Of a stretch of DNA of 38,385 nt, positions 1-38,385 are shown piece by piece. Positions within the stretch are counted from its first letter, which is position 1. Each line of letters begins with the position of its first letter. A program made the translations under genes and the position numbers. Under the pieces are notes generated by a model, which was given only the letters and a program-made list of their open reading frames with translations, was not told the origin of the DNA and did not search any database. Source of the DNA: Nitrosomonas sp. Nm33 (lineage in GTDB: Bacteria; Pseudomonadota; Gammaproteobacteria; Burkholderiales; Nitrosomonadaceae); NCBI RefSeq assembly GCF_900107265.1, contig NZ_FNPJ01000024.1:1-38385 (forward strand). Direction: 5' to 3'.

Positions 1-404
1 TCAACTGGTAAACCACAACCATCAACCGCCAAATGAATCTTTGTAGTGTTACCCGCACGGCTTTTCCCGATGGCCTGCGGCTCTTGACCTACCGCGCCCG
101 CACTATGCTGATGCGCTTTAACGTAGCTGCCATCAATAAATTCCCACTCCCAATCTGGATCAATAATCAGTGCCTTGAAAATTCTGCTCCACTTGTTACT
201 TAATGACCAGGCATTGAATCTCTTGTAGATGGAATTCCAGCATCCAAACACCTCAGGTAAGTCTCGCCACGGACAACCAACCCGCATTCGGTATAGCATA
301 CCTTCTACTGTCATGCGCAAATTGCGCTTGTTATAAATCGCTTCTTGACGCAGAATCTTCTCCAGCTTCGACCAGAACTCATCGTTGAGCATCAATCGGG
401 GCAT
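1..404 (-). CDS. IS5-family transposase, N-terminal part (cut by window edge)
   Basis: Reading the minus strand from the ATG at 404 gives an open frame of 134 codons that runs off the window start. The product begins MPRLMLNDEFWSKLEK and contains GMLYRMRVGCPWRDLP, FIDGSYVKAHQH and AIGKSRAGNTTKIH. This is the usual N-terminal half of short IS5-type DDE transposases: a DUF4096-like domain, then the first catalytic Asp in FIDGSYVKAH. It would cut and paste the insertion sequence. The remaining catalytic Asp and Glu lie outside the window. Family assignment is from motif recognition. Confidence 0.9.
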   Translation of the reverse strand, partial: MPRLMLNDEFWSKLEKILRQEAIYNKRNLRMTVEGMLYRMRVGCPWRDLPEVFGCWNSIYKRFNAWSLSNKWSRIFKALIIDPDWEWEFIDGSYVKAHQHSAGAVGQEPQAIGKSRAGNTTKIHLAVDGCGLPV

Positions 405-497
405 CGCAAACTCGTTTTATCGGTGGTGTGAGAACACCTCAATATTACGAGTTTGCTTCTATTTATGAAATACTTATCTCAAAACGTCAACAGACCC
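1..497 (-). mobile_element. IS5-type insertion sequence, one end
   Basis: The transposase gene is followed outward by about 90 non-coding bases. These end near 497 in a terminus that reads GGGTCTGTTGACGTTTTGAG on the minus strand, plausible as the terminal inverted repeat. The other end lies outside the window, so the repeat and the target duplication cannot be confirmed. The exact boundary is an estimate. Confidence 0.6.
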
Positions 498-616
498 TAG
501 AAGGGTATCAGTATGAGCCTGAAGGGGGTACGTCTTTTTAACGGGAAATAATGGAAAATACTGTGTGCGAGAGAATTATTTCATGGCCTGGGTTTGGACA
601 CAGATACATCTTGGCA

Positions 617-1897
617 TCATAACTGCTGATTGATCAATTTCCGATAGGTGGTCGCGTGATGCTGAAGCAATAAATCAGGTTTATCCGATGAAGCAGGTGG
701 ATAAAGATTACCACCGCCACTTATCCCAAATACGGGAATCAGAGTACCACTCAATGTGTAATTCAACGAATTTACTGCCTGCTCCGGGATCTTAGCAATG
801 CCATCGAAATAAGAAGTGTCAATATTTTTAGCTTGTTCTAAGCTATAAAGCTTGTCGACTTTATTGGCAATGTGCTCTGCGAATAAATTACGAGCCCAGA
901 AAACAGCTTTCCCTGCTTTAGCCAATCCGTCGATCAATACACCGCTGGCGCCACGACCATGTCCTTGATTCTCACTTACTGCGTCAGCAATTGATTCCGC
1001 TATTGTTTGTTGATTGATCGGCAGTTGTGGCACAGCATCCAGATTGTTGTTTATTACAAACGCAGTTCCATGGTGTCCGGCGACGCGTGCGAAATCAAGC
1101 GCAAACTGATAATTACCGGGTTTAGGTTGTGCAAATACATAAGATTTTAAGGTAAGGCGTTTGTCTTTTAATTGATAACGATCAGTCGGATCTGTAATTG
1201 CGTAGTGCAGGTAGGCATGCACTAAAGTGCCAATAGCTGCACCTTGACTGTGCCCTGTTATAAATAACTTTGCACCCGGCGGTATTAAGCCTGAACGCAG
1301 CAAGTTAACAATACCTCGCTCATTGTCAAACAGCATCGAAAAGGCTGCATAAGCAAATCCTAAATGCACTTCCGCGCGGGGTGTAGTTGCAAATGTGATT
1401 GGCAAATTTCGGTTTTTAGGAAATTCAATACCGGAATCAGCAGGAATGGTCGTTGCCAGTACGTCATTAAGAATGCTGCGAGCTTGACCAACAGTACCGC
1501 GAATTGCCAGGGCATACTCATCACCTGCACTTTTTTGCAAAGCTATCCATGCGTTATTGAAGGGGCCAAAACCATTTTTTGTGGGATCATCCTTTTTACC
1601 CGCCCGGCTATCCTTAATAATTTTCCATTGACCAAGGTCGGGCTTAAATTCACTGTTATCAGGATGAGCATTTCTATCATCCTGATTATTAAGCTCGATA
1701 CAGAATTCCAGCAATTGCTTAGCTTCATTTGTTTTGAAACCTATGGTATCAACACGATGAGTGCGTTCATCACGTAATTGCTCTTTTACGACATCTTTTT
1801 CATTTATCATAGTTGCACATCCTAATAGTAATGAGGGAGGCATAAAAAAAGATTTTACTGGTCCTGATATGATGAGCTTAATAATGCTATTTCTCAT
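617..1897 (-). CDS. Class-3 lipase family lipoprotein
   Basis: An alpha/beta-hydrolase of the lipase class 3 type, expected to cleave ester bonds of lipids at the cell envelope. An upstream in-frame ATG at 1948 exists, but the ATG at 1897 is preferred. It has AGGA about ten bases upstream and places a lipoprotein signal at the N-terminus (MRNSIIKLI, then lipobox LLGC). The nucleophile elbow GHSQGAA is near residue 217, preceded by LFIT. A RGT oxyanion-type segment lies upstream (ALAIRGTVGQ). NNNLDAVPQLP supplies the probable catalytic Asp, and HHATTYRKL near the C-terminus the probable His. It lies on the same strand as the phospholipase gene upstream, with a 170-base gap. The substrate is unknown. 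Confidence 0.8.
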   Translation of the reverse strand: MRNSIIKLIISGPVKSFFMPPSLLLGCATMINEKDVVKEQLRDERTHRVDTIGFKTNEAKQLLEFCIELNNQDDRNAHPDNSEFKPDLGQWKIIKDSRAGKKDDPTKNGFGPFNNAWIALQKSAGDEYALAIRGTVGQARSILNDVLATTIPADSGIEFPKNRNLPITFATTPRAEVHLGFAYAAFSMLFDNERGIVNLLRSGLIPPGAKLFITGHSQGAAIGTLVHAYLHYAITDPTDRYQLKDKRLTLKSYVFAQPKPGNYQFALDFARVAGHHGTAFVINNNLDAVPQLPINQQTIAESIADAVSENQGHGRGASGVLIDGLAKAGKAVFWARNLFAEHIANKVDKLYSLEQAKNIDTSYFDGIAKIPEQAVNSLNYTLSGTLIPVFGISGGGNLYPPASSDKPDLLLQHHATTYRKLINQQL

Positions 1898-2120
1898 AGT
1901 CAGTTTTATCCTGATAAATCTTTGATAGATATTGTATTTATTTACCAAATAACTTCAATCAAGTTTTATATCTTCAAACAGCCACCTTAGTAGAAACCGC
2001 ATATTGGGGCGATTTGCTACTTCTCAGATCGACCTCACATCAGCCAGATTAATACTTGTTGCTAATCTTTACGTAAGTTTTAGCAGACTGGAGTACCTGC
2101 AACTTCCGAATAACTACAGG

Positions 2121-4292
2121 TTATTTGCGGCTCCAAACTTTTTCTAGTTCCGCTACTGAACTGCTTTGGTCTTGATTAAGTATTTCCCATGCGTTACGTA
2201 TGGCATCTTTTTGTTTTTTCGTAAGTGTCCAGGATAAGGGTGGAGTATAAGCTTTCTTTTCGTCTTTCAATGCAGTAGTGTATTGATCGATATTCTCATA
2301 TCCTGTTTGGGTAGGTATTTCGAAGAATGGAATGTTTTTTGGAAAAGAGATTTTGAAATCGAATATGTCAATATCTTTCGCAGTCCACTTTGTTTTCAGA
2401 TCGTTGACAATGTCCTCGTTCCGCTGCGCTTGTGTGGAATTACGCGCAGCTAAAACAGTCAGTAAGGGTCCAAAGAGACTCATAAGGAAGCCGACATTCT
2501 TTCGGGATGCTGTTTGTAGCGGTTCTTCATCCGGGAATGCGCGGATTTCGACGAGAAGCACACGCTCTATTTCCAATTCAACACGTTTAGGAAGCACTTG
2601 TTCATTCAACCAATCAACAGCAGAGACGATCCCGAAGTTATCGAAGAACCCACCATCAGCGACATGAAAAACTGGTGTTACCTTTGACTGACTATCGTCT
2701 TCCTCGCTATTGCGTGTTATCGGAGTGACATAAGGAAAAGTCGCTGAAAGCAAAGCTGCCGTGCTGGCATCCATATCGTGCTGAGGATAAAGGCGATTGA
2801 ATTCCAGACCCTCTAAAGGCTCTGTTGCGAAGGTCATCGGACTAATCAGATAATGCCGTCCGTCTTCCACAATCGTGGCATTGAAGACTGGTACCGGCAA
2901 TTTTCCCTGCTTGATAGGATCAACCCAATCGCGTAAGGTCGCATTAGGGCTCTTCATGAAGGATTTCCAATCAGTCTCGATCGCCGCCCCTCGATCGCGG
3001 GGTTGGGTGTGTAGAAATGGTAAACCAGAGAAACGCCAAAGATCGGGATACACTAAACCCCAACCAGTAGCGCCTAAGCTATCTTCAGTAGAAGCGTTGA
3101 AGATTGCATTGAGTTCAGAATCCTCGGGCGCACCCTCATTGCCGAAGCGGTCAAGGAAATGAAGCGTACCTACTGAGCCTCCTGAAACTGAGCTTATCAA
3201 GCCTATGGCTTGGGTAAAATCTTTACCCAACCGTTTTTGTAATCCAGTTAAGACCATGGAGGTCCAGCCTGCCGCCTGAATACCGCCGCCGCTTGCGCAG
3301 ACAACGACCAAAGTACGCCTCCCTTGTTGGTGCGCGAGCCGTTCTTTTAATGCTCCAATAAAATCATCGGGTTTGGGCGGTTCTGTGGGTGTTGGGCGGA
3401 TATCATAATAATGGTCGACTTTCCAAAGCTTGTAAGCGAGGGCAGATACAGCAAGGAAGGATAGCAAGACCGGTACGCGGTAGTAATCTAAGACGAACGT
3501 CAACAGACCGAATAGAAACGAAAATATTAGTAACAGGCCTAGCACATAAGATAGCGCAGGTAGTTGCCACCGATCCTTTTTGATTTTCGGACGATAGAGT
3601 AATAAACCAATCAGATAGAGGATAGTGCTGACAGCGAGAAAAGCACTAGCAGTTACAAGTCCTGGTGTCAGTTGGTCATCTTTTACAAGGCCCGCGCGTG
3701 CCTCACTTGGCAATATCGATATGATCATTAACAACATATCAGAAACCCAACTCACGGTTTCACCAGTACGCGCCCAGTATATGGCGCCCATGAGTAGCAG
3801 CGAAAGAATGGAGCCGATGGCTACACCAATTTTACGATCGGTATTTGACATTTCCTTGGATGCAGGACCCGATGACCAATAGGCGGCCCAAGCGGTAGGA
3901 AATGCCAGTATCAGCGCGAATAAGTAAGGCGTTAACGCATCATCCTGAAGGAGCGCCTCCAAGAGGGGGCAAGGGGAAACATTAAAGCGCGCTGCCGCAT
4001 TTGTACCAATAATACCGCCGATGATAACGATACCCAGGCCAGTCGCGACAGCCCCCGGGATCACCAGTGACATACGCCATTTGTTTTTAAGAACGAACAA
4101 ATTGCCAAGCATCGACGGCAGGAGATAGATACAAATTATGGGCAGCATGAAGAGCAATGCGCCGCTTATTAACGGAACACGCAAATAAAAAAGATATTGC
4201 AGCGTTTCGCCACCCCAGCGTATCAGCGAGAGCAATATCATGAATAAGATGCCTAATGTTAAATAGGTACTTTTTTTTCTATCGATGTCCAT
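2121..4292 (-). CDS. Membrane-anchored patatin-like phospholipase
   Basis: The N-terminal 300 residues hold about seven to eight hydrophobic segments. The C-terminal half is a patatin-type lipid acyl hydrolase with the oxyanion loop CASGGGIQAAG, the nucleophile elbow SSVSGGSVG (Ser-Gly-Gly) and the dyad aspartate in ADGGFFDNFG. It should therefore hydrolyse phospholipids or other lipid esters on one membrane face. The frame is open from an ATG at 4355, but the ATG at 4292 (MDIDRKKSTYL) is preferred because it leads directly into the first membrane segment and has AAGGG upstream, if at long spacing. Patatins fused to a multi-spanning membrane domain are known but poorly characterised. The gene sits upstream of the lipase on the same strand. 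Confidence 0.78.
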   Translation of the reverse strand: MDIDRKKSTYLTLGILFMILLSLIRWGGETLQYLFYLRVPLISGALLFMLPIICIYLLPSMLGNLFVLKNKWRMSLVIPGAVATGLGIVIIGGIIGTNAAARFNVSPCPLLEALLQDDALTPYLFALILAFPTAWAAYWSSGPASKEMSNTDRKIGVAIGSILSLLLMGAIYWARTGETVSWVSDMLLMIISILPSEARAGLVKDDQLTPGLVTASAFLAVSTILYLIGLLLYRPKIKKDRWQLPALSYVLGLLLIFSFLFGLLTFVLDYYRVPVLLSFLAVSALAYKLWKVDHYYDIRPTPTEPPKPDDFIGALKERLAHQQGRRTLVVVCASGGGIQAAGWTSMVLTGLQKRLGKDFTQAIGLISSVSGGSVGTLHFLDRFGNEGAPEDSELNAIFNASTEDSLGATGWGLVYPDLWRFSGLPFLHTQPRDRGAAIETDWKSFMKSPNATLRDWVDPIKQGKLPVPVFNATIVEDGRHYLISPMTFATEPLEGLEFNRLYPQHDMDASTAALLSATFPYVTPITRNSEEDDSQSKVTPVFHVADGGFFDNFGIVSAVDWLNEQVLPKRVELEIERVLLVEIRAFPDEEPLQTASRKNVGFLMSLFGPLLTVLAARNSTQAQRNEDIVNDLKTKWTAKDIDIFDFKISFPKNIPFFEIPTQTGYENIDQYTTALKDEKKAYTPPLSWTLTKKQKDAIRNAWEILNQDQSSSVAELEKVWSRK

Positions 4293-4355
4293 GCTTGCTT
4301 TTTCCCTTCTGCGAGATGTTATGAGCGAAATGTTGCTTATAAATGCGAATTGCAT

Positions 4356-4970
4356 GCTAGCGCTTTAATTACTTTAAGGCTTCAAAAGCTGCTCTAGTTA
4401 TTGCACTACCACTATCATTACGAGCTAATTAAGTATGTATATAAGCGGGTATAGAAGATATGGAAATTCCTTTTTTAGAATTAGAATTGTCAAAATTAAT
4501 GATTACTTCTGATTGGTAACCTATATCACTTTAAAACACTTAAATTTTAATCAAATTTGATATTACTATGTCATCAAATTAGATGGATATTTAAATATAT
4601 TTCGATGATATAGCTTCTAAAATAGTGAATATAATAATAGTGTAAATTATGTATTATTAAACTAAGAAAAAAGGAATCATGAAATTAATCAATATAAGAA
4701 TAATATATAAAATATGCTATCAACATTATGATTAAATTTTTTAATATTATTTTTTAATTTATATATTATTAATTACATTAATTGGATTTACTAAAGAAGC
4801 GTTTTTAACTAATTACTCTCCAAAATAAATCATAAAATCTACCCAATTGGGTTACGCTGCGGCATCAAAAAATCAAACCAACTGGCGATGAAAAGTTTTG
4901 AATGCCTTAAATGGGAAAACGATCCACCAATTCTGCTTAATTAAAAGAAAGACAACAGGAGAAAAAAGCT
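4356..4970. other. AT-rich intergenic region between divergent genes
   Basis: About 615 bases without a gene lie between the minus-strand phospholipase and the plus-strand di-haem cytochrome. The stretch from about 4430 to 4830 is conspicuously AT-rich, with many runs of A and T. It must hold both promoters, but no single promoter could be assigned with confidence. A strong AGGAG ribosome-binding site lies at its right end before 4971. Confidence 0.6.
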
Positions 4971-7013
4971 ATGAGTCGAATCAGACACCTTATGCCTATG
5001 TTGATGTTCGGGGTACTCGCGGGATGTAATGTAGAGCTTCCTGATAACCCTGTGCAGCTTAAGAATTACTGGGCTGATCAGGGATGGAGCAGCGAAGAGC
5101 GGCAATGGTTTCATCATGCTGAGCAAGGAACTAACACATTTGGTTTACCTTACGAATGGTTTAAGGCATTGGAGCAGCCAGAGCTTTCTTTTTCTGAAGT
5201 TGGATTATTTTCCGATCAAAACTATCTTGCCCGAATGGGGTTCATTCCTAGCCCAGCCTCGCTAGAAGATAAGGTACAGGCTGTCAAATACGGCTATCAA
5301 GAAAGCTCTCAAGCTAAAAAATACTCTCAATATGCAGATAAATCTTATAACGAAGCAAATCTGCCGGTAGGCTTTGCGGTAGGCGAAGAGTGGTTAGATC
5401 CGGCCACAGGGCAGCACTGGCCTATTCCTGGAACTGGTAAAAATGCGCGCAGCCTTGGTCTAACCTGTGCTGCCTGTCATACTGGTCAACTGGAATATGG
5501 GGATTACCGAATCTTGATCGATGGCGGACAAGGCATGATCAGTTTGGACAAAATCCGTGAGGCTTTGGGGTTGTCTATGGCATATACCAAATACTTACCC
5601 GGTCGCTTTGATCGTTTTGCCAAACGCGTACTGGGTGATGCCGATACTCCAGAAAACCGCAAAAAGCTTGAAAAGATGTTCAGCGATTTGTTGGACGCCG
5701 CCAAGGAACAAAGTGATCTTGAAACTGAAATGATCAAGAAGGGTGCGGCGGAGGGTTTTACTCGCCTCGATGCTTTGAATAGGATCGGCAACGAAGTATT
5801 TTCCAGTCAAATGAAAATCAAATCAAATATGTCTCCAATAGATGGGCCGGTGAGCTTTCCATTCCTTTGGAACGCTCCTTGGTTTGATTGGGTGCAATAT
5901 AACAGCTCGATCATGCAACCAATGGTTCGCAATGCAGGGGAAGCGATGGGGGTGAAAGGGATGGTCAACTTATCCAATCCAGAGAAAACGATCTTTTCCT
6001 CACACATTCCAATGCAAATTTTGCATGAAATGGAAATATTATTGGCTGGTGAAAAGAATCCCCTGGAAGCAAATCAGTTTGGCGGTTTACGTTCACCAGA
6101 ATGGAAAAATTTACCTTTGCCACCATTGAATGAAACTTTGGTTGTCAAAGGGCGTGAACTATATATGGGCAATCCCGACAACGGGCAGAAACCCTTGTGC
6201 GCTGGCTGTCATTTGCCCCCTATCAATTCTGACGAAATTTTCACTGCTAAATATTGGCAAGAACTAGGCGAGGGTCATAGTGAAAAATTCCTGGCGTTAA
6301 AGACTGTGCCTGTGAAAGAAATTGGCACAGATTGCAAAACGGCGTTTGGAATGGCTTATCGTACAGTAAGTACGCCAGAATTCATCCGCATTCCCAATAG
6401 TGGAACGGTAATTCCACCTTTCTCGGAAGAACAAACTCCCCATGATTGTCCTCAACCTAGTTCCTCAGGCAAGACTCCTGCGGACGGACATAAGATTACC
6501 AATTTTGGTATAGCTTTAGGCGATGTAGTTGAGGCAACTAAAAACAACTGGTACCAGGATAACAACAAAAGTAATGATGAACGAGTTGCATTGGACGGTA
6601 ACCGGCCCAATGGAATTCGCGCTGTGATTGATGATGTTCCTGTTTATAAGGCTCGACCTTTAAATGGTGTTTGGTCGACGGCTCCTTTTTTGCATAATGG
6701 TTCTATACCTAATCTCTATTTACTGCTATCTACTCAGGCAGAACGTGATGCAGAGGCCTCCAAGTTTTACTTGGGTAGTCGCGAGTTTGATGCCAAGTAC
6801 GTAGGATTTAAATACAGAGCTGAAGGCGGTCCGCACTTGTCCGATGTTGAGCTGCTACGTAACACAAAAGGATTGTTCTTGCTAAATACGAAGCTACCGG
6901 GTAACCGCAATACTGGGCATTTGTTTACTGATGATAAGATTGCTGGACGTATAGGACCAAAGTTAAGTGAAGAAGAGCGCTTTGCAATCATCGAGTTTTT
7001 GAAATCGCTTTAA
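4971..7013 (+). CDS. Di-haem cytochrome c peroxidase/RoxA-like lipoprotein
   Basis: This 680-residue protein begins with a lipoprotein signal (MSRIRHLMPMLMFGVLAGC, Cys19), so it should be anchored outside the inner membrane. It has two haem c motifs, CAACH at residues 166-170 and CAGCH at 410-414. Size and spacing fit the bacterial di-haem cytochrome c peroxidase superfamily (CcpA/MauG). The layout of about 680 residues with haem sites near 170 and 410 resembles the rubber oxygenase RoxA. An aromatic stretch FPFLWNAPWFDWVQY lies between the haems. The start is supported by AGGAG nine bases upstream. It is followed by a stem-loop at 7030. Peroxidase or oxygenase activity is inferred from the family; the substrate is unknown. 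Confidence 0.8.
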   Translation: MSRIRHLMPMLMFGVLAGCNVELPDNPVQLKNYWADQGWSSEERQWFHHAEQGTNTFGLPYEWFKALEQPELSFSEVGLFSDQNYLARMGFIPSPASLEDKVQAVKYGYQESSQAKKYSQYADKSYNEANLPVGFAVGEEWLDPATGQHWPIPGTGKNARSLGLTCAACHTGQLEYGDYRILIDGGQGMISLDKIREALGLSMAYTKYLPGRFDRFAKRVLGDADTPENRKKLEKMFSDLLDAAKEQSDLETEMIKKGAAEGFTRLDALNRIGNEVFSSQMKIKSNMSPIDGPVSFPFLWNAPWFDWVQYNSSIMQPMVRNAGEAMGVKGMVNLSNPEKTIFSSHIPMQILHEMEILLAGEKNPLEANQFGGLRSPEWKNLPLPPLNETLVVKGRELYMGNPDNGQKPLCAGCHLPPINSDEIFTAKYWQELGEGHSEKFLALKTVPVKEIGTDCKTAFGMAYRTVSTPEFIRIPNSGTVIPPFSEEQTPHDCPQPSSSGKTPADGHKITNFGIALGDVVEATKNNWYQDNNKSNDERVALDGNRPNGIRAVIDDVPVYKARPLNGVWSTAPFLHNGSIPNLYLLLSTQAERDAEASKFYLGSREFDAKYVGFKYRAEGGPHLSDVELLRNTKGLFLLNTKLPGNRNTGHLFTDDKIAGRIGPKLSEEERFAIIEFLKSL

Positions 7014-7029
7014 GCATCTAACAACGAGT

Positions 7030-7063
7030 AAGCTGGAAACAGATTTCATTCTGTTTTTAGCTT
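7030..7063 (+). terminator. Stem-loop after the di-haem cytochrome gene
   Basis: AAGCTGGAAACAGA pairs with TCTGTTTTTAGCTT across a six-base loop, giving a 14-bp stem with two G-U pairs, 17 bases past the stop codon. No long U-tract follows the stem, so it is either an imperfect intrinsic terminator or an mRNA-stabilising hairpin. Confidence 0.5.
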
Positions 7064-7320
7064 GCCTGTCAAAGAGGCAACATTAAACTGATTTTAACAA
7101 GCGCTGGCTGCTTGATAAATTGTGATCCAGAAATCAAGAAGAGGAAGATCAACGAGATAACCAAAAGTAGCGTTTCTTTCTGTTAGTGAAGAAGTCATTG
7201 GTGGTTGAAGGTGTTATAGGCAACTGTGAAGTATTAGCAATATCAACAAGTATCTGCTTTGCATGGGGTGTTTTACTTATGTTTACTGAAAATACGCGTT
7301 TAGGGAGAAAAGGAAAAGTT
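7064..7320. other. Intergenic leader before the small secreted protein
   Basis: An open frame runs in from 7186 and joins the secreted-protein gene, but its N-terminal extension has no signal sequence at its front. The sequence holds no recognisable gene. It most likely carries the promoter for the 7321 gene. Confidence 0.4.
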
Positions 7321-7785
7321 ATGAAAAGCAAAGTGATTTCAACAGGGGTTAAATTTTGTTGTGCCATGTTAGTATCATTCGCTGTTGCCGCTGGCGCAGA
7401 AGCAGCATGCACGAATAAAACTCTCCGGGGAGACTATGGTTCCACTTGTTTAGGAACAGTCAATAACGGTGCGGTCAATGTGGCGCTGGTTGGGAAATTC
7501 TCGTTTGATGGTAATGGCACGGGCTCCGCCGTAGATACAGCGAGCATTGCTGGTAATATATTTCGGGATCGTAATATAACATTGACTTACAATATTGAAT
7601 CTTCATGCCGTGGAACGGCAACACTTACTATTGTCAACCCATCAGGTTTCAATCCTACAAATTTCGACCTGGTTTTGACTGATAAAGATGGCATCACGGG
7701 AGGACGCATCGCTACGGAGGTCCAGGCGATAGAAATTGATAGTGGCAGTTTAGTTACATGTGCGCTGACGAGAATCGAGCAGTAG
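7321..7785 (+). CDS. Small secreted protein of unknown function
   Basis: A 154-residue product with a clear Sec signal peptide (MKSKVISTGVKFCCAMLVSF, then AVAAGAEAA with a probable cut before CTNKT). The ATG at 7321 is chosen over the in-frame start at 7186 because GGAGAAAAGG lies just upstream and the signal peptide starts here. The mature part is rich in Gly, Asn and Thr and predicted to be beta-rich (FSFDGNGTGS, GRIATEVQAIEI). It has four cysteines that could pair in the periplasm. No family was recognised. It ends 32 bases before the P450 gene and may be co-transcribed with it. Confidence 0.65.
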   Translation: MKSKVISTGVKFCCAMLVSFAVAAGAEAACTNKTLRGDYGSTCLGTVNNGAVNVALVGKFSFDGNGTGSAVDTASIAGNIFRDRNITLTYNIESSCRGTATLTIVNPSGFNPTNFDLVLTDKDGITGGRIATEVQAIEIDSGSLVTCALTRIEQ

Positions 7786-7817
7786 TCAAAATTATCATTA
7801 TGCTGAAGGATTAAGCT

Positions 7818-9080
7818 ATGTCATTCTTATCAGAATTTAGCAGGACCGAGGTCGGACCGAAACAGGCCCAATTATTCAACATTTGGGTACGGCAACATAC
7901 GCTGGAATTATTCGCCGAGCTGCGTGCGAATGAACCTAATTTTGCCGTTACTGCAAAAGGACCTATCGTAGTGACCCGGTTCCGTGATGTACAAGAAGTG
8001 TTATCACGGCCAACCGTCTTCACGGTGCGTGGTTATGCGCCCAAAATGGACCCCTCCGTCGGGCCTTACATGTTGGCGCGAGATGATACTGTACTGAACC
8101 AGCGTGATAAATCCGTTATGTGGACCATGTTGCGGCGGGAAGATTTACCTAATGTCCGTAAAATGGTAGCGGATCTGGCCGATAAAGCCATTACCGCAGG
8201 TTTGTCGCAAGGAAGATTGGAAGTGGTGTCCAATGTATCGCGCAAAGTCATCCTCCAAATGACCGGGGCGTACTCGGGATTCCCTGGCCCCGATATCGAA
8301 ACCATGATGCGCTGGTCTCGAGCCACTCAAAACGATATGTTCCACAATTTTCCGCAAAACGACGAGACCGTGCATCAAGCCTCGGTACAGGCAGGAGCAG
8401 AGATGCGCGCCTATTTGCAGGAATTGATACCACAGCGTCGAGCTGAGTTGGAGAAGAATCCAGAGCTTGATGATACACTGTCACGCCTTCTGAAAACCAA
8501 ATTCCCTGATATTGTTGGCTTTAACGAAGAACGTATCATCTCGAATGTCATGGGCCTGCTGGTTGGCGCGGGAGAAACCTCGTCTGCAGCAATCGTACAA
8601 TCGCTGGATGTTTTGCTAGATCGCCCTAACGAATTTAATCTGGCAAAACAGGCCGCGCAGGATGGCAATGATGAATTGCTCAGTAATATTGTATGGGAAG
8701 CATTGCGCTTCAAACCACAGGCGCCATTTGTGGTCAGAATTTGTGCCGAACCCTATACTATCGCTGCGGGGAGTACACGGGCCGTGACAGTGCAACCTGG
8801 TATGGTGGTGCTGGCTTCGATTGCTTCCGCTATGCACGATGAGAATGAATTAGTGCATCCCAACGAATTCTGCACGGATCGACCAGACTATCATTACATG
8901 CACCTGGGCTATGGCCATCATCGCTGTCTCGGCGATCATATCAGTAAGGTACAGGTTCCCGAGATCATGAAACGCCTGTTGCTCCGGAAAGGTTTGCGAC
9001 GTTCACCTGATGATTTGGGTAGACTGGATTTTAAAGGTGGTTCGTTTCCGGAAGCATTTTATGTCGATATGGACAGTTAG
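7818..9080 (+). CDS. Cytochrome P450
   Basis: A 420-residue soluble P450 that should insert oxygen into an organic substrate using electrons from a ferredoxin or similar partner; none is encoded nearby. The haem-ligand loop is YGHHRCLG with Cys370. The ExxR motif of helix K is EALR at 294-297. The I-helix motif is VGAGETSS at 250-256, where Glu-Thr takes the usual acid-Thr place. The Phe of the common FxxGxxxC loop is replaced (HLGYGHHRC). The start has AAGGA upstream. It follows the secreted protein closely; the two and the upstream di-haem cytochrome lie in one orientation and could serve a common oxidative pathway. The substrate is not predictable. Confidence 0.9.
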   Translation: MSFLSEFSRTEVGPKQAQLFNIWVRQHTLELFAELRANEPNFAVTAKGPIVVTRFRDVQEVLSRPTVFTVRGYAPKMDPSVGPYMLARDDTVLNQRDKSVMWTMLRREDLPNVRKMVADLADKAITAGLSQGRLEVVSNVSRKVILQMTGAYSGFPGPDIETMMRWSRATQNDMFHNFPQNDETVHQASVQAGAEMRAYLQELIPQRRAELEKNPELDDTLSRLLKTKFPDIVGFNEERIISNVMGLLVGAGETSSAAIVQSLDVLLDRPNEFNLAKQAAQDGNDELLSNIVWEALRFKPQAPFVVRICAEPYTIAAGSTRAVTVQPGMVVLASIASAMHDENELVHPNEFCTDRPDYHYMHLGYGHHRCLGDHISKVQVPEIMKRLLLRKGLRRSPDDLGRLDFKGGSFPEAFYVDMDS

Positions 9081-10044
9081 GGATTTCGTCGCATTAAGGG
9101 AAAAAAACGCATATTGCGGATGAATAGTTCTGCCATTCTTAAAAACAAGGTAGTTTATCCTGTAAATGTATAAAATGATTGTGAAAAAAACATCATGATA
9201 GCTGCTCCATCATCATCTGAACATGGTAAATCATGCGTTTCATCACGAAACCTGTTAACACATTTTTAGCCGAATAAAAAGCTTTAAAGTTAAGCATCAT
9301 TTGTACGATTAGCTTTATGAGACGGTGATTCTGATCAACGATATTGTTGAGATACTTGATCTGGCATGCATGGATAAATAGGTCTCGATATTATTGATTT
9401 TCATTATTATCCGTTTAAGTAAAATTAAGGTTAGATTATTGTGTGAATGGTGGTTTTCTGGAGATGGTGGTGGAGTTGCCGATTCTTTCAGCGTTTTTCT
9501 CGCGAAGATATTGGCACAGATCATTCTCGTCCATTGTTGCATGGAAAAGGAATTTGGAAATGACTGTTCAACCAAATATGCCAACATTAGGCGATAATCG
9601 TTACCGTAACATGAATTACTGTTCAATTCTTACTGGTATCGAGAAAGCATTCTATTTTGAGATTCTGTTTGATTAACTTGAAGAAAAGATCGAGCTGCTA
9701 ACATATTTTGTACAGATCAGCGATAACTTGAGTAGAAGATTTAGATTCGTTGGAAAGGAAGACAAATGTTTTCCTTCTTCTATGGTGCGCAAACATAGCA
9801 TAAGTATCCCTTGAGATCTCAAAATGACGGCAGGTAAATGACACATTTCCAGATGTGGTCGCATGTTCAAATACTTTTAATTAACAAGAAATATCTCGTT
9901 GTGCTTGTAGATTAATCAGCGACTCATTAAAACAGTTCAATTTATAAAACTGTCAACCGAAGCCGTAATATTCATAGCTTAAATTTATTAATAGAAAATT
10001 TAGGCAATCAAGATATCGTACAGTGCTATCTTTTTGGTTAGTTA
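9081..10044. other. Gene-free debris region
   Basis: Nearly 1 kb separates the P450 gene and the cysB-type gene, whose 3' ends face each other. Apart from the IS6 transposase remnant at 9193-9390, nothing was recognised. Short open frames on both strands have no family motifs. An imperfect hairpin occurs at about 9758-9779 (AAGGAAGACA with TGTTTTCCTT). The region looks like decayed mobile or coding DNA. Confidence 0.5.
9193..9390 (-). pseudogene. IS6-family transposase, C-terminal remnant
   Basis: Read on the minus strand, this fragment encodes IKYLNNIVDQNHRLIKL, then MLNFKAFYSAKNVLTGF and MKRMIYHVQMM, ending in TGA at 9193-9195. These match the C-terminal part of IS6/IS26-type transposases (consensus KYLNNIVEQDHR, then GFKSF, then GIELMHMI). 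The catalytic core upstream is missing, and no terminal repeats were found next to it. This is a dead fragment. Confidence 0.75.
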
Positions 10045-10965
10045 TTAGAATGATTTATCGTTTCTTTTAATGGATTTGCTGAGTGCAGGAATGCAAAGCT
10101 CTATGAAACAATAGGCAAAGTCACGTAAATAGTGGTTCTGGAGAATCGAGATATAAGTCGTATTTTTCTCAAATAAATGTGAGCTATCCAGTTTGACGAG
10201 CAAGGAATCTCGTTCTGGTACAAATGCTACCGATGCAATAATGCCAACACCCATTCCAAGTGCGACATAGGTTTTAATCACATCGGCATCCAGGGCAGAC
10301 ATGGCGATATCGGGAGCTAACCCTGCTTGAGCGAATGCTTGATCGATCCGTGATCGCCCGGTAAATCCGTGGTGATAGGTGATGATCGGAAATTCTGCGA
10401 TGGCTTCGAGCGTAAGGGGGTGAACCGACTGCAAGGGATGTCCTGCAGGCACAATGATAACATGGTGCCATGTGTAGTAGGGAAAAGAGATCAAATTGGT
10501 TGTATTTTCCAATGCTTCTGTTGCGATACCAATATCTGCCTGGCCGTCAAGCAGCATGGATACGATTTCACCTGGACTGGATTGGTGCAATGCCAGGTGC
10601 ACCTTGGGAAATGCTTTCTTGAACTGCCGTACCACAGGTGGCAAGGCATATTGCGCCTGGGTGTGGGTTGTAGCGATAGTAAGCTGACCTTGATCGTACT
10701 GGCTAAACTGCTCAGCCAGGCGTTTGATATTTCGGGTATCCAGCAGGATACGCTCAACAATCTTGATCAGTTCCTTACCGGGCTCAGTTAACCCAGTCAA
10801 GCGCTTGCCTTTGCGAATAAATAATTCAATACCTAATTCATCTTCCAAATCCTTGATATGCTTGCTGACACCGGATTGTGAGGTAAATAAGGCATTGGCG
10901 ACCTCCGTCAGATTGTAATGATGACGAACGGTTTCACTTATGATACGAAGTTGCTGAAAATTCAA
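10045..10965 (-). CDS. cysB: CysB-type LysR transcriptional regulator
   Basis: A LysR-family regulator closest to CysB/Cbl, which in proteobacteria senses O-acetylserine or sulfate status and activates sulfate uptake and assimilation genes. The winged-helix domain occupies the first 60 residues (NLTEVANALFTSQSGVSKHI, then DLEDELGIELFIRKGKR). The effector domain follows from about residue 90 (LTIATTHTQAQYALPP). The expected N-terminus of the family, M-x-FQQLR, matches a TTG start at 10965. An ATG at 11073 would add residues encoded by an inserted transposable element and is rejected. A GAGGAA-type ribosome-binding site supplied by the end of that element lies just upstream. As the last gene of the minus-strand sulfate cluster, it probably regulates it. 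Length is about 306 residues. Confidence 0.85.
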   Translation of the reverse strand: MNFQQLRIISETVRHHYNLTEVANALFTSQSGVSKHIKDLEDELGIELFIRKGKRLTGLTEPGKELIKIVERILLDTRNIKRLAEQFSQYDQGQLTIATTHTQAQYALPPVVRQFKKAFPKVHLALHQSSPGEIVSMLLDGQADIGIATEALENTTNLISFPYYTWHHVIIVPAGHPLQSVHPLTLEAIAEFPIITYHHGFTGRSRIDQAFAQAGLAPDIAMSALDADVIKTYVALGMGVGIIASVAFVPERDSLLVKLDSSHLFEKNTTYISILQNHYLRDFAYCFIELCIPALSKSIKRNDKSF

Positions 10966-11205
10966 CCTAGATTCCTCAGTTGGGCAGGATGGAGTGTGTG
11001 ATTTTGCGAGTGCAGGGCAAGGCGCAACGATGCGGAATGGTCGTTCCATTCCAAAGAGTCGCAACGCAGCCATGCGCTTGCAAAATTGCGCAATCCGTTC
11101 TGCAGCGGAAACACCCAGAGGGTGAAAATGAAATATGTAGGAAAAATTATTATATTCATAATGTTAACATCAGAACGAGCGATCAACTGAGGAATCTAGG
11201 TTCAA
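10961..11205. mobile_element. 235-bp MITE with IS1380-like ends, at the start codon of cysB
   Basis: The element spans 10966-11200. Both ends are the 17-bp inverted repeat CCTAGATTCCTCAGTTG, and it is bordered by a direct repeat TTCAA (10961-10965 and 11201-11205), a 5-bp target duplication. It has no transposase and contains an internal palindrome (GGAATGG ... CCATTCC). The ends resemble those of ISEcp1 (IS1380 family), which begin CCTAGATTC and CCTAAATTCC. Removing the element joins AAAGGGATCGAACA to the TTG start, restoring what looks like the original leader and ribosome-binding site. A TATAAT hexamer on the minus strand at 11149-11154 points toward cysB. Confidence 0.88.
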
Positions 11206-11241
11206 TGTTCGATCCCTTTGTTAATATTGAATTGCGCTATA

Positions 11242-12315
11242 TCAATGCAGCTGATGGGGGAACAAATCAAGGCGGCGCGGTTTGATAAAAACCTGATCAC
11301 CCTTTACTAACTGCAAGTCGCGAAATCGCTCCTTGCTGATTTCAACTTGAATGAGACTCTTATTTTGATTGTCTTGGTGCGCCAATTCCAGTCTGACAAC
11401 CGGACCCACTGAGAGAATATGAACGACATGCGCTGACAGTGCCGATTCGCCATTAATGGCGCGGTCGACTTCGATATCGTGCGGCCGCACATAAGCAACC
11501 GCAGCTAGATTTTCAGCCTCAGCATGTTCAGGGGCATCGATTGCAACATCGCCAATCCAGGCACGGCCTTGATGTACCCGACCATGGAATAGGTTAACAT
11601 GTCCCAGAAACTCATACACAAACGGATTGGCCGGACGCTCATAGACTTCATCGGGTGTGCCGACCTGTTCAATCCGCCCTTCGTTCATAACTACCACTCG
11701 ATCAGATACTTCCAGTGCTTCTTCTTGATCATGGGTGACAAAAATACTGGTAATATGCATGTCATCATGCAGTCTTCTTAGCCAAGTGCGCAATTCCTTG
11801 CGCACTTTGGCATCGAGTGCGCCGAAAGGTTCATCCAATAGCAATACTTTGGGTTCTACCGCCAAAGCGCGTGCCAAAGCAATTCGTTGGCGTTGCCCGC
11901 CGGAGAGCTGGTGGGGATAGCGGTTTGCCAGCCAGTCGAGTTGCACGAGTTTCAGCAGATTGGTGACGCGTTCATGGATTTCCTGATCTTTCAGACGATT
12001 CTGTCTGGGGCGAACACGTAATCCAAACGCGACATTCTCAAAAATTGTCATGTTGCGGAATAGCGCATAATGCTGGAAAACAAAGCCCACCTGCCGATCT
12101 CGGATATGTTGGCTGGTGGCGTCTTCATTATTAAACAGCACTTGACCTGAATCGGCTGTTTCCAGTCCGGCAATGACGCGCAGCAAAGTAGTTTTGCCAG
12201 ATCCTGAAGGTCCCAGTAACGCAAGGAGTTCGCCTGAATGAATTTTCAGGTTGATGTCGCGTAATGCAGCAAATGTGCCGAATTGCTTGGAGAGGTGACG
12301 TATTTCAATGCTCAT
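11242..12315 (-). CDS. cysA: Sulfate/thiosulfate ABC transporter ATPase CysA
   Basis: The ATP-hydrolysing subunit that powers sulfate import through CysT/CysW. Seen in the 357 residues: Walker [12 protein letters not shown] near 33-43, Q-loop FVFQHYALF, signature [15 protein letters not shown], Walker [13 protein letters not shown] and H-loop [12 protein letters not shown]-terminal TOBE-type regulatory region follows ([13 protein letters not shown]). Length and order are typical of CysA. Its start lies three bases past the cysW stop, so the two are co-transcribed and probably translationally coupled. The regulator gene cysB follows, now separated by the inserted MITE. Confidence 0.95.
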
Positions 12316-12318
12316 GAA

Positions 12319-13200
12319 TTAATTTTCCTTTTTGATGGGTTCTTTTTGATGGCTTACTTTTGACTCTAAGAAAGTTTTGATGGCAAGTGTGATCAGGGCG
12401 AGTAATGCCAGCAGGGATGCGACTGCAAAGGCTGCGGCATAGTTGTATTCGTTATAGAGAATCTCAACGTGCAGCGGCAAGGTGTTGGTGCTGCCGCGTA
12501 TATGCCCCGACACCACTGAAACCGCGCCGAACTCACCCATGGCGCGTGCATTGCATAGAATGATGCCGTACAACAGACCCCACTTGATGTTGGGAAGAGT
12601 AATGCGCCAGAACGTCTGCCAGCCATTTGCACCCAATGCCACAGCTGCTTCCTCTTCTTCGGTTCCCTGTGCCTGCATGAGTGGGATCAATTCGCGCGCA
12701 ATGAAGGGCACTGTCACAAAAATTGTTGCCAATACTATGCCGGGTACTGCAAAGATGATTTTGAGGTCATGCTCGGCTAACCATGGCCCTAACCACCCCT
12801 GTAAACCGAAAAGCAGTACATAGATTAGACCGGCAATGACGGGAGAGACCGAGATGGGCAGATCAATGAGCGTGATCAGGATGTTCTTGCCGCGAAATTC
12901 AAATTTAGCGATAGCCCAGGCCGCCGCGATGCCAAATACCAGATTAAGTGGCACAGCAATGGCGGTCGCAGTCAGCGTCAGCTTGATGGCTGCAACTGCA
13001 TCTGGGTCTGTGATCGCGGCAAAATAAACATCCACGCCTTTTTTGAGTGCTTCATAGAACACTGAAACCAAGGGTATGAAGAGGAATAATGTCAGAAACG
13101 CAAGCGCCAATCCGATCAGCGCCCAGCGGACCCACACCGGTTCCTGGGTAAGGGCCGCTCTCTGTACTTTGCTAGGATAGGAGATAGTTATCGTGGTCAT
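12319..13200 (-). CDS. cysW: Sulfate ABC transporter permease CysW
   Basis: An inner-membrane permease of 293 residues with six or so hydrophobic segments and the binding-protein-dependent transport motif [23 protein letters not shown], which docks onto CysA. The [15 protein letters not shown] stretch is characteristic of CysW. It forms the sulfate channel with CysT. It lies between cysT (17-base gap) and cysA (3-base gap) in the same orientation. The ribosome-binding site upstream of the ATG is weak, consistent with coupling to cysT translation. Confidence 0.95.
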
Positions 13201-13216
13201 AGGAGAATTCTCACGC

Positions 13217-14044
13217 TCATGCGTTGCGGCGGCGACTCCACCATTGCAACAGGTTGATAATGAGTAACAGAATGAAAGAGATGGTCAGCATGACGACAGC
13301 AATGGCAGTGGCGCCAGCGAAGTCATACTGCTCGAGCTTGGTAATAATCAATAACGGGGTAATTTCCGAAATCATCGGCATATTGCCCGCGATGAATATG
13401 ACGGAACCATACTCTCCGATGGCACGCGCAAACGCCAGTGCAAAACCCGTCAGGAGGGCAGGAAAAATCGTTGGAAAAATGATCCGCAAGAAAGTCTGCA
13501 ACTGACTCGCACCGAGCATGGCGGCCGCTTCTTCCAGTTCTGTTTCGATATCTTCCAGCACGGGCTGCACTGTGCGGACCACGAATGGCAAGCCAATGAA
13601 AGTCAGTGCCACATAGACACCAATAGGGGTAAAGGCAACTTTGATCCCGAGCGGTTCGAGTAACTGACCGATCCAGCCGTTGCCAGCATAAAGGGCTGTA
13701 AGGGCGATTCCCGCCACGGCAGTAGGCAGGGCAAACGGTAGATCTATCAGGGCATCGACTATCCTTTTGCCAGGAAAATGATAACGAACCAACACCCAGG
13801 CTACCAGCAGTCCGAATACCGCGTTAGTGAGTGCGGCGGCAAACGAAGCACCAAAGGTCAGCCGGTACGAGGCTAACACGCGCGGTGACGTTGCTGTCGC
13901 CCAGAATTCCGACCAAGTCAGTTCGGCAGTTCGAATGAATACCGCCGAAAGTGGGATCAGTACGATCAGACTTAGATAAAGAATTGTAAAACCCAGCGCG
14001 AGATTAAATCCTGGTAATACGCTATGCTGTTTGAATGTACTCAC
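13217..14044 (-). CDS. cysT: Sulfate ABC transporter permease CysT (CysU)
   Basis: The second permease of the sulfate importer, 275 residues with about six membrane segments. The coupling motif is [20 protein letters not shown], and the [14 protein letters not shown] stretch is typical of CysT. The start codon is GTG at 14044 ([13 protein letters not shown]), with AGGAA eight bases upstream. It begins only 22 bases after the EAL-like gene ends, so that gene is part of the same transcript. Confidence 0.95.
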
Positions 14045-14066
14045 TTTATAATTCCTATTAGAAGAT

Positions 14067-14939
14067 TCAAATTTTCCTGCCTACTTCGGGTGTTTGTGCC
14101 AAATCCGGATATAAGATTTCTTGGATTGATCGGGACGAAATCGTGTGAATGGCTCGTGCTGGTTCACTGAGAAAATTACCTTGGAGATAACTAGCGCCAA
14201 GACGTTTGGCAGCCGTTAACTGTTCGAATGTTCCAATATCCCATACCAGAGCCTTGGCACCAAAATGGTGAACAGTTCTGATGATGTCATTGATTACATG
14301 GTGATATAACAGATAGGATGCTTTGATCCGTACGATATCCGGATATAAGCTACCTAGCTCTGACATCCAAGCGCTACTTGAACCCTTATAATAAGTGGCT
14401 GCAATTTGATAGCCGTGTGAGTGATAGTTGTTAATCACTTTCTGCAGTAATTCCCAGTCATCATTAATGATGGAGGGAATCTCAATCGTAACTCGGGAGG
14501 TTCTTATGCCTATCAGGTTAAGAAAATCTTCAAACGCACGACCGTGATCGACCTTAACACTTTCCAGAAGTCGCGGGTGTACGCCTACAAATAATTTTTT
14601 ATCTGTACTGGTGGCTTTATTGAAATAATTGAGTGCGTGTACTGCCCGGCATAAGCGATCCAGATTAACCAATTGTTCATCACTTGTTGCTTGAGCAAAA
14701 ATTTGCCAGGGTGAGAGCGAAATTTCTCCATTCGACTCCGAATGGATATGGGCAGCGTGCCCTATAGTCTTGTTTTGAGCAACATCGATAATAGGTTGGA
14801 AAGCACTGGTTAGCTTGCAACGATAGAATTGCCCACTTATCCAACCATCTTCGGCACGTTCCAGAGAGTAGTCTGTAGCCGATTGGATTAACTCAAATTC
14901 ATCTTTAACTACAAAAGTTTTGGAAGTGGAGGTATTCAT
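14067..14939 (-). CDS. Degenerate EAL-fold protein, copy A
   Basis: A 290-residue protein with the full outline of an EAL (c-di-GMP phosphodiesterase) domain but none of the usual catalytic residues. FQPIIDV at 47 is followed by GHAAHIH where G-x-EAL-x-R is expected. The N-l-P strand is LFVGVHPRLL, the T-E strand is TIEIPS, the D-D-F-G loop is AATYYKGSSS, and the K-x-D strand is DIVRIKASYL. The E-G-V-E-T segment is DIGTFEQL, and the domain ends YLQGNFLSEP. The fold is known; loss of phosphodiesterase activity is inferred. It may bind c-di-GMP or a partner protein. AGGAG precedes the ATG. It lies directly upstream of cysT and is paralogous to the next gene upstream. Confidence 0.8.
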   Translation of the reverse strand: MNTSTSKTFVVKDEFELIQSATDYSLERAEDGWISGQFYRCKLTSAFQPIIDVAQNKTIGHAAHIHSESNGEISLSPWQIFAQATSDEQLVNLDRLCRAVHALNYFNKATSTDKKLFVGVHPRLLESVKVDHGRAFEDFLNLIGIRTSRVTIEIPSIINDDWELLQKVINNYHSHGYQIAATYYKGSSSAWMSELGSLYPDIVRIKASYLLYHHVINDIIRTVHHFGAKALVWDIGTFEQLTAAKRLGASYLQGNFLSEPARAIHTISSRSIQEILYPDLAQTPEVGRKI

Positions 14940-15220
14940 GGAAAAACTCCTGTTAAATGAGGCATCAATATGTGTTGCTGCAGGAGATGTTTTTGATGAG
15001 AGTGAGCATTTCAGTTCCTGTTTTTAGATTGTCTGCATGATTTTATTCATGTGTCTTGATCAACCTGATTTTTCAAATAGCTCACCAAAATCAAAAAGCT
15101 TTATTGCCACGTAAATTTCAGCCATGAGATGCAGTGGGTGCGATGGTTGCAACTGTTAACGAAGCACAACAATAGAGTGATCCCCAGAAAGCCAGCATCA
15201 GATTTAAGCCTGATAAAACA
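14940..15220. other. Gap between the two EAL-like genes
   Basis: Two hundred and eighty bases with no recognisable gene on either strand. The right part is AT-rich. It could carry an internal promoter for the cysT side of the cluster, but none was assigned. Confidence 0.4.
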
Positions 15221-16144
15221 TTATCTTGATTTAATGTATCCATCTTTTAGCCCGTTGAGAGTTCTTTTGTAAAAATAATCTGATGCCAAATCTTCTTTAT
15301 TTTCTTTAATGAGCTGCGGTGAAATCGTATAAATGTCGCGCGTGGGTTTGCTGAGAAAATTGCCTTGTAGATAATCAACCCCTGCATGGAGAGCCTCGGT
15401 AGCTTGATCGGCTGTTTCAATATCGTATACAAGAACAGTTGTGTTAAAACGATGGATTGTTTTTATCAGAGGAGCTGCTGCGTTGTGCCGTAACAGATCT
15501 CGTATTTGAATACGCATGATATCTGGGTAGAGACCACCAAGCTCCATCATGAGTTCTAACATCCAATCATTACTTTCGCTGCTAAAAGTAGTTGCAATCT
15601 GATAACCGCGAGAGCGATAGTTCTGGATGACTTTCCTGAGGGATTTCCAATCGTGACTGGTTTCACGCGGAAGTTCGATGACTACGCGCGAGGTGGGTAC
15701 CTCAATCAGGTTCAGTACGTGCTCAAATGCTTGGCCATGATCATCTTTGACACTTTCCAGCAGTCGTGGCTGCACATGGACAAACAATTTGTTATTCTGA
15801 TCGGACGTACGGTTGAAATAATTAAGGGCATGGATTATCCGGCATAAACGATCCAGCTTGGCAAGTTGGTTTTCTTCCGAAGAAAGAGCAAAAGTATTCC
15901 ATGGAGCGGAAGTAGCTTGTTCATTTAACTCAGAACGAGTATAAGCTGCATGACCTATAGTTTTGTTTTCGGTTGTGTCAAAAATAGGCTGAAAAACACT
16001 GGAAAGCTGGCAATTATAAAAAAATCCTGTAACCCAGTCTCCTTCGGAGTATTGTACCGGATAGTCGGTAGCTTTCAGGATACGATCTAGTTTGCGTGAC
16101 AATCCTTCTGTGTCAGCAAAGATACCAATGGTTGATATATACAT
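15221..16144 (-). CDS. Degenerate EAL-fold protein, copy B
   Basis: A paralogue of the downstream gene (307 residues), with the same N-terminal module and a degenerate EAL domain. FQPIFDTTENKTIGHAAYTR replaces the EAL motif, with LFVHVQPRLLESVK, VIELPRETSHDW, ATTFSSESNDW, DIMRIQIRDLL, DIETADQATEAL and YLQGNFLSKP following in canonical order. Metal- and substrate-binding acids are absent. The C-terminus is longer and lysine-rich. AGGAG lies just before the ATG. A 280-base gap separates it from copy A. Both copies keep the same residue changes, which suggests a conserved non-catalytic role rather than decay. Confidence 0.8.
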   Translation of the reverse strand: MYISTIGIFADTEGLSRKLDRILKATDYPVQYSEGDWVTGFFYNCQLSSVFQPIFDTTENKTIGHAAYTRSELNEQATSAPWNTFALSSEENQLAKLDRLCRIIHALNYFNRTSDQNNKLFVHVQPRLLESVKDDHGQAFEHVLNLIEVPTSRVVIELPRETSHDWKSLRKVIQNYRSRGYQIATTFSSESNDWMLELMMELGGLYPDIMRIQIRDLLRHNAAAPLIKTIHRFNTTVLVYDIETADQATEALHAGVDYLQGNFLSKPTRDIYTISPQLIKENKEDLASDYFYKRTLNGLKDGYIKSR

Positions 16145-16174
16145 AAAAAACTCCTATTAAATAAGGTATTGGGC

Positions 16175-16270
16175 TCACACTATGACAATCAATCTTTCTG
16201 TGTACCCTTGTACAATCGCCTGACGTTTAAGCGATTCGATATGATCGCCGCCTACAATTAATACGCTCAT
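16175..16270 (-). pseudogene. Truncated DUF2325 gene (31 codons)
   Basis: The minus strand from the ATG at 16270 encodes MSVLIVGGDHIESLKRQAIV, then QGYTERLIVIV and TGA. The first part is the typical N-terminus of DUF2325 proteins, small proteins with a nucleotide-binding-like VGGD start and usually around 100 residues. The rest, normally starting R-I-E-H-W-x-G-R, is missing and replaced by an unrelated tail. The ribosome-binding site (AAGGAAATAAC) is intact, so a 31-residue peptide could still be made. It lies between sbp and EAL copy B, so insertion of the EAL genes may have cut it. Confidence 0.7.
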
Positions 16271-16330
16271 GTTATTTCCTTAAAATACGTTCAAATTGGG
16301 AGTGCTGCTTGCACAACACTCCTTGCATGG

Positions 16331-17329
16331 TTATTTCAGATAAATTTGATCAAATGTACCGCCGTCATCAAAGTGGGTTTTTTGCGCATTTTTCCAACTA
16401 CCGAATGCGTCATCGATTTTGAACAGCTTGATGGCCGGGAACTGCTTGGCATACTTTGCAGCGATCTTTTCATTTATTGGCCGGTAGAAATGTTTGGCAG
16501 CAATTTCCTGGCCTTCATCCGAATAGAGGTGCTGGAGATAAGCTTCAGCGATCTTGCGCGTACCTTTCTTGTCAACAACTTTGTCGACCAGGGCAACAGT
16601 AGGTTCTGCAAGGATACTGAGTGAGGGTACGATGATTTCAAATTTATCCTGGCCATATTCCTTGAGTGCCAGGAACGCTTCGTTTTCCCAGGAAATGAGC
16701 ACATCGCCGATACCGCGTTCGATGAATGTAGTGGCTGAACCCCGTGCGCCAGAATCCAGTACCGGCACATTTTTAAAGATATCCGTGACAAATTCTTTAG
16801 CTTTAGCTTCGCCAAAATTCTGTTTGCCGTATTCCCACGCAGCGAGATAATTCCAGCGCGCACCCCCAGATGTTTTAGGGTTAGGGGTGATCACTGCAAT
16901 ACCTGGTCTGGCAAGATCATTCCAATCTTTGATGCTTTTTGGATTTCCCTTGCGTACCAGAAAAATGATGGTTGAGGTATAAGGTGAGCTGTTATGGGTC
17001 AAACGAGTTTGCCAATTGTCTGGCAGAAGCTTGCCATGTGCTGCTATTGCATCGATATCTCCTGCCAATGCGAGGGTGACTACATCCGCATCCAGCCCAT
17101 CAATCACAGAGCGCGCTTGTTTGCCGGAGCCTCCATGCGATTGCCGGACAGTGACTTTCTCACCGGTCTGTGCCTGCCAGTATTTACTGAATGCGGGATT
17201 GAATTCCTGATAAAGCTCGCGGGTTGGATCGTAGGAAACATTCAATAAAGCTTTGTCTGCAGATACGTTACTTCCAATCAGTAAGCTTGCTGCCAGCAGG
17301 GTAATTTTTGACCATTTGTTTGCTTTCAT
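16331..17329 (-). CDS. sbp: Periplasmic sulfate-binding protein
   Basis: The substrate-binding subunit of the CysTWA importer. It has a signal peptide ([20 protein letters not shown], cut after NVSA) and then [20 protein letters not shown], the standard start of mature Sbp/Cys[21 protein letters not shown] and [16 protein letters not shown] are the sulfate-loop motifs, with [25 protein letters not shown] later in the chain. Length is 332 residues, normal for the family. AAGGAAAAAGC precedes the start codon. It is encoded just after the porin gene in the same orientation. Confidence 0.95.
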
Positions 17330-17372
17330 GCTTTTTCCTTTAATGTATAAGGTTTAAGTTATTTGAACGCTC

Positions 17373-18992
17373 TTATTTAAATGCTCGAATCGATACTTCT
17401 ACGTAGAAAAAATTTGAGCTGTCTCTGGATTCTCCTAATGCCGCCAGTTGTCTGTTTTTGGTGAATTCCCCGTTTATAAAGTGCGAATACCCAATAGTCG
17501 TGTCGACCAGCGGCGCCAATTTGTAGTTAACGCGTGCATTGATTGATTGCCCGATAAAGTCCCCACTTTGGCCGGTTTTATCGCGATTGAAGGGGTTAGG
17601 GGTTGAAATGTTTAGAAAATTGTTAAATCGATCAGTGTCACTAGCTAGCCAGAACCAGCTATAACCGCCATCGATGGACACATTCCTATGGGGTGAAAAC
17701 TCAAATACTATTTTGGGCGCCTTGATGTTTTCCATGACGATATAGTCATCGGGTGACCAGGGACGGGAAAATCCGAAGAAGCGTTCAAAACGATTGTCAA
17801 CATTGTCTTTAGGATTGCGGTCACCGCTGACAAAACCATAAAAGGCGCTGAGTCTGGGTTTCCAGGCATGTTTGAAGCTGTAGCCAAATTCAAGCAGATA
17901 AGCCCAAGCATTTTTTTTCAAACCATTATCGCTGCCAAATTGATAGATTGCCCCCAGATCGAAATCGATGTTGGTATACGGCAGCACGCCGTAGGCACGG
18001 ATGGCTGGTGAATAGATATCACGCTCAGCCTGCCGCCCATCTCTGCCATCTTGCTTGAGACCCATGAAATAGGGCTGCAGCGTGATGATGTCAGACCACT
18101 TGCGCCAATGTCCGACTGCACCATAGAACCATTGGCTTTTATTACGTCCATCAAAAGCATCGATTTCGCGAATGACAGGCTGCATGCCCCAGGCATCGAA
18201 TTCCCAGTCATTGCCCTCTTGTCCGAAGGTAACACGAAAACCTTCAAAATTATTGGTGGTGTTGCGCCATTGATTGTTACCGAGCAAGCGGCGGTCTACT
18301 GCCTCCCAAGCCATGCGGCCACCACGAATTCGGATTGGGCGGTTATTTCCCAGGTCGTCCGTTCCCAGTGCATCCTTGAAATACAGTTCACCATAGGTTT
18401 GAATCAACTCATATTGGTTCCAGTCACGGTTATCTCTGGGAAACTCGCTGTTATAACCTCGCGAATCCTGAAATTCAATCGCCATACGAAACGGATCGAG
18501 AATATGTCTGATCCCCACGTACGCGCGGGTGCGCAGCAGGAATTGGTTATCGACTAAGAGTCTGTTGCGACGGATATCACCATCACGCAGCTCATACCGC
18601 GTGCGGTGATCGAACCCAAAATCCAGCCAGTGGAGATCCTTAAATTCAGGATGTTCAGTTCTGGCCATGTTACGCACATAGCGGGGTGGATCAGATTCAG
18701 GGTGCGTAGCATAGCTGCGCGCACGCTGAAAATAAGTTGTCTTCTGCGGGGCATCTGCCTTGGCAGCGGCAGGTTGTGCAGTTGATTGCGCATCTCGCTG
18801 CGTTGCCGCTTGTTCCTTAGGTTTGATTGCCCATTTGTAGGAATCACCTTGAGTTGCTTGTGCCACTTGCAACATGGGCTGCTGCGCAACCTGAGAATTT
18901 TTAAGTGGTACAGAGCCTCCATTTGCCTGAATCGAGGCAATAGGCAATACATTTGCTGTAATAAGCAAAATGGTTCGCCAAGAATATTTCAT
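17373..18992 (-). CDS. Alginate-export-type outer-membrane porin
   Basis: A 539-residue exported protein with a signal peptide, then a 90-residue Gln/Ala/Lys-rich linker, then an outer-membrane beta-barrel of the alginate export (AlgE-like) family. Seen features are the entry strand FGFDHRTRYELRDGD, LLRTRAYVGI, MAIEFQDSRGYNSEFPRDN and many alternating aromatic strands to the C-terminus (FFYVEVSIRAF). Such barrels pass anions or organic solutes. Its place between the YezD-like gene and sbp suggests passage of sulfate or organosulfur compounds; that role is inferred. A strong GGGGAG ribosome-binding site is present. The barrel ends in Lys after Phe, unlike the usual terminal Phe. Confidence 0.75.
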   Translation of the reverse strand: MKYSWRTILLITANVLPIASIQANGGSVPLKNSQVAQQPMLQVAQATQGDSYKWAIKPKEQAATQRDAQSTAQPAAAKADAPQKTTYFQRARSYATHPESDPPRYVRNMARTEHPEFKDLHWLDFGFDHRTRYELRDGDIRRNRLLVDNQFLLRTRAYVGIRHILDPFRMAIEFQDSRGYNSEFPRDNRDWNQYELIQTYGELYFKDALGTDDLGNNRPIRIRGGRMAWEAVDRRLLGNNQWRNTTNNFEGFRVTFGQEGNDWEFDAWGMQPVIREIDAFDGRNKSQWFYGAVGHWRKWSDIITLQPYFMGLKQDGRDGRQAERDIYSPAIRAYGVLPYTNIDFDLGAIYQFGSDNGLKKNAWAYLLEFGYSFKHAWKPRLSAFYGFVSGDRNPKDNVDNRFERFFGFSRPWSPDDYIVMENIKAPKIVFEFSPHRNVSIDGGYSWFWLASDTDRFNNFLNISTPNPFNRDKTGQSGDFIGQSINARVNYKLAPLVDTTIGYSHFINGEFTKNRQLAALGESRDSSNFFYVEVSIRAFK

Positions 18993-19123
18993 TCATTTCT
19001 CCCCAATGTTCTTCCGGTAATCCAGTCAGACCATTGCTGTGTATTTTTTTCTTTCTCCAGTTTTCTGGTCGAGGCGATACTAGGTTTCTGATAAAACATG
19101 ATTTGAGTTAAATTGTTAATTGG

Positions 19124-19315
19124 TTATTTGATTTTGCGAATAAGGTCAGCGTGATGGATGCGAATTTTTTCGCGACACTCGATTTGCATGACCTGGTCGT
19201 CATGAATCACGATCTCGACTGAGCCAAATTGAATACGGGCAATAGCTTGCAAGATCTCCTGCTTGATCTCTTGTGAAATCGATTGACTGTTTTGTGGTGT
19301 CGTGCTGTTTATCAT
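19124..19315 (-). CDS. YezD/DUF2292 family small protein (OscA-like)
   Basis: A 63-residue product from the ATG at 19315; a TTG at 19360 would add an atypical extension. The core IQFGSVEIVIHDDQVMQIEC, then REKIR, is the hallmark of DUF2292. Members include OscA of Pseudomonas, encoded beside sbp and linked to sulfur starvation and organosulfur use. Here it is likewise the first gene of a sulfate uptake cluster, transcribed toward the porin and sbp. The molecular function is unknown. The ribosome-binding site is weak. Confidence 0.75.
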   Translation of the reverse strand: MINSTTPQNSQSISQEIKQEILQAIARIQFGSVEIVIHDDQVMQIECREKIRIHHADLIRKIK

Positions 19316-19409
19316 TGCGTTGAAATAGTGTATTGATCCTATGGATACGAACTTTACCAATCATTCTTTATGCATAGAAATAATATTATTTCATTTGCTT
19401 ATCATAATT

Positions 19410-19762
19410 ATGTATATAGAAAAATAAAGATTAATGTTACCGCGCTGATTAATCACAATAACTTGAAGCCTTGGTAATTTTTATGGCGCTCGGTTAGCAG
19501 CAGAAGGGCAATATATTCAATGAATGTTCAATAAGTAACTACTGGGAAGTTGCCTATTGGCAACATTTGGTGTCGAAATTATTTACACCATTATGTATAT
19601 AGGACGATAAGGGTTAATGTAACTGATTAATTAATCACAATAACTTGAAGCCTTGGTAATTTTTATGGCACTCAATTAGCAGCAGAAGGGGCAATATGTT
19701 CAATGAATTACTGTTGAAAAGTTGCTTATCAACGACATTTAGTGTCGGAATTATTTACGCTG
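19410..19762 (+). repeat. Two imperfect direct repeats of about 180 bp
   Basis: Unit 1 (19410-19592) and unit 2 (19593-about 19762) both begin ATGTATATAG. Both contain ATTAATCACAATAACTTGAA followed by GCCTTGGTAATTTTTATGG, then TTAGCAGCAGAAGGG, and end near GTGTCGAAATTATTTAC or GTGTCGGAATTATTTAC. The offset is 183 bases. A partial third start (GAATATATAGATA) follows unit 2. They lie upstream of the YezD-like gene. Confidence 0.8.
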
Positions 19763-20070
19763 AATATATAGATATTCATAATTTTATTATTTCTATTCGA
19801 TTTCAATTACTTAATCTTGATGAAGAAAACTGCCTCAAAGAAATATTGGCAAGATACCACTCATTCCCCATTCAAAGCCGCCTGAAAGATAAAGAAAGCC
19901 TTTATCAGCAAGTAAAAAAAATCTTTAGCAGCAGTCGAGAATTTTTCCATTGCACAAATCGAAAAATCGATAGCCATCTAATTTTCTTTTATAAATTAAA
20001 TTTTTACTATTCTTATTTTATTTCAATTACTTATTCTTGTTTAAAGAAAATCGCCTCAAAAAGGTATTAG
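19696..20070 (+). CDS. Hypothetical 124-residue protein, doubtful
   Basis: An open frame preceded by AGAAGGGG and starting MFNELLLKSCLS. It is rich in Ile, Phe, Tyr, Ser and Lys, with no recognised motif. The first part lies in the second 180-bp repeat, whose sister copy has ATA in place of the ATG and no open frame. The end lies within another duplicated segment. These points make a functional gene unlikely; it may be the remains of one. Confidence 0.25.
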   Translation: MFNELLLKSCLSTTFSVGIIYAEYIDIHNFIISIRFQLLNLDEENCLKEILARYHSFPIQSRLKDKESLYQQVKKIFSSSREFFHCTNRKIDSHLIFFYKLNFYYSYFISITYSCLKKIASKRY

Positions 20071-20210
20071 CAAGACGCCATTCATCCCTTATTCAAAGCT
20101 GTTCAAAGCTGTCTGAAAGCCAAAGAAAACCTTGATCAGTCTGTAAAGAAAATTTTTACCAGTTGTCGAGAATCTTTACATCGCGTAAATCGAAAAATCA
20201 ATATCTGTAT
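19801..20210 (+). repeat. Second pair of imperfect direct repeats, about 200 bp
   Basis: Unit 1 (19801-20020) and unit 2 (20021-about 20210) both start TTTCAATTACTTA. Both then show a related order: GAAAA(C/T)(T/C)GCCTCAAA, CATTC, ATTCAAAGC, CTGAAAG, AAAGAAA, GATCAG or TATCAGCA, TCGAGAAT, and finally AAATCGAAAAATC. They are clearly homologous but diverged. The repeat resembles a decayed duplicated coding segment (E-x-L-A-R-x-H-S). Confidence 0.75.
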
Positions 20211-20469
20211 AACCACATGTTTTATATATCAAAAAAATTATGGCATAGAATGTGCTTTATATGAAGCTAAAGGGAGCTTAGCTCCAATTGAGTTCGTAGG
20301 CACGGCACTAGTGGGGTCGGGGGGATTGCAACCTTGATGTCCTAATTCATGGGAGCTATGGGATCTATCCTCGAAAGACGCACTTTTAGCCAACGAGTAG
20401 CAGGATGGTAAAGCAATGTTGATTGGCCAGATCAACATTTATTTAAACGAAAGGAAATGATGTAAACGA
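20211..20469. other. Leader region before the multicopper oxidase array
   Basis: About 260 bases without a gene. A small palindrome GGAGCTTAGCTCC lies near 20272-20284. The promoter of the first oxidase gene probably lies here, but no clear -35/-10 pair was assigned. Confidence 0.4.
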
Positions 20470-21693
20470 ATGGGGATCAATATGCAACTAATAATAATAC
20501 TAATAAATGTTTTTCGCAGTTTGGTGGCTTTTATTATCAATGATATTTTTGCAAGTCCTTCCGTAAGGCTGGTTCGCCGAAGATTGAACAAAGTGCAGAG
20601 GCAGTGGAGCGTTACGGATGTTTTTTTTCTCTGCTTGATAGCAGCAATCCTGAATGGCACCCAGGCAGCACGTGCAAGTGGCGGATTCGATATTTCGACT
20701 GGAGCGGGACCGAGCCCGCTTTTTGGTGCAACACCATTTTCGCAAAAAATGCTGTTGCTTGAGGAGATGAATTCACTGCCAATGAACAAGTGTTCGGGCT
20801 GCACTTCAACCTTACCACAACCGAGTGATACCGGGAGTTCACCGGGTAGTGCGGCGCTCGATGTGTTTCTGAAGGGGCCGATTTATCCCTTTCCCACGGA
20901 GCAAGCAAACATAGTGCTACCGAATCCGTGGCAGGATTTGATTGAGACCCATACCGGGCCGCTCAGTTTTACTTCAATTGAAGGGCGCCCGGCCGGGGAA
21001 TTTTACGCGCATCAACGCTGGAATGAGTTCCAACCGGAGAGATACATTCAAACAGCGCAGGCCGGCGCACGCAAAAATACGGGACTTCGTAACAAGGGGC
21101 AGAGACATGAGTGGAGCAAAGGCGAATTCGCGCCAGGTGGTTTGTACCATAACACCACGGGTTATGCTGGCTTTGAAGGGAGCACTGCGGGTATCGAGGT
21201 ACGTTTTTATCCCAAAATGCCTGTGCAGCATCCCAACTCGGTGTGGACATTCGACGGGACATTTCCACCGAAGCTAATCATGGTGCGCTATGGGGAACCC
21301 ATCTTATTCCGCCATTACAACGCACTGCCGATCGATGAGAGCGCGAACAACTGTTTCGGCAGACATACCATTACGACGCACGAGCATAATGGCCACAATC
21401 CAGCTGAGAGCGATGGCTTCGCTAATGCCTACTTCTACCTAGGGCAATTCTATGACTATCGCTGGCCTATGATCCTTGCTGGGCACGATACCATCAATGC
21501 GGACAAATCAGATCCCAAAGCGGGTACTCCCGATGGGAACGGTGGCATCATGCGCATTCGCGGAGACTATCGCGAAACCATGAGCACGCATTGGTTCCAT
21601 GACCATATGCACGATTTCACTGAAGCAGATAGAGTCGGTTTGGAAGAGGGAAACAACGGGAATAACAGTTTGAAGGGAGGAAAAAAGAAATGA
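20470..21693 (+). pseudogene. Multicopper oxidase copy 1, internally deleted (domain 1 only)
   Basis: The frame is open for 407 residues and matches the other copies up to the second copper motif: CxxC in NKCSGCTSTLPQ, then TTHEHNGHNPAESDG, then STHWFHDHMHDF. Directly after HDF the sequence jumps to the C-terminal tail of the family (ADRVGLEEGNNGNNSLKGGKKK). The deletion removes domains 2 and 3, including the HPIHVH and HCHNTTH motifs. The type 1 copper site and half of the trinuclear ligands are thus missing, and oxidase activity is not expected. The frame is kept, and the stop overlaps the next gene's ATG (ATGA). It may now serve mainly as a leader for translation of that gene. A domain-1 product could also still be exported. 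Confidence 0.75.
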
Positions 21694-22697
21694 TAAAAGA
21701 TTGTTTCTCAAGACTAAGCAGATCAAGCCTTTCAGTCAAGCGCCTACTCTTTGGAATTGCACTGACTCTGGGAAGCAGCTTTACGCTGGGCGCTCCCCAG
21801 GGTTCGCCGTGGGGAGCAGATTATTTTCCTAATATTAATCTTGTCAATCAAGATGGGAAAAATGTCCATTTCTACAATGACCTCATCAAGGATAAGGTAG
21901 TTGTAATCAATTTCATTTTTACTAACTGCAAACTTTCCTGTTCGCTGGAAACAGCGCGGTTGCGGCACTTGCAAACGCTTCTTGGTGATCGTGTGGGGCG
22001 TGATGTGTTTATCTATTCCATTACGATTGATCCGGCAAATGACACTCCCGCAGTGCTCAAGCAGTATGCAGAGAAGTTTGGTGTTGGCCCCGGTTGGCAA
22101 TTTTTTACTGGCAAAGAAGCAGATATTACGCTCTTGCGCCGGAAGCTGGGGTTACTCAGTCCGCAAGATCCTGCAGATCAATTGGAGAATCATAATTTAA
22201 GCGTGCTGATTGGTAACGAGGCCACAGGACGCTGGACGAAACGCTCTCTAGGCGACAATCCTCAAGTGTTGGTCAATCTGATCGGCTATCAGATGCAGAA
22301 TAAGCGGATACCGCGTCAAGAGCAAAAAAGCTATGCCGCTGCGCGTGAGATCCGAGGATATTCGCCGCGGGGGGAATATCTTTTTAACACGCGCTGTAGT
22401 TCATGTCACACCATAGGCGCGGGCCATGGACTTGGTCCTGATCTGTTGCAAGTAACGTCACAGCGAGATCGCGACTGGTTGTTCCGCTGGATCAAGGAGC
22501 CGGATGTGGTCTTGGCTGAAAAAGATCCCATCGCGCTGGCGCTTTATCAGAAATTCAAGGAATTACCCATGCCGAATCTGCAGCTAAGTGACGGCGAGGT
22601 AGCAGCACTCATCGACTATCTGGAGAAGCAAAGCAGATTCATTACCAAGAGTAACGAATCGAAATGGCTTCTTATCAGCGGTGAGAAGAGAAAGTAG
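21690..22697 (+). CDS. SCO-type copper chaperone fused to cytochrome c, copy 1
   Basis: A 335-residue exported protein. After a signal segment (residues 17-34) comes a SCO1/SenC thioredoxin-fold domain with the copper-binding pair C80-KLS-C84 and His168 (ENHNLSVLIG). A C-terminal mono-haem cytochrome c follows, with CSSCH at 236-240 and the probable axial Met294 in ELPMPNLQLSD. SCO domains insert copper into cupredoxin-type centres. The fusion could metallate and exchange electrons with the neighbouring multicopper oxidases, which is an inference from context. Its ATG overlaps the stop of oxidase copy 1. It is highly similar to copy 2 at 25336. Confidence 0.88.
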   Translation: MIKDCFSRLSRSSLSVKRLLFGIALTLGSSFTLGAPQGSPWGADYFPNINLVNQDGKNVHFYNDLIKDKVVVINFIFTNCKLSCSLETARLRHLQTLLGDRVGRDVFIYSITIDPANDTPAVLKQYAEKFGVGPGWQFFTGKEADITLLRRKLGLLSPQDPADQLENHNLSVLIGNEATGRWTKRSLGDNPQVLVNLIGYQMQNKRIPRQEQKSYAAAREIRGYSPRGEYLFNTRCSSCHTIGAGHGLGPDLLQVTSQRDRDWLFRWIKEPDVVLAEKDPIALALYQKFKELPMPNLQLSDGEVAALIDYLEKQSRFITKSNESKWLLISGEKRK

Positions 22698-22710
22698 CAC
22701 CAATCTGTGC

Positions 22711-22734
22711 GGATGGCATGCAGTCTTGCCATCC
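22711..22734 (+). terminator. Hairpin after SCO-cytochrome copy 1
   Basis: GGATGGCA and TGCCATCC form a perfect 8-bp stem with an 8-base loop, 13 bases past the stop codon. There is no U-tract, so it could be a terminator, a pause or an mRNA-stabilising hairpin. A longer version follows SCO copy 2, and a remnant follows the decayed SCO copy at 32513. Confidence 0.5.
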
Positions 22735-22775
22735 GAATTCAGATGATCTGTTTCAGGAAGCAGTAGCAACATAAG

Positions 22776-22813
22776 TTAAGGCATTAAAGGCATTAAAGGC
22801 ATTAAAGGCATTT
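22776..22813 (+). repeat. 9-bp tandem repeat
   Basis: GCATTAAAG is repeated three times, with a partial fourth copy, from 22781, preceded by a partial unit TTAAG. It lies between the SCO-cytochrome gene and oxidase copy 2. It is absent from the equivalent position before copies 3 and 5. It is probably slippage-made. Confidence 0.8.
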
Positions 22814-22825
22814 AGTATTGATCCG

Positions 22826-22847
22826 GCCAGCTGGGATCTTAGCTGGC
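22826..22847 (+). promoter_or_regulatory. Conserved hairpin in the leader of oxidase copy 2
   Basis: GCCAGCT and AGCTGGC form a perfect 7-bp stem with an 8-base loop, about 60 bases before the start codon. Related sequences occupy the same position before copy 3 (26456-26481, weaker) and copy 5 (32611-32635, CCAGCC with GGCTGG). The role is unknown; it could be a protein site, mRNA structure or relic terminator. Confidence 0.5.
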
Positions 22848-22906
22848 TAGAGCAATGAAGCTGTAATTTTAAGTAGAAGTCATCACAACAACAAAAGGAG
22901 GTTACT

Positions 22907-25288
22907 ATGCAATCAATAAATTTGTCTGGTAGCTTGGAAACTTCTGCTATCAAATATCATTCAGCCACAAAGCCACAGTACCGACGATCAAGCAGGATGC
23001 AGAAACAAATGAAGGGCCTGGGGTTTTTTTTCCTCTGTCTAACTGCAGCAGTCCTGTATGGCACCTCATTAGCACACGCATCTGGCGGGTTCAATATTCC
23101 GACCGGAGCACCACCGAGCCCGCTCTTTGGTGCAAAGCCATTTTCGCAAAAAATGCTGCTGTTTGAGGAGATGAATTCATTGCCACTGAACAAGTGTTCG
23201 GATTGCGCCTCAACCTTGCCGCAGCCCAACGACACCCACAGCTCCCCGGATAGTATGGCGCTCGATACATTTTTGAAGGAACCGATTCATCCCTTTCCAA
23301 CGGAGCAAGCAAACATAGTGATGTCGAATCCGTGGCAGAGTGTGATTGAAACCCATACCGGGCCACTTAAATTTTCGGCAATCGAAGGGCGTCCCTCCGG
23401 GGAATATTACGCCCATCAACGCTGGGATGAGTTCCAACCGCAGGCATATGTTCAAACAGCGCAGGCCGGTGCACGCACAAACACGGGATTTCGTGACAAG
23501 GGGCAGAGACATGGCTGGAGCAATGGCGAATTCGCGCCAGGTGGTTTGTACCATAACACCACGGGTCGTGCTGGCTTTAAAGGGACGACAGCTGGCATCG
23601 AGCCACGTCTTCATCCCAAAATGCCTGTGCAGCAGCCTAATTCGCTGTGGACATTTGATGGGACATTCCCACCCAAGTTGGTTGTAGCACGTTATGGAGT
23701 TCCCTTCGTATTTCGCCATTACAACGCACTGCCGATCGATGAGAGCGCGAACAACGGCTTTGGCAGGCATACCATCTCAACGCACGAGCATAATGGCCAC
23801 AATCCAGCTGAGAGTGATGGCTATGCACATTCCTACTTCTACCCAGGGCAATTCTATGACTATCGCTGGCCTATGATCCTTGCTGGGCACGACACCATCA
23901 ATGCGGACAAATCGGATCCCAAAGCGGGTACTCCCGATGGGAACGGTGGCATCATGCGCATTCGCGGAGACTATCGTGAAACCATGAGTACACATTGGTT
24001 TCACGACCACATGCTCGATTTCACATCGCAGAATGTCTATAAAGGCAATGCTGCCATGATGAATTATTACAGTGCGCTCGACCGTGGCAACGAAGGGATG
24101 GATGATGGTGTCAACCTGCGTCTCCCGAGTGGCACCGCTCTGGATTGGGGGAATCGTGACTATGACGTCAATCTGGCGCTTGCCGACAAAGCGTGGGATC
24201 AGAACGGGCAGCTTTTCTTTAACATTTTTCAAACCGATGGTTTTCTCGGAGATCAGATGACGGTGAACTGGGCGTACAAACCTTATTTTGAAGTGCGTGC
24301 GCGCCGCTACCGTTTCCGCATCCTGAATGCCAGCGTGGCACGCTGGTTCCAGGTCGCGCTGGTGAATGCAGCCGGACAACCGGTGCCGTTCCATATGGTC
24401 GCCAATGATGGAAATTTGATGGAACATGCTGTCCGCTTCTCGGATGCTGTACTTCCATCACAAGGCATCGCGGAACGCTATGACATCGTTGTGGACTTCG
24501 GTCAATTCAAGCCCGGTGACAAACTCTATTTTGTCAACGTGCTGGAACATAAGGACGGCAAAGGTCCCAATAAGCAGATCCCGCTTGACCAGGTGGTATC
24601 AGGAAAATATAAGGGTGATCCGGTAGTTGGCAAGTTTCTCGAATTCCGGGTGAAAGCCTACGATGGCGTAGATCTGAGCATGAATCCTGCCGATTTTGAA
24701 CCAGGGAAGAAACAAATGATCCCGCTGCCGGGATTCTCTGCCGAAGAACTCGCAAATGCAAAACATCGCACGTTTGAATTCGGACGCGCGAATGGCTCAG
24801 ATGACAAACCATGGACCATTAAGACCGATGGTGGGCAAGGATATAACATGGATCCGCGCCGGTTGTCTGCTGCGCCTGACAAGGGCAGCGTTGAAATCTG
24901 GCACCTTAAGAACGGTGGAAATGGTTGGAGTCATCCAATACATGTGCATTTCGAGGAGGGTCAGATTCTCAAACGCGGTGGACAGACTCCTCCTGAATGG
25001 GAGAAATGGGCGCGTAAAGACGTGTATCGCATTGGTGATAGGATGCCAGACACGCTTGACAGTGTTGAATTTGCGATCCGTGTAAGAGAATTTGTGGGTA
25101 CATATATGGAGCATTGCCACAATACCACGCACGAAGACACGGCCATGCTGTTACGTTGGGATTCCCAGAATCCTGGCCAGGTCATTGCTATCCCCACGCC
25201 GATGCCGGACTGGGATGGTGTTGACTATGTAGAAACCAACGAAACAGATGTACCTTCTTTCAAGACCGGTGTTACTAACGTGAAATAG
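22907..25288 (+). CDS. Multicopper oxidase, copy 2
   Basis: A 793-residue exported laccase-type oxidase. All four copper motifs are present: HEH at 293-295 (STHEHNGH), HDH at 366-368 (HWFHDHM), HPIHVH at 676-681 and HCHNTTHEDTAM at 736-747. Type 1 copper should use His676, Cys737, His742 and Met747, and the other eight His the trinuclear site. It should thus oxidise a substrate in four one-electron steps and reduce oxygen to water. A cleavable signal precedes SLAHA. A 230-residue N-terminal region carries CSDC (97-100), conserved in all copies. AAAGGAGG lies just before the ATG. It is followed after 47 bases by SCO-cytochrome copy 2. The substrate is unknown; metal oxidation is one option. 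Confidence 0.92.
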   Translation: MQSINLSGSLETSAIKYHSATKPQYRRSSRMQKQMKGLGFFFLCLTAAVLYGTSLAHASGGFNIPTGAPPSPLFGAKPFSQKMLLFEEMNSLPLNKCSDCASTLPQPNDTHSSPDSMALDTFLKEPIHPFPTEQANIVMSNPWQSVIETHTGPLKFSAIEGRPSGEYYAHQRWDEFQPQAYVQTAQAGARTNTGFRDKGQRHGWSNGEFAPGGLYHNTTGRAGFKGTTAGIEPRLHPKMPVQQPNSLWTFDGTFPPKLVVARYGVPFVFRHYNALPIDESANNGFGRHTISTHEHNGHNPAESDGYAHSYFYPGQFYDYRWPMILAGHDTINADKSDPKAGTPDGNGGIMRIRGDYRETMSTHWFHDHMLDFTSQNVYKGNAAMMNYYSALDRGNEGMDDGVNLRLPSGTALDWGNRDYDVNLALADKAWDQNGQLFFNIFQTDGFLGDQMTVNWAYKPYFEVRARRYRFRILNASVARWFQVALVNAAGQPVPFHMVANDGNLMEHAVRFSDAVLPSQGIAERYDIVVDFGQFKPGDKLYFVNVLEHKDGKGPNKQIPLDQVVSGKYKGDPVVGKFLEFRVKAYDGVDLSMNPADFEPGKKQMIPLPGFSAEELANAKHRTFEFGRANGSDDKPWTIKTDGGQGYNMDPRRLSAAPDKGSVEIWHLKNGGNGWSHPIHVHFEEGQILKRGGQTPPEWEKWARKDVYRIGDRMPDTLDSVEFAIRVREFVGTYMEHCHNTTHEDTAMLLRWDSQNPGQVIAIPTPMPDWDGVDYVETNETDVPSFKTGVTNVK

Positions 25289-25335
25289 CAAGAAGCAGGG
25301 TTGATTGAAGAAGTAAGTAAGTAAAGGAGAAAGAA

Positions 25336-26310
25336 ATGATGAGAAAAAGTTTGGTAGGACTATTGAGGTTAAACCTTTTAGCCATTCTCTTCTTCATCGG
25401 AATAGCCCTGGCACTCGAGAGCGCCCCCACGCGGGGCGCTCCACCGGGTTCGCCGTGGGGGGCGGATTATTTTCCCAATATTAATCTTGTCAATCAGGAT
25501 GGAAAAAATGTCCGCTTCTATGATGACCTCATCAAGGGTAAGGTAGTTGTGATCAATTTCATCTTCACCAACTGCAAACTTTCCTGTTCGCTGGAAACAG
25601 CGCGGTTGCGGCACTTGCAAGCGCTCCTTGGTGATCGTGTGGGGAGTGATGTGTTTATCTACTCCATTACGATTGATCCGGCACATGACACTCCCGCAGT
25701 GCTCAAGGAGTATGCAGAGAAGTTTGGTGTTGCCCCTGGCTGGCAATTTCTTACTGGCAAAGAAGCAGATATTACGCTCTTGCGCCGGAAGCTGGGGTTA
25801 CTGGGTTCGCAAGATCCTGCAGATCAATTAGATAATCATAATCTGAGCGTGCTAGTTGGTAACGAGGCTACGGGGCGCTGGACAAAACGCTCTCTAGGCG
25901 ATAATTCTCAAGTGTTGGTCAGTCTGATCGGCTATCAGATGCAGAATAAGCGGATGCAGAGTCAAGAGCAGAAAAGCTATGCCGATGCGCGTGAGATCCA
26001 AGGGTTTTCGCGGGGGAATTATCTTTTTAATACGCGCTGTAGTTCATGTCACACCATAGGCGCGGGCGACGGACTTGGTCCTGATCTGTTGCAAGTAACA
26101 TCACAACGAGATCGCGACTGGTTATTCCGCTGGATCAAGGAGCCGGATGTAGTCTTGGCTGAAAAAGATCCCATCGCGCTGGCGCTTTATCAGAAGTTCA
26201 AGGAATTATCCATGCCGAATCTGCAACTAAGTGATATCGATGTAGCAGCACTCATCGATTATCTGGAGAAGCAAAGTAGATTAATTACCAGTAGTAACGA
26301 ATCGAAATAG
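25336..26310 (+). CDS. SCO-type copper chaperone fused to cytochrome c, copy 2
   Basis: A 324-residue paralogue of the gene at 21690. The signal segment is different (MMRKSLVGLLRLNLLAILFF); the SCO domain has C80-KLS-C84 and His168, and the cytochrome c has CSSCH at 235-239 with axial Met293 (ELSMPNLQLSD). It is almost identical to copy 1 from residue 36 onward, so the two N-termini differ in origin. A clear AAAGGAG site precedes the ATG. It forms a two-gene unit with oxidase copy 2 and is followed by a long hairpin. Confidence 0.9.
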   Translation: MMRKSLVGLLRLNLLAILFFIGIALALESAPTRGAPPGSPWGADYFPNINLVNQDGKNVRFYDDLIKGKVVVINFIFTNCKLSCSLETARLRHLQALLGDRVGSDVFIYSITIDPAHDTPAVLKEYAEKFGVAPGWQFLTGKEADITLLRRKLGLLGSQDPADQLDNHNLSVLVGNEATGRWTKRSLGDNSQVLVSLIGYQMQNKRMQSQEQKSYADAREIQGFSRGNYLFNTRCSSCHTIGAGDGLGPDLLQVTSQRDRDWLFRWIKEPDVVLAEKDPIALALYQKFKELSMPNLQLSDIDVAALIDYLEKQSRLITSSNESK

Positions 26311-26346
26311 CTTCTTATTAGCGGCAAGAAGAGGAAGTAGCAGTAA

Positions 26347-26384
26347 CCTGTCCGGATGGCATGCGGTCTTGCAATCCGGACAGG
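26347..26384 (+). terminator. Long hairpin after SCO-cytochrome copy 2
   Basis: CCTGTCCGGATGGCA pairs with TGCAATCCGGACAGG with one mismatch across an 8-base loop, 36 bases past the stop. No U-tract follows. This is the strongest structure in the array and probably ends or protects the upstream transcript. Confidence 0.6.
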
Positions 26385-26528
26385 TGATCCATTCCAGGAA
26401 GCAAATGTGCTTCTTCCTGTCAATAAGTAAGTATAAGGAGGTACTCAGTATAGATCCGGCCTGCAGAATTAGCTGGCTGGGCAATAACTATAAAGGAGTT
26501 ATTCAAACGGAAATAAAAGGAGGTTCCT

Positions 26529-29015
26529 ATGAAATCAATAAATTTATCTGGCAGCTTGGCAGTTCCTGCTACCAACTATCATTCAGCTACAAGGCCACAG
26601 CACCGACGATTAAACAGGGTGCAGAAACAAATGAAGGGCCTGGGAGTTCTTTCCCTCAGTCTAACTGCAGCACTCCTGTGCGGTGCCTCGTTAGCACAAA
26701 CAGGTGGTGGAACAGGTGGAACAGGTGGTGGCTTTGACATTCCGACTGGAGCGCCACCGAGTCCACTTTTTGGCGCCACCCCTTTTTCGCAGAAAATGCT
26801 GATGCTTGAGGAAATGGGCTCACAACCCCTGGTTGAATGCCGCGATTGCACCTCGACTTTTCCAGAGCCAAATGATATCAGGAGTTCTCCAAATGGAGCA
26901 GCGCTTGATGCGTATCTGAGGGAACCGATCTATCCCTTCCCGACAGAGCAAGCGAATATAGCACTGCCGAATCCTTGGCAGGAACGGATTGAAACTCATA
27001 CCGGCAAACTGGATCAAACGGCGTACGAAGGGCGCCCACCTGGCGAATTTTACGCCCATCAGCGCTGGCTTGAGTTCTTTCCGCAGGTATGGATACAAGC
27101 AGCCCAGTCTGGCGCACGCAGAAACGGGGGGCTGCGTAATGATCAGCAGCGACATCGTTATGCCGTAGGTGAATTTGCGCCCGGCGGTCTCTATCATAAC
27201 ACTACGGGGACTACTGGTTTTGAAGGAACCACCGCTGGGATCGAGGTGCGTTTCCATCCCGAATTACCTGTCCAGAATCCGAATTCGATATGGACGTTTG
27301 ACGGTACCTTCCCACCGAAAATGATTACGGCGCGCTATGGTGAGCCCATCCTGTTTCGCCATTACAATGCGCTGCCGATCGATGAGGGCGCGAACAACGG
27401 CTTTGGCAGGCATACCATCACGACGCATGAACATAATGGCCACCATCCAGCCGAAAGTGATGGTTTCACGGCGGCTTTCTTCTTTCCGGGCCAGTTTTAT
27501 GACTATCACTGGCCTATGATCCTTGCTGGGCATGACACTATTAATACGGACAAATCGGATCCGAGGGCGGGTGGTCCTGATGGAAAAGGCGGCATCATGC
27601 GCATCCGTGGGGATTTCCGCGAAACCATGAGCACCCATTGGTTTCATGACCACATGTTCAATTTTACGTCACAGAATGTCTATAAGGGTAACGCAGGGAT
27701 GATGAATTTTTACAGTGCACTCGATCGTGGCAACGAAGGGCTGGATGACGGTGTCAACCTGCGTTTGCCCAGTGGCACCGTCCTCGATTGGGGGAATCGT
27801 GACTATGACATCAATCTGATGGTTGCGGATAAAGCCTGGGATCAGAGTGGTCAGCTTTTCTACAACATTTTCCAAACTGATGGCTTCCTCGGAGATCAGA
27901 TGACGGTGAACGGGTTGTTCAAACCTTTCTTTGAGGTGCGGGCACGCCGCTACCGTTTCCGTATTCTGAATGCCAGTGTAGCGCGCTGGTTTAAAATTGC
28001 GTTGGTGACTGCAGCCGGCCAACGGGTGCCATTCCATATGATCGCCAATGACGGTAATGTGATGGAGCATGCAGTCCGCTTTCCGAATGCAACTCTTCCA
28101 TCACAAGGCATCGCGGAACGCTATGACATCGTTGTGGACTTCAGTCAATTCAAGCCCGGTGACAAACTCTATTTTGTCAATGTGCTGGAACATAAGGACG
28201 GCAAAGGTCCCAATAAACAGATCCCGCTTGACCAGGTGCTATCAGGAAAATATAAGGGTGATCCGGCAGTGGGCAAGTTTCTTGAGTTTCGGGTACAAGC
28301 CTACAACGGTAAAGATTTGAGCATGAATCCTGCTGATTTTGAGCCAGGCAAGAAACAAATGATTCCGCTGCCGACGTTCACCGCGGAAGAGCTCAATAAT
28401 GCGACGCATCGCACGTTTGAATTCGGTCGTGCGAATGGTGAAGATTTCAATCCATGGACCATCAAGACCGATGGCGGGCAAGGGTTTAATATGGATCCGC
28501 GCCAACTGTCTGCCGCACCTGACAAGGGCAGCGTTGAAATCTGGCACCTTGTGAACGGTGGCGAGGGTTGGTCCCACCCAATACATGTGCACTTCGAGGA
28601 GGGGCAGATTCTCAAACGGGGTGGACTGCCTCCGCCCGAATGGGAGAAATGGGCGCGTAAAGATGTATATCGTATCGGTGATTTGCCAGATACGCTTCAC
28701 AGTATTGATTTTGCGATCCGTGTAAGAGAATTTGTGGGTACATATATGGAGCATTGCCACAATACCACGCACGAAGACACGGCCATGCTGTTGCGTTTTG
28801 ACTCCCAGAATCCGGGCCAGCTCATTGCCATCCCCACGCCGCTACCGGACTGGGATGGCGTTACCTATCTAGAGACCAATACCACGGATATACCAACCTT
28901 CAAAATCGGTGATCTCGACGCGAAAGCAAATAGAGTCGGTTTGGAAGCAGTGGGCAATGGAAATAACGGAAATAACAACAATAACAACAATAACAACAAT
29001 AACGGCAATAACTGA
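26529..29015 (+). CDS. Multicopper oxidase, copy 3
   Basis: An 828-residue full-length copy with TTHEHNGHHPAESDG, STHWFHDHMFNF, SHPIHVHFEEGQ and MEHCHNTTHEDTAMLL all intact. CRDC replaces CSDC in the N-terminal region. After the signal peptide there is a short TGGGTGGTGGG insert. The C-terminus is a low-complexity tail of Asn and Gly (NGNNGNN, then a run of Asn) encoded by AAT/AAC repeats. AAAAGGAGG precedes the ATG. Unlike copies 1, 2 and 4, it is followed by a small Asn/Gly-rich frame and then only fragments of a SCO gene. The substrate is unknown. Confidence 0.92.
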   Translation: MKSINLSGSLAVPATNYHSATRPQHRRLNRVQKQMKGLGVLSLSLTAALLCGASLAQTGGGTGGTGGGFDIPTGAPPSPLFGATPFSQKMLMLEEMGSQPLVECRDCTSTFPEPNDIRSSPNGAALDAYLREPIYPFPTEQANIALPNPWQERIETHTGKLDQTAYEGRPPGEFYAHQRWLEFFPQVWIQAAQSGARRNGGLRNDQQRHRYAVGEFAPGGLYHNTTGTTGFEGTTAGIEVRFHPELPVQNPNSIWTFDGTFPPKMITARYGEPILFRHYNALPIDEGANNGFGRHTITTHEHNGHHPAESDGFTAAFFFPGQFYDYHWPMILAGHDTINTDKSDPRAGGPDGKGGIMRIRGDFRETMSTHWFHDHMFNFTSQNVYKGNAGMMNFYSALDRGNEGLDDGVNLRLPSGTVLDWGNRDYDINLMVADKAWDQSGQLFYNIFQTDGFLGDQMTVNGLFKPFFEVRARRYRFRILNASVARWFKIALVTAAGQRVPFHMIANDGNVMEHAVRFPNATLPSQGIAERYDIVVDFSQFKPGDKLYFVNVLEHKDGKGPNKQIPLDQVLSGKYKGDPAVGKFLEFRVQAYNGKDLSMNPADFEPGKKQMIPLPTFTAEELNNATHRTFEFGRANGEDFNPWTIKTDGGQGFNMDPRQLSAAPDKGSVEIWHLVNGGEGWSHPIHVHFEEGQILKRGGLPPPEWEKWARKDVYRIGDLPDTLHSIDFAIRVREFVGTYMEHCHNTTHEDTAMLLRFDSQNPGQLIAIPTPLPDWDGVTYLETNTTDIPTFKIGDLDAKANRVGLEAVGNGNNGNNNNNNNNNNNGNN
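28962..29011 (+). repeat. AAT/AAC trinucleotide repeat encoding the poly-Asn tail
   Basis: A run built from AAC and AAT, often as AACAAT hexamers, encodes the Asn-rich end of oxidase copy 3. Related but shorter and more varied runs end copies 4 and 5. The repeat length is a multiple of three, so slippage would alter tail length without changing the frame. Confidence 0.75.
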
Positions 29016-29051
29016 AATAATGGAAATAACGAATTGAAGGAAGGAGGCAAT

Positions 29052-29183
29052 ATGAATAATGGTAAAGACCGTAGTAAAGGCAGCAGCAACAACGATGTGT
29101 CAATATCCAACAGCGGAAATTTTCACGCCAGCCAGAGCTCTAACTCTGTAGGCGAGCATGACGATGGGGGATACAGGCCATAA
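29052..29183 (+). CDS. Small Asn/Gly/Ser-rich protein after oxidase copy 3
   Basis: A 43-residue frame starting MNNGKDRSKGSSNNDVSISN, preceded by a good GGAGG site. It is highly charged and hydrophilic, with His in NFHASQ and EHDDGG and no signal peptide. The same sequence forms the C-terminal extension of oxidase copy 4, and a shorter version follows copy 5. It is either a real short gene next to the oxidases or the detached tail of a longer ancestral oxidase. Function unknown. Confidence 0.4.
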   Translation: MNNGKDRSKGSSNNDVSISNSGNFHASQSSNSVGEHDDGGYRP

Positions 29184-29559
29184 AGGAAAAGTTCGCAGTA
29201 AATGAGGCAATGATTGCTGAGGAGAAACCTGGCTGGACTATGGAGGTCAAAGCTTCCAGCTGGATTCTTTCTCTTTCCAATCATGCTGATGTTGCTGATG
29301 TCTACTTTACAACTACCTTATCAAAGATAAGGTAGTTGTAATTAATTTCATTTCTCGAAAGCAGATAGAGTCGGTTTGGAAGGGGGAAACAACGGAAATA
29401 ACAGTTTGAAAGGAGGAGAAAAGAAATAATAAAAGATCGTTTTGCATGAATGGAGTTATCTATGTAGAAACCAACATCACGGATGTACCAACATTCAAAA
29501 CTGGCGATCTTGATACGGGTAATGATTAGGAAGAAATACGCTGAAAGAAGGAGAGAAAA
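29184..29559 (+). pseudogene. Nested fragments of SCO-cytochrome and oxidase genes
   Basis: Three pieces can be read. First, 29207-about 29350 matches the start of a SCO gene (GGCTGGACTATGGAGG, then YNYLIKDKVVVINFI) with an internal deletion. Second, about 29355-29450 matches the oxidase tail ADRVGLEGGNNGNNSLKGG plus the beginning of a SCO gene (ATAAAAGATCGTTTT). Third, about 29450-29529 is another oxidase tail (VIYVETNITDVPTFKTGDLD). None has an intact start and stop. Together they record successive duplications and deletions. Confidence 0.7.
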
Positions 29560-32211
29560 ATGATAGAAGATCGTTTTACAAGACTGAGTAGATCAGGCCT
29601 TTCAGTCAAACTCTTACATATAGAAAATTTATCCAAACCCAAGCAGGTATTCCGACGATTACGCAGAGTCCAGAGTCAAATGAGCATTAGGAAAGCTTTG
29701 CTGCTCTATTTGTCGGCAACAACCTTCTACGGCACCTCATTTCCTACCGCAAATAGCGCGAAGTTCGATATTCCGACTGGAACATCACCGACCCCGCTTT
29801 TTGGCGCCACCCCTTTTTCGCAAAAAATGCTGCTGCTTGAGGAAATGGGCTCACAGCCCTTGGTTGAATGCCGCACTTGCACCTCGACTTTACCGCAGCC
29901 AAACAATATCAGGAGTTCTCCAAAAGGAGCAGCACTCGATGCATTTCTGAAGGAGCCGATCCATCCCTTCCCGATGGAGCAAGCAAATATAGTGCTGCCG
30001 AATCCGTGGCAGGATTTGATTGAAACCCATACCGGGCCGCTCAATTTTACAGCAATTGAAGGGCGCCCACCTGGGGAATTTTATGCCCATCAGCGCTGGT
30101 TTGAGTTCTTTCCGCTGGTGTGGGTACAAACAGCCCAGTCTGGCGCGCGCAGAAACGAGGGATTGCGTAATGATCAGCAGCGACATCGCTATGCTGTAGG
30201 TGAATTTGCCCCAGGCGGTCTGTATCATAACACTACAGGTCGTGCCGGTTTTGAAGGGAGCACTAAGGGTATCAAGGTACGTTTTCATCCCAGAATGCCT
30301 GTGCAGCATCCTAAGTCAGTGTGGACGTTTGACGGTACCTTTCCACCTAAACTAATCATGGCGCGCTATGGTGAGCCCATCCTGTTTCGCCATTACAACG
30401 CGCTGCCGATCGATGAGACGACGAACAACGGTTTTGGCAGACATACCATCTCGACGCACGAGCATAATGGCCACAATCCGGCTGAGAGCGATGGCTTCGC
30501 GCATGCCTACTTCTACCCAGGGCAATTCTTTGACTATCGCTGGCCCATGATCCTCGCTGGGACCGACACCATTAATACGGACAAATCGGATCCCAGAGCA
30601 GGTACTCCCGATGGGAACGGCGGCATCATGCGCATTCGCGGGGACTATCGCGAAACCATGAGCACCCATTGGTTCCATGACCACATGCAGGATTTCACAT
30701 CGCAGAATGTCTATAAAGGCAACGCTGCCATGATGAATTATTACAGTGCGCTCGACCGTGGCAATGAAGGGCTGGAGGACGGTGTCAACCTGCGTCTCCC
30801 GAGTGGCACAGCCCTGGATTGGGGGAATCGTGACTATGACGTTAACGTGATAGTTGCTGACAAAGCGTGGGATCAGAACGGTCAGCTTTTCTTCAGCATT
30901 TTCCAAACCGATGGCTTCCTCGGAGATCGGATGACGGTGAACTGGCTGTACAAACCTTATTTTGACGTACGCTCGCGCCGCTACCGTTTCCGTATTCTGA
31001 ATGCCAGCGTGGCGCGCTGGTTCAAGATCGCGCTGGTAACCTCATCCGGTCAACGGGTGCCGTTCCATATGATCGCCAATGACGGTAATGTGATGGAACA
31101 TGCAGTCCGCTTTCCGAATGCTATTCTTCCATCACAAGGCATCGCGGAACGCTATGACATCGTTGTGGACTTCAGTCAATTCAAACCCGGTGACAAACTC
31201 TATTTTGTCAACGTGCTGGAACATAAGGACGGCAAAGGTCCCAATAAACAGATCCCGCTTGACCAGGTGCTATCAGGAAAATATAAGGGTGATCCGGCAG
31301 TTGGCAAGTTTCTCGAGTTCCGTGTGCAAGCCTACAACGGTACAGACTTGAGCATGAACCCTGCGGATTTTGAGCCAGGCAAGAAAAAAATGATCCCACT
31401 ACCGGGATTCACCGCCGAAGAGCTCAACAATGCAACGCAGCGCACGTTTGAATTCGGGCGTGCGAATGGCACAGATGACAAACCATGGACCATCAAGACC
31501 GATGGGGGGCAAGGGTATAACATGGATCCGCGTCGTGTGTCTGCCTCGCCTGACAAGGGCGGCGTTGAAATCTGGCGCCTTGTAAACGGTGGAAACGGTT
31601 GGAGCCACCCAATACATGTGCACTTCGAGGAGGGTCAGATTCTCAAACGGGGTGGATTATCTCCACCTGAATGGGAGAAATGGGCGCGTAAAGACGTATA
31701 TCGTATTGGTGATATGCCAGACACACTTGGTAGTGTTGAATTTGCGGTCCGTGTAAGAGAATTTGTGGGCACATATATGGAGCACTGCCACAATACCACG
31801 CACGAAGACTCGGCCATGCTGTTGCGTTGGGATTCCCAGAATCCAGGTCAGGTCATTGCTATCCCTACGCCGATGCCGGACTGGGATGGGGTTGATTATA
31901 TAGAAACCAATACCACGGATGTGCCAACCTTTAAGGTCGGTGATCTCGACGCGAAAGCAAATAGAGTCGGTTTGAAAGCAGTGGGCAATGAAAATAACGG
32001 AAACAGCGAAAATAACGAATTGGAGGAGGAAGACAACATGAATAATGGTAAAGGCCGTAGTAAAGGCAGCAATAACGATGTGCGAATATCCAACGGCGGA
32101 AATCTTCACGCCAGCCAGAACTCTAACTCTGTAGGCAAGCATGACGATGGGGGTAAAGGTCATAATGGTAGAGGTCGCAATAGGGGCGGTCATAAAGGAG
32201 GCAATGATTGA
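29560..32211 (+). CDS. Multicopper oxidase, copy 4, with exchanged N-terminus and extended C-terminus
   Basis: An 883-residue copy with all copper motifs: STHEHNGHNPAESDG, STHWFHDHMQDF, SHPIHVHFEEGQ and MEHCHNTTHEDSAMLL. Its first residues MIEDRFTRLSRSGLSVK match the start of SCO-cytochrome copy 1 (MIKDCFSRLSRSSLSVK), not the MQSINLSG start of other oxidases, so the 5' end comes from a SCO gene. The tail has no stop where copies 3 and 5 have one. It runs through ELEEEDN into the small MNNGKGRSKGSNND frame and a His/Arg/Gly-rich end (GHNGRGRNRGGHKGG). GAAGGAG precedes the ATG. The stop overlaps the ATG of a decayed SCO gene (TGATG). Confidence 0.9.
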   Translation: MIEDRFTRLSRSGLSVKLLHIENLSKPKQVFRRLRRVQSQMSIRKALLLYLSATTFYGTSFPTANSAKFDIPTGTSPTPLFGATPFSQKMLLLEEMGSQPLVECRTCTSTLPQPNNIRSSPKGAALDAFLKEPIHPFPMEQANIVLPNPWQDLIETHTGPLNFTAIEGRPPGEFYAHQRWFEFFPLVWVQTAQSGARRNEGLRNDQQRHRYAVGEFAPGGLYHNTTGRAGFEGSTKGIKVRFHPRMPVQHPKSVWTFDGTFPPKLIMARYGEPILFRHYNALPIDETTNNGFGRHTISTHEHNGHNPAESDGFAHAYFYPGQFFDYRWPMILAGTDTINTDKSDPRAGTPDGNGGIMRIRGDYRETMSTHWFHDHMQDFTSQNVYKGNAAMMNYYSALDRGNEGLEDGVNLRLPSGTALDWGNRDYDVNVIVADKAWDQNGQLFFSIFQTDGFLGDRMTVNWLYKPYFDVRSRRYRFRILNASVARWFKIALVTSSGQRVPFHMIANDGNVMEHAVRFPNAILPSQGIAERYDIVVDFSQFKPGDKLYFVNVLEHKDGKGPNKQIPLDQVLSGKYKGDPAVGKFLEFRVQAYNGTDLSMNPADFEPGKKKMIPLPGFTAEELNNATQRTFEFGRANGTDDKPWTIKTDGGQGYNMDPRRVSASPDKGGVEIWRLVNGGNGWSHPIHVHFEEGQILKRGGLSPPEWEKWARKDVYRIGDMPDTLGSVEFAVRVREFVGTYMEHCHNTTHEDSAMLLRWDSQNPGQVIAIPTPMPDWDGVDYIETNTTDVPTFKVGDLDAKANRVGLKAVGNENNGNSENNELEEEDNMNNGKGRSKGSNNDVRISNGGNLHASQNSNSVGKHDDGGKGHNGRGRNRGGHKGGND

Positions 32212-32512
32212 TGAGAAGAAGCTTGGCTGGACTATGGAGGTGAAGGTTTGCAGCCAGACTCTTCCTCTTTGCAATCATACTGACGTTGCTGATGTCAGAA
32301 AGGCAGCGGACTATTTTCCAAATATTCCTCGTGCAAATGAGGACGGAAAAGATGTCTGCTTCTACAACTACCTTATCAAAGATAAGATAGTTGTAATTAA
32401 TTTCATTTTTACTAACTGCGGCTTTCCTGTGCCCCGGAAGCAGCGCGGTTACGACACTTGCAAAAGCTCCTTGGTGATCGTGTGGGGCGCGATGTGTTTA
32501 TCTACTCCATTT
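32211..32512 (+). pseudogene. Decayed SCO-cytochrome gene after oxidase copy 4
   Basis: It starts ATGAGAAGAAGCTTGGCTGG, matching the start of SCO copy 2, but has an in-frame TGA at codon 11. Later, in another frame, it reads ADYFPNIPRANEDGKDVCFY and then LIKDKIVVINFIFTNCGFPV. The CxxxC copper motif is lost (CGFPV), a frameshift follows, and all of the His region and the cytochrome c domain are deleted. The sequence then joins directly to the downstream hairpin region (GGCATGCAGTCTTGCCATCC). Confidence 0.8.
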
Positions 32513-32610
32513 GGCATGCAGTCTTGCCATCCGAATTCGGATGATCTGTTCCAGGAAGCAACTGCGCTCCCTGTCAATGAGTAAATATAAGTGAGGTGAT
32601 CAGGATCGAT

Positions 32611-32635
32611 CCAGCCGACTGAATTAGCTGGCTGG
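32611..32635 (+). promoter_or_regulatory. Conserved hairpin in the leader of oxidase copy 5
   Basis: CCAGCC and GGCTGG form a 6-bp stem with AATTAGCTGG-type flanks shared with the leaders of copies 2 and 3. It lies upstream of the inserted mobile element, so it is now about 290 bases from the start codon instead of about 50-70. Confidence 0.45.
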
Positions 32636-32647
32636 CGCAATAAAGGA

Positions 32648-32907
32648 GTTATCCTAAATTCCTCAGTTGGAATTTAGAATGAAAATAGCTGTAATCTAGT
32701 ACTATCAACGGTTCACAGCCAAAAATGTTAACTGCTCCTCAGTTACAGTAAACAAGCTGAGAGCAAGGTGTGGCAACACTTTCAGCAGATTTTGATTATT
32801 TCACTAAAATCTCATCTGATTGGTAATGCCATGGATCTTTCAAAGAACCTTAATCAATAGGGTTCTTGAGCGATTTAGGAGTCTTCAACTGAGGAATCTA
32901 GGGTTAT
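32648..32907. mobile_element. 250-bp element with IS1380-like ends in the leader of oxidase copy 5
   Basis: The element spans 32653-32902. Its left end is CCTAAATTCCTCAGTTG, and its right end, read outward, is CCTAGATTCCTCAGTTG. A 5-bp duplication GTTAT flanks it (32648-32652 and 32903-32907). The leader of oxidase copy 3 shows the uninterrupted site AAAGGAGTTATTCAAAC. ISEcp1, of the IS1380 family, also ends in CCTAGATTC and CCTAAATTCC. There is no transposase. The interior differs from the 235-bp element at 10966, so they share ends but not cargo. An in-frame ATG at 32820 inside the element could extend the oxidase but is not preferred. Confidence 0.9.
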
Positions 32908-32927
32908 TCAAACAAAAGGAGGTTCCT

Positions 32928-35393
32928 ATGCAATCAATAAATTTATCTGGCGGCTTGGCAGCTCCTACTATTGACTATCATTCAGCTACAACGCCACCGC
33001 ACCGACGATTAAACAGGATGCAGAGACAAATGAAGGGCCTGGGAGTTTTTTCCCTTTGTCTAACTGCAGCACTCCTGTGTGGTACCTCGTTAGCGCAAAC
33101 AAGTGGCGGCTTTGACATTCCGACCGGAGCGCCACCGAGCCCGCTCTTTGGCGCCACCCCTTTTTCGCAAAAAATGGTGCTGCTTGAGGAAATAGGCACA
33201 CAACCCTTGGTTGAGTGCCGCACTTGCACCTCGACTTTGCCGCAACCAAACAATATCAGGAGTTCTCCAAATGGAGCAGCACTCGATACGTTTCTGAGGG
33301 AGCCGATCCATCCCTTCCCGACACAGGAAGCGAATATAGTGCTGCCGAATCCTTGGCAGGATCTGATTGAAACCCATACCGGCAAACTAGATCAAACGGC
33401 AATCGAAGGGCGCCCACCTGGCGAATTTTACGCCCATCAGCGCTGGCTTGAGTTCTTTCCGCAGGTATGGATACAAACAGCCCAGTCTGGCGCGCGAAGA
33501 AACGAAGGGCTGCGTGATGATCAGCAGCGACATCGCTATGCTGTAGGTGAATTTGCACCAGGTGGTCTCTACCATAACACTACAGGTCGTGCCGGTTTTG
33601 AAGGGACCACTGTGGGTATTCAGGTACGTTTCCATCCCAATATGCCGATCCAGCAGCCGAATTCGGTATGGACATTTGACGGGACATCCCCGCCGAAACT
33701 AATCACGGTGCGCTATGGGGAGCCCATCCTGTTTCGCCATTACAATGCGCTGCCAATCGATGAGGGTGCGAACAACGGTTTTGGCAGGCATACCATCACA
33801 ACGCATGAGCATAATGGCCATCATCCAGCAGAAAGTGACGGTTTCGCAGGAGCTTTCTTCTTCCCGGGGCAGTTTTATGACTATCGCTGGCCTATGATCC
33901 TCGCTGGGACCGACACCATTAATACGAACAAATCGGATCCCAGAGCGGGTGCTCCTGATGGGAAGGGCGGCATCATGCGCATCCGTGGAGATTTCCGCGA
34001 AACCATGAGCACGCATTGGTTCCATGACCACATGCTCGATTTTACGTCACAGAATGTCTACAAGGGCAATGCTGCCATGTCAAATTTCTACAGCGCACTC
34101 GATCGCGGCAACGAAGGGCTGGATGACGGTGTCAACCTGCGTTTTCCGAGTGGCACCGCCCTCGATTGGGGGAATCGTGACTATGACATTAACTTGATGG
34201 TCGCGGATAAAGCCTGGGATCAGAGTGGTCAGCTTTTCTTCAACATTTTCCAGACTAATGGCTTCCTCGGAAATCAAATGTTGGTGAATGGGTTGTTCAA
34301 ACCTTTCTTTGAGGTGCGAGCGCGCCGCTACCGTTTCCGTATTCTGAATGCCAGTGTGGCGCGCTGGTTCAAAATTGCGCTGGTGACCGCAGCCGGCCAA
34401 CGGGTACCATTCCATATGATCGCTAATGACGGTAATGTGATGCAACATGCTGTCCGCTTTCCGGATGCTATTCTTCCGTCACAGGGTATCGCAGAACGCT
34501 ATGACATCGTTGTGGACTTCAGTCAATTCAAACCCGGTGACAAACTCCATTTTGTCAACGTGCTGGAACATCAAGATGGTAGGCGACCTAATCAAGAGAT
34601 CCCGCTGGAAGATATCCTGTCAGGGGAATATCAGGGTGATCCAGCAGTGGGCAAGTTTCTTGAGTTCCGGGTACAAGCCTACGATGGCACAGACTTGAGC
34701 ATGAATCCTGCTGATTTTGAGCCAGGCAAGAAACAAATGATCCCGCTGCCGACATTCACCGCGGAAGAACTCAATAATGCAACGCATCGCACGTTTGTAT
34801 TCGGACGTTCGGATGGCGCAGATGATAAACCATGGACCATCAATACCGATGGGGGGCAAGGGTTTACTATGGATCCGCGCCGGCTATCTGCTGCGCCTAA
34901 CAAGGGTGGCGTTGAAATCTGGCACCTTGTGAACGGTGGCGGCGGCTGGGCTCACCCGATACATCCTCACTTCGAGGAAGGGCAGATCCTGAAAAGAGGC
35001 GGATTGCCTCCCCCTGAGTGGGAAAGATTTGCGCGCAAAGATATGTATCGTATCGGTGATTTGCCAGATAGCCTTCAAAGCGTCGATATAGTAATGCGCA
35101 CGCGGGAATTCACGGGTTCATATGTGGAGCATTGCCACAATACCACGCACGAAGACACCTCCATGCTGTTGCGTTTTGACTCCCAGAATCCGGGCCAGCT
35201 CATTGCCATCCCCACGCCGATACCGGACTGGGATGGAGTGGTCTATGTGGAAACCAATGCCACGGATGTGCCAACCTTCAAAATCGGTGATCTCGACGCG
35301 AAAGCAAATAGAGTCGGTTTGGAAGCAGTGGGTAATGAAAATAACGAAAATACCGACAATAACGGCAATAGCGGTAATAGTGGAAGTAACTGA
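32928..35393 (+). CDS. Multicopper oxidase, copy 5
   Basis: An 821-residue copy from the ATG at 32928, chosen for its AAAAGGAGG site and the family N-terminus MQSINLSGGL. Copper motifs are TTHEHNGHHPAESDG, STHWFHDHMLDF, AHPIHPHFEEGQ and VEHCHNTTHEDTSMLL. Pro replaces Val in HPIHVH; the ligands themselves are kept. The segment from about 34560 to 35130 is clearly more diverged (EHQDGRRPNQEIPLEDILSG) than the stretches before and after, which are near-identical to copy 3. The tail is Asn/Gly/Ser-rich. An IS1380-like element separates it from its original leader. Confidence 0.92.
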   Translation: MQSINLSGGLAAPTIDYHSATTPPHRRLNRMQRQMKGLGVFSLCLTAALLCGTSLAQTSGGFDIPTGAPPSPLFGATPFSQKMVLLEEIGTQPLVECRTCTSTLPQPNNIRSSPNGAALDTFLREPIHPFPTQEANIVLPNPWQDLIETHTGKLDQTAIEGRPPGEFYAHQRWLEFFPQVWIQTAQSGARRNEGLRDDQQRHRYAVGEFAPGGLYHNTTGRAGFEGTTVGIQVRFHPNMPIQQPNSVWTFDGTSPPKLITVRYGEPILFRHYNALPIDEGANNGFGRHTITTHEHNGHHPAESDGFAGAFFFPGQFYDYRWPMILAGTDTINTNKSDPRAGAPDGKGGIMRIRGDFRETMSTHWFHDHMLDFTSQNVYKGNAAMSNFYSALDRGNEGLDDGVNLRFPSGTALDWGNRDYDINLMVADKAWDQSGQLFFNIFQTNGFLGNQMLVNGLFKPFFEVRARRYRFRILNASVARWFKIALVTAAGQRVPFHMIANDGNVMQHAVRFPDAILPSQGIAERYDIVVDFSQFKPGDKLHFVNVLEHQDGRRPNQEIPLEDILSGEYQGDPAVGKFLEFRVQAYDGTDLSMNPADFEPGKKQMIPLPTFTAEELNNATHRTFVFGRSDGADDKPWTINTDGGQGFTMDPRRLSAAPNKGGVEIWHLVNGGGGWAHPIHPHFEEGQILKRGGLPPPEWERFARKDMYRIGDLPDSLQSVDIVMRTREFTGSYVEHCHNTTHEDTSMLLRFDSQNPGQLIAIPTPIPDWDGVVYVETNATDVPTFKIGDLDAKANRVGLEAVGNENNENTDNNGNSGNSGSN

Positions 35394-35429
35394 AATAATG
35401 GAAATAACAGGTTGGGGGAGGGAGGCAAC

Positions 35430-35510
35430 GTGAATAATGGTAAAGGCCTTAATAAAGGCGGCAATAACGATGTGTCAATATCCAATACCAGTAATCTTTA
35501 TGTCAGCTAG
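35430..35510 (+). CDS. Short Asn/Gly-rich frame after oxidase copy 5
   Basis: A 26-codon frame with a GTG start and GGAGG upstream, reading VNNGKGLNKGGNNDVSISNT and ending LYVS. It is the shortened homologue of the 43-residue frame at 29052 and of the fused tail of oxidase copy 4. Probably a decaying relic. Confidence 0.3.
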   Translation: MNNGKGLNKGGNNDVSISNTSNLYVS

Positions 35511-35576
35511 AGCTCTGTAGGCGAGCATGGCAATGGGGATACAGGCCTAAAGGAAAAGGTCGTAATAAATGAGGCA

Positions 35577-35755
35577 ATGATTGTTAAGGAGAAGCCTGCT
35601 GGACTATAGAGATCAAGGTTTCCAGCCGGATTCTTCCTCTTTCCAATTACACTGATGCTGCTGATGTTGCTGACGTCAAAAAGGCAGCGGACTATTTTCC
35701 AGATATCCCTCTTGTAAATGAGGGTGGAAAAGATGTCCGCTTCTTTTATGATAAT
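35577..35755 (+). pseudogene. SCO-cytochrome gene remnant after oxidase copy 5
   Basis: It begins like the decayed SCO copy at 32211 (GAGAAGCCTGCTGGACTATA) and later encodes KKAADYFPDIPLVNEGGKDV, then RFFYDNQLNS, the first part of a SCO domain. It stops before the copper motif. No cytochrome domain remains. It marks the right edge of the array. Confidence 0.75.
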
Positions 35756-35789
35756 CAGCTCAATTCCAATAAACCCTGTCACACATAGG

Positions 35790-36332
35790 CACGTGTACGA
35801 TAATCAAATCCGAAATTTAGCTAGCCCGGATATTTCACCAAACCGGCCTTTACTGCAATGCGAAAGTTGATGAGCAAGCGTTTCCGGATAGATTTATGCA
35901 AATCCAGTTTGTACCGTTAGTCTATGCAGGCATTGGCGGGAAATTTCGGCATTTTTCTACCACTACTTCGCGCCAATAATCGCAGATATTGGTTTGACGC
36001 GGGATACTTAAACCTGCTCGCAAATCTCTTTGCCATCTTATTTATACCGTCTGATTCACCTTCGTATCATGTTTGATTTGGAAATAAAATTAAATCGTAG
36101 TAAAAACTTGGAAAACAGCGCTGTAACACATATAATTGTCAATTGATTCAGACTCTTTTAGTTTTTATGATGGTAACCATCAGCAACGACCAGTAGATCG
36201 TGCGGCCAGCTCCGCTGCCTGTACTCAAGTGCAAAGCAATTCCGCAACACTCCACACTTGCGCGATTGAGGTATGCTGAATTTCCTGGAGTCCAAAGTTT
36301 CATAAAATATAGACATGAAATGAAGGACAAGA
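35790..36332. other. Unassigned region right of the oxidase array
   Basis: About 540 bases. On the minus strand a short frame ends KSIRKRLLINFRIAVKAG, then LVKYPG and a stop near 35826. This could be the C-terminus of a lost transposase, but the family was not recognised. The right part may contain the left end of the decayed IS3 element that follows. Confidence 0.35.
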
Positions 36333-36735
36333 ATGGAACAATTACCGCGAACACGATATAGCCAGGAATTTCGTGAGCAATCGATCAAGTTTTTTAAAGA
36401 AAGTGGGGCTGCACCTCAACGTACTCGAGAGACCTATAGTGCGAAACGCTTAGCTGGGTTTACGTTGTAAGCAAAAACGCAAATTTAAGGGAACAATCGA
36501 TTCTAAACATCATTTACCGTTCACACCCTCTAATATTCTGGAAAGAGGGTTTTCTGTTAGCGCACCTTACAAAGCATAGGCCAGCGATATCACCTATATT
36601 CCTATGGACGAAGGCTGGCTATATTCTTACTGGAATGAAAGGCCCCTATTTAACAGGGAACTGGTGGGTCATGCCATGAATGAAAGAATGACAACGGATC
36701 TGGTTATACAGGCTTTATTTCGTGTAGCAAAATAG
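36333..36735 (+). pseudogene. Decayed IS3-family transposase
   Basis: The ATG at 36333 opens MEQLPRTRYSQEFREQSIKF, the typical start of an IS3-family OrfA. After a large deletion the OrfB part appears: ETYSAKRLAG, then CKQKRKFKGTIDSKHHLPFT, then a TAG stop, then ASDITYIPMDEGWLYS and ELVGHAMNERMTTDLVIQAL, ending TAG at 36733. The DITYIP Asp of the DDE triad is present. Deletions, a stop and frame changes show it is dead. Confidence 0.85.
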
Positions 36736-36779
36736 AAAATTGTCGAATATATAGAAGATCTTTCATAACTGGCAGCGCA

Positions 36780-37008
36780 AGCAGGTAGTGATAAAGTATC
36801 CCCGCGCACGCATCCGGCACGCTGGTCAAGAAGAAGCCGTTACCTTCTGCCTTTAACACCACTTCGATCTGTTCAGAGCCACCTTCATGACCTTGGATGG
36901 CTCTGTCATCAGCTTCACGACGTGCCGCCCCGGTACATAAATGCAGAAATCAATACCCGTTTCAACCAGCTCGGCACCAATAAAAAAACGCTGACTACCT
37001 ATCACCAT
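36780..37008 (-). pseudogene. treZ-like (maltooligosyl trehalose trehalohydrolase) N-terminal remnant
   Basis: On the minus strand from the ATG at 37008 the product reads GAELVETGIDFCIYVPGRHV, then VKLM. After a frameshift near 36890 it continues EVVLKAEGNGFFLTSVPDAC, then AGILYHY. This follows the N-terminal carbohydrate-binding module of TreZ (GAxL-x-GVxFRVWAP, then aegnGyF, then aGxLYxYRL). The catalytic barrel is missing, cut near the decayed IS3 element. Family assignment is by eye. Confidence 0.6.
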
Positions 37009-37042
37009 GTCTTCTGCTTCTTAGTTCGTTCTAATTGCTACC

Positions 37043-37235
37043 TCAAGTCACCTTAACATTCGCAGTTTCTCCCTTGCGCACCAGCAGCATGAGAGAGCGT
37101 GACACTACTTCGAGTCCCTCCTCCCTCTGCCAGAGTTTGCACAACTGCCTCCCAGTCTCGGATTCAGAGTATCCACCAGAATCCGCCAGCGACCAGGTTT
37201 TTGCAAGATCGGGAGCGAATAATCAATCACAGTAT
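37043..37235 (-). pseudogene. Glycogen-debranching (glgX/treX-like) C-terminal remnant
   Basis: The minus strand encodes VIDYSLPILQKPGRWRILVD, then TLNPRLGGS. After a frameshift it reads EGLEVVSRSLMLLVRKGETA, then NVKVT and TGA at 37043-37045. The pattern W-x-x-L-x-D-T, then x-x-RSLxLL, is the C-terminal signature of isoamylase/GlgX-type enzymes. It lies just upstream of the treZ-like fragment, matching the common treX/glgX-treZ gene order, which supports both calls. Confidence 0.5.
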
Positions 37236-37270
37236 TCTCTGCGCCTGTTCATCTTAAGATGATTTGTTTG

Positions 37271-37843
37271 TTAATTACCCGTTACTATCTGTCCCCGTAC
37301 TTCTCCGCCGGGATGAGCATTGCTATGAATATTCACATAGGTATTCCCTGCGTGCATCGCTTCGGCCAGATCTTTTAAGGTTTTTATGTCTTGTTGAATA
37401 GAGTTCATACATGTGTTTGCGACAATATTTGCGTCAGTGAGTGTCGCCTTGATTTCCACCATGCCATCGACCCCGCCGGTAATTACACCTGATAGAAAGG
37501 CTACTATCGGTCCATTCTTGCCTACAGCCCCACAATGAATATGCGCTCCTGCTTGACCAAGTAACCCTACCGGCTCATCTCTAGAGCTTTGAGCCTTAAG
37601 CTCGTACGCCATCTCTGTGAGCTCTTGATTAAATGCAAAGTTCGCTTTTCCTTGTACCTGGGTAACCACAGGAGGAACTTCCTGGTCTCCGGTAAGCTTA
37701 GCCGTAATATAGCCTTGCAAAAACAGTTGTTCAACTGGGGTAAGCCTAATAGCCATGTCGCTACTATAAACGTTTCTAGCGAGAAGTATAAAGACTAGAA
37801 GTATAAGGACTAATAGGTAAGATACTGTCATAGCTGTTTTCAT
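37271..37843 (-). CDS. CHRD-domain exported protein
   Basis: A 190-residue protein with an N-terminal signal or membrane segment (VSYLLVLILLVFILLA) followed by a CHRD domain. Typical features are LTGDQEVPPVVTQVQGKANF, AHIHCGAVGKNGPIV and the end motif TYVNIHSNAHPGGEVRGQI. CHRD domains are beta-rich, extracytoplasmic and of unclear molecular role in bacteria. Histidines in HIHCG and NIHSNAHPGG could bind metal, which is inference. AAAGGAG lies before the ATG. It is flanked by decayed genes and an IS end, so its neighbours say little. Confidence 0.85.
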   Translation of the reverse strand: MKTAMTVSYLLVLILLVFILLARNVYSSDMAIRLTPVEQLFLQGYITAKLTGDQEVPPVVTQVQGKANFAFNQELTEMAYELKAQSSRDEPVGLLGQAGAHIHCGAVGKNGPIVAFLSGVITGGVDGMVEIKATLTDANIVANTCMNSIQQDIKTLKDLAEAMHAGNTYVNIHSNAHPGGEVRGQIVTGN

Positions 37844-37972
37844 GATTTGATCTCCTTTTGGTTATTGAATGTCTTTCTGTGAAAGACTCTTGATTGAATC
37901 CAGGATAAGAGATAGGAGTAATAAATGCTTTTATTAAACTCTAATGGTTTTTAAATAGGTTATTGAAATATG

Positions 37973-38000
37973 TAAATAAAAAAAATACGTGCAAACACGT
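37973..38000 (-). terminator. Intrinsic terminator on the minus strand
   Basis: Read on the minus strand, ACGTG-TTTG-CACGT forms a 5-bp hairpin followed by ATTTTTTTTATTTA. It lies upstream of the CHRD gene and points leftward, so it would end a transcript coming from the right. No minus-strand gene remains there; the IS3-family element now occupies that side. Confidence 0.5.
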
Positions 38001-38152
38001 AGAAATCAGCTTTATCATCAATTGATCAAATATTTTTTTGACTGAAGTTATGCAATATTCCAAAAGTTAAGTGTATTTTTGTCTTTCAGTTAATTCCATA
38101 TCTAAATCAAACTTGACTTTGTCGGCTTCACCTTGCCGTATTATTTATACTG

Positions 38153-38213
38153 ACATGGTCTAATGAATTCGGACAGCCCAGTTAAGGGAAAATGATCTTA
38201 ACTGGAGGGAGAG
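38153..38213 (+). promoter_or_regulatory. Left end and leader of an IS3-family element
   Basis: TGACATGGTCTAATGAATTC is a plausible IS3-type terminus (starting TG), but the partner end is outside the window. A perfect hairpin CCAGTTAAG ... CTTAACTGG at about 38179-38204 lies just before the GGAGGGA ribosome-binding site. It could limit transposase translation. Confidence 0.5.
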
Positions 38214-38385
38214 ATGGTAACGAGAAAGCAATACACAAAGGAATTCAAATTAGATGCAGTTAGTTTGGTACTGGATCAGGGCCACACGACATCAGAAGTA
38301 TCTCGAAGCCTGGAAATCAACGGCAATATGCTCAGAAGGTGGATCAGGGAATATCAGGCAGATGATAATGAACAGGCATTCCGGG
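38214..38385 (+). CDS. IS3-family transposase OrfA, N-terminal part (cut by window edge)
   Basis: The open frame starts MVTRKQYTKEFKLDAVSLVL and continues DQGHTTSEVSRSLEINGNML, then RRWIREYQADDNEQAF, running off the window. This is the helix-turn-helix of IS3-family OrfA proteins (transposase_8). AGGGAGAG precedes the ATG. It looks intact as far as seen and differs from the decayed IS3 element at 36333. Confidence 0.88.
   Translation, partial: MVTRKQYTKEFKLDAVSLVLDQGHTTSEVSRSLEINGNMLRRWIREYQADDNEQAFR

Follow-up and report, generated by a model that had tools for sequence, protein, structure and literature searches.

The described system closest to the locus analysed here is the McoA oxidase of Pseudomonas. 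In the Mn-oxidising strains MS-1 and DSV-1 the genes are arranged mnxS1 - mcoA - SCO1/SenC - mnxS2 - mnxR (PMC11409713), and the assignment of mcoA to Mn(II) oxidation is based on knockouts; in GB-1, precipitation of Mn oxide is reported to be absent from an mnxG mcoA double knockout (PMC11930936). In the mnxG and mofA/ompB clusters, too, genes for a Mn oxidase or metal-linked oxidase are accompanied by genes for SCO1/SenC and cytochrome c (PMC11409713 Table 4, PMC5566968), but there Sco and cytochrome are separate genes and the oxidases, by description, fall into other groups; several mofA copies per genome are reported to be common in one Leptothrix group (PMC13386937). In published genomes of the Nitrosomonadaceae, putative MoxA, MnxG and McoA have been reported, and for the families of putative Mn oxidases in nitrifiers, McoA included, the same source states that Mn oxidation has not been demonstrated for any member (PMC11995701). 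In the literature searched, from which subscription papers mostly fell outside, we found no description of a tandem mcoA array.

Such an array is present in Nitrosomonas sp. Nm33, probably an ammonia-oxidising bacterium, if the genes are of the McoA type as argued below. Within the window (the whole stretch of 38,385 nt that was analysed), positions 20470-35751 of the plus strand carry five homologous multicopper oxidase (MCO) genes, four of them full length, in alternation with SCO genes, of which two are intact SCO-cytochrome c fusions and three are remnants. MCO1 (20470..21693) is truncated: an internal deletion removes its C-terminal half and fuses the region after HWFHDHM to an Asn-rich tail, leaving only the first two copper motifs, HEHNGH and HWFHDH. 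Its stop is overlapped by the ATG of the first SCO-cytochrome c gene (SCO1, 21690..22697), which is intact, with the Sco CxxxC and distal His, a CSSCH heme site and the axial Met. There follow MCO2 (22907..25288), the second intact SCO-cytochrome c gene (SCO2, 25336..26310) and MCO3 (26529..29015), the C-terminal tail of which is Asn-rich. Downstream of MCO3 lie a frame-broken SCO remnant (about 29197..29353), fused to an oxidase tail fragment at 29356-29382, and a stray oxidase C-terminal fragment (29450..29513); the first part of the remnant at 29197-29353 is a weak match. The open reading frame (ORF) of MCO4 (29560..32211), which ends in a long Asn/Gly-rich tail, starts within a detached SCO N-terminus (29560-29617) and is followed by a remnant (32193..32511) that is frame-shifted near CxxxC and has lost the remaining Sco and cytochrome c part. 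MCO5 (32928..35393, with an alternative TTG start at 32820) is followed by the last remnant (35687..35751, with a weaker repeat match from 35565). No recognisable heme site was found in any of the three SCO remnants, and the only trace of a cytochrome domain outside the intact genes, a weak match of 23 residues at the start of MCO5 (32910-32978; 52%, E 0.023), may be due to chance. No Rfam family matched the window at or above its gathering score. All four copper motifs (HEHNGH, HWFHDH, HPIH(V/P)H and HCH-x3-H-x4-M) are present in each of MCO2-5, and both intact partners have their Pfam domains, which confirms an earlier, sequence-only reading of five oxidases, four with all copper ligands, and of two intact and at least three decayed SCO-cytochrome genes.

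A search of the genome with MCO3 (E <= 0.001) found exactly five places, all in the array, and the other four copies are 85, 82, 79 and 72% identical to it. Pfam recognises only a C-terminal Cu-oxidase_2 domain in MCO2-5 and no domain in MCO1; the structure model of MCO3 was poor (mean pLDDT 51). In a quick tree built from 77 rows out of 98 (left out were 20 Pseudomonas rows and MCO1; two ORFs shorter than 600 aa, from L042 and L101, had already been set aside), MCO2-5 form a single clade with an SH-aLRT of 100. This clade shows no specific grouping with that of Pseudomonas, and the tree does not resolve the deep branches. Pairwise dS among MCO2-5 ranges from 0.38 to 0.79 and is patchy along the genes, with whole-gene dN/dS of 0.18-0.25; over the mature region, whichever half is taken, all six pairs have a dN/dS of 0.13-0.19, as would be expected had selection kept four full-length versions, which the first reading had suggested. 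For MCO1, dN/dS in the shared half (0.12-0.23) is not clearly higher than in the intact copies, and because this holds for a truncated gene, dN/dS alone is no proof of present function. Judged from its sequence, the array is a local tandem amplification under purifying selection.

The partner is a fusion of a Sco protein with a cytochrome c: Pfam finds SCO1-SenC (9.3e-18 in SCO1, 2.2e-19 in SCO2) and Cytochrom_C (PF00034; 2.9e-08 and 4.7e-08) in both intact genes. The Sco site C80, C84 and H168, the copper ligands of Sco proteins, and the heme site C235, C238, H239 and M293 are invariant in 35/35 aligned partners, an alignment that draws on 33 of the 51 locus partners, with L047 and L056 (ORF without a heme motif, frame broken in the contig) outside it. 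Cytochrom_C is recognised at 1e-4 in 31/35 of these partners, and six of the 35 carry a PCuAC copper-chaperone domain as a third domain. The predicted model of SCO2 (pLDDT 87) has a thioredoxin-like Sco fold, with Sco proteins as its top Foldseek matches, and its cytochrome domain aligns at 54% identity and an rmsd of 1.4 A with the cytochrome c domain of Pseudomonas putida pp3183 (PDB 2l4d, molecule name SCO1/SenC family protein/cytochrome c), from which the array differs in having two intact copies and three remnants set within an oxidase array. A third Sco-family match in the Nm33 genome adjoins COX1 and COX2 genes, and the SCO genes of the array thus need not serve cytochrome oxidase.

The same pairing is found in relatives. 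Counts refer to the closest relatives only, namely 79 loci from genome_contigs that were the best of 412 candidates (a first tblastn pass took in 34 of the 79 and was later completed; the oxidase alignment holds 24 of their 88 oxidases). Among these best 79 of 412, a SCO-type gene lies directly 3' of the oxidase in 48 loci from six named phyla, or, counted by gene, directly downstream (gap <=261 nt) of 51/88 oxidase ORFs, and the downstream partners have CxxxC in 51/51 cases and a heme motif in 49/51. One locus, L014, was scored as unpaired by this rule, though a SCO match comes after its oxidase. Where the contig leaves room of at least 2 kb, the downstream gene is present in 38/42 cases outside Pseudomonas, whereas in Pseudomonas 22 of the 35 oxidase ORFs with that much room are without an adjacent SCO gene. 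Conserved pairing, which the sequence-only reading had named as a check on itself, is thus borne out, but its strict one-to-one modules are not, since only two intact SCO-cytochromes accompany four intact oxidases and many Pseudomonas copies are unpaired. The oxidase/SCO-cytochrome pair is already known and widespread, and it is the amplified array that is unusual. Tandem oxidase/SCO-cytochrome pairs, three in number, also occur in a Planctomycetota MAG from Lake Baikal (L012); there, unlike in the array, every oxidase has its own SCO-cytochrome, and the L012 copies do not group together to the exclusion of L017. Hydrophobic N-terminal segments, seen by eye, suggest that oxidase and SCO-cytochrome are both exported from the cytoplasm; a loose RR motif occurs in 13/79 relatives, and Tat export was rejected as a common trait.

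Two Pseudomonas loci tie these relatives to mcoA. In L069 the order is kinase - MCO - SCO-cyt - kinase - sigma-54 regulator, the same as that of mcoA in MS-1 and DSV-1 (PMC11409713), and the SCO likewise has a Pfam cytochrome c domain; in L074 (MCO - SCO-cyt - GGDEF/EAL - integrase) it is close to that of the GB-1 mcoA operon as described in PMC11409713, but without its phosphonate-binding gene. MCO3 is 60% identical to the oxidase of L069 and 58% to that of L074 (54-55% by tblastn), both being called mcoA by gene order only, and its nearest relatives by sequence are others, with up to 64% identity. With McoA of GB-1, MS-1 and DSV-1 the array shares a homologous oxidase and an identical oxidase-then-SCO order, the SCO1/SenC gene directly downstream being intact for MCO1 and MCO2 and a remnant for MCO3-5. 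It differs in its five tandem copies, Asn-rich tails and separate clade and in having no mnxS/mnxR in the window; moreover, knockouts link Pseudomonas McoA to Mn(II) oxidation, whereas the array is known from its genes. The Pfam scan of 20 window ORFs (ORFs 3-404, 7186-7785, 14067-14939 and 15221-16144 lay outside it) brought up no two-component regulator, mnxS1, mnxS2 or mnxR included. An McoA-like sigma-54 promoter was rejected, with 22 pattern matches in the window against 26 expected, which is not commoner than chance.

The explanation we prefer, with a confidence that is about even, is that the array encodes McoA-type, probably Mn(II)-oxidising, modules in which the SCO-cytochrome is a dedicated copper-maturation partner, the pair having been amplified in place within one lineage. 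Mn(II), one of several candidates in the first reading, gains from the gene orders held in common with Pseudomonas mcoA and is the substrate that descent and gene partnership make most likely. The oxidase would be an exported member of the laccase superfamily, in which electrons from the substrate enter the type 1 copper and oxygen is reduced, Mn(II) being oxidised to an extracellular Mn oxide. Outside the cytoplasm the Sco domain would supply the oxidase with copper, and the fused cytochrome c would most likely act as a redox partner, holding the Sco site, or the copper on it, in a reduced, transferable state. One could envision a single ancestral pair, gained laterally or an old copy of the genus, that was then duplicated in tandem, and the copies appear to have swapped sequence. 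Three SCO copies would have decayed because two copies of the chaperone are, we propose, able to supply several oxidases in trans, while four oxidase copies would have been retained by purifying selection, plausibly for dosage.

Alternatively, the SCO-cytochrome could be an electron-transfer partner, passing electrons from the type 1 copper to the respiratory chain or feeding them to the oxidase, as the earlier reading supposed. All heme ligands are kept throughout the aligned partners, the oxidase of one relative (L018) itself bears a fused MauG-type di-haem domain, and such a role has been proposed for MofC, the product of a cytochrome gene beside mofA (PMC5566968). However, the cytochrome is fused to Sco rather than to the oxidase. 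MCOs, moreover, reduce oxygen unaided and require no cytochrome to do so. What puts copper maturation first is the fusion to Sco, along with an intact copper site in Sco and, in some partners, an added PCuAC domain, and electron exchange, though possible, is less supported; we would give it perhaps one chance in a handful.

We regard as equally improbable that the oxidases are copper-tolerance enzymes, periplasmic cuprous oxidases of the CueO/CopA kind whose genes multiplied under copper stress to raise dosage. Metal stress is often answered by tandem amplification, the partner is a copper chaperone, and by profile the oxidases resemble laccase-superfamily MCOs, CueO among them; but MCO2-5 reach 90-115 bits with the NCBIfam CueO model, whose cut-off is 525, and membership of that family was rejected. 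Nor did any of the 20 window ORFs that Pfam scanned match a copper-efflux family, and the closest relatives for which a role has been tested occur within gene orders of the mcoA type.

Less probable still is that the oxidases work as laccases on phenolics or other organic reductants, or that they oxidise nitrogen intermediates. The top match among solved structures by sequence is a bilirubin oxidase (1.1e-36) and many MCOs are described as substrate-promiscuous (PMC11995701), but solved laccases are only distantly similar to the array oxidases. As for nitrogen, array-type genes occur in just 4 of the 125 family genomes searched (Nm33, G088, G104 and G105), which makes a core role in nitrogen metabolism unlikely; on the same count a core family trait was rejected. 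The nitrogen intermediates put forward by the sequence-only reading find no support in this analysis. Five more family genomes match at 1e-80 only via a shorter oxidase (open frames of 646-675 aa, 42-43% identity), and a class-wide search, with at most two candidates scored per genome, found 5/369 genomes including Nm33. The figure of 4/125 fits poorly with the report of putative MoxA, MnxG and McoA cited above (PMC11995701), where the criteria were presumably looser. Quite improbable, too, is a bolder version in which amplification of a Mn(II)-oxidising module has gone so far as to make Mn oxidation one of the main extracellular activities of this ammonia oxidiser, with the SCO-fused cytochrome connecting oxidase and respiratory chain and Mn(II) thereby giving electrons alongside ammonia.

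With four McoA-type genes under purifying selection in one genome, Nm33 is a good strain for testing Mn oxidation by nitrifiers, and the conserved SCO-cytochrome(-PCuAC) partner offers a specific and testable maturation pathway for this group of oxidases. The array also raises the question, speculative at present, of whether active oxidase requires the SCO-cytochrome.

An assembly artefact can be rejected with near certainty: although the genome is a draft of 171 contigs and this contig starts within a transposase-like ORF, a false duplication would yield near-identical copies and not ones as divergent as MCO2-5 (dS 0.38-0.79), and in six congener loci the left flank is recognisable up to 19417-19427, with 75-85% identity at the DNA level, which places the contig in the genus. 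Among the nine flank loci there was no exact empty site and no oxidase or SCO match at 1e-5. CHRD-gene matches occur in three congener loci (G011, G077 and G012), and in G011 alone another 115 nt closer to the array match as well; there the left and right flanks lie on separate contigs.

We found that the tandem arrangement proposed in the sequence-only reading is correct: five multicopper oxidase genes, all on the forward strand, alternate with two intact genes for a Sco copper chaperone fused to cytochrome c (SCO1 and SCO2) and three SCO remnants. MCO1 (20470–21693) retains the first two copper motifs and is then joined to an Asn-rich tail; it is followed by SCO1 (21690–22697), MCO2 (22907–25288), SCO2 (25336–26310), MCO3 (26529–29015), MCO4 (29560–32211), and MCO5 (32928–35393), with all four copper motifs present in MCO2 to MCO5 and an SCO remnant following each of the last three. 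The MCO4 ORF starts with an SCO N-terminal fragment, the MCO3–MCO4 interval contains SCO and oxidase pieces in scrambled order, and none of the three remnants has a recognizable heme site. A weak match between the start of MCO5 (32910–32978) and the cytochrome-domain C-terminus of SCO1 (23 residues, 52%, E 0.023) could be due to chance or could be left over from an SCO gene upstream that now encodes the N-terminus of the oxidase. The remnant between MCO3 and MCO4 also holds a 16-pair inverted repeat (29307–29341). The window is the entire contig C92 (38,385 bases) of a draft genome of 3.23 Mb in 171 contigs.

When this genome was searched with MCO3, the five array copies were found and no other place. 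In a quick tree of 77 rows, MCO2 to MCO5 form one clade (SH-aLRT 100), from which MCO2 branches first and MCO4 second, leaving MCO3 and MCO5 together. Over whole genes, these four differ by dS of 0.38–0.79 with dN/dS of 0.18–0.25; because all six pairs give dN/dS of 0.13–0.19 in each half of the mature region, purifying selection has acted on the copies. The patchiness of dS along the array oxidase genes suggests sequence exchange between copies. Since dN/dS between the truncated MCO1 and the other copies is 0.12–0.23 over the shared half and 0.17–0.32 over its whole length, its truncation may be recent.

The pairing, which the sequence-only reading had marked for checking in other genomes, is conserved there: in the best 79 of 412 relatives, kept as loci from the genome_contigs scan, 51 of 88 oxidase ORFs are followed on the same strand by an SCO-type gene (gap ≤261 nt). 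The CxxxC motif is present in all 51 downstream partners and the CxxCH heme motif in 49, and the 48 paired loci cover six named phyla, with 2 loci lacking a phylum name. Eleven of the 37 unpaired ORFs lie near contig ends; the 26 with at least 2 kb of contig left comprise 22 from Pseudomonas and 4 others, and in one of these 4 (L014) an SCO match does occur behind the oxidase. Some Pseudomonas loci (e.g., L044, L057, and L063, the latter two with two oxidases each) have same-group oxidases without a neighboring SCO gene. Two or more oxidases occur in 8 of the 79 loci; locus L012 contains three pairs in tandem, and its genome, when searched at 1e-20, yielded three oxidases.

In an alignment of 35 partners (2 from the window and 33 of the 51 locus partners), the Sco copper ligands C80, C84, and H168 and the heme ligands C235, C238, H239, and M293 are invariant; Pfam recognizes a cytochrome c domain in 31 and PCuAC in 6. 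The predicted structure of SCO2 is good (pLDDT 87): Sco proteins rank first among its structural matches, and the cytochrome domain matches PDB 2l4d, in which the corresponding domain of P. putida pp3183 was solved (54% identity). Banci and colleagues, working on the pp3183 protein in 2011, reportedly made the case for electron transfer in Sco proteins. In loci L013 and L016, the oxidases (1272 and 1341 aa) have DUF7482 as their C-terminal domain, and the L013 partner is a triple Sco–cytochrome c–PCuAC fusion.

As a module, the pair is known and widespread, and its nearest functionally tested relative is Pseudomonas McoA; what is new is the five-copy array in an ammonia-oxidizer-like genome. 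The passages of PMC11409713 on P. putida GB-1, MS-1, and DSV-1 place an SCO1/SenC gene after mcoA, with the pair between mnxS1 and mnxS2 in MS-1 and DSV-1 and followed in the GB-1 operon by genes for a diguanylate cyclase/phosphodiesterase, a phosphonate-binding protein, and an integrase. By gene order, loci L069 (kinase, MCO, SCO-cytochrome, kinase, sigma-54 regulator) and L074 (MCO, SCO-cytochrome, GGDEF/EAL, integrase) are taken as putative mcoA orthologues, although L074, unlike the GB-1 operon, has no phosphonate-binding gene between GGDEF/EAL and integrase; MCO3 is 60% and 58% identical to their respective oxidases. A third Pseudomonas locus, L078, has the kinase and sigma-54 regulator at corresponding places, and its partner has no Pfam cytochrome match at 1e-5. 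In an excerpt of PMC11930936, a GB-1 mnxG and mcoA double knockout formed no Mn oxide precipitate. Because the array is not nested in the Pseudomonas clade and deep branches of the 77-row tree are poorly settled, a relation of the array oxidases to the Mn oxidase is likely, short of proof. Putative MoxA, MnxG, and McoA are described in nitrifier genomes, including Nitrosomonadaceae, in a portion of PMC11995701, according to which Mn oxidation was not demonstrated there.

From the gene anatomy, ligand motifs, selection, and partnership observed here, we infer that, outside the cytoplasm, Sco would load the oxidase with copper, that the fused cytochrome would keep the Sco site reduced, and that the oxidase would oxidize Mn(II) with oxygen. 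Alternatively, the cytochrome may exchange electrons with the oxidase, as the sequence-only reading proposed. This is possible but less well supported. Two findings weigh against maturation: of the 35 Pseudomonas oxidase ORFs with at least 2 kb of contig, 22 have no SCO neighbor, and in locus L018 (483–5204) a same-group oxidase ends in a di-haem cytochrome c peroxidase domain of the MauG type, a fusion allowing direct cytochrome–oxidase contact. However, fusion of the cytochrome to Sco favors copper maturation, as does the addition in some partners of PCuAC, a copper chaperone family reported, in the relevant passage of PMC7558416, to work alongside Sco when oxidases are assembled. Moreover, a third Sco-family match of this genome adjoins the COX1 and COX2 genes, leaving the array SCO genes free to serve the array oxidases. 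Loss of three SCO copies with four oxidases intact fits a chaperone acting in trans on several clients. The array would allow both Mn oxidation in an ammonia oxidizer and the role of the SCO-cytochrome as a dedicated maturation partner to be tested cleanly; that the host oxidizes ammonia is inferred from a genomic match to PF02461, the ammonia/methane monooxygenase family, and from a remark in the sequence-only reading.

Left-flank DNA matches six congener loci, in all of which the match ends at 19417–19427; on the right, the CHRD gene is matched in three congeners (73% in G011, 65–66% in two others) and 36038–36152 also in G011. The array therefore sits between flanks recurrent in the genus, and at 1e-5 no oxidase or SCO match occurs in any of the nine congener flank loci. 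This genome included, 9 of 125 family genomes match at 1e-80 and 5 of 369 genomes drawn from the class at 1e-150. Five of the nine have only a shorter oxidase; G104 and G105, of another genus, have one pair each (oxidase identity 46–47%, tblastn). Congener G088 has two shorter oxidases and a single oxidase/SCO-cytochrome pair (L101, G088:C102; oxidase 49% overall), with one in-frame stop in each of the two frames. At a second G088 locus (L102, G088:C175), two oxidase and plain SCO pairs lie ~5.9 kb apart; their oxidases are identical in sequence and belong to a different, shorter group (~650 aa).

Rfam gave no match at gathering score within the window. A 60-base element (38093–38152), probably a short repeat dispersed through the genome or a miniature mobile element, occurs at no fewer than 41 places in this genome, with 40 of 139 candidates scored (itself, 39 strong at 89–97% identity, and 1 weak), with further copies in congener loci. 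A transposase-like ORF, judged by eye, is cut by the contig start (3–404), and the protein encoded at 4971–7013 exceeds the NCBIfam cut-off for di-heme cytochrome c peroxidase and has a RoxA-like Pfam domain. The CHRD-domain gene (37271–37843) has a second copy, 71% identical, on contig C48 of the same genome.
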